64,000 nucleotides of DNA from Brachypterus glaber. Taxonomy: Eukaryota > Arthropoda > Insecta > Coleoptera > Kateretidae. A model generated the notes under the pieces. It was not told where the DNA came from, ran no database searches, and saw nothing but the letters and a program-made list of their open reading frames with translations. The stretch lies in assembly GCA_958510825.1 (NCBI GenBank), contig OY294044.1:39295816-39359815 (forward strand), read 5' to 3'. Below, in pieces: positions 1 to 64,000 of the stretch (the stretch's first letter is position 1; every line of letters starts with the position of its first letter). A program made the position numbers and the translations under genes.

Positions 1-340
1 GCCCTGTCTGTAATACAAAAACATATTAATTCATCGAAGTAAGCTTTGACTTCATTTATATGAATTTCCTTAACAGTTAGAAGGTTGAATCCGCCGGATT
101 CGGAGTCAGCGCACCGAAAATATTTAAAAATCATTAACATAATTTGTATATAACACAAAACGTTATTTGGTGAAATAAAAATCATGTATTTCGGTTATAG
201 TTCGCTTTGACCTCAATTAACTCAAATTTTTCAACAGATACGAGGTGGCCGGATTCGGAATCAGCGCACTCAATTTATCTAAAAACCATCAAAATATTTT
301 TTTTATACTACAAAACATTCTTTTTGAAATTTCCACCGGA
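1..340. repeat. Diverged short tandem repeat, period ~160 bp
   Basis: Two and a partial third copy of a unit can be aligned by eye. Each has a 'ctttgac' block followed by 'ggattcgg-gtcagcgcac' and an A-rich stretch (around 52-180 and 205-335). The copies differ at many positions, so this is old. No coding potential is seen. Family unknown. Confidence 0.4.
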
Positions 341-900
341 CTAATATGATTATTTTATGAGATCGTGATATGTAACTTAGTACCTATACTGTTACATGTC
401 CACTATTTTTTTTACATATTATGTATATACAACTACTACTATAATTCAGTACCTACTTACTAAGTAGGTACATACTGACTTGTTCTACAAGTTATACAAA
501 TTAAATTAAGTTATAGAAATTAAATTAAATAAATTGAAAGGGGCCTCTTTCACCCGGGTGAAAACTATAACTACAAAACCAATTCAAATACTGTTTTTAT
601 TATTTTCTTGTCCTAGAAAAAAATACTATATTATAAATATAACTTATAACTCCTCTCTCTAGAATAAGCATTTCATTTGTAAAAACTGAAAAAAAACGTA
701 GCCAACATATAGCTTTGTTCTAACAAAGACAACAATAACAGTTACTGGTAATTGTTATTGTTCAGGCCTGAATATACCTACTACTCGACCTACTATTTGT
801 TTACAAACAAACCGAGATGTTGGCGATACTTTATATTAACGGTATGTGTATTCTAGAGAGAAGAGTTTTTAGTTCGTTGTTCTGTACAGACACGTGTCTT
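341..900. other. AT-rich noncoding, possible small MITE 655-860
   Basis: No open frame of note. A 12-bp perfect inverted repeat, CTCTCTAGAATA at 655-666 and TATTCTAGAGAG at 849-860, brackets about 200 bp and could be the ends of a small MITE. No clear target-site duplication was found, so this is tentative. Confidence 0.25.
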
Positions 901-999
901 GGTTCTAAAAGGGCCAATGTCACTTTGTCAACAGCAGCGTTTTCACAACTCTGATGTAATACGCTGCTATTGACAAAGTGACATTGGCCCTTTTAGAAC
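901..999. repeat. Near-perfect inverted repeat (hairpin), 40-bp arms
   Basis: Arms 901-940 and 961-999 are reverse complements with one mismatch, separated by 20 bp. Transcribed RNA from either strand would fold into a long hairpin. It may be a foldback MITE or a hairpin-RNA locus; the sequence alone does not decide. Confidence 0.7.
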
Positions 1000-1392
1000 A
1001 AAGCCACAGAATTATAGTAGTAAACAAAAAGTACTCTTTTGTTACAAGGCTGCTTTTAATAGCAGCAGTATTTTGCATGATATTATTATGGAATATTCAC
1101 GAAAATTCCGTTATAGCTATTAGAACTTTATATTTAGATATAGAGTTCTAATTCTGGCGGTGGTAGCTCCCTCGAAAAGACTCTGGTATTGAAACCAAGT
1201 CCAAGTTTCATCCTCGGTCAGTGAACACTTTTTAAATAAAAATTCAACCATATCCAAGTGCTTCGGGCACGTAAAGCCGTCGCGTCAGTGGACCTGGGTT
1301 AGTTGGCATATGCCACAAGGTTAGTAGGCGATATCGCTACTAACTACATTGATGAAATGTTTTTGTAATATAGGCGCCAACCATATTTTGTA
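1000..1392. other. Noncoding, contains a LINE/SINE-tail-like stretch
   Basis: Nothing codes here. Around 1255-1285 the string 'gtgcttcgggcacgtaaagc' resembles 3' tails of insect RTE-type LINEs and derived SINEs as I recall them. This is memory-based and weak. Confidence 0.2.
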
Positions 1393-1421
1393 ATATGTTA
1401 TAACATAAATATTTATGTTAT

Positions 1422-1462
<41 letters not shown>

Positions 1463-1471
1463 ACATATATA

Positions 1472-1553
<82 letters not shown>
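1393..1553. repeat. 36-bp perfect palindrome followed by (TA)n microsatellite
   Basis: 1393-1428 equals its own reverse complement (built on TGTTATAACATAAAT). It runs directly into an almost pure TA tract to 1553, broken by two TGTACA-type interruptions near 1460-1480. Tyr/Ile-rich open frames across it are microsatellite artefacts. Confidence 0.85.
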
Positions 1554-1556
<3 letters not shown>

Positions 1557-1699
1557 TATGATTCATAAATAGTTTTAGAAAAAAAAACGCCTTTTTAACA
1601 GCACGCCATTGAGTTGTATTAGTAAACAATCATGAATCAGTGCGATGTTGCCACACGGACATAACCTAAAAAGTAAGAGAAGGGTAAATGTGAAATTGT

Positions 1700-2170
1700 T
1701 AAATTTTCATTGGAAAGAGGAATTTCAACTCCGTCAGGTAAATTTTTGACAGCAGGGACGTCATTTGGCTTGAAAACTGTGATATTGATAAGAAAAACGT
1801 GGATGCAGTGGACAAAAATAACGCAGGTGAAAAAAACTGACAGAAACCACGAAAAATCGACAATCGACAGTAGGCAGATAAGTGCCGAAAACGTTGACGA
1901 ATTGCACACTAGTTTTTTTGAAGGGGCCAAGAACCTGTAGCAGAAATTGAAGAAATAGGGGAAAACGTTGAGTCACATTACCCAGCACTGTTACCTGTCT
2001 CCAGCGTTAGCATTAGTTCCAGTGTACCAGAAATTCGTAGCACAACCTCCAAAAAAATTGATTTTCACATGTATTTTGCAGTAAATAGCGACCCAGTTAC
2101 TGTGATAGAAGCCATGAACAGCATTAAAAAAGAATAATCAATTGAGGCTATACAGTGTGAATTGAAATGA
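1700..2170 (+). pseudogene. Decayed Copia-like polyprotein fragment (tentative)
   Basis: No intact gene. In one plus frame 1930-2134 reads a protein-like stretch containing EIRSTTSKK and DPVTVIEAMNSIKKE before a stop. Copia-type polyproteins often have a DPxTxxEAMxS segment just upstream of the reverse transcriptase, so this may be such a remnant. Upstream, 1710-1935 is open in another frame, implying frameshifts. The downstream part becomes AT-rich and then enters the gap. The family call rests on one short motif remembered from Copia proteins; a host exon or another element is possible. Confidence 0.25.
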
Positions 2171-2311
2171 AAAAGAAAAAAAAGTTGATGGTTGTTCAAT
2201 TAGAATGGAACTTTGCTGATGGTCTAAGATTATATTTTGTACATAAATTTAGTTTTAAAGAGGAAAAATTTGGATTTCAGACTTTAAGGTACGTATAATA
2301 AAACAAGTAAA

Positions 2312-2511
2312 NNNNNNNNNNNNNNNNNNNNNNNNNNNNNNNNNNNNNNNNNNNNNNNNNNNNNNNNNNNNNNNNNNNNNNNNNNNNNNNNNNNNNNNNN
2401 NNNNNNNNNNNNNNNNNNNNNNNNNNNNNNNNNNNNNNNNNNNNNNNNNNNNNNNNNNNNNNNNNNNNNNNNNNNNNNNNNNNNNNNNNNNNNNNNNNNN
2501 NNNNNNNNNNN
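2312..2511. other. Assembly gap (200 N)
   Basis: Exactly 200 N. The round length suggests a placeholder, not a measured gap. It lies at the left edge of satellite 1, a likely cause of assembly failure. Confidence 0.99.
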
Positions 2512-4795
2512 ATTGGGAGCGGTACAACAACCAACACCACTTTGTCGTGAAGAGGACGAGTGACCGCACCTACCCTAACTGACCGAACAAAATTGACCCA
2601 TATTTGCATTTTTTATCACGTTTATTCTCTCTGGGGGCGAAATTGGGGGCGGTACAAAATCGAAAATTACTTTGTGCTAAAGAGACGTTTATTGTGTCTG
2701 GGGGCGGCATTGGGGGCGATACAACATCCAAAACAAATTTGTCCTGAAGAGGACGAGTGACCGCACCTACCTAAGTGACCGCACGAAATTGCCCCATATT
2801 TGCATTTTTTATAACGCTTATTGTTTCTGAGGGCGGCATTGGGGGCAGTAAAATAACCAAAGCCACTTTGTCTTGAAGAGGACCTACCCTGAGTGACCGC
2901 ACCAAATTGCCCCATATTTGCATTTTTTATCACGTTTATTGTTTCTGGGGACAGTATTGGGGGCGGTACAATAACCAAAACCACTTTTTCGTGAAGAAGA
3001 CGAGTGACCGTAACTACACTAAGTGACCGCACAAAATTGCCCCATATTTGCATTTTTTATCACGTTTATTGTGTCTGGGGGCGGCATTGGGGGCGATACA
3101 ACATCCAAAACAAATTTGTCCTGAAGAGGACGAGTGACCGCACCCACTCTGAGTGATCGCACGAAATTGCACCATATTTGCATTTTTTATCACGTTTATT
3201 GTGTCTGGAGGCGGCATTGGGGGCGGTACAACATCCGAAATGAATTTGTCCTGAAGAGGACAAGTGACCGCACCTACTTTCAGTGACCGCACCAAATTGC
3301 CCCATATTTGTATTTTTTATCACCTTTATTATTTCTGGGGGCGGCATTGAGGGCGTTACAACAACCTAAACCACTTTGTCGTGAAGAGGATGACTGACCG
3401 CACCCACCCTGAGTGACCGCACGAAATTGCCCCATATTTGCATTTTTTATCAGGTTTATTTTTTTCTGGGGGAGGTAAAATAGCCAAAACCACTTTGTCT
3501 TAAAAAGGACGAGTGACCGCACCTACCCTGGGTGACCGCACCAAATTGCCCCATATTTGCATTTTTTATCACCTTTATTGCTTCTGGGGGCGGCATTGGG
3601 GGCGGTACAACATCCAAAATCAATTTGTCCTGAAGAGGAAGAGTGACCGCACCTACCCTGAGTCACCGCACAAAATTGCCCCATATTTGCATTTTTTATC
3701 ACGTTTATTGTATCTGGGGGCGGCATTGGGGGCGATACAACATCCAAAACGAATTTGTCCTGAAGAGGACGAGTGACCGCACCTACTCTGAGTGATCGCA
3801 CGAAATTGCACCATATTTGCATTTTTTATCACGTTTATTGTGTCTGGGGGCGGCATTGGGGGCGGTACAACATCCGAAATGAATTTGTCCTGAAGAGGAC
3901 AAGTGACCGCACCTACTTTCAGTGACCGCACCAAATTGCCCCATATTTGTATTTTTTATCACCTTTATTATTTCTGGGGGCGGCATTGAGGGCGTTACAA
4001 CAACCTAAACCACTTTGTCGTGAAGAGGATGACTGACCGCACCCACCCTGAGTGACCGCACGAAATTGCCCCATATTTGCATTTTTTATCACGTTTATTG
4101 TTTCTGGGGGCGGCATTGGCGGTGGTACAATAACCAAAACCACTTTTTCGTGAAGAAGACGGGTGACCGCAACTACCCTAAGTGACCGCACAAAATTGCC
4201 CCATATTTGCATTTTTTATCACGTATATTATGTCTGGGGGCGGCATTGGGGGCGATACAACATCCAAAACCAATTTGTCCTAAAGAGGACGAGTGACCGC
4301 ACCCACTCTGAGTGACCGCATGAAATTACCCCATATTTGCATTTTTTATCACGCTTATTATTTCTGGGGGCGGCATTGAGGGCGTTACAACAACCTAAAC
4401 CACTATGTCGTGAAGAGGACGAGTGACCGCACCAAATTGCCCCATATTGGCATTTTTTATCACGTTTATTGTTTCTGGGGGCGGCATTGGGGGCGGTACA
4501 AGATAAAAACCTATTTTTCCTGAAGAGGACGAGTGACCGCACCTACTCTGAGTGACCGCACGAAATTGCCCCATATTTGCATTTCTTTCTTTCAGTGGGG
4601 GCGTTGCAACAACCAACACAACTTTGTCGTGAAGAGGACGAGTGACCGCACCTACCCTGAGTGACCGCACCAAATAGTCCCATATTTGCAATATTTGTTG
4701 GGTGTGTGGGCGGCACTGGAGGCGGTATTTTGACTCAAAGTATTCTATTCAGTAGAGCACATGTGACCGCACCTACCCTGAGTGACCTCACTTAA
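2512..4795. repeat. Satellite 1, ~128-130 bp units, about 17 copies
   Basis: Head-to-tail units each carry 'ccccatatttgcatttttt', an 'attgggggcggta' block and a doubled 'gtgaccgcac' motif. Seventeen copies of the 'ccatattt' landmark are spaced roughly 120-131 bp apart from about 2598 to 4680. Units are GC-rich in parts and moderately diverged. A five-unit higher-order repeat of about 639 bp is visible (3010-3420 against 3649-4060). Long minus-strand open frames rich in VPPPMPPP arise because the unit is near a multiple of three; I do not treat them as genes. Confidence 0.9.
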
Positions 4796-4864
4796 TTGAT
4801 TTAATATCACCGAATAATAATTTTTTTTAATTATTTTGTGTGTGATCATCAAATTAGACTTTCC

Positions 4865-4965
4865 TCTTAGAATATACTTAGAAAGCTAAAATTTGGTACA
4901 AATGCTTAACTTGGCTGACAGTACAATTTTATATAATACCTACCCCCAACCCCCGACCCTAAAAT
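4865..4965 (+). repeat. Direct repeat A, left copy
   Basis: A segment starting 'cttagaatatactta' and ending 'cccccaacccccg' recurs in the same orientation at about 10642-10740. Between the copies lies an inverted-repeat element. The copies may be an old flanking duplication or independent copies of a dispersed repeat. Confidence 0.6.
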
Positions 4966-4997
4966 AAAAAAAAAATATTTTTACCCACACAAGATTC

Positions 4998-5303
4998 ACG
5001 CCTGGCCTTAAAAAATTTAAATGGAAAGTCAGACCACCCCGGATTTTTTTATTTTAGGTTGTTTTTGGGACATTCCCAAATAGTTTTTGACAAAAATTAA
5101 AATCGCCTACGAAGCCGTTTTTAAAAAAAGTCATTTTTAATTTCAAAATTTAGTATTTTTTATAATCTCTGCAAACGCTGTAAGTTTTACCTCACTTATG
5201 CTTACAAATCATGTTCACTTTGTTTATTTTAGCTCAGTTAACACGTTCGCTGCCAACAACCCACCTGCAGGGTCCATCAATGACTCATATTCAATGCCGA
5301 GAG
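4998..5303 (+). repeat. Left terminal inverted repeat of a ~5.5-kb element
   Basis: About 306 bp here match the reverse complement of 10204-10504 with few differences (for example 'cgcctggccttaaaaaattt' at the outer end and 'tcatattcaatgccgagag' at the inner end). Inside the arm, TTAA at 5238-5241 is followed by CACGTTCGCTGCCAAC, which looks like a TTAA-inserting element end. The arms bracket a transposase remnant, so I call them TIRs, though true ends and TSD are not resolved. Confidence 0.7.
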
Positions 5304-5413
5304 CCCATCTGGCGGGCTCACTCTAGATTTGAATAACATTGCACAAAAGTAGCCGGGTAACTGGGCTCAGGTACCCGGGATGAGCGTCGATACGTACTGA
5401 CAATGTCAGTACA

Positions 5414-5435
5414 ATGTCAGACTGCAGTCTGACAT
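5414..5435. repeat. 22-bp perfect palindrome
   Basis: Centred on GACTGCAGTC, inside a stretch with several 'aatgtcag' repeats, about 160 bp upstream of the transposase start. It could be a binding site for the element's own protein, but that is inference only. Confidence 0.6.
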
Positions 5436-5592
5436 GTCAGTTTACTACTGATCGCATACATTTTCAGACGTTTCGTACTTTGATCATGCATTACTCGTAG
5501 AAATATAGTACATGCTGTTAAAGCGTAATTATTTATCTCATTTTTGTGTTGTACGCCTGCGAAATTTACAGTCTTAGTGAATACCCAACAAA

Positions 5593-7499
5593 ATGTCTTC
5601 AAAAGATCATGCTTTAATGCATGCTGAGAATCGAACAAAAATTTGTTTGCTTTGCTGTACAAAAAAAAGTGGCTTGTAAAGTTTAGGAAAATCTCTACCA
5701 AAAATCATTCAAGACCTCGCAGGATATAATCCCGATGATATTAGATTGCCTACTAAAATTTGCAGTACTTGTCGCATCAATGTTTATCGAGCTTCGAAAG
5801 TAGGTGATAAAATAATTAAATTACCAGACTATTCTTCTTTTACGTATCCACACAGAGACAAGATCGACATCAAATAAAATAATTTGTGGATGTACCTTAT
5901 GTATATTAGCTCGAAAAAACCCCATCACTAATAATATTAAAAATAAAAAAAATTCAAATAATAAAAGGAAAAAAATCGTAAAAAAATTATATTCAAAGTG
6001 CTTTTCAGAAATGAGTAGAGGGAAAAAAACACATTTGCAACAAAGTAACTCAATATAATAATTTAGAAAATCAAGTAAAAAATACATTATCTGAAAAATG
6101 GAAAGAACATCTGGTGTGTGATATTATAAAAGAAAAAAGTATTTCAACAGTTAAAGATGATAAAATAAATTCCAATAGATTAAGTTTATCACAAAGTCCA
6201 AACCACTTTCTATTTCTTTAGAATCACTATCACACGATGAACAAATAAGTAGACCACAAATATCTGCTGCTGAAATGTCTAAAGTACAAACTAATTTAGG
6301 TCTTTCTTTTAAAAAAATGCATGATATTGCTGCTGCTTTTCGTGTAGCAACAAAAAATCGAATTTTTTTTGAAAGAAATTTGAAAGAAAAACTAAGAGAA
6401 GAAAGCCATACTCTCGATCCATTTTTCGAAATAAAAACAGAGAAATTTGAATATACAATTAAGAATAAAGAAAGTATGGATGTTAAAAATTAATATTTTG
6501 TAATAACGTTAAGGATTTGTTTGAATATGTCAAAGAATTACGCAATTGTAGTGATGAAGATATTCACTTAAAAATTGGCATAGATGGTGGTGGAGGCTTT
6601 CTGAAGGTATGTGCTTCTTTCCAAAGTACGATGAACGACTGCGATGATAAAAAAGAAATATCTCGTAAAGTTATAGTGATGGTATTTCAGCAAACAAATT
6701 TCAAGATTCGGGTGTAAAAAAGCTTTTTATTTTGGGATTAGTGGAAGGTGTACAAGAAAATTACTACAACGTTTCTTTGTTATGGTCTACCTTGAAATTA
6801 AACATTTTAGAATATACAAAAGAATTACGAATCGTGGAATGCGGCTGGAAGCGACAAAAATCTAGTTAAATTTCATAGCAACTGTGTGAATCCACCAGTA
6901 TTTGAAAGAGAAGAAGATTCTTATATCATCGATATTATCCCACCTCCAGAGTTACATCTGCTGCTGGGTATAGTAAACTTGCTGTTTAAAAACATGATAA
7001 GAGAATTTGAAAAAGACCGTTTAGAATGGGCTCTGCAAGCATGCAACGTTTCAAGAGAAGTAAGACATGGATATGGTGAACCAGCTTTTGCTGGTAATGC
7101 ATGCAGAACTTTATTGAAAAAAATTGATATCTTAAGATCCAGATGCGTTATAGGATGTTTGATATATGTTAAATGTTTTTCTGATTTTCGTTTAGTTGTC
7201 GAATCCTGCTTTTCTTCCACTCTAGACCCAAAGTTTAAGACTTATATTAATGCTTTTCAAAAAAGCTATTTGGAATTAGACATAAACATTACCCCTAAAG
7301 CCCACGCTGTATTTTACCATGTCCCTTATTTTTGTTCAAAATTGAAAAGGGGCTTGGTTTCTACAGCGAACAAGCAATGGAGTCGGTGCATGCAGACTTT
7401 AAAACAATCTGGAATAAGTATAAAGTCTCTAAAACTCATTCCGAATATGGAAAAAGATTACTACGAGCTGTACGTGAATACAACAGTCTTTATATATAA
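5593..7499 (+). pseudogene. Broken transposase-like gene, superfamily unassigned
   Basis: The reading starts at MSSKDHALMHAENRTK and continues through several frame changes and stops to a terminal GLGFYSEQAMES...YNSLYI at 7499. Visible landmarks in order: an N-terminal Cys cluster (KICLLC, later KICSTC, likely zinc-binding), a second cluster CGCTLC near 5885, a helical basic stretch near 6275, IGIDGGGGFLK near 6575, PPPELHLLLG near 6945, and ITPKAHAVFYHV near 7290. I recall this motif set from an uncharacterised protein family present in very many copies in arthropod and cnidarian genomes, which suggests a DDE-type transposase. Stops near 5615-5680 and 6490, frame changes near 6700 and 7350, and an apparent internal loss near 6830 make it non-functional. 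It sits between ~300-bp inverted repeats, consistent with a DNA transposon. I cannot assign a superfamily. Confidence 0.6.
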
Positions 7500-7600
7500 T
7501 ATAATATTTAAATTTATTTTAAAGATAATAATCTTATCTTATAATCTTGCTATTAAGAACACTTTAATAAATAAAATAAATATATATGAACAGTTCCAAC

Positions 7601-7632
7601 GTTTCGAAGGTAATATGTCCCTTCTTCTTCAG
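7601..7632 (-). ncRNA. Hammerhead-like core motif beside the Penelope-like element
   Basis: On the minus strand 7632-7601 reads CUGAAGA, then GAAGG-loop-CCUUC, then GAAAC. This fits the hammerhead layout CUGANGA, stem II, GAAA, with one extra A before stem II. Hammerhead ribozymes are known in terminal repeats of Penelope-like elements, and this lies at the 3' side of one. I could not pair a convincing stem I or stem III or find a clear cleavage site, so it may be a relic. Confidence 0.35.
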
Positions 7633-7717
7633 GGTAAAAATTAAAAATAGAAATAAAAAATTATACAAATTTAAAATCTAATTGTCAAAAAACTGATAGA
7701 TGAAAATTAATTAAAAT

Positions 7718-7800
7718 AGGTAAAGGTGTAAAGGTGTAAAGGTGTAAAGGTGTATAGATGTATAAGTGTATAAAGTATAGGTATAAGTGTTTAGTTAAGA
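7718..7800. repeat. Short tandem repeat (GGTGTAAA)n
   Basis: About four clean copies of 'ggtgtaaa' grade into degenerate 'gtgtata' copies. It lies between the transposase end and the Penelope-like coding region, probably in the noncoding end of the latter. Confidence 0.7.
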
Positions 7801-7885
7801 TATGTAAATAAGTAAAAAATTAAGATATGTGAATAAGTAAAAAACTAATTGACAAAAAATAAATAAAAAAAATATACAAAATTCA

Positions 7886-8200
7886 TTATTTAATAATATT
7901 TAAGTATATTTTACTGAGATATTGAGTGTCTGTCCTATAATTTACCGTATTATTATTAATTTTTATATTTATCATTTCCAAAAAATTCCTTTTAAATCTA
8001 TTTTTTTCCCTATCCAAAATTTCTACATTTTCAAAATCAAAAAAATGTCCTAAATTAAAATGGTGGTTGCTTAAGGCAGTTTTATTATAAACAATATTAT
8101 TACAACTGGACTTATGCTGCGACAATCTTGTTTTAAGCCAATTACTTGTGTCCAATATATATATTATTACAGTTTTTACAGTTAATTTTATAAATTAAAT
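7886..8200 (-). pseudogene. Penelope-like element: GIY-YIG endonuclease domain
   Basis: The minus strand encodes the C-terminal endonuclease of a Penelope-like element. The sequence runs from LIYKINCKNCNNIYIGH, where the CxxC lies between the GIY-like and YIG motifs as usual in this family, into SNWLKTRLSQHKSS with the conserved Arg and His. Then come a glycine/histidine turn (NLGHFF), ENVEILDREKNRFKR with the likely catalytic Glu, and a conserved C-terminal NTVNYRTD. A single-base frameshift just after YIGH at about 8155 splits it from the upstream thumb/linker frame. Known role: cuts target DNA so that the element's RT can prime. As it stands it is inactive unless the shift is a sequencing error. 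Confidence 0.8.
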
Positions 8201-8828
8201 TTGATTTTAAAAAATGTGGTGTTTTGTCTTTTAATTTGTCATACAATAGATTAGTATTAAAACTATTGTAACTCGTTATTTTATAATTTTCTTTTTTTAA
8301 AATATTAATTATGTTTACACTTAACTGTGGAACAAAAGGTATAACAAAATATCTTAAGTTTACCTGATTTTGATTATTATTATTATTATTATTATTGTTA
8401 TTAGTGATATTATTATTAAAAAGAATGGAATTTAACAAGCTTTTTGGATAATTATTATTTATAAGTACATTTTTAATTTTATTTAAATTTTTATTGTGAA
8501 ATTGAGGATCCCTTAATTTCAGAACTCTATTTTTTAAATTTTTAATAGTATTTATTTTATAAATTTTATTTTGAAAAGAATTAAAATGTATATATCTATT
8601 TGAACAAAACGGTTTTTGATACCAGTCAATTAAAAAAGAGCCATTGACTTGTTTTAATAAAGTTATATCTAAAAAATTAATTTTATTATTTATTTCTTGT
8701 TCTAATGTAAACTTGAGTTTGGCATCCCAGGAATTAAATAAATTTAAAATATTTTGCAAATAATCAATAGGGATACAAGTTATAATGTCAACATAAATCT
8801 TTAGAAAAATAAAAATAAAAGGAAACAT
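8142..8828 (-). pseudogene. Penelope-like element: RT motif C, thumb and linker
   Basis: This frame continues the reverse transcriptase encoded upstream, starting within the palm. The sequence KIYVDIITCIP stands where the family has YVDD followed by I-I-T-C-I-P; one catalytic Asp is missing. Downstream, NKINFLDITL and DWYQKPFCSNRYIHF match the post-palm region of Penelope-like RTs. An Asn homopolymer (about 10 N near 8375-8395, an ATT repeat in DNA) lies in the linker before the endonuclease. The frameshift relative to the RT N-terminal frame falls in the 8788-8828 overlap. Non-functional as read. Confidence 0.75.
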
Positions 8829-10092
8829 ACTTATATTTCTTCAAGTAATAAATCCTTACCATAGCCGCAAAAATTGGAGAAGCAGGGTTACCCATTGCCG
8901 TACCCTGTGTTTGTTTAAAAATATCACCATTATAGGAAAAATAACCATTATCAAAACAAAACACTACTAATTGAATAAATTTGGTTTTTGGTATATTAGT
9001 ATAATTTTTTATAATCTGCCATTTATTATTTATCACTTTAATTACTAAATCTTTTGGAATATTGGTAAACATTGAACAAACATCTAAAGAAATCAAAATA
9101 TAACTATTAGGAATTGTAAGTGTTTTTATAAAAGATGCAAACTCGAAAGAGTTTTTTAAATGGTATTTAAAAGTTGGCAACAAATTATTTAAAATATCTG
9201 TGATAAATTTTGATAAATGGTAAGTTGGAGAATCAATGGAAGAAACTACGGGTCTTAATCTTAAAGGTCCATTTTTGTGTATTTTAGGAAGGCCATAAAT
9301 TTTGGGGGCAACAGAATTATGTATAGTAAGCTTCTTTGAAATAGTATCATCAATGTACTTCTTATTTAAAAGAAACTTAACTAAGTCATTATTTTTTGTT
9401 TGTAAGGATAGTGTCGGGTCATTTTTTGCTTTAGTGTAAGTGTTTGTATCTTTTAATAAGTCCTCCATTTTTTCTTTGTATTCTTCTTTTTTCATTATTA
9501 CGGTAACGTTTCCTTTATCTGATTTAGTGACAAATATATCATTATGATTTCTTAAAAAATCTTTACATTCTTTAAACTTATCTAATATCAATAAAATTTC
9601 TTTTTTGTTTTTATTTCTTACTTGATGATTTTTAATTACTCGACTTAAATTAGATCGTACCTCATTTTTTTCTTCAACAGTTCTAGCTTGATTTTGAATT
9701 ACATATTCTGAATCAGTAAGTAATTTTCTGTAAAAGCTATTATTCATGACTGGCTTTAAACAAAAAGAAGGTCCAAGTGACAAAAAATTATTTATATCTT
9801 GAGGAATATCACAATTTGATAAATTTTTAATCCATGACGGTTGTCCTATAGGAACACTTTCTTGTATACTTTTTATTTTATTTAGTTTCATAATTTGCTT
9901 ATTTTTAATTATATTAAATTGTTTTTCATAAATATTCATCAAACCATTTTCAAAACTTTCAACTATATTTCTTGGTAAAAATAAATATGCTTCATTTCTT
10001 AAAAAATTAATGTCTTCTGTAACTCTTATTAAACTCCAAATGGTTATTCTTATTTCTGTATTTAGAAGATTATTTAGAAGATTATTTAGCAA
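8788..10092 (-). pseudogene. Penelope-like element: reverse transcriptase N-terminal part
   Basis: A 434-codon minus-strand frame. Recognisable blocks: KIYGLPKIHKNG and LRPVVSSIDSPTYHLSKF (fingers), LISLDVCSMFTNIP (motif A with catalytic Asp), and QTQGTAMGNPASPIFAAM (motif B). These are typical of Penelope-like RTs, which are related to telomerase and often carry a GIY-YIG domain, as here. The start is the first Met after an AT-rich stretch and may not be the original. The frame is lost just before motif C. The whole element (about 7590-10110) lies between the two TIRs, downstream of the transposase remnant, so it is probably a nested insertion. Confidence 0.85.
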
Positions 10093-10203
10093 GATTTTTT
10101 CATTATTTTATATAAAAAAGAACAAGAAATATTATAATTAATATAAAGATAATGTTATAGAATATATTTAACTATACTTTTGATACAGTCTTTACTTTTT
10201 TTA

Positions 10204-10504
10204 CTCTCGGCGTTGAATATGAGTCATTGATGGACCCATCAGGTGGGTTGTTGGCAGCGAACGTGGTAACTGAGCTAAAATAAATAAAGTGAACATGATT
10301 TGTAAGCATAAGTGAGGTAAAACAGCGTTTGCCGAGATTATAAAAAATAAAATTTTGAAATTAAAAATGACTTTTTTTAAAAACGGCTCCGTAGGCGATT
10401 TTAATTTTTGTCAAAAACTATTTTGGAATGTCCCAAAAACACCCTAAAATAAAAAAATCCGGGTTGGTCTGACTTTCCATTTAAATTTTTTAAGGCCAGG
10501 CGTG
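10204..10504 (-). repeat. Right terminal inverted repeat of the ~5.5-kb element
   Basis: Reverse complement of 4998-5303. The internal TTAA of the left arm is GTAA here (10266-10269), next to the inverted copy of CACGTTCGCTGCCAAC (10250-10265). Confidence 0.7.
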
Positions 10505-10641
10505 GATTATTTAAAACTAAAATTAGGTTACATACTCATGTAATGATAATAAAATTTTACAATAAATTTTACATTCCCCCTCGTGTCCCCATCACCCCCC
10601 ATACGCGTATAAGGCTAAGTTAACAACCCTTTCTTTTTTAC

Positions 10642-10740
10642 CCACTTAGAATATACTTAAAAAGCTAAAATTTGGTGCACATGCTTAACTCGGCTGACAA
10701 TATCATTTTATATAATACTTACCCCCAACCCCCGCCCCCG
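10642..10740 (+). repeat. Direct repeat A, right copy
   Basis: Same orientation as 4865-4965, starting 'cttagaatatactta' and ending 'cccccaacccccgccc'. Between it and the right TIR lies about 135 bp not shared with the left side. Confidence 0.6.
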
Positions 10741-11254
10741 CAGATAACTTTGATTTGACAATAATCCCTTGGTGGAGTCTCTTTGTTAAAGAATTGTCCC
10801 ATTACGTAATGGTACCAAATCTAAAATTATAATTTTATTCAAATAGCTATACCTAAGCAATACTTTAAGATAAATATATCCTTTCCGATATGAATTCATA
10901 TATTTAATATTTTACTTACTTTTTGGTTCCCCATTTTATTAAAATATAGAAATTTTGCAAGTTTTTTTTATTTTGGAAACTTGCTGAACAATGAAAAACG
11001 GCCATTGTTTTAAAACCAGTATTGGTCCATATGGATCTTACTTCAGGGCTGAAAACAGAATTTTATTGGTGGTAATCCCATATAATATAAAAAATAAATA
11101 AAATATATTTGAGGTTATGTTCTTAAATATACTTACCAAATGTATTTTCTTATATTCTCATTTACATTAAGATATGCATACTTTAAAATAAAAGACAAAT
11201 ATATTTTCATAATGTATACATTACCATTCCTATTAATAATTATTTTATAGAATA
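10741..11254. other. AT-rich noncoding
   Basis: No coding frame, no inverted repeat of note. Nothing recognised. Confidence 0.6.
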
Positions 11255-11521
11255 GAATAGAATAGAAATTTATTGGTGCTATTACACAAGTGTTTGCACA
11301 CGTCAATATAAAGATAGTAAACTAAATTAAACTAAATTAAAAAGTAGGTAATAAATAATCACAAGTATAGTATAAATACAATCACAGTTAAAAAAAAATT
11401 ATATAGGTACAATCACAGTTAAAAATATAATGTAAAGAAATCATAGATCCTGAGAATCATTGCACAGGTACTCCTCAAAGCTATAAAAAGCTTTAATAAG
11501 CAAATATGCTTTTATTTTATT
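11255..11521 (-). repeat. 3' UTR and (ATTCT)n tail of a minus-strand LINE
   Basis: On the minus strand the sequence ends 'ccaataaatttctattctat', a short pentamer tail directly after AATAAA. This is a typical 3' end for insect CR1/Jockey-type LINEs and fixes the 3' boundary near 11250. Confidence 0.65.
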
Positions 11522-12420
11522 TTAAAAAAATCTAAACTGCAAGTCTCGAATGTGGAGGGGAAATACGTTAAAGAATTTGATGCAGTGATGATTTGTTCCA
11601 GTTGATGTCCTCCTCAGCCCCAGGAAGTTTTGGTAAACATTTTGAGCATTTCTTGTGTTATGATCATGCACAGAGCCGTGCATTCTAAATTCTTGTATGT
11701 TTCTCTTTAAATAGAGTAGACACTCTAGTATGTACAAGCAAGGAAACGTGAGTATGCGTAAACACACAAAGCTGTGTTTGCAGTCATCCCTGTACCCAAT
11801 GCCATCAATTATCCGCACCGCCCTCCTCTGCAGTCTGAACACTCTATCTCTGGAAGAGGAATGTCCCCACACCAGCAGTCCATAAGATAGAGCTGATTGA
11901 ACAACAGAGAAGTAAACTGTGCGGAGAATATTTTTGGATAAGGCACAAGAAAGACTGCGCAGAAGATAACAGCCCTGGCATAGTCTGTTAGCAACCGCAT
12001 CTCCCTGCTCATTCCATACCAGTTTGGTGTCCAAGTGAATACCTAGAAATCTTGTGCTCTGTGCATAACCATTTGTGTCAAAATGACGCAGAGAGAAAAT
12101 CATATTGACAGTCTTATCAGCGTTTAAGCAAAGCCTGTTTGAATTGAACCATTTTGACGCCCTTGATTGCGCCCCACCATTTGCTCCCACTGCCGAAATC
12201 AGACGTTTGTCTTTGACACTAAAGGATGTGTCATCTGCGAATATTGTCACATTCTCAATATCAGTCTCCGCAATGTCAACTAAGTTGACGCCGTCACCTT
12301 CAGACTCGGTTGCTTCAGTGTCAGAGGCTGAAGTGTCCGCGAACAGTATATTCCCTTCGAGTGCATGTTGGTTGGGGGCCGGGTCAGAGCCGTGCTCTCT
12401 TGCCCAGCGGACTTGAATTG
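11447..12420 (-). pseudogene. Non-LTR retrotransposon RT, C-terminal half
   Basis: The minus frame reads VTIFADDTSFSVKD (RT catalytic ADD, motif C), SNRLCLNADKTVNMIF, RFLGIHLD (motif D/E), then LSYGLLVWGHSSSRDRVF and QRRAVRIIDGIGYRDDCK, the usual C-terminal region of CR1/Jockey-type LINE RTs. A frame change near 11525 leads into an EYLC-like ending. The frame is open further 5' (to about 12410) through an unusually acidic stretch, DTEATESEGDGVNLVDIAET, that includes a second FADTS-like motif. It may be the second half of the LINE whose RT N-terminal half lies at 12790-13836, with 12430-12785 inserted between; family identity of the halves is not proven. Confidence 0.7.
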
Positions 12421-12429
12421 TTTATGTCT

Positions 12430-12789
12430 TAAAGCTATGATGATACTCCAGTTGGAGGGCCTTTGTTGTTCTTGTGGTATGGGTTGCGCTTGTGGTGTAG
12501 TTTTTTTTTAAATACGAACGTTGACGAAGACGAAAACAGACAACAAAAAAAAAACGGATTCTACAGAACCTTTTTTTTTTATTTATTTATTTTTTTTTTT
12601 AATCTTATATATATATATAAATTTTTACTATAAAAATGGCTAAAACTGGGATGATTAGAGGGGATGTATTTTGGGATAGGTGGGGAGGGACGTTAGTATT
12701 ATTTTAAAATCTGAAACATAAATACAATTTAGGACAGGAGACAGAATAAATAATAAATTATTATTTAACAGTATATATCGTTTATATAT
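12430..12789. other. Low-complexity insertion between LINE RT halves
   Basis: Contains poly-T runs, (ATTT)n and (TA)n near 12570-12620 and no protein frame. On the minus strand an A-rich tract (about 12535-12605) resembles a retroposed tail. Origin unknown. Confidence 0.45.
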
Positions 12790-13836
12790 ACCAGAAAAAT
12801 AAAAGGACCAAAATGCGACCCTCATGGTACACCAATATCCACTTCAACCTCATCTGACAGAACGCCATCAACACTGACACGTTGGGTTCTAGAAGACAGA
12901 TATGAAAGTAGTAACCTATAGGCAGATGTTTTAAAGCCATACTAATATAATTTCCGCAGCAGGATCAAAGGTGGAACACAATCAAACGCCTTAGATAAGT
13001 CAAAATAAGAGGCAGCAGCGAACTCCCCACTCTCAAAACAGTCAATTATAGTATCAATAAAAGATAAAATTGCATCCAGGGTCGAAAGGTTCTTCCTAAA
13101 ACCAAATTGATGTTTTGAGAGTAGGTTATTGCTCTCAAAATATTGAACTGCTTGTATTAGCAGGACCTTTTCATACACCTTTGACAAAACTGGAAGTAAT
13201 GCAATTGGCCTGTAGTTTGTAGGCTCGTCCTTATTTCCTTTTTTAAAAATAGGTATGATAATAGCCTGTTTTAATGCAGTGGGAAATAAATTTGAGGTTA
13301 TGCATTGGTTTATCAGCTTAGTCAAAGGTATAATTAGGGTATCCTTAACACTTTTAATGACATCTGTGTTCAACCCAAAGCAGTCTCTGCTCCCACTTTT
13401 TTAAGGCTGTCAATAGTCTCTCGCACCTCGACATATCCAACCTCCCTGAAACTGAAGACACCGTCCGGAACAGAGGAATTTAACATTAATTGGATGGGAT
13501 CAGACTCAGGAGGGGGAAGGTTGTTTACAATGTCTCTATTATGCTTTTAAAAAAATTGTTGAAAGTATTTGGCTCTATGTTACCACTTTTTTCAGACTTT
13601 CTGGGTTTCCTAATACTGTTCACAAGCTTCCAGCTAGCTTTGGAACTATTACTTGAATTATTTATAAACCTGTCATGAGCAGATATTTTAGCTTTTTTCA
13701 GTTCTTTTTTGTAAAATTTTCTATATCTTTTTAATAAAAGCTTTAGTTCTTCAGTTCTCTAAGTCTGATACGAGTCACTTAGGAAACCCAGAAAGTCTCT
13801 TAACCTCTTTAAATAAGGTGTAAACCAAGAAATTTT
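12790..13836 (-). pseudogene. LINE B: RT N-terminal half and EN-RT linker
   Basis: On the minus strand: linker residues KISWFTPYLKRLRD, a basic helical region, then the RT. The RT shows QAIIIPIFKKGNKD, NYRPIALLPVLSKVYEKVL (motif 1-2), HQFGFRKNLST, AAASYFDLSKAFDCV (motif A with catalytic Asp), SSRTQRVSVDG, and a decayed GVPQGS block in which the Q codon is a stop (near 12820). Reading is lost after FLVYIND. Stops near 13395 and 13760 also interrupt it. The APE endonuclease that should precede KISWFTPY is found at 16116-16976; the 2.3 kb between is a second LINE. This is CR1/Jockey-type; clade not assigned. Confidence 0.8.
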
Positions 13837-13840
13837 ATTA

Positions 13841-16124
13841 AATAATAATAATGCATTTATTCCAGCCTAAAGGCCATATGACAAAGATAGTAATAACATA
13901 ACAAAAATAAAAAAAAAACAAAAATTAAAATTCATTATAAATATTTACAAAGGTGTAAGTGAAGGTGGTTACAAGAGAAAAAAACAGAGTTTCCGCCACT
14001 TTTCAATTATGGGAGATGACCAAAATACATCAGATGAAACCAATCCCTGCAAAAGTGAGTTTGAGCACTGTAGCAGACGATTTACAAAACTGGCAAGTCT
14101 TTTTCGACGCAGTGCATCTAAAGTATCTATGCGTGCTAAGGCAAACATCTCCGATGCACTGGTATAACGTGGGTGTCTATGTAAGATGCGGTAAGAGTCA
14201 TTGTAGCAGATACGCAGTGCGCGCCACGATGCCATGGTGTGATCGCACCATAGCTCGCCGGAATAGAGGATGTAACAGTAGGTTTTAAACAGGAGATCTT
14301 TGACACTAACAGAACACTTTTGAAATTTCCTAGCAATCATGTTTGCCCGGACACATAGATTTTTATAGTGACGTTGTATATCTTTGTTGTCACTCAGATT
14401 ATCACACAGAAAATGCCCAAGGTATTTGATTTCTGGCACCATCTCAATTACTGCATTATTAAGAAATATCGGAGGAACACGTAGATTTCTATAAACCGCT
14501 GGCTTGAAAACCATTAGCTTGCTTTTTTCGGTATTGTATAAGAGGTAATGTTTTTTCGCGAAGTCTTCACATACCCGAACGAGCATACGAAGGCCCTCTA
14601 AAGACGGACTAAGAAGAACCATGTCGTCTGCATATGATACACAGTTCACCTTAATACTTCCACAGTAACATCCTGCTTGTACTTTAAGAAGTAAGTAATG
14701 TATTTCATATATGTATGCATTAAATACTTCTGGGGCTAAAAGGCTTCCCTGCCGAATACCATTGCACAAGTTGAATGTAGCTGAATTTGAGCAGCCCCAG
14801 AGGATAAATGCGTTTGCAGTCAGGTTCCAGCTTTGAATCATTCGGCATATGTAACGAGGAACTTTTCGTTTTAGAAGTATCTTAATAAGTGTGAAGTGGT
14901 AAACCCTGTCAAATGCCTTACTTAGGTCAAGAAATAAAGCATATACCGGTGTATTCTTACGTACGTTATGCGTAACTGTTTCTTTGACTAGGTAGGTGGC
15001 ATCAGCGGTGCCGACATGTTTTTTAAAACCAAACTGGTTATCACTTGTATGGAGATATTGACGACATCTATTTAGAATAACCAGCTCAAGTGTTTTAGAA
15101 ATCGAGGTTGACAAGGCAATAGGGCGGTAATTCGACGAGGACGAGACATCTCCACTCTTATTTTTAATAAGAGGTACTATTATGCTTTTTGTAAGAGATG
15201 GAGAAGTAAATCCGTGGCACAGCATACAGGAAAAGCAAATAGATAAATATGTGTACAAAGACTGATGAGCGTGTATAATGTGTTCAGGACACACTCCATC
15301 CCATCCTGCTGCTTTGCCAGTCTTTAGCTGAGATACGGCAATTTTAATGTCATTAGGATTTACAGTACAGGTTTCAAAGTCTTCAGCCTCAATTGTATGA
15401 ACAGGGTTATCTTCGTAAAGATTGCTTAGTCTTTTAAAGTGATTTGCCCAGTGTTCGGAAATGTTAGCTTCGCCAGATATTTGGTCAATAGAAGCAGCAA
15501 CAGTGGAGGATGACTTTTTTAGTTTTCCGCAGGCTTTCCAGAATTTGGCAAAGTCCTTATCCGAGTGATGTGTAGCCAAGGCGTCCGAACGCAACTGTTC
15601 CTCACGCTGTCGTACTGATTTAAGTCTACTATCGTTAAGAGGTCCATGATGCGGGCGTCCAGCATCCACCCAAGCTAAAAAAGCATTGTGTGCCCTATTG
15701 TAGGAGTCTGAAACTTCAGTTGACCAACTAGGAACAGCTCTAACAGTATGTTTCTTCTTTGGAAAGCTTTCAGAGATAGACTGTCGAAGCGCGTCCACAA
15801 TGTTGTCATACAGCTTAGCAATTCCTTCAAAGTGCTCCAGTTTGCTGCAGGCAGTGTCACGACAATAAATTGCTTCAGGAAGAAATATATTGGTCAAATT
15901 TTTATGACAATTCAATTTAAACTTTTGTATAGATAAATTACACCTTTCAGACCATTTTGGAATATCAGGTTTGTAGGTTAAAGTTTTAACTACCGCAGGA
16001 AGAATAGAAGTTTCCAGGTTAATAGAAAGTGGAAAATGGTCTGAGGGAGAAGTTATTAAGTGCACTTTAATGGAGTTTACGCAGTTAACAGCGGCTTTAG
16101 AGACCAGGCAGTGATCTAACCATT
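13841..16124 (-). mobile_element. LINE C: 5'-truncated LINE inserted into LINE B
   Basis: The 3' end on the minus strand is 'ggctggaataaatgcattat' followed by (ATT)n, typical of L2/CR1-like LINEs. The 5' end is cut within the endonuclease. The flanks join as a continuous LINE B reading (KKTGN then KISWFTPY), and a short 'atta' is present on both sides, consistent with a small target duplication. Confidence 0.8.
13969..16065 (-). CDS. LINE C ORF2 remnant: endonuclease tail and reverse transcriptase
   Basis: A 698-codon open frame. It begins inside the last endonuclease block: TSPSDHFPLSINLE holds the conserved SDH, and the frame is open upstream to about 16120 (LDHCLVSKAAVNCV). The RT shows GWDGVCPEHI, NYRPIALSTSISKTLELVI, DNQFGFKKHVGT, YALFLDLSKAFDRV (motif A), GIRQGSLLAPEVFNAYI (motif B), VSYADDMVLLSPS (motif C, ADD intact) and EIKYLGHFL. 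The C-terminal region has a His/Cys-poor thumb ending in SSPIIEKWRKLCFF. It is L2/CR1-like by these motifs. The RT domain is uninterrupted, but the element lacks its 5' half and cannot be autonomous. The Met at 16065 is internal, not a real start. Confidence 0.8.
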   Translation of the reverse strand: MHLITSPSDHFPLSINLETSILPAVVKTLTYKPDIPKWSERCNLSIQKFKLNCHKNLTNIFLPEAIYCRDTACSKLEHFEGIAKLYDNIVDALRQSISESFPKKKHTVRAVPSWSTEVSDSYNRAHNAFLAWVDAGRPHHGPLNDSRLKSVRQREEQLRSDALATHHSDKDFAKFWKACGKLKKSSSTVAASIDQISGEANISEHWANHFKRLSNLYEDNPVHTIEAEDFETCTVNPNDIKIAVSQLKTGKAAGWDGVCPEHIIHAHQSLYTYLSICFSCMLCHGFTSPSLTKSIIVPLIKNKSGDVSSSSNYRPIALSTSISKTLELVILNRCRQYLHTSDNQFGFKKHVGTADATYLVKETVTHNVRKNTPVYALFLDLSKAFDRVYHFTLIKILLKRKVPRYICRMIQSWNLTANAFILWGCSNSATFNLCNGIRQGSLLAPEVFNAYIYEIHYLLLKVQAGCYCGSIKVNCVSYADDMVLLSPSLEGLRMLVRVCEDFAKKHYLLYNTEKSKLMVFKPAVYRNLRVPPIFLNNAVIEMVPEIKYLGHFLCDNLSDNKDIQRHYKNLCVRANMIARKFQKCSVSVKDLLFKTYCYILYSGELWCDHTMASWRALRICYNDSYRILHRHPRYTSASEMFALARIDTLDALRRKRLASFVNRLLQCSNSLLQGLVSSDVFWSSPIIEKWRKLCFFLL

Positions 16125-17000
16125 AAAATTACCTGTTTTTTTGTAAACAATTTTTTCAGGAAAAGCCGTATCGAAATTTTCTTTAATTACATCTAGAAAC
16201 ATTGTAAACTTTTTGTCAGGATTTATATTTAGATTTAAAATAGAGGACCAGTCATAATTTGACAAAAGATTGTAAAAAATGGACTTACCCCTTTTTGTAA
16301 TTGGTCTTACTATGGATGGGATATTTTTATTGGAGGGATCTACATCAAACTCCAGACGTATTGACATGCCCCTGTGGTCCGAAATATGAGTGTCAAGAAC
16401 TTCAACATAAGCATCTTTCATATTTGTGAAAACATTGTCAATGGTATTATTGTATCGAGTTGGACAATTCACCATTTTATTTAAGCCGTAGCTTTTGAAA
16501 AAATCACAAACTTCTTTGGCATTATTTTCATCATCAACTCTATACTGGTTTCTAAAATGTACATTAAAATCCCCAACTATTAAAATGTTACCTTTTTTAA
16601 AATTAATTTTTTCACAAAGCTGTGCAATGACCTTCATGAAGGTTTGAAAATTACCATTAGGGTATGGAGACCTATATAGGGTAATAACAGTTAAATTAAA
16701 AACAGGTATAAATAGTCCAGATATTTCGCAGTGTTGCTCTTGAGATAGTGAATTCAGGTTATCAAGTGTCACATAACTCACAGTATTGTCCAAAAGTTCA
16801 ACTACACCACCATGTGTAATATTTTTTCTGGAAAACTGTGATGCGGTGGTAAATTTGCCTATTTTTAGCAGGTTCGTCTCTTCCTGGGTTAGCCAGGTTT
16901 CATTTAAGCACAACATGTTATATTTGTTGTCAACAAAAGCTTCAACTTCATTGACTTTATTCCTTAAGCATTCCATGTTATGGTAAAATATGTTAAAAGG
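16116..17000 (-). pseudogene. LINE B: APE-type endonuclease
   Basis: The minus frame starts near FYHNMECLRNKV and contains NMLCLNETWL (catalytic Glu), THGGVV, ISGLFIPVFNLTVITLYRSP, ILIVGDFNVHF, YGLNKMVNCPTRYNN, TIDNVFTN and THISDHRGMSIRL (conserved SDH). These are the ordered motifs of an apurinic-like endonuclease of a LINE. The domain itself is open; the gene stops being LINE B at about 16124, where LINE C is inserted. The RT continues at 13836. Its start overlaps the end of ORF1 (stop near 17006), the usual arrangement of ORF1 and ORF2 in this group. Confidence 0.85.
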
Positions 17001-17005
17001 AACCT

Positions 17006-17944
17006 TTAGTTTATCAGATACTTTTGGAGAGCTTCTTCCCTGATTCTTTCCCTTTTCTTCGCCAGACTGTATAAAAAATTATACACTCTAGCTCCTTCGG
17101 GCCATAGTTCAGGTACCTTAAGATTGGCCAAGTAGGTATCGGGTAGGCTAATAATAAATGATTTGTACAAACTCGGATGTTTAGAGTAGCCACTTTATAC
17201 TTCAAGCTTCTTAAAACCTTTTGAAATCAGATAGTTTTTAAGAGATTCTTCCGTTGTTTCGACTGCCATTCTAGTTACATAAACCTTAGCCGTTTTTGCA
17301 ACTCCTTTTAACTCAGATCCGGTGTTTTTCCCAGTAAAACCAGTGTTTTCTTTTGGTTTTCTTTGTTTTTTGTAAGACACAGTTTTAAAATCATCGTTGT
17401 TGTTGTCTGTCAAAATATTCTGGTTTGCAGCTGGGGTATTGTTCGATGGAATTGAGCTGGAACGCCCTCTATTATTTGGTGCCGAAGTTATAGTGATTCT
17501 AGGTGCGACGCAGCAGAAAACTGCTTTTCTAAGTTGGCAGAAGCATACCAGCAGTTTTGGTTGTGGCGCTGTTGCCAAGTTGTTTAGGGATAGTAGGTGT
17601 TGTTCCAGTAGTTTTATTTTTGTTCAGAGAAGAAATTTGGGATTTAAGTAGAAAATTAATTTCCTCCTGGTCCCTTATTCGCTTCTCGAGATGACAATTT
17701 AAACGTTCAGTTAAGCCCATTTCATTTTTAGGGTATCAATTTTGTTTTTGTCGTACTCACTTTGAGGTTGGAACACATCATTTTCATCACTATCACTAGG
17801 TTTTCCGACGGTTTTTCGGTACAAATTGTAGGTATCACTTTGTTTAATCTTCTCAGGTGCTTTTCCGGTAATAATAATGTCAATTAATTCGATTTTCGTC
17901 AATTTTTGAAGCAAATTTATCAGCTGCTCTTTACAGTCAGCCAT
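17006..17944 (-). pseudogene. LINE B: ORF1 (gag-like nucleic-acid-binding protein)
   Basis: Begins MADCKEQLINLLQKLTK at 17944 and ends EEALQKYLIN-stop at about 17006. It is broken by frame changes near 17715, 17550 and 17195. Parts seen: an N-terminal helical segment, an acidic stretch (SDSDENDVF), a likely coiled coil (HLEKRIRDQEEINFLLKSQI), a Thr/Asn/Pro-rich linker, and a C-terminal fold with KVYVTRMAVETTEESLKNYL that resembles an RRM-like or esterase-free ORF1p C-terminal domain. ORF1p of LINEs binds the element RNA. Position directly 5' of the endonuclease supports the call. The 5' UTR limit is not seen. Confidence 0.7.
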
Positions 17945-19649
17945 GTTGCCACAATTTACGTACGTAAGTCATAGAAATGCGTCTTTGAATATGACTTTTT
18001 ATGGATATGAATATGGCTATTCTCGCCAAAATGATTTTTTAAATACATTGTTGCCAGTTTTTGGGCGTCTCTTTGACGTGTATTATACATTTTGGGCGTC
18101 ACAACGGTGTAGATACACTGGGTGTGAGTTTAACGTGTATTATGTAAAGTGTATTATACATTTGCTGCAACAGCGCCACCTGGTGGCCACTTGAACGAAC
18201 CCCTTTTGTATCTAGCTAGATAAACACCCATCAAAGTGACGCCAAAAAATATTTTTTGTTAGGACCTGTACTACACTCTAATCATCCAGAGAAGTCGATT
18301 GCGCGCATTAAACGGACTGACGCCCAAAGTCGGGCGTCACAACGTAAATTTGGGTGTCTGATTGACGTCAATTATACGATTTGGGCGTGTATATAACAGA
18401 AAAAAATATATATATATATATGCATGTACCCCCCGAAGTCACCTCAAAACTAGGTATATACTTGACGTACTCACCTCATATATAACGTCCTCACCTTACC
18501 TTTTTGAGGTGACTTGGTTTTTACTGCTTTCTTACTTGTGGTGGCTTATAGATTCATGATGTAGCAAAATCTGATTTTTTTTTTTTGAGGTCAAATAGTG
18601 GACCTGCTACATGAAAATTTTATTTTAGTTCGGGTATATATCATTGGCGCTAGTGTCGCTTTTACAAAGGGCCATGGTATTAATGAACTGACTTCAGCTC
18701 ATAGACAAAGAACATAGATGAGCTGTCATCTCAAGGTTATATACAAATTTACGAGTCCTCCATTTTGATCGGAAGTTACGTCAGAAATTAGCCGGGAAAT
18801 TTAAATTAGTGGGTAAAATGTAAATAAATAAACGACATAGCCTTACTTTTTAATGTTTTCTTATGTTATATTAAAAAAAATCAAACTTACCTAAAAAATA
18901 TGATACTGCTGTCTGCAGGTAGCAGTCGTTTTATGTTTCTACAACTTTTTATAAAACACGTCATTGCAAAGACTTTACTAGTTCTTTGAAAAAGCACTAT
19001 AAAATATACAAAAAACACAGAAAGACTTTAAAAGTTCAAAAACGCTATTATATAGTCTATAATAAAATAAAATGTTCACCCTTCTAGCACAAAACACCAA
19101 ACGAGTAGAAAAAATAACAGAAAAACCTCGAAAACAAACTTAAAACATACATAAATTAGGTAATGTTAACCTGTTGCACGAATATGTTAGTGTGTGCGAA
19201 GAATTATATGTTTATATTTAAATTACTGGTAAAAATAAATAAATATCTGTGTAGTATAACATATTGATATATGACATATAGTTTTTACATATATAACAAA
19301 CTGTTGCAACAAAACAACGACAAAAAGAAACTTTTACTGACTACTGAAGTGAAATAAAAAGACACATCTCTAACAAAGAAAATATTCCTATCTAACGCAA
19401 CACAGTGTTACCAACATAAAATATATATTTTTTACTTTATGTTGGACAATTGGAATCAAAATAGAGGACGCATTTAGTCGGGACGCAGAAGTATGCGCAG
19501 ACGATCAAAAATCAATCTATTTGTTTATTTTGTCTATGCTTCAGCTATATATGGTAAATAAATAGTTATGTACTTCACCTAGTTACTTCAGAATATCGGC
19601 AACGTTGTTATTTTTTGCCGTTCATATCTTCCGCTCTATAATATGAAAC
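17945..19649. other. Noncoding; repeat fragments, no gene seen
   Basis: Includes repeated 'ttgggcgtc' / 'gacgtgtattata' motifs (18060-18380), a short (TA)n at 18408-18421, and a 'gcgccacctggtggc' palindrome-like site at 18173-18187 of a kind common near insect mobile elements. 18600-19650 is AT-rich with no open frame. Nothing else recognised. Confidence 0.5.
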
Positions 19650-22600
19650 AGCGTTTTGCTTGGGACACCTCCCAATGGGTAAGGACGGCAAAAATATAAA
19701 AAAAATTCAGCTCCCGCTGCCGCCCCACTTCCGCCACTTGATAAAATAAAAACCCGACTTATATGAGTACAAAAGCAGCGGACACCTCACAATAGTTGCG
19801 GTCGGCCAAAATATAAGTAAAAAAAATTGCCACCGCTGCCGCTCCTACTACCGTCCTTGATTTAATAAAAACCCGAGTTATATTATTACAAATAACTGTG
19901 GACACCTCGAAATAGGTGCGGACGGCCAAAATATAAGTAAAAAAAATATGCCCCTGCAGCCGCCCCCACTACCGCCCCTTGATTTAATAAAAACATGAGA
20001 TATATTATTAGAAAAAAATGCCGACACATCACAATTGGTGCAGACGGCCAAAATATAAGTTAAAAAAATTAGCCACCCCTGCCGCCTCTTCTACTGCCCC
20101 TTGATTTAATAAAAACCTGAGTTATATTATTACAAAAAAATGCGAACGGCCAAAATATAAGTTAAAAAGATCAGCTGCCGCTGCCGCCCCTACTACCACC
20201 CCTTGATTTAATAAAAACCTGAGTTATATTATTACAACAAAATGCGGACACCTCACAATTGGTGCGGACGGCCAAAATATAAGTAAAAAAAAATCCGCCA
20301 CCGCTGCTGCCCCTACTACCCCTCCTTGATTTAGTAAAAACCAGAGTTGTATTTTTAGAAAAAAAATGCGGACACCTTACAATTGGTGTCCTTGATTTAA
20401 TAAAAACCAGAGTTATATTAATACAAAAAACTGCGGACACCTTACAATGGGTGCGGACACCTTACAATGGGTGCGGACGGCTAAAATAAAAGTAAAAAAA
20501 AACGCACTCGCTGTCGCCCCCACTAGCCCCCCTTAATTTAAAAAAACCTGAGTTATATTATTACAACAAAATGCGGACACCTCACAATTGGTGCTGACGG
20601 CCAAAATATAAGTAAAAAAAAATCCGCCACCGCTGCTGCCCCTACTACCCCTCCTTGATTTAGTAAAAACCAGAGTTGTATTTTTAGAAAAAAAATGCGG
20701 ACACCTTACAATTGGTGCCGACGGCCAAAATATAAGTAAACAAAATCCGCCACCGCTGCCGTCCCCACTACCACCCCTTGATTTAAAAAAAAAACCGAGT
20801 TATATTATTACAAAAAACTGCGGACACCTTACAATGGGTGCGGACGGCTAAAATAAAAGTAAAAAAAACGCACCCGCTGTCGCCCCCACTACCGCCCCTA
20901 ATTTAATAAAAACCCGACTTATATTATTATAAAAACTGCGAACACTTCACAATATTTGCGGACGGCCAAAATATAAGTAGAAAAAATCCGCCCCCGGTAT
21001 CGCCCCCTACTGCCCCTTAATTTAATAAAAACCCGACTTATATTAGTACAAATGCTGCGGACACCTCACAATAGATGCGGACGGCCAAAATATAAGTAAA
21101 TAAAAATTTCCACCGCTGCTGCTCCTACTACCGCCCCTTGATTTAATAAAAAACCTAGTTATATTATTACAAAAAACTGTGGACACCTCACAATGGTTTC
21201 GGACTGCCAAAATATAAGTAAAAAAAAATACGCCCTTCATGCCGCCCCCAATACCACCTCACAATTGGTGCGGACAGCCAAAGTATAAGTAAAAAAAAAA
21301 TCCGCCACCGCTGCCGCCCCCCACTATCACACCTTGATTAATTAAAAACCTGAGTTATATTATTACAAAAAAATGCGGTCACCTCACAATTGGTGCGGAC
21401 GGCCAAAATATAAGTAAAAAAAAATCCGCCACCGCTGCCGCCCCTACTACCGCTCCTTGATTTAATAAAAACCAGAGTTATATTATTACATAAAAAATGC
21501 GGACACCTCACAATTGGTGTGGACAGCCAAAGTATAAGTAAAAGAAAAAACACCACCGCTGCCGCCCCCACTACCACCCCTTGATTTAATAAAAACCCGA
21601 GTTATATTATTACAAAAACTGCGAACACAATAGGTGCGGACGGCCAAAATATAGGTAAAAAAAAAACGCCACGGCTGCCGCCCCTACTACCGCCCCTTGA
21701 TTTAATAAAAACGCGAGTTATAAAATATAAGTTAAATAAATCAGCCACCGCTGCCGCCCCTACTACCGCCTCTTGATTTAATAAAAACCTGAGTAATATT
21801 ATTACAAAAAAATGCGGACACCTCCAAATTGGTGCGGACAGCCAAAATATAAGTTAGCCACCGCTGCCGCCCCTACTACCGCCCCTTGATTTAATAAAAA
21901 CCTGAGTTATATTATTTCAAAAAAAAAATGAGGACACCTTACAATTGGTGCGGACGGCCAAAATATAAGTAAACAAAATCCGCCACCGCTGCCGCACCCA
22001 CTACCACCCCTTGATTTAATAAAAACCCGCCACCGCTGCCAAAATATAAGTAAAAAAAATCGGCCACCGCTGCCGCCCCCACTACCGCTTCTTGATTTAA
22101 TAAAAACCAGAGTTATATTATTACAAAAAAAATGCGGACACCTTACAATTGGTGCGGACGGCTAAAATATAAGTAAACAAAATCCGCCACCGCTGCCGTC
22201 CCCCCTACCACCCCTTGATTTAATAAAATCCCGAATTATATTATTACAAAAAACTGCGAACACCTTACAATGGGTGCGGACGGCTAAAATAAAAGTAAAA
22301 AAAAAACGCACCCGCTGTCTCCCCCACTACCACCAGTTACCTTAATAAACACCCCAGTTATATTATTACAAATTACTTCGGATACCTCACGGACGGCCAA
22401 AATGTAAGTAAAAAAGACACCGCTCCCGCTGCCGCCCCCCCTACCACCCCTTAATTTAATAAAAACCCGAGTTATATTATTATAAAAAACTGCGAACGGC
22501 CAATATTTAAGTAGAAAAAATCCGCCTCCGATATCGCCCCATTACTGCCCCTTAATTTAATAAAAATCTGACTTATATTAGTACAAAAGCTGCGGACACC

Positions 22601-23770
22601 TCACAATAGATGCGGACGGCCAAAATATAAGTAAATAAAAATTTCCACTGCCGCTCCTACTACCGCCCCTTGATTTAATAAAAAACTAGTTATATTATTA
22701 CAAAAAACTGTGGACACCTCACAATGGGTGCGGACGGCCAAAATTTAAGTAAAAAAATCCGCCCTTCATGCCGCCCCCACTACCACCCCTTGATTTAATA
22801 AAAACCCGAGTTTTATTATTACAGACAACTGCGTACAACTCACAATGGGTGCGGACAGCCAAAATATAAGTTAAAAAAATCCGCCACCGCTGCCGCCCCC
22901 TTGATTTAATAAAAACCCGAGTTATGTTATTAAAGAAATCTGCGGACACCTTACAATGAGTGCGGATGGCCAAAATATAAGTAAAAAAAACACCGCTTCC
23001 GCTGCCGCCCCCACTACCAGCCCTTAATTTATTAAAAACCGGAGTTATATTATTATAAAAAACTACGGACACATCACAATGGTTGCGGAGGGCAAAAATA
23101 TAAGTAGAAAAAATCCGCCTCCGGTGCCACCCCTCTACTGCCCCTTAACTTAATAAAAGGCCGACTTATATTGTTACAAAAAACTGCGGACATCACACAA
23201 TGGGTGCGGACGGTTAAAATATAAGAAAAAAACCGCCCCCGCTGCCGCCACCACTACCACCCGTTAATTTAATAAAAACTGTTATATTATTACAAATAAC
23301 TGCGGATACCTCACAATGTGTGCGGACGGCCAAAATAGAAGTACACAAAATCTGCCCCTGCTACCGCCCCCACTAACGCCTGTTAATTTAATAAAAACCC
23401 AAGTTATATTACTACAAAAAACTGCGGATGCCCCACAATGGATGCGGACGGCCAAAATTATAGTAAAAAAATAATCCGCTCCCGCTGCCGTCCCCCCTGG
23501 GGTCCGTTAATTTAATAAAAATTCGAGTTATATTATTACAAATACCTGCGGATACCTCAAAATTGGTGCGGACGGTCAAAATATAGGTAAAAAAGACCGC
23601 TCCGCTGCCGCCCCCACTACCGCACCTTAATTTAATAAAAACTCGACTTATGTTATTACAAATAACTGCGGACAACTCACAATATGTGTGGACGAACAAA
23701 ATATGAGTAAAAAAAATCGCACCCTCTGCCGCCCCGCATTTCGCCACTTATTATAATGTATAATTGGCAA
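19650..23770 (+). repeat. Satellite 2, forward part, ~120-bp units
   Basis: About 34 head-to-tail units. Each contains 'ggtgcggacggccaaaatat', an A-rich run, 'ccgccaccgctgccgcccc' and 'ttgatttaataaaaaccyga' followed by 'gttatattattaca'. Spacing of the 'gcggacggcc' landmark is about 119-125 bp. Units vary by indels and point changes, and some are truncated (for example near 20400 and 21840). Minus-strand Arg/Gly/Ser-rich frames here are artefacts of the repeat. Confidence 0.9.
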
Positions 23771-23967
23771 AAACCTAAAAATAACATAAATTACTGCTGA
23801 TACCTCGCAACGGGTGTGGACAGCTGAGACAACATTAATCAAAAATTCCGCCCGCCAAGTATGTATTATAATAAAGGTCGAAAGTGGGGGCGGCAGCTGC
23901 CCGCACCCGTTGCGAGGTATCCGCAGTCATTTATATTATTTTTATGTTTTTGACGTATATATTATCA
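23752..23967. repeat. Palindromic inversion junction in satellite 2
   Basis: Arms about 23752-23826 and 23894-23967 are reverse complements with scattered mismatches (for example 'tacctcgcaacgggtg' against 'cacccgttgcgaggta'). About 67 bp lie between them. Units to the left are in one orientation, units to the right in the other. Confidence 0.8.
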
Positions 23968-24345
23968 TAAGGGGCGAAAGTGGGGGCGAATTTTTTTACT
24001 CATATTTTATCCTTCCGTACACATTGTGTGTAGTTATTTGTTATAATATTGACCTATATTAAATTTAGGGGCGGCAGCGTAGGCGGATTTTTTATTACTT
24101 ATATTTTGGCCGTCCGCACTTATTGTGAGGTATCCGCAGTTATTTGTAATAATATAACTCAAGTTTTTATTAAATTAACGGGGGCGGCAGCGGGGCGGAT
24201 TTTTTAACCTATATTTTAGCCGTCATTACCGATTATGAGGTGCCCGCAGTTTTTTGTAATAGTAAAACTCGGGTTTTTATTAAATCAAAGGGCGGTAGTG
24301 GGGCAGGACAGGGGGCTGATTTTTTGACCCATTGTGAAGTATCCG
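23968..24345 (-). repeat. Satellite 2, inverted part
   Basis: Three to four units of the same satellite in reverse orientation ('ggggcggcagcg...tatattttggccgtccgca...gaggtatccgcagtta'). The array ends near 24345. Confidence 0.85.
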
Positions 24346-24751
24346 CAGTTAACCAAGCAAATAAAATTCTCTATTGGACTGTATATTTTTAAAAATTTTA
24401 AACAATTTTTTTAAGGTTTTTGTGCTAAAAAATGCGATTTTTTAAGTTTTTTTTGTAAATTTATATTTGTCAATTAATATAGTTTAAAAGTATAATTTAC
24501 GTTTTTTCATCATGAAATTAGTTATTTTTAAAAAATTGTTTGATTTTTTTAGAGAAATTTTGACAAAAATACCCAAAAAGTCCAACCCTATCTTAAACCC
24601 AAAAAAAAATGTTTAAAAAAATTAAAAAATATATACTTAAATGGAGAATTTTATAAGCTTTAAAAAGTTGCATTTATATACTAGTACTACTCACTTCACA
24701 ATAACTGGCAACAGTGTAAGAGGTGGGTAAGCTGTTTATATAAACCTTACC
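24346..24751. other. AT-rich noncoding
   Basis: Long runs of T and A with no coding frame; nothing recognised. Confidence 0.6.
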
Positions 24752-25936
24752 TATATACACGGTGTATTTGAAATAGGGTCGGAAATTTTAACTGATGATT
24801 CTACATCATAAAATATGACAAAAAGTTCCTATAAACATATGTCTAAAAATGCGTCATAAGGGAGCTACGCCCCTTTGAAAGTGGCTAAAAAAATCGGTTT
24901 TTATTTAATAACTCGGGAACCCTTTGAGATATATCAACGAGGTTTTGCACGTCAACTAATCCTACCAAGGCCCGTTTTTATGTGTTATTTTCATGTACTT
25001 ATTTCAACCAGGGGTGTGCGAAACGGGGAGGGCTTATCAGTTTTTTGTCCCAAACTTTTTTCTGTGTAACTTTTTTGCAATTTTATTTTTGAAATATGAT
25101 TCCTAAGGTCAAAATACATAAAAAAGGTACTCTTGTTGTAATACTGTAGGATTAACCGTTTTCGAGAAAAATTCATTTGAAGGTGAAATTCTACGGTTCG
25201 AGGACGAAAAATTAAAAATAAAATGTTGAAAACCAAAATTTTAATGATGCAATGTTATTCTACATCAAAAACTAAGAAAAAAACCTCATATACAGGTACT
25301 TCCAAAAATCAATCCTAACGGAGCTATGGTCTCCTAAATATGCACCATTTTTAAAGCGCTATGGTAGCTTTAAAATCGTTTTTTCGACCTACATGTATGG
25401 AAACTTTTTTTCTTAGTTCTTGATGTAGAATAACATTGCATCATCAAAATTTTGGTTTTCAACATTTTAGTATTTAATTTTTCGTTCTCAAACCGTGGAA
25501 TTTCACCTTCAAATGAATTTTTCTCGAAAACGGTTAATCCTACAGTATTACAACAAGAGTACCTTTTTTATGTATTTTGACCTTAGGAATCATATTTCAA
25601 AAATAAAATTGCAAAAAAGTTACACAGAAAAAAGTTTGGGACAAAAAACTGATAAGCCCCCCCGTTTCGCACACCCCTGGTTGAAATAAGTACATGAAAA
25701 TAACACATAAAAACGGGCCTTGGTAGGATTAGTTGACGTGCAAAACCTCGTTGATATATCTCAAAGGGTTCCTGAGTTATTAAATAAAAACCGATTTTTT
25801 TAGCCACTTTCAGAGGGGCGTAGCTCCCTTATGACGCATTTTTAGACATATGTTTATAGGAACTTTTTGTCATATTTTATGATGTAGAATCATCAGTTAA
25901 AATTTCCGACCCTATTTCAAATACACCGTGTATATG
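24752..25936. mobile_element. Foldback element 1, ~530-bp inverted arms
   Basis: Left arm about 24754-25286 and right arm about 25404-25934 are near-identical reverse complements around a ~117-bp centre. Both ends carry 'tacacggtgtatttgaaata'. No transposase is encoded; the mirrored open frames in the arms are the same DNA read twice. The high arm identity suggests recent origin or arm conversion. A TSD is not clear because the ends lie in TATA-rich DNA. Confidence 0.85.
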
Positions 25937-26826
25937 AGGTGAAGTGACTTGCTATGACTGATTTATTATAATATAATATATAATATTTATATAATAGAAA
26001 ATATTGAAAATTCTTAACCCTCTTTTGAAATTCTATTTCTGTAGGTCTCCGTGTTTAGAAATCACCCACTATATATATTCTAGCTGGAGTGGAAATAGGT
26101 GAGGTCAGTCAGCCCAGTTCATATACTCGAGGTGACTACTACAAGGATATGCATATACACGGTGTATTTGAAATAGCGCCGGAAAAAAAAAAACCAGATC
26201 ATCTTTGTGACCCCAAAAATCGATTCAGAAAGAAAAAAATTGGAAAAAAAATCTAAAAAAATTCTTTAGAAAACCTTAAATCCAGCCCACAGACGACTCA
26301 TCTGTAAGCTTTATCATCGCGCTTCAAATTTGCAAAATGCAACGTTGTCAGATTTTGTCGATTCCGTATTTACTGTTTGACAAAATAACTTTTATCGTCT
26401 TTTAATCATCATAGAATTTTATCAACAATAATTATATATAAAGTACCGTAAAAAATGTTAAAATAATAACCAAAGATGTACTTGCCATATTCATAATCTT
26501 CACCTACAAACTATTTAACAGATGTTGTTTTTAACAGATGCTGAAACTTAACGGGTTAACTTTCACTCACACAACTTTAACTCACACTTGCAGATTTTTT
26601 AGTAGAAAAAATACCATATCACTAGTAGTGTAAAGTTTTTGGCAACTCTAAATACATGTAATCTATTCAAAATGTGTACCTTTTATTATATTCGGAGATA
26701 TTTAACTTTAAATTTGTTGAAAATCTTTGGGCGATTCACTTCACATTTTGGTCAGTATTTTATACAGCACAAATCCAAATTTCCCATTGCATGTAAAAAT
26801 AGCCCCCTGATGGGATGTAAACAACA
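25937..26826. other. Noncoding; contains another copy of the foldback terminus at 26153-26184
   Basis: At 26153-26184 the terminus 'tacacggtgtatttgaaata' recurs, followed by 'gcgccgg' and an A run, diverging from foldback element 1 after that. The rest is AT-rich with no gene seen. Confidence 0.5.
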
Positions 26827-26838
26827 GTTTTCTTCTTC

Positions 26839-26870
<32 letters not shown>

Positions 26871-26898
26871 CTTCTTCTTCTTCTTCTTCTTCTTCTTC
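26827..26898. repeat. (CTT)n microsatellite
   Basis: Near-perfect TTC repeat with one 'tac' interruption. A poly-Ser open frame across it is an artefact. Confidence 0.95.
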
Positions 26899-27204
26899 GA
26901 TTTTTGGCTTTGTATTTTACATTTCAGCCATCGGGTTGCATGGTGGTTACATCAGTAACTAGGAATAGTGAGAGCCAGTTGTATAACGACCAAAAATTAT
27001 ATAAATTTTAAGGAAAAACAACAGTTTTGCTACAGTCAAAACAATACGAAAAAATAAATGATCTAACCTAAAAATAGCAAACAAAGTGTAGCCAACTGTA
27101 GAAATATAAAAACTGGCTTTGGTTTATGAAGCTACGACTTTTTCTTAATAAATCAAACATTAAACTTTAGTGACTATAAAAAGTATATTGTGATTGTGTT
27201 TTAA

Positions 27205-27411
27205 AAGAAAGAAATCATCAGAGAAGACTTTTCACAGCAAGAGGATAACTTCGTTGCAACAGACGGAAATGCATGGTACAAACCAGACGGTCCATTTCGT
27301 TTAAGTGTAACCGACGAGGACTGGTTGGATAGCCCTGGCAGCTCAAACTACAGATCTGAAGTGAGAGAGAGAGAGAGCTACGACCATGGGAGGCCAGCCT
27401 TAAGTAGGTGA
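27205..27411 (+). CDS. Short exon-like open segment, unknown product
   Basis: Open from just after a stop at 27202 to a stop at 27409, with no Met start. The translation has protein-like composition: REDFSQQEDNFVATDGNAWY and KPDGPFRLSVTDEDWLD, quite unlike the AT-rich surroundings. A potential 5' splice site GAA|GTGAGA lies at 27360/27361 and an AG precedes the open part at 27206-27207, so an exon of about 27208-27360 is conceivable. I do not recognise the protein. It may be a host exon, a processed fragment or a mobile-element remnant. Confidence 0.25.
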   Translation, partial: KKEIIREDFSQQEDNFVATDGNAWYKPDGPFRLSVTDEDWLDSPGSSNYRSEVRERESYDHGRPALSR

Positions 27412-28300
27412 CCTTGCAACACAGCTAAAAACGGCCGCCATAGCATCGCAATTCTATCCAAAGGTGTCGCTTACGGTATTTTTAGTAATTTTTAATAGAT
27501 AGGTACCTTTTATACCTTTAAAAAAAGCTTTACATTTACCCTGATAGATGGCACCGTATTAAAAATAATATTAAATTAAAATATAGTAAATATTATTAAC
27601 ATAATATTATTAAGGGTGATTCTATATTGCATATTGAACATATTTAAAACATAATCCCATTTACTTATAGTTAAATTATTTTTTTGTTTTAATGATTTTG
27701 GCCTAAATATCAATAAAGCGGGGGTTTCTGTGTTTCTAACCTAAGAAGATGAAAAGCGTGGTTTGGTGTGTGATGTAAGATTTTGATAACTTTGGAAAAT
27801 GTAAGTTATTTGAATAAATATACATGCATAACAATTAAAACTAAATAATAATGATGCGTTTATGTGTTTTTAGTGTTTTTGGAACCGAGCAGTGGTGATT
27901 ATGAAAATAGTCTTACATTTAAAGCGGGTCGAAAGTTTTTTTCTGCGAAGATTTTTAAAGTAAGTATTTTTTTAATAATTAACAAAAAAAACAGGTTGCC
28001 CAAAAATAAGGGAAATCAGGGAAAAGACACTGCATATAATCAACCCTAAAAAATCATAGAAATTGAAAAAAAAAACCTTGGTTACATAACAAATTATTAT
28101 TAAACCAACCAATTTCATCATAATAAAGTTCAACCAATTGGTTTAAACCACTATGTGTCCGGGAGGGTGTTTTACCAAAAGTCGATATTTAGTTTTGTGA
28201 TTTGGGGCAAGAAAACCAACATATTCTATAGACTTTTCTCCATCATTATTGACCATTTTTATAGATTTAATATAGGTACATGGTAGTTATTTTGATTTTC
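27412..28300. other. AT-rich noncoding
   Basis: No gene seen. A weak 61-codon plus frame at 27864-28049 has no recognisable feature. Confidence 0.5.
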
Positions 28301-28450
28301 AAAGATTCCTTCCAATTTGTACACCTGAATTCCTCTACAGTTTACCCCTCGACATAACCACTATTTTTGTATACATCAGGTTATAACCTATGTTATAACG
28401 AGGGGTAAACCGCAGAGGAAATTTAAGTGTATAAATTGGAGGAAATCTTT
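28301..28450. mobile_element. Small foldback/MITE hairpin, ~59-bp arms
   Basis: 28301-28359 and 28392-28450 are reverse complements with several mismatches ('tttacccctcg' against 'cgaggggtaaa' is exact). About 32 bp lie between them. No coding content. Confidence 0.65.
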
Positions 28451-28536
28451 AAAGGTTACGGGGAAATTTTTAAAGATTTCCTCCTTTTCGTAATAAGGTT
28501 TATATTGAATAAAATAGGTACTCTAAAACATGTAAA

Positions 28537-28870
28537 CCCTTTGAGACCCAGTGGGACATATTTGTCCCATCCTGTTTTAAGTCATCACCTGTACACTGCA
28601 TGCCCCATTTTACGTTGTAAAATTATTTGAGGTTTTTTTTAGTTACTTGGAGCATATTTCTACCACCTTTTATTAACAGTGGCAAAGCTACTCGTATTTT
28701 TTGTCCTAATAAAAATTTCATTTTAAAATAAAAAATAGTTATACTATACCCAGTGGGACATATAATCCGATTAAGATGTCCACTGCGTCATATATATTCC
28801 ACTTTTTTCTTTTTTTTCTGTATAAAATATTTGTTTTATACAAAAAAAATAAAAATTGTGTCTCAAAGGG
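28537..28870. mobile_element. piggyBac-type MITE, 334 bp
   Basis: Ends CCCTTTGAGAC (28537-28547) and GTCTCAAAGGG (28860-28870) are perfect inverted repeats. The right flank is TTAA (28871-28874) and the left flank TAAA, one change from TTAA. CCCTTT ends with TTAA targets are typical of piggyBac elements. Internal 'cagtgggacatat' occurs twice. No transposase. Confidence 0.7.
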
Positions 28871-28874
28871 TTAA

Positions 28875-29753
28875 GCTGGCCTAGGGCAGGGCCGTGCACA
28901 CGGGGGATTTCGGGGGTTCAAACCTCCCAAGGAGGGTTTTAAACCACAATTTTTTAAAATTTTCTAAACTTCCTAATTAGGAACATTTTGAATCAATCAA
29001 GCGAAATGTATATGACTAATCTAAAACATTTCGGTAGGACTCCTAAAAACGTCGAAAAAACATAAAAAACAAAACAAAAATTTCAATTTTTTCTGTTTGT
29101 CTGTCCTCACGATAATTTATGAACGCTTTAAGCTAGAGACTTAAAATTTGGTATTCAGATGTATTTTTATATTATCTTGTTTAAGCAAAATTGGGTGGGG
29201 GTAAAACGGGGGTTAAATATTTGTTCTGGCCATTACTTCTTTATATACCATAGAATATACCAAAATTAAAAATGTTTTGTACATATTTTTTTCCTTTTTA
29301 GGAACAACCCCTTGCCAGTATGGAAGACCACGACAAGAAGGAATATGGAGAAGAAATATCGACCTGAGATTAAAAATCGGTATAAATTAGGTGTATCGTT
29401 TTTCTTTGCCCTCATTTATGCTAACATATTTTAAAATAACTATATAGTGCGATCCAGATGTCACCCCCTCCTCTTAACTTTTGAACGAGTTGAGATACCG
29501 ACTTAAAATTTGGAACTTATGAATAAGACAACTTAAGTTTAATTAAACTCTTTTTGCATTTGCATTTTATATTTTCAGCTCTTAAAATGTGTCAGGGGGC
29601 ATGTGGGGAAATTTTTTTAAAAAGAAAGGGGGGGTCTTGTAATACATAGCTTTAAAGCCTATAAAATTTATAAAAAAAAAATATTTTGCTATCCTATTTT
29701 TCAAGATATATTCCTATGACCAAAAGTAACACCCTCCCCACTCTTAGCTTTTG
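28875..29753. other. Noncoding, remnants of a dispersed repeat
   Basis: 'gcagggccgtgcacacgggg' at 28892-28911 resembles a hAT-like end. Two diverged stretches with 'tttgaacga' and 'acttaaaatttgg' (about 29120-29170 and 29470-29530) recur again after 29720 and at about 47180, so they belong to a dispersed repeat. No gene. Confidence 0.4.
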
Positions 29754-30013
29754 AACGAGATCAAGGCCGTATCCAGGGGGCAAGGGGCCCGAACCCCCCT
29801 CCCCCTAAAAGTCCAAACGAAAATCTAAAAAAAATTGAAACTTTCTCAAGGCCCGGCGTCTATAGTTTCTTTTAGTTTTTTAGTTTTTTTTTAGTCTTTT
29901 TAACAATTCGTAAAAATTTTCGCCAGCGGCTCCATTTTTATTCTTTTCGGAATTAAGGAAAAAAATTATTGCCCCCTCCGAAAAAAAATCCTGGATACGC
30001 CCTTGAACGAGAT
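29754..30013. mobile_element. hAT-type MITE, copy 1, with 8-bp TSD
   Basis: TIRs CAAGGCCGTATCCAGG (from 29762) and CCTGGATACGCCCTTG (to 30005) differ at one position. The element is flanked on both sides by AACGAGAT (29754-29761 and 30006-30013). An 8-bp duplication is the hAT signature. 244 bp, non-coding. Confidence 0.8.
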
Positions 30014-30040
30014 GAGATACTTCCCCACTCTTAGCTTTTG

Positions 30041-30298
30041 AACGAGATCAAGGCCGTATCCAGGGGGCAAGGGGCCCGAACCCCCTCCCCCTAAAATTCT
30101 ATGCGAAAATCTAAAAAAAATTGAAACTTTCTCAAGGCCCGGCGTCTATAGTTTCTTTTAGTTTTTTAGTTTTTTTTAGTCTTTTTAACAATTCGTAAAA
30201 ATTTTCGCCAGCGGCTCCATTTTTATTCTTTTCGGAATTAAGGAAAAAAATTATTGCCCCCTCCGAAAAAAAATCCTGGATACGCCCTTGAACGAGAT
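30041..30298. mobile_element. hAT-type MITE, copy 2, tandem duplicate with same TSD
   Basis: Element 30049-30290 with identical TIRs and the same AACGAGAT on both sides (30041-30048 and 30291-30298). Because the flank 'ccccactcttagcttttg' is also repeated, the whole locus was duplicated after insertion; this is not a second insertion. A small minus frame through it is not a gene. Confidence 0.8.
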
Positions 30299-30470
30299 GA
30301 GATACTTCAAATTTGGAACACTTAAGACAACTAAAACCATCATTTAACATATCGTCATCTAAAGGCTCTAACGGTCTAACTCCAAAACGTCATATTTTTC
30401 AGGAGACGTAAATAACGATTTAAAATTTAATTATAGCAATTTAGAACTTTAAAACTAGCTTGTTCACAGG
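30299..30470. other. Noncoding stretch before the gap
   Basis: Continues the dispersed repeat seen at 29470 ('acttcaaatttggaac'). No match to the expected end of the Gypsy LTR. Confidence 0.4.
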
Positions 30471-30670
30471 NNNNNNNNNNNNNNNNNNNNNNNNNNNNNN
30501 NNNNNNNNNNNNNNNNNNNNNNNNNNNNNNNNNNNNNNNNNNNNNNNNNNNNNNNNNNNNNNNNNNNNNNNNNNNNNNNNNNNNNNNNNNNNNNNNNNNN
30601 NNNNNNNNNNNNNNNNNNNNNNNNNNNNNNNNNNNNNNNNNNNNNNNNNNNNNNNNNNNNNNNNNNNNNN
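30471..30670. other. Assembly gap (200 N)
   Basis: Exactly 200 N, within the 3' LTR of the Gypsy element. By comparison with the other LTR, about 1.8 kb may be missing here. Confidence 0.99.
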
Positions 30671-32869
30671 ATTTGTTTAGTGGTGAACTATACAGTCATT
30701 ACTATTTTATTTGTTTAGTGGTGAACTATACAGTGTCCCTTGATGGTAAGGGTTTAATCACCAGTATGGCTACAGATTGTACGGCTTGCCCTGCGAACCG
30801 TAGCAGCTATTTGGGTACAACCACAAATATCTGATCTGACAGGAAAATAGAGAAAAAAAATATAATTATGTAAATATATATACTCATTAAATTAGCCTAA
30901 ACTTGCATAAATTAGAACTTAAACTCATGTAGTAATTTATAATAAAATATCAAAAATAGGAAATAGCATCAGAAATAGTTATAGTTAAATGATACACAAA
31001 TAACCATTTATTTGTTTATGCAGTGCTACTGTGAATTATGTTAAGTTTGGATATGATTAAATAGCCAATAAATTTATGTACCATGGATATAGAAATAAAA
31101 AGTTCCTGTAGGAACCCTGAAATTTTGCGTAACGTTAGGCAACCTTCCTTACACTGAATATTTTGTTTAAATAATGTTTAAACACCCAGATAAAAGTTAT
31201 AGTTTTAAAATAAAATTAAATAGCATAATTGTTATAGTTATTGTGAATATGTTATAGTTATTGTAAATAGAACCAGTCATGGTTCCACGAACAGCTAGTC
31301 TGGCTTATTGAACCTAACCAAACTACTCGTAGAACCCTGATAGGGTCCCATCGACAATCAGGATATATAACCATGTATTGTCAGGTGTCAAGGAGTTACC
31401 GAAGCAACTCAGTGGCCCCTGTACAACAAATAGTAGTCCCACACTATAAAAAAAATATTTATATGAAATTTTAGTATTATAAAAACCTGATAATTTCAGT
31501 ACTGGTATGCTGACATCTCAAAGAAGGCTCGAACAACGACAATAATGTTGGTTCCCCATGTGGAGGGTTTATATCTTCCATCGTAGTTAGATACACACTG
31601 TAGAAGTACAAAAAGTATAGCTCGTAGTTCATCCAGAAACAAAACTTAACAAAACTGAGTGGTTTTTAGGCAGGAACCAAACAACATTGGACACACAGTA
31701 GACATAGCGAGGCATAGCGTAGCAGACTAGCCAAGCGTAGTAGGCCCTAACTTCGTTCCCACACGTTGAGTTTGAGTTGCCCTCTAGCACTCCATCGAAG
31801 TCACTACAGGGGTAGAAAATATGGTATAAGCACCCAGCGATTTGATAAAATAAAGTGAATCTATATAGATTCAGATGAAAATTACCAATGATTTATTTAT
31901 TTATTCATAGTAGTACACAAAGTTATGGAGATAGGAATAAAATTAGAAAATTACCTGTAGTCCTCAGAAAGTCCAAAATGGCATCCATTTCTCCGGTATT
32001 AAACCGAGGTATATACATAAAATTAACTGTATAATAATTCACAAAATATACCCTTAAATCTTGCTAAAGGTTTACTCCGAAATAGCTTCGTGGCCCACAA
32101 AATTAAAAATATAAAACTGGCCGTTGCCTTTAGAAGAATAAACTTGACACTATTATGGCTGACTGCGAACTGCAACTCGATGAAAATAAAAAGAGGACTT
32201 CTTGAACCACGACTCAGAATTTATAGCTCTTTTTAACAAAAAAAATAATAATGTCAAAACAGCCGAAATTTTAAAATCCCTGTCACACATATGCTATGTC
32301 TAAGAGACCGCCTTACAACAAATTTACAAAATAGCCCCATCCCCAACAATCAGCGGACACTCCTAGACCATAGATGCATACAATGATGATGAATAGCAAA
32401 AAAAATAAACCTATACTAGCTAAATTAATTATTTTACCAAAATAACTACAACCGTCCGGTTGACTAAGCTGAAATCGGCGGTAATACCTTAGACACTGCT
32501 AATTATTAAAAACAACAACTAAAGTGAGGTTATGTATATGTTCAAATAGTATCTTAAAATATATTTAATTAATCAAGCATAAACTAATAATAATAATAAC
32601 GAATACACCAAGAATAAGTGTCTCAAAATGATAAGTTAAAGATATGTTTACAAATAGCTAAACAAAAGTACAATTTAACAAAATCCTAGGAGAAAATATG
32701 TCTCGTAGGAGATCCAAAATAATGTGTATCACTATCTAAGAAGCCAATATCTGGTATAATGAAGATAAGTCGAAGTAATAATGTTATAAATAAGAGTATA
32801 ACAAGTTTAAATAATACAAATGTACACGGTAAGAATATTTATGTTCTAAATTCAAATTTAGCGGTTACA
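30671..32869 (-). repeat. Gypsy element 3' LTR (partial, cut by gap)
   Basis: On the minus strand the LTR starts TGTAACCGC at 32869, immediately after a polypurine tract. 30671-31167 is nearly identical to 40430-40905 in the other LTR (a handful of differences by eye). Only this part overlaps, since the left end falls in the gap and the other LTR is truncated. Confidence 0.65.
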
Positions 32870-32887
32870 AATATCCCCCTTCTCCGC
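32870..32887 (-). other. Gypsy polypurine tract
   Basis: Minus strand reads GCGGAGAAGGGGGATATT just before the LTR start TGTAAC. This is where plus-strand DNA synthesis would be primed. Confidence 0.65.
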
Positions 32888-32946
32888 AAAAAAAAAAGAA
32901 AAGACGGAACGTATTTCCTTTTTTTTTTTTTTCCTTAGTAATGACA

Positions 32947-34036
32947 CTAGTCATCAGCGACGTTAATTACATCATTGTTGGGGTGTTTCTTAATATCTTT
33001 GGCGTGCCAAACGCCATCTAAATTACCGTGTTCATCCGATAGTTCATATGTCATATGTTCATATAAGTACTTAATTTTTTTGAGACCTTAAAGGGTCCAA
33101 CAAAATTGGAAGCTCTTAGCTGAAAAATATTTAGAGGCGTCCGATAAAACATAATTTCTTCGCCAAACTTTATCACCTATTTCAAAAGTTTCTGCACGAT
33201 GTCTAAGATCATAATAACGTTTATTTTTAATTGCACTCTTTTCGATATTTTTAGCAACAAAATTATATATTTCCTTAAGATTTCTTGAAGTTACTAACGG
33301 ATCATTTTCTTTTTCATCCTCTGTCAAGCCATCTTTTTCCGCAAAAGTTTTTCCCGACAAAACAATTTCTCTAGCAAAGTTCAAAAAATAAGGAGTATAA
33401 TTAGTAACTTCGTGAGTTGAAGTTCTTATCGCGCAAGTTATAGATTGGAGATTTTTGTCCCAATGGCGGTGATTTTCACCAACATACGAAGCTAACATAT
33501 TTTTGATAGTTTTATTTGCACGCTCTGTAGGATTGGCTTGAGGATGATTATTTTGCATTATACGTAATTTTAATGTCATATTTATTAGCTAAATTCTTAA
33601 ATTCCTTACATATAAATTTTTTTCCATTATCGCAATAAATAGTTTCTGGGGCTCCAAATAATAATATAACATGATCTTCGATATTTTTAACTACTTGAGC
33701 ACCTGTAGCTTGTCTCATAGGAAAAGTTAATACAAATTTAGTAAATGTATCGATAACAACTAATATATAACAATATCCCTGAGATGATCGTGGCAGAGGC
33801 CCGATAATATCTGTGGATATACTACGCCATGACTTCTTGACTTTAGGATGAGTTAACATAAGTCCTGCAGTCTTCTTCTGGACAGGTTTATGAGATATAC
33901 AAATTTTACACTGTGAAACAAGATTAGAAACGTCTTTTCGCATTTTTGGCCAAAAGTATGAAAAAGCTAATCTCATATAAGTTTTAAATATTCCTGTATG
34001 TCCGGAAGTTGGATCGTCATGATATTTTTCTAACAA
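32947..34036 (-). pseudogene. Gypsy integrase and pol C-terminus
   Basis: Encodes the Ty3/Gypsy integrase. The N-terminal zinc-binding part shows HTGIFKTY and CKICISHK (HHCC type). The core has SISTDIIGPLPRS (first Asp) and IYCDNGKKFICKEF (second Asp); after a frameshift near 33560-33579, NPTERANKTIKNML supplies the Glu. A C-terminal part ends VINVADD-stop at 32947 after another frame change near 33090. The frameshifts inactivate it. It follows the RT-RNase H on the minus strand as usual for Gypsy pol. Confidence 0.85.
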
Positions 34037-34044
34037 TTTTAATC

Positions 34045-36005
34045 TTAATCTTCTTTAGGTACCACTTCTTTCCAATTTTCAGCAGAAGGTGGTAGTTTAT
34101 GATATTTTGGTTTTACATATTTAAACATTTTACCTTTGGAAAGGCGAAAGTTTGAGTATCTTAGCGGATTTCTCTCGATTCTAACCAACAGGGAATTATA
34201 CCATCTATCTGCTGTTTTGACTTCAGAAGATTTCATCTAAAATTGGGACAGATCGAGATAACATATCAGGTACTACGTGTTCTTTGCCTTTACGATGTAT
34301 GATGTTAAAATTATATTGTTGTAATCTTACACCCCATCTTGCCAATCTACCACTTGGATTTTTGAGGTTGTTTAACCAAATTAACGAGTGCTGGTCCGTT
34401 ATTACAGTGAAGGGCACTCCTTCCAAATATGACCTTAATTTTTCAATAGCATATAATACTGCTAGGCACTCTTTTTCTGTGGTGCTATATTTTCTTTCTT
34501 GACTTGAAAGTGAACGACTAATGTAACATATTACTTTTTCTCCATTTTCGTAGGGTTGAGTAAGTACAGCACCTATTCCAAAATCTGACGCATCGCTTTG
34601 TACGCTGAAAGGTAAGCTATAGTCTGGGCAAGTAAGAATCGGTGATGAAATAAGAAGTTCTTTAAGTTTTTCACATGCTTCTGCACAAGACTGAGTCCAT
34701 TCAAATTTCTTGTGTTTCCTTAATAATTCATTTAGTGGTGCAATTAAAGTTGAGTAATTAGGAATAAATCTTTTATACCATTGTGCGGTTCCTAAAAAAC
34801 GTCTAATATCTTTTACGTTTTTTGGTTGTGGGATATTAAGTATTGCTTCTACTTTCTTGGGGTCTACGTGAAGTCCTAATTCATCAACAACATATCCTAA
34901 ATATTTAAGCTCGGGTTTACAAAATTCGCACTTTTCTTTACTTAATGTTAGTCCGGCTTTAAGTATCCTTCTAAATACTTCTTCTAAAATTTCCATATGT
35001 TTTTCAAATGTTTCTGTAACTATCACAATATCGTCTAAATATACAAAGACGAAGGGTTCAAGGTCGGCTCCTATTACACGATCTATTAAGCGTTGCCAAG
35101 TTGCAGGTGAGTTATGAAGTCCAAAAGGAAGGCGCTTGAACTGGAAGAGTCCTCTATTAGGTACTGTGAAAGCTGTAAATGGTCTTGAGTCTTCGGCTAC
35201 TGGAATTTGCCAGAAAGCACTTTTTACATCCAGAGATGATAAATATTTTGCTTTTCTTAGTTTTTCTAAAGTATGGGTGACGTATGGAAGTGGGTAACTA
35301 TCTCTCACTGTTACGGCGTTTAATTTTCTGTAATCAACGCAAAATCTGTAAGAACCATTTTTCTTTTTAATTAAAACAATAGGTGATGCCCAAGGTGAAT
35401 CTGATTTTTCGATGATATCGTTATCTAACATTTCTTGAAGTTCTTTATCGACATGTTCTTGTATGACTGGAGATATTGGATAATAACGTTGTTTAATTGG
35501 TGGAGAGTCTGTTTTTATTACGTGTTCTGTTAAGTTAGTGCAACCAATTTTATCCCCCATTTGGTTGAAGTATTTCTGAAGAAGTTTGTCCAATATTATC
35601 TGTTGGTGTTCTAATAGTTTTGATGTTGTTTCGGTAGCGTCCAGATAAGAGTCTGCATTCTTTGAAAAGGTCCAACTATCAGAGCGTAAGTCTGGTACTA
35701 TGCCCATTTTCTTCCAGAAATCCCATCCTAGTATTATTTTATAAGGGGTTTCTTCTAAAATTCGTACTTTCATAAGTATAACTTTGTTGTTGACATTTAT
35801 TGGCAAGTTAGCATATCCGCGACTTGTACAATATTGATTGTTTGCTACACGACATTGTATTGGTTCTTCGACAAGTTTTGCTCCTAATGGTTCTAATATT
35901 TTCCAACCTTCTTTTCCAATATAAGTTAGTGGCTCCAGAATCTAATAATCCAAGCATATTAATACCATAAATGTTGACTTTGAGATAAGGTCTTTCGTTT
36001 TGCAC
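34045..36005 (-). pseudogene. Gypsy protease, reverse transcriptase and RNase H
   Basis: Starts with NERPYLKVNIYG and a retroviral-type protease motif LLDSGAT. A frameshift right after it (near 35935) leads into the frame open from 35806 to 34223. That frame holds SPIVLIKKKNGSYRFCVDYR, SLDVKSAFWQIP (motif A), LPFGLHNSPATWQRLID (motif B), VFVYLDDIVIVT (motif C, YLDD intact), KYLGYVV, then RNase H with QSDASDFGIGAVLT, STTEKECLAVLYAI and ITDQHSLIWL. The segment 34045-34236 is the linker to integrase, reached by a frameshift near 34230, with another near 34040. RT and RNase H look intact as domains; the polyprotein is broken. Confidence 0.9.
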
Positions 36006-36122
36006 ACTCAGTTATAAAATCCAAGATGTGAGTGTTGTTTTTAAAGTTAATAGTCCGTTCCTGTTCTAAATTTTTAAAATACTTGGTCGAATTCTTATAA
36101 ATGGCACTCCTTATACGACCTT

Positions 36123-37807
36123 TTAAGAAGTCCTTTTGGAGTTTTCCGAATTCTGATTCGGGTTACAATTTGGACAGTTTCTTTTTGTAAAGCCGGGATT
36201 TTCACAACGATAGTATCTAAGTATAATTGGTTTTCTGCATTCTGTATAATAATGTCCTAAGTAGTTACAGTTAAAACATTTTATAGGTCTTCGATAATTA
36301 TTATTTGAAGTGTTGTTAGGTTGCTGATCGGTTACGTTATTTGGAGAAAAGTTTCTATTATTTGATAAAAAATTGTTATTAGGTTGTTGATTCCTTGGAT
36401 AAAAATTAGAACTGCGAGTAAAGTTGAAATTTTGAGGTCTAGAATTTTGATTTGAAAAATTGTTGTTATATGTTCTTTGATTTGAAGAAAAGTTTTCCTG
36501 CTGAGGATTGGTAGTTGAAAATTTATTTGGACTTGTTTCTTGTGATGTGATAGCGTCTATGTTGTCGGTTCCTTCTGGATTCCCAATATAAGCAAGATCT
36601 TGTTCCAAAACTTTATTTTTCCTTGAAGGTGGTTTAAATTCTTCTACGTTCTTACGTGTTCCTTCTATTAATCTTCCTAATTCCAAGAGATGTTCCACTG
36701 AGTTTACTTTTGTTAGTCCTAATTGTGTTTGATAAAATGGTAAAATATTCCGAGTAAGAATTTTAAGTTGTGCTTGTTCGCTGATAGGGCAGGTTAATCT
36801 CTTAAATAAAGATGCCATAACTGCTAAATAAATTCCTATAGTTTCGTCCTGTCCTTGTGTTCTTTCTAAAATTTCATGTAAAAGTTTGTCATTATAATCT
36901 GTTGCTTGAAATTCTTCTCTTAATTTAAGTGTCAATTCATCCCATGTAGACATCTGGTTCTTGAAAGCTCTGAAAAATATTAACGCTTTCCCAGTGAATA
37001 AATCACATGCTGAATGAAATAATTCTTCTTTGGAAACATTTCTTGCTTCCCGAAGTTCATCAACTCTTTCTAAAAATGCATTTAATGATAAGCTGTCCTT
37101 TTCCCCACTAAAAGATAAATTCCACTTAGAAACTGGCACTGACTTTATATAACTAAGTGTCTTATTGTAATGTGTATTAGCATTGGTAGGTTGATGTGTA
37201 GGTAGATTAGGTGGTGTGTTCTGAACCTCTGGTACATTATGTCTAAGTGGTGTGGAAGTATGTGACCGTACTGGTTGATTATTACTTGATTCATCTGAAG
37301 ATGAGTCTTCACTTTCATTGTTCAAGTTTGATTCTAACAAGGTAAGTTCAACTGGAGTAACAGAATTTTTGTTTAATTTCTGTTTGTTTTGAATTTCCTG
37401 ACGCATTATATCTTGATATTTGTTGATAGTTCCTAATACTGAAGTTAAAAGTCTTGAGGATTCTTCGTTTTCTTGTGGATTATTTGGTTGCATACGTTTA
37501 ACTCTTCCTAATAAATGATGTAGTTTATATTCTATTTTCCCTTTCTTCTTTTTCTTGTTATTTGGAGTTAACTCATCTATCAGTTGTTTGATTTCTGCTA
37601 ATTTCGTAGCACAAGCAAAAGTATCCTCTTCAAAAGTAAATGGGTGTTGTGGTGGAGTAAAAGATCCTGATTTGATGTCTCCAATGATATAGCTGCATTA
37701 AGAGATGTCCGCATTTCTTCTACTGTCGCTTGTTGAATGTTACGAATCTTGCATTCATATGCCAGTTCGTCTTGTACTAGATGATAAAGTTTAAATCTAA
37801 GAGCCAT
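36123..37807 (-). pseudogene. Gypsy gag
   Basis: Starts MALRFKLYHLVQDELAYECK at 37807 and carries a single frameshift near 37690, then runs openly through the 456-codon frame 37493-36123. It has an acidic Ser/Asn-rich region, a capsid-like retrotransposon gag domain (VSKWNLSFSGEKDSLSLNAF, LFTGKALIFFRAF, TWDELTLKLREEF), and an Asn-rich basic tail. One clear zinc knuckle, CFNCNYLGHYYTEC (CX2CX4HX4C), is followed by a second knuckle-like block, GFTKRNCPNC, whose first Cys appears to be Tyr. Gag coats the element RNA and forms particles. It lies 5' of the protease on the minus strand. Confidence 0.85.
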
Positions 37808-38648
37808 GATTGTTGAAAAATTTATAACCACTAATAAGTAAAACCGAGAAAATATCCACCAAGAACCTCAAACACTATCCAGCAAAAACCGATAAAAATA
37901 AAATGTAGATAAAATAACCAAAAATAACTACACCTGATATGCACTAGTATAAGTAAAACTGCAGGAAAAATGACAACTAATAACCGTTAAACTTAATCAA
38001 TGTTTAAGCTAACTATAGAAATTAAGTAATAATAATAAGGTAAGAATAAGTAATGGTAAAATTAAATTATTAATAATAGTAATAATAAATTATGGCTTAT
38101 ATTTAGCTCAAATAAAAAAAATTAACTTTAAATTAATCCGATTTAATTTAAAGAATTTGAAGAGAAGATAAACGTAACCAACCAGAAATTAGCGCAATTC
38201 TAAAAATATAACCGTATAAAAATATGTAAAAGTATTTATAAAACTACCTTCGACTGTATCTTCAAATGAGAAATAGTAAATAATAATAATAATAATCGAT
38301 AATAATATTTTATGCTTGATTGTTTGGTTACAAATGTTGTTTAAACCAAAAGCAAAAAAAAAACCTTAATAAAGGAAAAAAATATGTAAAAGTATATAAG
38401 TATATATAAAAAATATTAGGCGAAAATAACTCAACAATGTAGGCACGTTGAGTATAAGGCCTACCGCGCAACTGCATAAACAAACAAAAACATTTTTAAG
38501 TACAACTATAACTGCTACTTGAAAAAAATTAAAAAAAAAAAGGTACATTACAACAACACTAGCAGTAAACCAAAATACAATACAACTCCAATAACTGAAG
38601 AATTATAAATATATTACAACTTCCAAATAATTAAAGTAAAAAAAAATA
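37808..38648 (-). other. Gypsy 5' leader (noncoding)
   Basis: AT-rich, no coding frame, between the primer binding site and gag. Confidence 0.6.
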
Positions 38649-38665
38649 TGTATAGTTGGGCGCCA
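38649..38665 (-). other. Gypsy primer binding site
   Basis: The minus strand reads TGGCGCCCAACTATACA one base after the LTR end GTTACA. TGGCGCC... is a typical start for an LTR-element site complementary to a tRNA 3' end; the tRNA is not identified. Confidence 0.75.
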
Positions 38666-38666
38666 A

Positions 38667-40905
38667 TGTAACGTTTCGGGGATTCCCAAGTACGTTATCA
38701 AGTAATACTCGGGATTACTTCTGGGTGCCACAAATTATTTATCCTAACTAGGGGTAAATAAAAGTCAACATGAAAATAATAAATTATTTATTAAATAATG
38801 TAAAGTATATAGTGTTGATGTTCATCTATAGTTCCGCTGGTACTGTGCTGAAATAAAAAGTTATAAATATAAAAATAAAATGAGTTGATCACTCAAGGGT
38901 CCTTAGGCCAGCTAGCTCTGTTGCGAAGAGAATTTATAGATTGACAGCAAATAATTTGGGCACCACTTTAAAAATGAACTTCTTGAGGATTAGACCATAT
39001 AAACTTAGAACTATGAGATGTAATAAAAAGATTTAAATTAAATATTAATAACGATTTATTAAAATAAAATAAAAAGAGATATAAGTTACATGAGTCGATT
39101 GAAGTTGTTTATAAAATTGTTGTTGTAATGTTGTTGCACTTTATTATAATATGTTACAACATTATTGTTCATAACATTTTAAATTGTAATATAAATAGTA
39201 ATTTTCAAATACTAATTATAAATAGTAAATGTAAATAATTAATATAATTAATTAATAAAATAAATAATTGAAGCAAATCATTTGTAATAAGTTTTAAGTT
39301 ATGCAATAGGTTTTAAATATAAGTTTCAGTTAAAGTTATAAGTCATAAGTAAATAATTCAAGTGTAATTTCATAAAATTATATTCTAAGTTAAACAATTA
39401 AATAATTCAAGTTTAAATTACAAAGAAGGAAGGCTTAAGTTAAACCAAACAGTAGAAATGAAATTTAAATAGTAAAGTAGGAAAAATGCAGTAAAATAGT
39501 GAAATAATAAAATTATTCTACTAGATCCATCCATGTTCACCAATTAAATATTTTGGCTAAACCTTAAATTATAAAACAGCCTAATATAGAATTTTAATAA
39601 AATAGAGAAATAAGTTTGAATTATAGAACAGTCAAACTAGAACAATAATAATTAATTGAAGCAAATATATTTGAAATAATTAAATGTTATAAATTGTTAA
39701 GGTAAATAAAATAAAAAAATTAATTAAACTTGAATCACATACCTACCTATCAAATAGCAATTATAAAAGTACTAATAAAATAGTAAATAGTAAAAAGTAA
39801 TGAATAATAAAATAGTAAATAGCAAAATTTAACGAGTAATAATAAAATAGTAAATAGCAAAATTAATGAGTAATAATGAAATAGTAAATAGTTAAATTTA
39901 ATGGATAATAATAAAATAGTAAATAGTAAAATTAAATGAGAACTAATAAAATAGTAAATAGTAAAATTAGATGAGTACTAATAAAATAGTAAATAGTAAA
40001 ATTAAATGAGAACTAATAAAATAGTAAATAGTAAAATTAAATGACACTAATAAAATAGTAAATAGTAAAATTAAATGAGAACTAATAAAATAGTAAATAG
40101 TGAAATATGAATTAAGTAATAATAACATAGTAAATAGTTAAATTTAAGGAGTACCTAATAATAAAATAGTAAATAGCAAAATATCAAGAATATTAACAAA
40201 ACAGCAAAAGTAAAGGATAATAAGCAAAAGTAAATAGCCAAAATGTAAAAGCAATAATAAAATAAGACAATAGACAAATAATAGCAACTTCTATCTTTTC
40301 CTATTTTATTTGTTTAGTAGTGGGCCACACTGTACCATTATACCATTTCTTTCTTTCAATTACTATCCTATTTGTTTAGTGGTGAACTATAGTGTAATTA
40401 CTATTTTATTTGTTTAGTGGTGAAATATACAGAGTCATTACTATCTTATTTGTTTAGTGGTGAACTATACAGTGTCCCTTGATGGTAAGGGGGTAATCAC
40501 CAGTATGGCTACAGATTGTACGGCTTGCCCTGCGAACCGAAGCAGCTATTTGGGTACAACCACAAATATCTGATCTGACAGGAAAATAGAGAAAAAAAAT
40601 ATAATTATGTAAATATATATACTCATTAAATTAGCCTAAACTTGCATAAATTAGAACTTAAACTCATGTAGTAATTTATAATAAAATATCAAAAATAGAA
40701 AATAGCATCAGAAATAGTTATAGTTAAATGATACACAAATAACCATTTTATTTGTTTATGCAGTGCTACTGTGAATTATGTTAAGTTTGGATATGATTAA
40801 ATAGCCAATAAATTTATGTACCATGGATATAGAAATAAAAAGTTCCTGTAGGAACCCTGAAATTTAAAGTAACGTTAGGCAACCTTCCTTACACTGAATA
40901 TTATT
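38667..40905 (-). repeat. Gypsy element 5' LTR (truncated)
   Basis: The LTR's end on the minus strand is GTTACA at 38667-38672, matching the TGTAAC start of the other LTR as a short inverted repeat. The LTR extends at least to 40905, where similarity to 31167 stops and Copia sequence begins. 40300-40470 holds several copies of 'tatttgtttagtggtgaact' spaced about 38 bp, and two copies occur at 30671-30730. Confidence 0.65.
39765..40260. repeat. AT-rich tandem repeat inside the Gypsy LTR
   Basis: Repeated 'ctaataaaatagtaaatagt' blocks, period roughly 40 bp, ten or so copies of varying length. Confidence 0.8.
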
Positions 40906-41368
40906 ATAAACAGTTTAATAAAAATCAATTAATTTATTAATAAGTTAAGAATTGACAGTCTATAAAAATATATACTGCACGTTTGTCGGTTAATAACCGA
41001 AAAATATATATAAGAAAGTTATCTATCTAACGTTTTATTTGAATATTAGCAACATACAGGATACACAGTGCTGATGATTCCCAAAAAGGATGAAATGGTA
41101 CTATTCACTGTTTCCTGTCCATTTGATTTTAACGACAGATAGATAACTTTCTTAATTTATTAATACTGAACAAAACCAAAATACAACCATAAAACGTTAA
41201 TTATAAAATAATGAAAACTCTTCAGAACTACTATTTGACAGATTACAATGACATTAAATTAAAAATAATAAATATCATATCTTAGTAACCGTAAAAGTAC
41301 CAGTTAGGCATTTGGTACTTTAGTACTATAGACTCATGTCTATGCTAACTTCCTAAAAACTCCAACAC
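40906..41368 (-). repeat. Copia 3' LTR (partial)
   Basis: On the minus strand the LTR starts TGTTGGAGTTTTTAGG at 41368, right after a purine tract AAAAGTGGG, the usual Copia arrangement. Its far end is not recognised and sequence passes into the truncated Gypsy LTR. A 17-bp inverted repeat, 'aagaaagttatctatct' near 41013 and its complement near 41135, lies inside. Confidence 0.55.
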
Positions 41369-41383
41369 CCACTTTTAGGTAGT

Positions 41384-41842
41384 TCAGTTAGTAACACCAA
41401 TCTTCTGTCTTAAATATTCAAATTGAAGTTTGGACAGTGGTTTTGTAAATATATCAGCTAACTGCTCCTTTGACTCAATATATTTTAGTTCTATTTCACC
41501 ACGTTCATATACATCTCGTACAAAATGAAATCGAACATCGATATGTTTTGTTTTTCTATGATACTCTGGATTACTTGATAATTTTAAACCTAGCTCATTA
41601 ATAATCCGACGAAGCCATATTGCATCTTTTGTTCCATTGGACAAGGAAATGTACTCAGCTTCAGTTGTAGAAAGTGATACTACACGTTGCCGTTCTGAAG
41701 ACCAAGAGACTGCTCCTCCATTAAACAAAAAAACACTCCCGCTTGTAGATTTACGTGTGTCTATGTCACCCGCGTAATCTGCATCCGTGAACCCGCACAA
41801 GGTATTTTTGCTCCCACTGTCTGTAAATAATCCCGTAATCAA
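41384..41842 (-). pseudogene. Copia RNase H domain
   Basis: Minus frame with LCGFTDADYAGDIDTRKSTS (catalytic Asp region), GGAVSWSSERQRVVSLSTTE, AEYISLSNGTKDAIWLRRI and HIDVRFHFVRDVYERGEIEL, ending in QKIGVTN-stop. These are hallmark Copia RNase H motifs. The segment usually containing the DNQSAI motif, between LGLKLS and NPEYH, is absent, so an internal deletion removed part of the fold. It is joined by a frame change to the RT frame at about 41800. Confidence 0.85.
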
Positions 41843-42921
41843 TTGTTCCTTTCAAATACCGCATTATTTTCTTAACTGCTTGCCAATGCTCCTGTCCGTA
41901 ACATGTTAAAAATTGACTGGCTTGATTAACGGCGTATTCGATATCTGGACGACTCACTTTGGCTGCGAAAAGAAGAGATCCAATAGCTTCGCCATATGGC
42001 ACATTTTTTATTTCATTTTTTTCTTGTAGACTCTGCATTTTACTCAGACGTAGGCCAGGCTCAGCAGGAACAGTTGATGTTTTAGCTTCTTCCATGTAAA
42101 ACCGATTCAGTATCTTCTGAATATATGCACTCTGACTTATTTTAATCGTGCCCTCTCGATTTCGCTCAATTTCAAGACCAATGAACCGTTTCGCAATGTC
42201 AATAGTAATTTGAAAATTCTGCTTCAAATTTTGCAGAACTTCATTAATTGCATCTTGAGAGATTGAGATCAGGCCATCATTAAAGTCCTAAATATACAAC
42301 TTCTCCATTTACATTACCAGAAAATATACATTTATCTGACTCTGTTTGTTTAAAATTAAATAACTGTAAAAATTTAACTAACTTCGTATTCCAACATCGT
42401 GGAGATTGCTTTAATCCATATAAACTTCTTTGAAGCTTACAAACTGCTTCAGGGCGGTCCTTCTCTTCAAATCCAGGAGGTAGCTGCATGTAAATTTCTT
42501 CCTTTAAATCGCCATGTAGCTGCATGTAAATTTCTTCCTTTAAATCGCCATTGAGAAATGCCGTTTTGACATCAAATTGAGATATTTCTAAGTTATTTCT
42601 TGCAGCTAAGGATAGAAGTATTCGAACCGATTCATAACGAACTACTGGAGCAAACGTTTCAAAATAATCTATGCCTTCACGCTGTGAGAAGCCTTTCGCC
42701 ACTAGCCTGGCTTTGTATCGAATAGTTCCAATAGAAGTGACCTTTTCATTAAATATCCATCTACAGCCAATCACATGCTTACCTTCTGGAAGTTCAGAAA
42801 GCTCCCACGTTTCATTTTGATACAGTGAGTTCATTTCATCATTCATTGCATTTAACCATTTTTGAGATTTAGCCGAGGCCATAGCACCTTCAAAACTGGT
42901 TGGTACTGCATCAACTATCAA
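41766..42921 (-). pseudogene. Copia reverse transcriptase
   Basis: The minus strand reads KWLNAMNDEMNSLYQNETWE, GCRWIFNEKV, YKARLVAKGFSQREGIDYFE, TFAPVVRYESVRILLSLAAR, ISQFDVKTAFLNGDLKEEIY (motif A), CKLQRSLYGLKQSPRCW (motif B). The catalytic YVDD block near 42270-42285 is lost: the frame ends YLGL-stop, and in the next frame FNDGLIS resumes, which implies a few deleted bases. Downstream KRFIGLEIER, YIQKILNRF, VPYGEAIGSLLFAAKVSRPD and AVKKIMRYLKGT are conserved. A 36-bp in-frame tandem duplication (42481-42552) repeats GDLKEEIYMQLH. Inactive. Confidence 0.9.
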
Positions 42922-43480
42922 GGCATCTTCGTATCGCTGAGGTCTGCGCCATATTCTTCCTGAACCTCTGGTGGCATTTCATTATCAGGCTCTAGTTGAT
43001 CTTCATAACCAAAACCAAGTACTACATTTTCTTCCTCCGGTTTATTCTGAATTATTTCAACTTGCGCTAACATTTCATTAAAAATAACATCGCAGCTTAC
43101 ATGTATTTTTCGATTATTAGGGTCCCAAAGACGATAGTTCTTTGATTCGCCTTCATAGCCAACTAAAATCATTTTAGTGCTTTTTGAATCAAGTTTTGTT
43201 CTAGATTCTTTAGGTACATGTAGATACGCATCACAACCAAATATACGCATGTGCTTGATTTCTGGTTTTTCACTAAACCATCTCTCATATGAAGTCTTTT
43301 CTTCAGATTGCTTTGATATCGTTCTATTTAAAACATATGCAGCTGTCGCAATTGCTTCTGCCCATAACTCTTTAGAAAGGTACATTTTTTTCAAAAAAAT
43401 CCCATTCTGAAACTGCTGCACATATTTTTTTAATTTTCACGGAAAATGTTAGTTATACCATGAGCTATTCGTGTATTTTT
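42918..43480 (-). pseudogene. Copia integrase C-terminal part, truncated
   Basis: The minus frame encodes ELWAEAIATAAYVLNRTISK, KTSYERWFSEKPEIKHMRIF, GCDAYLHVPKESRTKLDSKS and MILVGYEGESKNYRLWDPNN, the standard region C-terminal to the Copia integrase core. The catalytic D-D-E core and the whole of gag and protease are missing. The coding sequence is cut at about 43480, where the foldback-type terminus 'tatttcaaatacacggtgta' begins. Confidence 0.85.
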
Positions 43481-43481
43481 T

Positions 43482-43527
43482 TCCCGACGCTATTTCAAAT
43501 ACACGGTGTATATATATATATATATTA
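43482..43527. repeat. Foldback-type terminus plus (TA)n
   Basis: 43482-43510 is the inverted form of the terminus at 26153 and 24754 ('tatttcaaatacacggtgta'), followed by a short TA tract that ends at foldback element 2. Confidence 0.65.
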
Positions 43528-44418
43528 GGGTGGTTCAAAACAAAAAAGTTGGAACTTTTTGCTGCTCATGGAGAATAAAGCTCATTTTGATGATTTAATA
43601 TCCCACAAAAAAAATAAAAAATATTGGAGTATATTTACCACTCCCTCACGAGGGTGCAAGTTTTGGCTACTTATCCAGGGTGGGCTCGAAGTGATTTTAA
43701 CTAAAATGCTCCCTACCTTAAAAATTCCAAATTAGGGGTCGAATTTTAGTAAAAAATCCAAAAATAAAAATAATCGCTTTCCCCACTTTTTTTTATGGGG
43801 AAAAAACGCGAAAATCTGGAAATTATGTAGCAAAAAATTAGGCGTTTTCTCAAATGACCTGAAATTTAAATAATATAGCCTTTATAGCTTAAGTTTTAAC
43901 ATATTATTTATTAATTTTCTTTTTATCATAACTTTTCTGTTACTTAACCGATTTTAAAATTAAAAAAATCAAAATAAAGATCATTTAATTTTATTTAATT
44001 TTTGTAGTATTTGAAAAAACGGTTTTTTGGGATAAACGCCCTCATTTGGTGTGTTAGCAAAGCGCATTTTTTTTATTTTTATGTTAAAACTTAAGCTAGT
44101 ATATAAAGACTATATTATGAAAATTTCCAGATTTTCCCGTTTTTTCACCATAAAAAAAAAGTGGGGAAAGCGATTATTTTTATTTTTGGATTTTTTACTA
44201 ACATTCGACCCCTAATTAGGAATTTTTAAGGTAGCGAGCATTTTAGTTAAAATCACTTCGAGCCCACCCTGGATAAGTAGCCAAAACTTGCACCCTCATG
44301 AGGGAGTGGTAAATATACTCCAATATTTTTAATTTTTTTTGTGGGATATTAACTCATCAAAATGAGCTTATTCTCCATGAGCAGTAAAAAATTCCAACAT
44401 TTTTGTTTTGAACCACCC
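43528..44418. mobile_element. Foldback element 2 with TA target
   Basis: Ends GGGTGGTTCAAAACAAAA and its inverse; arms about 43528-43899 and 44081-44418, near-identical over the outer ~300 bp. The element is flanked by TA on both sides inside TA-rich DNA, as for Tc1/mariner-like insertion. The left arm has a small insertion near 43832-43855. No transposase. Confidence 0.8.
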
Positions 44419-45277
44419 TAATATACATATATATATATACAGGGCGGGTCATCTAAGACGTATAGGGCATTTTTTGGCGTTATTTCTAAAGCTATCAATT
44501 TAAAATTAAAACTATTGATTATAGACCCAATAAGCTATTAGTCTGACTAACCAAAACTTTTATTTTGGAGTTGCTATTATTTTGGAGTTGCGGCCACATG
44601 AAACTGAATTTCAAAGTTTAGTTAAAAACTTGAAAATCTAAAAATATTTGCTTTTTCTTTAACGTTCAATACTTTTTGTAATTAGTAACGCAATTTTTTA
44701 AACAAAAAATCTAAATTGAAAAATTAATAATTTTAAAATTTTCTTACAGTGTATTTAAATAAAATGATTTTATTTAGTTTGCTGTGATAAAAATTTTCTA
44801 ATCGTGAGTCTTTCATAAATGTCAATTTATTTTACCTATGATGTCAACTGACTTTTTCTTTCGCAATAAGTTATTGCCAATAACTATGTTCGAAATTAAG
44901 AAATAAACTTTTTTGATAAATTAGTGAAAAATGGATTAAAAATAGGAATCAGTTAAAAGTGCTTCTGAATTTTATCACCAGCCAGCATAATTTGAATACA
45001 TGTAGTTTTTGAACGTTTTAAGAACTTTTATAAAAATAAGGTCTACACAATAAATTTATAACTAAAAACAAATAAAAAAAACTAAATAGATACGTATTTG
45101 AGTTTGTATTTAAGTTAAGCAATTAGAAGTATAATTTAGTTCATTGTATTAGCTCTTGTATAAACAGAAACCTGGCGATACTACCTATAGAAAAGCGATT
45201 AAAAATAAAGTTTTTTTTTTACTTTTTTATCGTAACGAGATTATTTTATAGAAACCCTTACTGTTAGTTTATCCAAC
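44419..45277. other. Noncoding, remnant repeats
   Basis: Starts with (TA)n and 'cagggcgggtcatctaagac', which looks like a mobile-element end. 'attttggagttg' is duplicated near 44563-44590. No coding frame. Confidence 0.4.
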
Positions 45278-45486
45278 CCGGACAACATCCATAAACTCAT
45301 ATAGGCCTCATGAGAGCATCATGTTATGATTTCCACGTTTTGTACTCATACGAACATCATGATGAGCACATCTCATGATTTTGTGATCGTGTTGAGAGTG
45401 TGCTATGAGGTTGTCATGAGGTGTATACATTTAACGTTAAATCATTAAATGATAATATCTACGTGAAATAGCAAATGTTGTCCGGG
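45278..45486. mobile_element. Candidate MITE, 209 bp
   Basis: CCCGGACAACAT (45278-45289) and ATGTTGTCCGGG (45475-45486) are perfect inverted repeats, each flanked by CAA (45275-45277 and 45487-45489), a possible 3-bp TSD. Internally there are several 'catgag' / 'ctcatg' motifs. Superfamily not assigned. Confidence 0.55.
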
Positions 45487-45489
45487 CAA

Positions 45490-46074
45490 TCATTAGACTA
45501 ATTTGAGAATTAAACCAATAATGTAATATGTGTCAAAAAAATCTGTATTTTCATTGCAATGGCCAATGGACCAATGCATTGGTCCAATTTTTAGAAATTT
45601 AGTGTTAATCAGGCCTATTCACACGTACCATTGAAATTCTATTCAATATTGACAACAATTTCAATATCTTGAAGTTTCAATACAATATTGTTTTCCGTAA
45701 ACAATAATTGCTATTCCGATGTACACACAAAACAACATTGTTTTCGAATTCAATATTGAATTTGAATAAACATGAAGTTAATCACGAACAGGTTGAGCAA
45801 CTTTTGTAGGCAAAAAAATAATGAGATTTCATATTTTGGTTATTATTTTTATGAAAAAAGGCCACTAATTAATCAAAAAGAAGATTCTAACCTAACTTTC
45901 TAAATTTTTGCAGTATTTACTAAACAAATACTATTTAGCTTTTTGTCAAAAATGGTTGGGAAAGCCTTGTATTCGTGCAAAAATGTTATTTTTTGTGTTT
46001 TTTTTGTGTTTACCAAACATCCAAGTGGATACCACGGTCTGCTGTTTTTTAAGTTAAGTTAAAGCTTATGGATC
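45490..46074. other. Noncoding with repeated CAATATTG-type octamers
   Basis: Several 'caatattg' or near copies between 45645 and 45765. No gene. Nothing else recognised. Confidence 0.4.
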
Positions 46075-47100
46075 GTCCAGACTTTATCCAAATTATTAGA
46101 GACATGCTCCAGGGTGGAAAAATAAGAGTCAACAAGTGTCTCTGAAGAATTCATACCAGACCAAGGATCACCCCTCTCTCCTCTTTTGTATACATTTATA
46201 ACTACCTTCATGAAGACCACAATTTCTTTGAAAAACAATATATGCTTCAATTTGAAGATGATACTACACTGGTGGCACACAAGATAAATCTTGATCTGAC
46301 AATATCAACCTTGCAGGCCCTAATGACAAAGTAGGAAAGTGGAGATTAAAACCCAATCCCAATAAGTCACAGCGAATAATATTTTACCATAAAATTACTG
46401 AAACTTCACCTACTCTAAAACTTCTTAACTCAAACATTTTGCCAAGACATCATGCAAAAATATTTACTCTAAACTTAATTAACTACTTCGTGTCAGAAGT
46501 TACAAAAAAAAGCCACTACAAGAGCAAAACACTAAATTGCTTACATATAAAACTCAGGGTATAAACACCAGCACAGCTACCACTATTTATAAATTAATAT
46601 ATAGACCTTTTCTTGAGTATGGCCACATTATTATTAACACATGTCAAGCTGGAACAAAGAAAACTCTTCAAGTAGCTGAAACTACATGCATTAGAACAGT
46701 CACGAAGATAAAACATCCTGAAAATCCAAATGCATTGCTCTATGAAAAAACCAAAGTAAAACCCATCGAAGAAAGACTTGTGGAACTGTCCTTCCCACTT
46801 TGCTCAAAGAGAGATTAACTTTAATATTATTCGGGAACCAGGAACCTAAATGTAATGAAATACAGATTTCCAACCATGATGGTGTTCGAACTTTTTCTAG
46901 TATTTCTCTTTTTTTTTTCTTTTTTGTATACATTTAAAACTAGGTAGATTTTTAAGTATTTATTATTATTATTTTATTTTTTCCAAATTAATTAGATAGT
47001 TTCTTATCATATAAACTATAAGATAATTTTGTAAAAATATGAGCAAAAGGACTTTGGTCGATAGCTCTTGCCTCCCCCAGGTGGGAAATAAACATTTACT
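46075..47100 (+). pseudogene. LINE remnant: RT second half and 3' UTR
   Basis: The plus strand, in changing frames, reads DQGSPLSPLLYTFIYNYLHE (motif B, QGSPLSP), LQFEDDTTLVAH where LINEs have FADDT (motif C, Ala to Glu), KVGKWRLKPNPNKSQ, then from 46537 INTSTATTIYKLIYRPFLEY and QVAETTCIRTVTKIKHPENP. These are Jockey/R1-type RT C-terminal features. Frame changes near 46320 and 46545 and the lost ADD Ala make it inactive. The 3' end, 'ctcttgcctcccccaggtgg' then 'aaataaac' near 47080-47100, resembles known Jockey-type 3' UTRs. 5'-truncated. Confidence 0.7.
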
Positions 47101-47169
47101 ACTAATTTATTTTTATGTCCATATAAATCAACTTTAAACAAAAAAAAATTGTAGAAGGGACGGTCAGTA

Positions 47170-50100
47170 GGTCTGTTGTCTACGATAACACTTTAAGCTA
47201 AAGACTTGAAACTTAGCATACAGGTATGTTACCAAAAGTTCTCTCTCGGGATTGTTTTTAGTGAAAATAGAGGTGCAGCAAGGCGGAAAAATTTGCAGAT
47301 GGTGAAACTTAAAAAAAAAAACACAAAAATCTGAAAATTACCCTATGGGAGTTTTTGAAATTCAATCTGATCTGAGGGGGCAATTATTTATAAATGTTTA
47401 CAATATTTTCGTGAAAATCGGTAAGGCTTTTGGGGTAGATAAAATTGAATCTGATAACAAAAAAAAAATAAGGGGGTAATTATTTTTAAATTTTTACAAT
47501 ATTTTCGTGAAAGTTGGTAGCTAAGGGTTTTTGGGGTAGCTAAAACTAAATCTGATAACGAAAAAAAAATTTACTCCACTCTCGCAGGGGTAATGGGGTA
47601 ATTATTTTTAAATGTTTAAAAATTTTTCGTGAAAATTTGTTTATAGGGGTTTTTGAGGTAGCTAAAACTAAATGTGATAACAAAAAAAATTTAAATCCAC
47701 CCCGCGGGGGTAAGGGGGTAATTATTTTTAAATGTTTGCAATATTTTCGTGAAAATTTGTATATGGGGGCTTTTGGGTATCTAAAACTGAATTTGATAAC
47801 GAAAAAATTTTAACTCCACCCCCGCGGGGGTAAGGGGTAATTATTTTTAAATGTTTACAATATTTTCGTGAAAATTGGTATATAGGGGTTTTTTGGGTAG
47901 CTAAAACTGAATCTGATAACGAAAAAAAATAACTCGACCCCCGCTGGGTTAAGGGGGTAATTATATTTAAATGTTTACAATATTTTCGTGAAATTTTGTA
48001 TATAGGGGTTTTTGGGGTATCTAAAACTGAATCTGATAACGAAAAAATTTTAACTCCACCCCCGCGAGGGTAAGGGGGTAATTATATTTAAATTTTTACA
48101 ATATTTTCGTGAAAATTTGTATATAGGAGTTTTTGGTGTAGCTAAAACTTAATCTGATAACGAAAAAAAATTAACTTCACCCCCGATGGGGTAAGGGGGT
48201 AATTATTTTTAAATGTTTACAATATTTTAGTGAAAATTTGTATATGGGGTTTTTTGGGGTATCTAAAACTGAATCTGACAACGAAAAAAATTTAACTCCA
48301 CCCCCGCGGGGGTTAGGGGTAATTATATTTAAATGTTTACAATATTTTCGTTAAAATTGGTATATAGGGCTTTTTGGTGTAGCTAAAACTTAATCTGATA
48401 ACGAAAAAAATTTAACTCGACCCCCGCGGGGGTAAGGGGGTAATTATATTTCAATGTTTACAATATTTTCCTGAAAATTTGTATATAGGGGTTTTTGGTG
48501 TAGCTAAAACTTAATCTTATAACGAAAAAAATTAACTCCACCCCCGCTGGGGTAAGGGGGTAATTACTTTTAAATGTTTACAATATTTTAGTGAAAATTT
48601 GTATATGGGGGTTTTTGGGGTATCTAAAACTGAATCTGACAACGAAAAAAATTTAACTCCACCCCCGCGGGGGTAAGGGGGTAATTATATTTAAATTTTT
48701 ACAATATTTTCGTGAAAATTTGTATATAGGAGTTTTTGGTGTAGCTAAAACTTAATCTGATAACGAAAAAAAATTAACTTCACCCCCGCTGGGGTAAGGG
48801 GGTAATTATTTTTAAATGTTTACAATATTTTAGTGAAAATTTGTATATGGGGGTTTTTGGGGTATCTAAAACTGAATCTGACAACGAAAAAATTTTAACT
48901 CCACCCCCGCGGGGGTAAGGGGGTAATTATATTTAAATGTTTACAATATTTTCGTTAAAATTGGTATATAGGGGTTTTTTTGGGTAGCTAAAACTGAATC
49001 TGATAACGAAAAAAAAATAAATATTATTAACTCGACCCCCGCTGGGGTAAGGGGGTAATTATATTTAAATGTTTACAATATTTTCGTGAAAATTTGTATA
49101 TAGGGGTTTTTGGGGTATCTAAAACTGAATCTGGTAACGAAAAAAATTTAACTACACCCCCGCGAGGGTAAGGGGGTAATTATTTTTAAATGTTTACAAT
49201 ATTTTTGTGAAAATTTGTATATAGGGGTTTTTGGTGTAGCTAAATTTTAATCTGATAGCGGAAAAAATTTAACTCGACCCCCGCGGGGGTAAGGGGGTAA
49301 TTATATTTAAATGTTTACAATATTTTCGTGAAAATTTGTATATAGGGGTTTTTGGTGTAGCTAAAACTTAATCTGATAACGAAAAAAATTTAACTCCACC
49401 CTCGCTGGGGTAAGGGGGTAATTATTTTTAAATGTTTACAATATTTTCGTGAAAATTTGTATATGGGGGTTTTTGGGGTATCTAAAACTGAATCTGACAA
49501 CGAAAAAATTTTAACTCCACCCCCGCGGGGGTAAGGGGGTAATTATATTTAAATGTTTACAATATTTTCGTTAAAATTGGTATATAGGGGTTTTTGGGGT
49601 AGCTATAACTGAATCTGGTAACGAAAAAAATTTAACTCCACCCCCGCTGGGGTAAGGGGGTAATTATATTTAAATGTTCACAATATTTTCGTGAAAATTG
49701 GTATATAGGGGTTTTTGGCGTAGCTAAAAGTGAATCTGTTGACAAAAAAAAATTAACTCCACCCCCGTGGGGGTATGGGGGTAAATATTTTTAAATGTTT
49801 ACAACATTTTCGTGAAAATTGGTATATAGGGGTTATTTGGGTAGCTAAAACTAAATCTGATAACGAAAAAAAATTAACTCGACCCCCTGCTGGGGTAAGG
49901 GGGTAATTATATTTAAATGTTTACAATATTTTCGTGAAAATTTGTATATAGGGATTTTTGGGGTATCTAAAACTGAATCTGATAACGAAAAAAATTTAAC
50001 TACACCCCCGCGAGGGTAAGGGGGTAATTATATTTAAATGTTTACAATATTTTCGTGAAAATTGGTATATAGGGGTTTTTGGCCTAGCTAAAAGTGAATC

Positions 50101-53100
50101 TGTTGACAAAAAATTTTTAACTCCACCCCCGCGGGGTAAGGGGGTAATTATTTTTAAATGTTTACATTATTTTTGTGAAAATTTGTATATAGGGGTTTTT
50201 GGTGTAGCTAAATTTTAATCTGATAATGGAAAAACTTTAACTCGACCCCCGCGGGGGTAAGGGGGTAATTATATTTAAATGTTTACAATATTTTCGTGAA
50301 AATTTGTATATAGGGGTTTTTGGTGTAGCTAAAACTTAATCTGATAACGAAAAAAATTTAACTCCACCCTCGCTGGGGTAAGGGGGTAATTATTTTTAAA
50401 TGTTTACAATATTTTCGTGAAAATTTGTATATGGGGGTTTTTGGGGTATCTAAAACTGAATCTGACAACGAAAAAATTTTAACTCCACCCCCGCGGGGGT
50501 AAGGGGGTAATTATATTTAAATGTTTACAATATTTTCGTTAAAATTGGTATATAGGGGTTTTTGGGGTAGCTATAACTGAATCTGGTAACGAAAAAAATT
50601 TAACTCCACCCCCGCTGGGGTAAGGGGGTAATTATATTTAAATGTTCACAATATTTTCGTGAAAATTGGTATATAGGGGTTTTTGGCGTAGCTAAAAGTG
50701 AATCTGTTGACAAAAAAAAATTAACTCCACCCCCGTGGGGGTATGGGGGTAATTATTTTTAAATGTTTACAACATTTTCGTGAAAATTGGTATATAGGGG
50801 TTATTTGGGTAGCTAAAACTGAATCTGATAACGAAAAAAAATTAACTCGACCCCCTGCTGGGGTAAGGGGGTAATTATATTTAAATGTTTACAATATTTT
50901 CGTGAAAATTTGTATATAGGGATTTTTGGGGTATCTAAAACTGAATCTGATAACGAAAAAAATTTAACTACACCCCCGCGAGGGTAAGGGGGTAATTATA
51001 TTTAAATGTTTACAATATTTTCGTGAAAATTGGTATATAGGGGTTTTTGGCCTAGCTAAAAGTGAATCTGTTGACAAAAAATTTTTAACTCCACCCCCGC
51101 GGGGTAAGGGGGTAATTATTTTTAAATGTTTACAATATTTTTGTGAAAATTTGTATATAGGGGTTTTTTAATCTGATAATGGAAAAACTTTAACTCGACC
51201 CCCGCGGGGGTAAGGGGGTAATTATATTTAAATGTTTACAATATTTTCGTGAAAATTTGTATATAGGGGTTTTTGGTGTAGCTAAAACTTAATCTGATAA
51301 CGAAAAAAATTTAACTCCACCCTCGCTGGGGTAAGGGGGTAATTATTTTTAAATGTTTACAATATTTTCGTGAAAATTTGTATATGGGGGTTTTTGGGGT
51401 AGTTAAAACTTAATCTGAAAACGAAAAAATTTTAACTCCACCCCCGCTGGGGTAAGGGGGTAATTATATTTAAATGTTTACAATATTTTCGTGAAAATTT
51501 GTATATAGGGGTTTTTGGGGTATCTTAAACTGAATCTGAAACGAAAAAAAATTAACTCAACCCCCGCGAGGGTAAGGGGGTAATTATATTTAAATGTTTA
51601 CAATATTTTCGTGAAAATTGGTATATAGGGGTTTTTGGCGTAGCTAAAAGTGAATCTATTGACAAAAAAAATTTAACTTCACCCACGCGGGGGTAAGGGG
51701 GTAATTATTTTTAAATGTTTACAATATTTTTGTGAAAATTTGTATATAGGGGTTTTTGGTGTAGCTAAAACTTAATCTGATAACGGAAAAAATTTAACTC
51801 GACCCCCGCGGGGATAAGGGGATAATTATATTTAAATGTTTACAATATTTTCTTGAAAATTTGTATATAGGGGTTTTTGGTGTAGCTAAAACTTAATCTG
51901 ATAACGAAAAAAAATTAACTCCACCCCCGCTGGGGTAAGGGGGTAATTATTTTTAAATGTTTACAATATTTTCGTGAAAATTTGTATATGGGGGTTTTTG
52001 GGGTATCTAAAACTGAATCTGACAACGAATAAATTTTAACTCCACCCCCGCGGGGGTAAGGGGGTAATTATATTTTAATATTTACAATATTTTCGTTAAA
52101 ATTGGTGTATAGGGGTTTTTTGGGTAGCTAAAACTGAATCTGATAACGAAGAAAAAAATAACTCGACCCCCGCTGGGGTAAGGGGGTAATTATATTTAAA
52201 TGTTTACAATATTTTCGTGAAAATTTGTATATAGGGGTTTTTGGGGTATCTAAAACTGAATCTGAAAACGAAAAAATTTTAACTCCACCCCCGCGAGGGT
52301 AAGGTGGTAATTATATTTAAATGTTTACAATATTTTCGTGAAAATTTGTATGTAGGGGTTTTTGGCGTAGCTAAAAGTGAATCTGTTGACAAAAAAAATT
52401 TAACTCCACCCCCGCGGGGGTAAAGGGGTAATTATTTTTAAATGTTTACAATATTTTTGTGAAAATTTGTATATGGGGGTTTTTGGGGTATCTAAAACTG
52501 AATCTGACAACGAAAAAATTTTAACTCCACCCCCGCGGGGGTAAGGGGGTAATTATATTTAAATTTTTACAATATTTTCGTTAAAATTGGTATATAGGGG
52601 TTTTTTGGGTAGCTAAAACTGAATCGGATAACGAAAAAAAAAAAATCGACCCCCGCTGGGGTAAGGGGGTAATTATATTTAAATGTTTACAATATTTTCG
52701 TGAAAATTGGTATATAAGGGTTATTTGGGTAGCTAAAACTGAATCTGATAACGAAAAAAAAATTAACTTGACCCCCGCTGGGATAAGGGGGTAATTATAT
52801 TTAAATGTTTACAATATTTTCGTTAAAATTGGTATATAGGGTTTTTTTGGGTAGCTAACACTGAATCTGATAACGAAAAAATTTTAACTCCACCCCCGCG
52901 GGGGTAATTATATTTAAATGTTTACAATATTTTCGTGAAAATTGGTATATAGGGGTTTTTGAGGTCGCTAAAACTGAAACTCAGAATAACTTTTATTCTA
53001 AATATACCCCTCAGGGATGTGGAGGGGGTGGGTTTGTAAAAATTGGTATAATGGGGTTTTTGAGGTTGCTGAAAGTAAATAAAATAATAAAAAATCCATT

Positions 53101-53640
53101 TCACGCGCGGAAGTGAAAAATTGAATAGCTTTTTTTAATGGGCTGTGTATTTTTAAATGTTTTCAATATTTTCGGAAAATTGGCATAAGGGTTTTTGAGG
53201 TAGACGATTTTTATTTAATGTATTTTTAACTCTACTCCCGGAGGTGATTATTTTTAATCATTTACATTTTCGTGAAAATTGGTATATAGGGTTTTTGAGG
53301 TCGCTTAAACGAAATCTAATGATTACAAATCTCCACCCCCGAGGGGCGGAAGGTAATAATTTTTAAATGTTTAAAATGTTTTTGTGAAAATGGGTATATG
53401 ATAATATTTTTCAAATTATACCCTTCGGGGGTGGGGGTTAGTTATTTTAAGTATTCACAAAATTTTCGTGAAAATAGGTATATAGTGATTTTTGAGGTCG
53501 CTGAAAGCGAATCAGATAGAAATTTTTGCTAAAACCACCCGGGGTAACTATTTTTAAATTATGGTGAAAATTATTATATTGGGGGTTTTGAGGTCGATAA
53601 ATCTGAATCTGATAATAAAAAATTTCTAACCATGGTTTGG
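47170..53640. repeat. Satellite 3, ~120-bp units, about 50 copies
   Basis: Head-to-tail units with 'gggtaagggggtaattat', 'atgtttacaatattttcgtg', 'tatataggggtttttggggt', 'ctgaatctgataacgaaaaa' and 'aactccacccccgcggg'. Landmark spacing is about 119-122 bp. Central units (48-52.9 kb) are highly alike; the edges (47.2-47.7 and 52.95-53.7 kb) are diverged and shortened, as expected for an array that homogenises internally. A 960-bp (eight-unit) block is duplicated at about 49.26-50.22 and 50.22-51.18 kb. No gene. Confidence 0.92.
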
Positions 53641-54438
53641 CTAAAGGGTGAACCCCTTGGGGTAGGGGGAAATAATGTTTAAATATTTACAATGTATTTG
53701 TAAAAATAGGAATATTAGAATTTTAGAGGTCGCAGAAACTGATTCTAATAGTAAAAAATCCATCTCCAGGCCCGTTGGTAAAATTTTTATTTTTTTATCT
53801 GACAGTCTGGGCCGTAGAGAGAAAATCGGGGCCCGGGGGGTAGTAACCTACGGACGCCACCCGGTCCCCCCACAAAAAATCCGCCCCCCAATTGTTTTAC
53901 CGCCTGAAAAATTTTGATGACTAAAAAAAAATTCTTCGCCCCCATCCGGCCCCCTCAGACTAAAAAAAAAGATTTAGGATTTCGATTGAAATCCGGCCCA
54001 CCACAGAAAAAATCTGCCCCCCCCCCCCCCAGAAACACCCCCGACGGACCTGCTGGCAGCTACGGCGTGGATGAGGGGGTAATGGGGGTAATTACCCTCC
54101 CATAGGACAAAAAAGTTTTTTTATTGCATTATCATAAGAAAAAATATAAATTTGCCTTTTATACATTTTTAATCCTGGAAAAAATAACCAAGATCTTGGT
54201 ATCAGAGCCAGCCTTTCTATGAATCAAGTGAACCCCCTGCTACAGGGTGCGAGCCTAGAGTGCGCCGTCGAGGGGCGTTTTTTTTAGTCATCTGACAAAG
54301 CTTTTTTTTTTTCAAGGGTTTTTTTCTCTTTTTGGCTAGCTAGGGGGGCGCCAAGTTTTGGTAGAAACTGTCAGGGACAAAGCTTTTTTTAGGGAGGGGC
54401 GCCAAGTCTTGGTTGGTAGAAATCGTCAGGGACAAATC
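53641..54438. other. Noncoding, mobile-element remnants
   Basis: Includes a C14 run (54017-54030), Pro-rich artefact frames, and two copies of a ~65-bp unit 'ggggcgccaagtyttggt...gtcagggacaaa' near 54343-54436. The same 'aggggcgcc' block continues at 55234 on the far side of the inserted LINE. Confidence 0.5.
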
Positions 54439-54447
54439 TTTTTTAAT

Positions 54448-54456
54448 AATAATAAT

Positions 54457-54502
<46 letters not shown>

Positions 54503-55214
54503 TTATTTCTTCCTTAGACCTACTTGGTAGGTATTGGAAATGTCAAAAATACATAAAATAGTTACAAAATTTAAATATGTGGACATATCTACAAAAAATA
54601 TAAATAAATATAAATACAAGTTAAAACTATAGAATTATACATATAAAGCACAAAAATAATTTACAAAAAATAGTTATAAAATTTTAGATTCTAAATATTC
54701 CTGAATGGAATAGAAAGGATTTGTTTTAAGCATTAACTTAACATTATTTTTAAATTGATTGAAGCTGCTTAGGGTTTTAAATCTGTTTGGCAAATGGTTG
54801 TATAATTTTATTGACAAATATTTAGGGCCTTTACTAACTTGTACGAGTCTGTTTAGGGGCTGGTACAGATTATTCCTTCCTCTTGTTACATAATGATTTA
54901 TATCCCCGCAGGTTTTAAAAGTTTTAATATTTTTTCTAGCATAGACAAGCAGACTTAAGATATAAAGATTAATAACTGTGAGAATACCGTTTTGTTTAAA
55001 ATAAGGCTTACATGGTTGATTAAATGGCAAACTAAACATAGTTCGAATCAATCTCTTTTGCAACCTTAATACACCGTCAGTGTGAGTACTATTACCCCAA
55101 CAAATAATGCCATAATTAAGAATGGAATTAACACAGCCATAATAATATGTCATTAGAGTACTCCTACTGACAATATCTCTCAGTTGCAAAATAGCATAGT
55201 TCTTACTAGATAAT
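54448..55214 (-). mobile_element. 5'-truncated LINE with probable 9-bp TSD
   Basis: Minus-strand insertion. The 3' end is AAATAAATT followed by a long (ATT)n tail (54448-54500). TTTTTTAAT occurs at both edges (54439-54447 and 55215-55223), consistent with a target duplication though T-rich. The body is the terminal part of a CR1/Jockey-type LINE. Confidence 0.75.
54674..55214 (-). pseudogene. LINE RT C-terminal fragment
   Basis: The minus frame reads SSKNYAILQLRDIVSRSTLM, YYYGCVNSILNYGIICWGNS, GVLRLQKRLIRTMFSLPFNQ, YILSLLVYARKNIKTF, NHYVTRGRNNLYQPLNRL and IKLYNHLPNRFKTLSSFNQF, ending KNNVKLMLKTNPFYSIQEYL. This is the usual region after the RT palm in CR1/Jockey-type LINEs. The frame opens further 5' into the flanking repeat (MGGNTKQG...), which is not LINE sequence. 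Truncated, so inactive; the surviving part has no break. Confidence 0.8.
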
Positions 55215-55359
55215 TTTTTAATTAATTGTGCTAGGGGCGCCAAGGCGCCGAAATGCAAAGGCCGGCCCTGCTTGGTATTACCCCCCATAGAAAAATAGAA
55301 AATATATATCTACGCCCTTGGCTGGCAGTGTTTTTAAATGTTTAAAAATGTTCGTCAAA

Positions 55360-55364
55360 ACTGG
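55360..55364. repeat. BEL target-site duplication, left (ACTGG)
   Basis: ACTGG here and at 61596-61600, directly outside both LTRs. Confidence 0.85.
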
Positions 55365-55807
55365 TGTGCGGGGTTGAAAGTTGAAAATCAGAGGACTTAC
55401 CAATATTCAGCTTTCTGAGTTGACTGTATCATCTAAGCCGCGTTAACTTAGATACCATAGGCTTTTGATTGTGAACTGGTAGGATCCAAAATAGTGACTT
55501 GTTTTCTTGTATTAAACGAATACGCATGAAACGGAGCACTGAACATATAATTAAGTTTAATAACATTACGAAACGACACTGCACATTTATTTGTTAAAAT
55601 TTCAATTATGAATTAGCTAAATTCATTACCGGTTTTAAAAATGTATTTAAAAATCATGCGTGCATGTTTGTTTACCGCGTGGGTTGATTCTCTGAACTCG
55701 AATCCCATTTGCCCTCTCTCTCTGGTGGCTATCATGTGATCACAGGGTTGCTAGTTGTTTATATAGCGACGTTGCCAGATTTATATTTTCTAAGATACGT
55801 CGCGACA
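55365..55807 (-). repeat. BEL/Pao 3' LTR, 443 bp
   Basis: Begins TGTGCGGGG and ends GTCGCGACA on the plus strand (TG...CA type on either strand). It matches 61153-61595 with five differences seen by eye, all transitions. On the minus strand this is the downstream LTR. Confidence 0.9.
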
Positions 55808-55825
55808 TACCGCCGCCCTTGAAAG
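55808..55825 (-). other. BEL polypurine tract region
   Basis: Minus strand reads CTTTCAAGGGCGGCGGTA immediately before the LTR start TGTCGCGAC. Purine-rich core AAGGGCGGCGG. Confidence 0.55.
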
Positions 55826-55904
55826 TATGTACTTTCAAAACAAAAGAAACCATAGACCAGCTTAGAAGGTAGTATATAATTTAATTAATTAATTTAATAA
55901 TATA

Positions 55905-58844
55905 TTACTCCTGGTCAATTGGTAATACGGCCACCTTGGAACAAGCTCTTTTGAGTACTCCATTTTTAGTTTTCACGGAGACCACTCTATTTATGTTGTC
56001 AGCTCCGGGAAATAGCTGAATGATTCTGCCTAGACTCCATTCCATTGGACCAGCGTTTTCTTCTTGAATCAAAACCATATCGCCTATCTTGATAGGATTG
56101 TCCTTTGACACTCTCCATTTGCTTTTTTGTTGTAGATCAGCTAAATATTCTAAATTCCATCTCTTCCAAAAATGTTGTACATATTGTTGTAGTAATTTAT
56201 ACTTGGTAAGTCTATTTGTTGGGACGTTTTCAACGTTTTCCTCAGGAAGACCAACCATTTCAGCTCCAATAAGAAAATGTGAGGGTGTTAAAGGATTAAG
56301 ATCATTTGGATCAGGAGACAAAGGACTCAAGGGTCTGGAGTTCAAAATTGCTTCGACCTGATTCAATATAGTAAGAAATGATTCATAATGTAGGTTTTTA
56401 TCCGCAATTATTCGAACTAAGTGATATTTACATGAGCCAATAGCTCTTTCGTGAAGACCACCAAAGTTTGGAGCGTGAGGAGGTATGAAGTGCCAAGTCA
56501 CCTGATTTTGTAATAAATAATCTTTTATAGTAGCGTCAGAAAGACTTTCATACACTTTAATTAATTCATTGTTGGCTCCAACCAGGTTTGTCCCATTGTC
56601 AGAATAAATGTGTTTTGAAAAACCTCGCCTTGACATAAAGCGCCTTAAGCAATTTAATAGACATTCCTTACTTAAGTTACCGGCAAGCTCAATGTGAACT
56701 GCTTTAGTGCTAAAGCACACAAACATGCAAATATAGGTTTTGACAATTTTGCGTGATGGTGTTATACCATCTTTAATGTTGTATGGACCCGCAAAATCAA
56801 GACCGCATGTAAAAAATGGGCGTGAGGGACTAATGCGCCTTTGTGCCAAGTTACCCATTATAGGTTGAGTTAATATGGGCTTAGCCCGAAAACAGGTTAC
56901 ACATTTTCGGATTATTCCACGAACTACCTCTCTACCATTAATAATCCAGTACCTAAGCCTGAGAGAAGCAAGTACCGATAATGGGCCAGCATGTGCCAAA
57001 CGGATATGTTCTGATCGAATCAACATTTTAGTAAGAGTATGTGACTTTGGAAGCAAAATCGGGTGCTTCTGTGTATACGGAATTTTAGCGTGCTTTAATC
57101 TTCCGCCCACTAAAAGTAAATCGTTGGTTCGATCAAGAAAGGGACTTAACGAAAGCAAATAACTAGTTTTATTTAATGGTTTGTTGCCTACTAAAAATGA
57201 AATTTCATTGTGAAAAGCTTCCTTTTGAGCCAAACGAAGTAAAACTAAAAGAGATTTGTTTGTTTCAGTGACAGACAATCTACCGTGTAGTTTATTTTCA
57301 CTTCTGGGATTTGCGTTGTACGAAAAACGCAAACAATACGCAACAACGCATTGTAATTTAAATAAATCTGAAAACCTTTCAAAAATATCAAAGTTATTTG
57401 CTTTTGTAGCAGTCAAGACTGTGCTTTTTCGAAATTGTTCATTGCTTGTATTAAATTTTTTATTACTAAGTTCTTTGACTTTCCAGAAATTTTCTATTTG
57501 ATGAGAAATCTTTTCCTCTACGGAAAGACCACAGAAATTACTATTTTTATTTGAATTATTAATTTGCATTTGACCGCCCAAAATATATCCAAAAACAGTA
57601 TTTTGCAAAAAAGGTTGATTTGGCCCCAGTGAGATTAAACCCTCCCGTAAAAGGTTCCAATAGACACCAACTCCCAATAAAATATCTACAGGCTCTGACC
57701 TATAAAACTCAGGGTCAGCTAGTTTTAACCCACTTGGAAGCTCAAAATTAATACTGGATATAGTTTGGGTAGTTATTGGACCTGTAATTTTATCCAATAC
57801 CAAAAACTCAATACTTTTAGTAAAATTATTTTTAAAAGACTCAATACAAGCAAATGTTTTTATTAGCGTGTTTGTTTCATTTCCACTAATACCAACTATA
57901 GGTGTGTTATTTTTAAACGAATGAAGCTTTAATTTTGAAAATAAATCAAATGTCATAAAATTACTTTGACTACCTGTGTCAAGTAGGCATCTGCACTTGA
58001 CAGGGTTATTATGAATATCATAAATAAAACAAACAGCTGTAGAAAGTAAAGAAATATTTTTAGTTTTAACAAAATTGTTATGATTTTCAAATGAGTGCGC
58101 TGAAGTGCTAGGCTGCTGCGCGGTAAAGGGGTTATTATTTTCAGAACTATTTAAATTTTCTGAATTATTGTTTCTATTTTCACTTGCAGATAAAGAATTT
58201 AAATTTGAATTATAACTAGCCATATTTGCATGACTAACCATATTGGAATCTTGAAAATCTCTGAAATTATTTTTATTTTGAGAAAAACTATATTTATTTT
58301 GATTAAAATTATCTTTATTTTGAGTAAAACTATTATGATCTTTTTTACTTTCATTATTATTATTATTCGAAAAACAAAGCATAGTTGAATGCGGTTTTTT
58401 ACAAACGATACAGCAAGTATTAGCCCTGCAATCCTTAAAACTATGATTATCTCTTAAACATAAAACACAAAGATTTAATCTTTTAGCTTCATTATACCTA
58501 TCTTTAGGACTCATACTAAGAAATCGTTTACAATTAGTTATAGCATGATTAAAAGTACAAATTGGACAAGTACGTTGTCTAGAAAAATTCGAAAAATTAG
58601 CTAAATACTTATCATTACTTCTAGTTGAAGTTTGATTAGAAGATAAGGTTTCTAAGACTTGACAACGTTGATTTAAAAAAGTTTTAAATTGATCAAAAGT
58701 AGGTAGCTCGCTTCCTTTTACGGAAGTCTCCCACTCTCGTTTTGTATGAGTATCTAGTTTGGAAGAAATTATATATACCAGAATACTATCCCAACTATTA
58801 ACCGATTGCCCAAGATTTTCCAAACATATCTTTTTGAACACCAT
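55905..58844 (-). CDS. BEL/Pao pol lacking reverse transcriptase and RNase H
   Basis: An uninterrupted 979-codon frame. In order: the end of gag with three Cys/His knuckles (CPICTFNHAITNC, CVLCLRDNHSFKDC, CCIVCKKPHSTMLC), an Asn-rich linker, and an aspartic protease with CRCLLDTGSQSNFMTF. The segment VDILLGVGVYWNLLREGLIS follows, which normally precedes RT. At about residue 470 (near 57430) HQIENFWKVKELSNKKFNTS passes directly into FDIFERFSDLFKLQCVVAYC, which in BEL elements stands after RNase H. Then comes integrase: HxxxH region IRLAHAGPLS, CVTCFRAKP, GLDFAGPYNIK (Asp), IYSDNGTNLVGANNE (Asp), NFGGLHERAIGSCK (Glu), and a C-terminal DUF5641-like block (IGDMVLIQEENAGP, WSLGRIIQLFPG). So some 600 residues of RT and RNase H are missing without breaking the frame. 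Such an element could move only with enzymes supplied in trans. Confidence 0.9.
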   Translation of the reverse strand: MVFKKICLENLGQSVNSWDSILVYIISSKLDTHTKREWETSVKGSELPTFDQFKTFLNQRCQVLETLSSNQTSTRSNDKYLANFSNFSRQRTCPICTFNHAITNCKRFLSMSPKDRYNEAKRLNLCVLCLRDNHSFKDCRANTCCIVCKKPHSTMLCFSNNNNNESKKDHNSFTQNKDNFNQNKYSFSQNKNNFRDFQDSNMVSHANMASYNSNLNSLSASENRNNNSENLNSSENNNPFTAQQPSTSAHSFENHNNFVKTKNISLLSTAVCFIYDIHNNPVKCRCLLDTGSQSNFMTFDLFSKLKLHSFKNNTPIVGISGNETNTLIKTFACIESFKNNFTKSIEFLVLDKITGPITTQTISSINFELPSGLKLADPEFYRSEPVDILLGVGVYWNLLREGLISLGPNQPFLQNTVFGYILGGQMQINNSNKNSNFCGLSVEEKISHQIENFWKVKELSNKKFNTSNEQFRKSTVLTATKANNFDIFERFSDLFKLQCVVAYCLRFSYNANPRSENKLHGRLSVTETNKSLLVLLRLAQKEAFHNEISFLVGNKPLNKTSYLLSLSPFLDRTNDLLLVGGRLKHAKIPYTQKHPILLPKSHTLTKMLIRSEHIRLAHAGPLSVLASLRLRYWIINGREVVRGIIRKCVTCFRAKPILTQPIMGNLAQRRISPSRPFFTCGLDFAGPYNIKDGITPSRKIVKTYICMFVCFSTKAVHIELAGNLSKECLLNCLRRFMSRRGFSKHIYSDNGTNLVGANNELIKVYESLSDATIKDYLLQNQVTWHFIPPHAPNFGGLHERAIGSCKYHLVRIIADKNLHYESFLTILNQVEAILNSRPLSPLSPDPNDLNPLTPSHFLIGAEMVGLPEENVENVPTNRLTKYKLLQQYVQHFWKRWNLEYLADLQQKSKWRVSKDNPIKIGDMVLIQEENAGPMEWSLGRIIQLFPGADNINRVVSVKTKNGVLKRACSKVAVLPIDQE

Positions 58845-59511
58845 CCACTAAGCTTCGAAGAGCTGTAGCTGATTCCCGATTAATAACTGGTAAATCAAAA
58901 ATAGATTTTAAATGAGAATTTACTATAACCCTTTTATTATCAAACCTTTCTTTTAATAAATCGATGGCTAACTTATAATTATCCGAAAAAACGCTTAAAT
59001 TTTGAATAAGCTTCGCAGCTTCACTACGAAGGCATGACTTTAAATAATAAAAACGCTGTATATCAGACAATGTCGGGTTAGAGCCTACAATGGTATTAAA
59101 AATATCAATAAATTCGGTATACTTACTATATTCACCATAAAATTCTAAAAGCTGCAAAGAAGGCAGCTTCAAGCTACTCTGAACTGAGTTGACCTGAGCT
59201 GCGATAACAGAGACGTTGTTTGAGCCATTGGACGCATTAGCACTTTCCAAATCATGTAAAATTTGCTTAGCTTCAGCTACATAATCAAAAAAAATATCCT
59301 CAAAGGTTTTACGCTCATTTACTTCAGTAGCGTCCAATGCTTCGATTTCATCTTGTACTAGAATAAATTCAGGCCAAATCAACTCAATTTTTTCCAGACG
59401 TGAAGCTAACTGAAAGCTTACTCCAGACTGTATATCAAAAGTATCGAGAAAACCTCTAAACCTTGTGAGTTGGCCCTTCAAGTTACCTCTTTTTCTTTTA
59501 TAACCTTCCAT
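58798..59511 (-). CDS. BEL/Pao gag N-terminal part
   Basis: A 237-codon frame starting MEGYKRKRGNLKGQLTRFRG. It contains LPSLQLLEFYGEYSKYTEFI and RFYYLKSCLRSEAAKLIQNL, typical of the BEL gag domain (DUF1759-like). In BEL elements gag continues into pol in one frame; here the frame ends KDMFGKSWAIG and the pol frame, offset +1 and overlapping by 47 nt, carries on with ENLGQSVNSWDSILVYI. A one-base indel near 58830 explains it most simply. The Met at 59511 is the first in the frame and follows the long leader, so it is a plausible real start. Confidence 0.85.
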   Translation of the reverse strand: MEGYKRKRGNLKGQLTRFRGFLDTFDIQSGVSFQLASRLEKIELIWPEFILVQDEIEALDATEVNERKTFEDIFFDYVAEAKQILHDLESANASNGSNNVSVIAAQVNSVQSSLKLPSLQLLEFYGEYSKYTEFIDIFNTIVGSNPTLSDIQRFYYLKSCLRSEAAKLIQNLSVFSDNYKLAIDLLKERFDNKRVIVNSHLKSIFDLPVINRESATALRSLVDGVQKDMFGKSWAIG

Positions 59512-61133
59512 TATTTGTCTATTAGTAATGTAAAATTGAAAAATTTTGGATTATGTTTAAGTATTTATAAAACACTTAGTATATACTATCCAAAACAAAA
59601 TAAAAAAATTGTAGAAAAAGTATAAAGTATTTTTTCTTAAACAGAATTTTCTAAGGCCCTGTATAAAAGTTTAAACAACTAAGTATTATTATTAATAAAA
59701 TCTTCAGAAGTCTTACTAATGTTTATTAAAAGAATATAAAAAATGCTCAAAAAGCATAAAAATGCTTAAAAAATATTAAAAACTAAAGCAATTTTAGCTA
59801 TATGTATTTTAAACCAAATATTTTGTTTATTATTATTATTATTTAAACTAAATTCTAAATCTAAACTTAATTTATTTATTTTTGTAATTTTTTATTTTGT
59901 ATGTATTTTTATTTTATTTGGTTAATATTTTTTATTTTATTTTGTTAATATTTTTTAATCCTATTTTATGTTAGTTCTGTAAATTTATTATTATTTTATT
60001 AGTAAAAAATTAATTTAATTTGATAAATAATGGATCAAATAAAAAAATTAAGGCTATATTAGTTAAAAAATAGGCCTAAAACAAGCCTTTTCTGCATCTA
60101 CAAGAGCTTATACAAAATGCCTGTTAAATAATCAAAGAGTTTATTGTTTTATTCTGTTTTTAATTAAAGGGGAAAACCTTGCTAAGATGCCTCCAGAATA
60201 AAGCATATTTCCACTAAAAAACTACTGTTTTTGCTTCAACAAGTATAAACAAAGATTTCATGAAAACTAACTATACCTATATTAGTTTTATTTATAACAA
60301 AATTATTTTTATTTTAAACGACAAACGTTAGTATTTTATAACAATTAAAGTTCTTTTCGCCTGAAATATCGTAACGGCTAGTATTTTCTTAATATGAAAT
60401 ATTTTATACTAATACCAAACAAAATGTTTATTTACTCAGTTTATTATTATCAAGGGGCATTGAAACGCCAAAAAAGTATTAAACGGGCAATTAAGATCCC
60501 AAAGTATATTATTATTAATTTATTTTTATAAAAGGCATTGAATCGCCGAAAAAGTTATTACACGGGCAATTAAGATCCCAACAATCAAAAAATATATTAT
60601 TAAAATTTTATGGCCATTAAAAAACCACAAACTGGCTTAAAAAAAAAACCAAAAAAACACTGAAAAACAATGAAAACTTATTATTATATATAATACAAAA
60701 TCCAAACCTCCGTATTTTCACGAAATAGCTATTATTAATAATTAATTTAATTATATGGTGACTTTTTTCCGAATAAAATCAGAAAAATCGTTTTGTTTAA
60801 ACAAAAGCTAAATGGTTTTCACAAAAGACAACAAATACGAGTTTTTTCTTTTAAAAACATACAAACATAAAAAGTAGAAATATGAAACAAAGATATCCTC
60901 CGTCTCTTTCTAACACAAAACAAGCTATTTTTTACTTGAAAGTGTTACAATTTTTTATGCATAAGTCACAGCAAATTTTATTAATTTAGAAAGGTATTTT
61001 AAGGAAGAAAAAATTAAGGAAAACAGGATTTCTTATTTATTACTTCTGCTTTTCTCTATGCAAATATATTTAACGACGAAATCCAGGGACAATTCCCAAT
61101 CAAAATTTTGGTTCTCTGGTACCAATTCAAAAA
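59512..61133 (-). other. BEL 5' leader, long and noncoding
   Basis: About 1.6 kb of AT-rich DNA between the primer binding site and gag. It holds a ~78-bp direct repeat (60452-60525 and 60530-60605) sharing 'cgggcaattaagatccca' and a small 'ggcattgaa-cgcc' hairpin. The length is unusual for a leader and may carry RNA-packaging signals; that is inference. Confidence 0.6.
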
Positions 61134-61151
61134 TCCGTCTCGTTAGGACCA
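61134..61151 (-). other. BEL primer binding site
   Basis: Minus strand TGGTCCTAACGAGACGGA, one base after the 5' LTR end. Complementary tRNA not identified. Confidence 0.7.
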
Positions 61152-61152
61152 A

Positions 61153-61595
61153 TGTGCGGGGTTGAAAGTTGAAAATCAGAGGACTTACCAATATTCAGCT
61201 TTCTGGGTTGACTGTATCATCTAAGCCGCGTTAACTTAGATACCATAGGCTTTTGATTGTGAACTGGTAGGATCCAAAATAGTGACTTGTTTTCTTGTAT
61301 TAAACGAATACGCATGAAACGGAGCACTGAACATATAATTAAGTTTAATAACGTTACGAAACGACACTGCACATTTATTTGTTAAAATTTCAATTATGAA
61401 TTAGCTAAATTCATTACCGGTTTTAAAAATGTATTTAAAAATCACGCGTGCATGTTTGTTTACCGCGTGGGTTGATTCTCTGAACTCGAATCCCATTCGC
61501 CCTCTCTCTCTGGTGGCTATCATGTGATCACAGGGTTGCTAGTTGCTTATATAGCGACGTTGCCAGATTTATATTTTCTAAGATACGTCGCGACA
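61153..61595 (-). repeat. BEL/Pao 5' LTR, 443 bp
   Basis: Near-identical to 55365-55807 (five transitions). Contains a 'tatata' block (61549-61556 region) and a 'ctctctctctgg' run. On the minus strand this LTR would hold the promoter. Confidence 0.9.
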
Positions 61596-61600
61596 ACTGG
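61596..61600. repeat. BEL target-site duplication, right (ACTGG)
   Basis: Matches 55360-55364. Confidence 0.85.
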
Positions 61601-64000
61601 TGTATAGTTTAGTTTATTAGTTTAATTTAATTCAGGGACCTTATACAAAGATATTTTATACCGTATTAGACAGATATAATACAAATGATTTTGAAGTGCT
61701 TCAAATCCATGTATGCCACTCCTTCATTTTCAAAAAAAGTTATTCCTTCGTTCCATGTTATATAGTACTTTTTTAGGGGTTTTTGAGGTCGACGACACTG
61801 AATCTAATATTCTGAGCATAGACGACAGGTGTTGATTTCAGACTTGCCCATTTGTTTAAGATGATAAAGGGCAGTGCCCTGTTAACAGCCCTGTATAGGT
61901 CTTTAGTTCCGGCCTGCTGAGATCAAGTATCTTTCTTGTTTGTTCAGGTTCATATTTTATAAATATTTTGGCCTGTCTATCCTAAACATACTTTTGATCT
62001 CCTGCTTTCACAGCAGGGCTCTGGGCCCCAGTAAGTTGAATCCCTTAGGGTCGCTGACACCCGTTGTTAAACTTAACTGACCTACAATTTTGACATATTG
62101 CATTTTTTAGAACTAGTAATTTAGTTGTATTTGGTACTTACTGTCGCTCTCTATTTTTAATTTAGTCTGCCTTTGATGAAATGACGAAATCATTCATATT
62201 TTGTAAAACAAACTAATTTGTAGGTTTGGACTTTTACCTTTCAATATTGACATTTAGCGGAGGTGGTGTACCGTAATTAATACGTTCACTGCCAACGGCT
62301 AGTTTTGACAGCGGAGCAATGGGTATGGGCAAGGGAAAAATAGAAAGAATTGATTAATGTTGTTAGGGGCGCCAGTTACTTTAGCTTTTACTCCTTTAGG
62401 TAAGTAACAACCTAGTGTAAATACTTAAGCTTTTCAGTTTGAGAAAATATAACTCTTAAATAAAATAAGATAATTCATTTGAGAAATTTATTATAAATAA
62501 ACTTAATGAAAGCACATCAAGTAATGTATTAATATATCTAAAAAAATATGTGTAATTATATTAAGATATAATTAAAGAAATCTTAATAAAAATTACTAAA
62601 TTCAGAAATCATTCGACTTAAATGTATAAAGAAAACATGAAGTTCAGCAAGCACCAAGAAATGTATGTAAACAGCAATCATTTCTTGCAGTGTATAAAAG
62701 TCATGCTTAAATTAGAAATCATTTAATCAAAAGTATGATATTTAATAATTAATAAATGAGATTAAATGTTTTAAAAAAAATAAGTACCTAAAAATGAACA
62801 AAAGCCAGAAGGGCATATAGTATTAAACAATACTATATCAGATCTGATAAAGTTTACAGTTATAAGAATATTGAAATAAAAGAATTTTAAATATGAAATA
62901 TTGCTTTCAAAAGTTTTTAGAATGAGTACTTAGCTGGTTTCTGCAAAATCCATGAGGTATGAATTCCATCGTCTCCATCTGTACAAGTCTCCCCTATGCT
63001 GATGAATTCATTTCTCAAATGAAAGAAAAAAAATATAGGCTGTCCCATCTACTTTGGAAAAATCATCTTCCAGGATAAAATGTATTATTGAAAATGTTGT
63101 CCGGGATAAAATATACTTTTGAAAATTATGTCCAATATAAAATTGTCTGCTAGACGGTCATATAGAATTTATCTATGCCGAAAATTACAGAACCATGTTC
63201 CAACAGAACATCACTCCATGCGGAGAACTTGTATATCAAATATACCAAAATAAACTTCAACTTAAATTAATGTAATTCCATATTAATGGTATAGAAATAG
63301 TAATTAATGGTGGTTAATGGTGCTTAATGGTGCTTAATGGTGCTAAAACAATAATTATATCTTAGAAATATTCTAAGAAACAGAAAAACTTAACTTACAT
63401 GTCATACTAAGTCTTCGATGTCCATCGAAACGTTATAAATGCGTAATTGTAGAAAATAACAGTTACAATATCTTCCGCATTATTTAAATATTCATTTTCA
63501 CTAACTTTAAATAAAAATACATGAAGGATTACTTCGATGATTACAGAAAATAAACACTCGTCAGTACAACATCACCATTTTGTATCAAGGTTGCTTCAAG
63601 AAGAACGAAAATCGACCTTATTAACCGGTATGAACCCTTCAGGTAAATAAAATCCTATTTCTGAACTATTAGCGACATCTATGCAAGTCATTATCAACTA
63701 CAGTTTTACCGTATAGGATTCCTAATAAAGGTAACGGAAACTACACCAAAAATAATAACTAATTAAAAGAATATTTCCTAATAAATCCGTATTAGTGATA
63801 TCTAACCTCAAAATATTACTCTAAGAAACAAATATAAACAATACTTATTGTTTATCAGCAAAACTAATAAAAATACGAACAGAATACTAAGTGTCCTGTG
63901 AACTAAGTATAAACAAAATACTGAATCTAAGTGAGCAGTTCCAGCAAACTATTTTCAACAAATTCTAGATTATCCCGAAGGAATAAGCATACACAACTTT
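61601..64000. other. AT-rich noncoding; repeat fragments, no gene seen
   Basis: TTAA followed by TACGTTCACTGCCAAC at 62277-62296 resembles the motif in the TIRs at 5238 and 10250. 62358-62374 is primer-binding-site-like on the minus strand (TGGCGCCCCTAACAACA). A short repeat with 'aggataaaat' (about 63068-63145) and (taatggtgct)n at 63300-63345 are present. No coding frame of note. Confidence 0.45.
63298..63345. repeat. Short tandem repeat (TTAATGGTGC)n
   Basis: Four to five copies of about 10-11 bp. Confidence 0.8.

What the first reader, a model, noticed from the sequence alone, without database searches (positions are those of the whole stretch)
55360..61600. Recent, structurally complete BEL/Pao element with reverse transcriptase and RNase H cleanly removed
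Seen: perfect 5-bp TSD, 443-bp LTRs with about five transitions between them, PBS, PPT, and a 979-codon frame with protease and integrase motifs. Known: BEL pol normally places RT and RNase H between protease and integrase. Inference: the deletion is in frame and the insertion recent, so an RT-less copy may have been mobilised in trans by a full-length relative, a non-autonomous class that keeps gag, protease and integrase. If many genomic copies share the same junction near 57430, this is a proliferating defective family, not a single accident.
Basis: partly seen in the sequence, partly recalled or inferred. Interest (0 to 1): 0.75.

Follow-up and report, generated by a model that had tools for sequence, protein, structure and literature searches.

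The report
Single defective copy of insect-type retrotransposon
A jumping element that lost its copying-enzyme genes was found, but in this genome that loss occurs in one copy only, so it looks like an ordinary broken copy and not a spreading family.

Summary
The element is real and lies exactly where reported (55360-61600, minus strand): 443-bp LTRs with five transitions, TSD CCAGT, and an open 979-codon frame with the end of gag, protease and integrase; reverse transcriptase (RT) and RNase H are missing. Gag is also broken, by a short frame-shifting gap inside DUF1759 that the two other long copies lack. In the window's own 648-Mb assembly the junction was found once. Five other same-family places keep RT sequence; one, on C19, shares the LTR (97-99%), has its own TSD, and holds 1,688 bp where the window has the junction. 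The break lies in a 5-bp repeat and has no splice-like ends. Best reading: one microhomology deletion, made during reverse transcription of this copy or after insertion; not a proliferating class. Protein databases hold RT-less BEL/Pao groups with shared junctions in other insects, one close to a full-length mealworm-type protein: a lead for the imagined class, not evidence about this copy. LTR copy number was not obtained.

The parts
55360..55364 (.). target site duplication CCAGT, 3' side of the element
55365..55807 (-). 3' LTR, 443 bp, TG...CA; carries the derived state at the five differing sites
55808..55820 (-). purine-rich tract before the 3' LTR (PPT position)
   Evidence: sequence; function inferred
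55905..58844 (-). 979-codon open frame: C-terminal gag, protease, integrase, DUF5641
57432..57436 (-). deletion junction in a 5-bp direct repeat (AATTT); RT and RNase H missing here (1,688 bp against the C19 copy, 565-576 residues against eight protein relatives)
58798..59511 (-). N-terminal gag frame, 237 codons, ending early inside DUF1759 at a short frame-shifting gap
59512..61152 (-). long AT-rich leader without a listed ORF of 80 codons or more; TGG of the PBS position near its start
   Evidence: parts of it match the C19 and C12 copies
61153..61595 (-). 5' LTR, 443 bp
61596..61600 (.). target site duplication CCAGT, 5' side of the element

Best explanation
A single defective copy of a low-copy BEL/Pao LTR retrotransposon family. 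Shown: an insertion with a 5-bp TSD, RT and RNase H missing at a 5-bp microhomology, a second lesion in gag, one place in the assembly with this junction, and RT-bearing same-family copies elsewhere. Inferred: the deletion was one microhomology event, most likely a template jump of reverse transcriptase at the AATTT repeats while a full-length RNA was copied (about 0.55), otherwise a genomic deletion after insertion (about 0.4). In the first case RT-bearing relatives supplied the enzymes of that one cycle, but no RT-less template had to be mobilised. The copy encodes neither intact Gag nor RT and should be inert on its own.
For: Junction found once in 648 Mb. Both sides of the junction are present but apart in the C19 copy and in three C1 copies; C12 keeps the PR side followed by RT. 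Same-family RT sequence at 5 places, 89-100% identical, next best 71%. 5-bp microhomology, no filler, no splice-like ends. The gag gap is not in C19 or C12. LTR pairs differ by 5/443 here, 2/443 at C19 and 4/419 at C12. C12 shows another, different internal loss, so such damage recurs in the family.
Against: One assembly only: further copies with this junction could segregate in the population or sit in withheld or unassembled stretches. RT-less BEL/Pao proteins sharing a junction do occur in other data sets, so the proliferating class is not absurd in general. The deletion cannot be dated relative to the insertion. Read support for the junction was not available.
Confidence: 0.87

Rival explanations
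1. A founder or member of a trans-mobilised RT-less family that keeps gag, protease and integrase, comparable to mouse IAP 1-delta-1.
For: Clean LTRs and TSD, open PR-IN frame; RT-bearing relatives exist. Precedents: IAP 1-delta-1 (passage of PMC6466679 read) and RT-less BEL/Pao protein groups in databases.
Against: Junction in 1 place only; gag broken in this copy; the open frame is expected by chance 44-70% of the time.
Confidence: 0.06
2. Genomic deletion after insertion (replication slippage or microhomology end joining), unrelated to reverse transcription. This overlaps with the best explanation: it is its second possible timing.
For: 5-bp direct repeat and single copy; the gap in gag, not in C19 or C12, could be of the same kind.
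Against: A single event is explained equally well by a template jump of reverse transcriptase; nothing here separates the two.
Confidence: 0.4
3. Assembly artefact: RT collapsed out between two short repeats.
For: The window contains unknown bases elsewhere (within 30445-30834), and no reads were available.
Against: Only 5 bp are repeated at the break, the element holds no unknown bases, and the two sides differ slightly from every other copy found.
Confidence: 0.04
4. Retrocopy of a spliced transcript.
For: In one of six alignments the lost stretch ends in AG.
Against: No alignment of the 5-bp overlap gives a GT start (0 of 6).
Confidence: 0.01

Closest known systems
BEL/Pao LTR retrotransposons (Belpaoviridae)
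   Same: LTRs, TSD, DUF1759 gag, aspartic protease motif, H2C2 integrase and DUF5641; same-family copies keep RT
   Different: this copy lacks RT and RNase H and has a broken gag frame
Mouse IAP 1-delta-1 proviruses
   Same: large internal deletion (1.9 kb there, 1.69 kb here) leaving a fused open frame between LTRs
   Different: [quoted passage not shown] this junction was found once
RT-less BEL/Pao proteins P0030-P0034 (mealworm-type)
   Same: gag, protease and integrase kept, RT and RNase H missing in frame
   Different: different junction (residue 685 joined to about 1302 of P0022), five sequences sharing it, unbroken gag; number of loci unknown
C12 copy of the same family
   Same: same family, TSD, internal loss
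   Different: keeps RT, loses the end of RNase H, integrase and the PPT

Membership tests
BEL/Pao (Belpaoviridae) | paired LTRs of 0.2-1.2 kb, with a target site duplication | tested here: met
   443 bp, CCAGT; LTR size range from PMC8742986, whole text read
BEL/Pao (Belpaoviridae) | gag with DUF1759 | tested here: met
   95.6 bits for the N-terminal frame (cut-off 25.4); the remainder in the 979 frame scores 23.1, just under it; frame broken between. That DUF1759 marks BEL/Pao gag is recalled and agrees with the relatives
BEL/Pao (Belpaoviridae) | protease, then integrase with H2C2 and DUF5641 | tested here: met
   H2C2 and DUF5641 above cut-off, protease and integrase core below it; pieces of relatives match; motifs
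BEL/Pao (Belpaoviridae) | reverse transcriptase and RNase H between protease and integrase | tested here: not met
   absent in this copy; present in same-family copies. So it is a deletion derivative of a BEL/Pao family, not a complete member
BEL/Pao (Belpaoviridae) | PBS complementary to tRNA-Arg or tRNA-Gly | tested here: inconclusive
   TGG at the right position; no tRNA in the window, host tRNAs not searched
proliferating non-autonomous class (IAP 1-delta-1-like) | same deletion junction at several loci | tested here: not met
   1 place
proliferating non-autonomous class (IAP 1-delta-1-like) | autonomous partner sharing the LTR | tested here: inconclusive
   RT-bearing partner with the same LTR at C19, but its RT lies in two frames; no undamaged copy seen among the places examined

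The most novel reading that the evidence does not exclude
RT-deleted BEL/Pao elements that keep gag, protease and integrase arise repeatedly in insects and multiply in trans: three database groups (P0030-34 with full-length P0022; P0317/P0327/P0328; P0007/P0008/P0010) each share an in-frame deletion of RT. The window copy would be a failed, single-copy instance of the same event.
Probability: 0.3. Interest if true: 0.5.

Novelty: new member of a known kind. Interest (0 to 1): 0.2.

Why it matters
It shows how a clean-looking, in-frame deletion in one window can be mistaken for a new element class, and that the copy number of the junction decides. The side result, BEL/Pao proteins without RT that share a junction in other data sets, gives a concrete place to look for an animal BEL/Pao counterpart of mouse IAP 1-delta-1.

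Tried and rejected
Splicing as the origin of the deletion: rejected (0 of 6 alignments GT...AG). RT moved elsewhere in the window: no BEL/Pao RT or RNase H match at E<=0.01. Relatives in viral contigs: two scans, none (the tool notes that records of the own genome may be left out). Mosaic origin from C12 and C19: dropped, since the window copy is close to both in gag and PR (gag 4/667 against C12 and 7/622 plus 45 gap columns against C19; PR side 18 against C12 and 14 against C19). A same-species full-length protein in the protein database: none seen; best identity over at least 80% of a piece was 47% (gag), 45% (PR) and 53% (IN) among the 328 proteins held after three searches (searches list only the best 120 of 159 and of 359 hits). 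NCBI gene models (P0057, P0065, P0202, P0203) were not taken as RT-less elements because annotation may have spliced them. Papers: seven answered searches; among the titles and abstract beginnings listed I saw no RT-less BEL/Pao family, and the passages shown of PMC3118150 (one passage), PMC3442997 and PMC3286476 describe none; these papers were not read whole.

My motif patterns did not find an integrase E in P0317/P0327/P0328 or P0007/P0008/P0010, a protease motif in the latter three, any integrase motif in P0065, or a YxDD-like motif in full-length P0022, so those proteins are not claimed to be functional.

Full report
What is there. On the minus strand of the window, 55360-61600 is an LTR retroelement with a perfect 5-bp TSD (CCAGT), two 443-bp LTRs that differ at five sites, all transitions, and an open 979-codon frame. 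Pfam finds integrase H2C2 and DUF5641 above its cut-offs in the frame, and the DUF1759 remainder, the integrase core and the aspartic protease below them; a protease motif and a D-D-E set are present. RT and RNase H are missing: pieces of RT and RNase H from three relatives found nothing in the window at E<=0.01 (0 of 6), while PR and IN pieces of the same proteins all matched (6 of 6). Homology on the PR side reaches residue 470 in 11 of 16 relatives compared, and on the IN side starts at residue 472 or 473 in 10 of 16. Against eight relatives that reach the junction closely on both sides 565-576 residues are missing; a ninth, P0028, was left out of that list and would give 574.

The gag frame starting at 59511 ends after 237 codons in the middle of DUF1759 (profile positions 1-105), and the 979 frame takes up the domain at position 109. 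191 of 217 database proteins then held match both halves within one protein (some are gene models), and both other long copies in this genome have a few bases there that the window copy lacks. So this copy has two lesions and cannot make an intact Gag. The openness of the remaining frame is unremarkable: at the LTR divergence about 17 substitutions and 0.36-0.83 stops are expected in it, so it would stay open by chance 44-70% of the time.

Copy number. The own genome (648 Mb, 842 contigs) was searched with 201 bases across the junction: 16 matches, 1 of which (the window) spans it. The 33-mer with up to three mismatches occurs once. An integrase query gave 35 matches, 6 of them at 93-100% and the rest at most 73%. 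An RT query taken from the C12 copy gave 35 matches, 5 of them at 89-100% and the rest at most 71%. The tool calls its counts lower bounds, although all first-look candidates were scored in these calls. Four sister copies at about 71-72% (two on C16, one each on C6 and C10) also match the RT query, and I calculate about 2.2 kb between their PR-side match and IN match, against 0.53 kb in the window. The LTR and gag queries did not complete, so solo LTRs were not counted.

The other copies. C19:7792543-7803661 has two 443-bp LTRs (2 differences) and TSD CAAGG, an insert of about 3.5 kb in its leader, and RT-RNase H sequence split over two frames. C12:24545141-24550497 has 419-bp LTRs (4 differences), TSD GCTAG, and RT in one frame, but RNase H runs straight into the first base of the 3' LTR: integrase and PPT are gone. 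At C1:61.66-61.68 Mb three copies lie about 6.3 kb apart, matching only from mid-PR on and with RT in several frames. I saw no undamaged copy among these.

The break. In C19 the two edges of the missing stretch carry AATTT, 1,688 bp apart; the window keeps one AATTT (57432-57436). 1,688 is not a multiple of three, which fits the separate frame change in C19's RT. None of the six possible alignments gives GT...AG, though one ends in AG. This is the mark of a short-repeat deletion, as made by template jumps of reverse transcriptase or by slippage or end joining in DNA (general knowledge). In the first case the RNA template could have been full-length, so no RT-less RNA needs to have been mobilised.

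Age. The five LTR differences are derived in the 3' LTR: the C19 LTRs hold the 5' LTR state at 5 of 5 sites, and the C12 LTRs at the 3 of 5 that could be read. Three of the five are CpG changes, so LTR divergence may overstate age. The LTR pair divergences (1.1%, 0.5%, 1.0%) resemble the differences between copies in the coding part (0.6-1.3% in gag, PR and IN, gaps aside); LTRs differ more between copies (6-12 of 443 against C19, and 8-15 plus a 24-base gap against C12).

The wider question. Among 328 related proteins retrieved in three searches, 12 keep gag, PR and IN matches but have no RT match. Six of them also lack RNase H, like the window copy: P0030-34 and P0065 (an annotated gene model). 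Six keep RNase H sequence: P0007/P0008/P0010 and P0317/P0327/P0328. P0030-34 share one junction (5 of 5), fall into two groups 12-14 residues apart, and are 98.5-99.8% identical to full-length P0022 on both sides; a Tenebrio molitor model is 97-99% identical to P0022. P0317/P0327/P0328 share a junction and differ by 32-49 residues plus gaps. P0007/P0008/P0010 differ by 4 residues in each pair. These may be alleles, one locus in several assemblies, or families; flanks could not be read because no metagenome scan was allowed. The database favours long open frames, so intactness there is biased.

Comparison with the known. [quoted passage not shown] The window copy resembles it in anatomy only. 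The Culex survey PMC3286476 says that its truncated LTR elements generally belong to families with putatively active members (passage). Verdict: a real but ordinary defective copy.

Noticed in passing
L010:4141-9497 (G000 C12:24545141-24550497): Same-family copy with TSD GCTAG in which RNase H runs directly into the first base of the 3' LTR; integrase and PPT are missing. How an insertion with intact ends lost its PPT at exactly the LTR start is unexplained.
   Followed up: partly
L011-L013 (G000 C1:61.66-61.68 Mb): Three truncated copies of the family about 6.3 kb apart, plus further IN-LTR fragments: a tandem or segmental duplication.
   Followed up: partly
proteins P0317, P0327, P0328; P0007, P0008, P0010; P0030-P0034: RT-deleted BEL/Pao proteins with shared junctions in JGI contigs (P0030-34 close to Tenebrio molitor), possibly independent non-autonomous families.
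   Followed up: partly
L014:1126-4652 (G000 C19:7799126-7802652): About 3.5 kb inserted in the leader of the C19 copy; longest frame 144 codons, not identified.
   Followed up: no
55365-55807 vs 61153-61595: All five LTR differences are derived in the 3' LTR (C19 as reference) and three of five are CpG changes.
   Followed up: yes
47469-52978: Satellite array, 121-bp unit, about 46 copies.
   Followed up: no
30445-30834: Run of unknown bases (assembly gap) within this stretch of the window.
   Followed up: no
8142-10107, 13969-16122, 33088-37697, 41384-43436: Other retroelement frames that look like Penelope-, non-LTR-, Ty3- and copia-type (labels recalled from the translations, no family search run).
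   Followed up: no
60470-60502 and 60549-60581: 33-nt direct repeat (91% identical) in the leader of the element.
   Followed up: no
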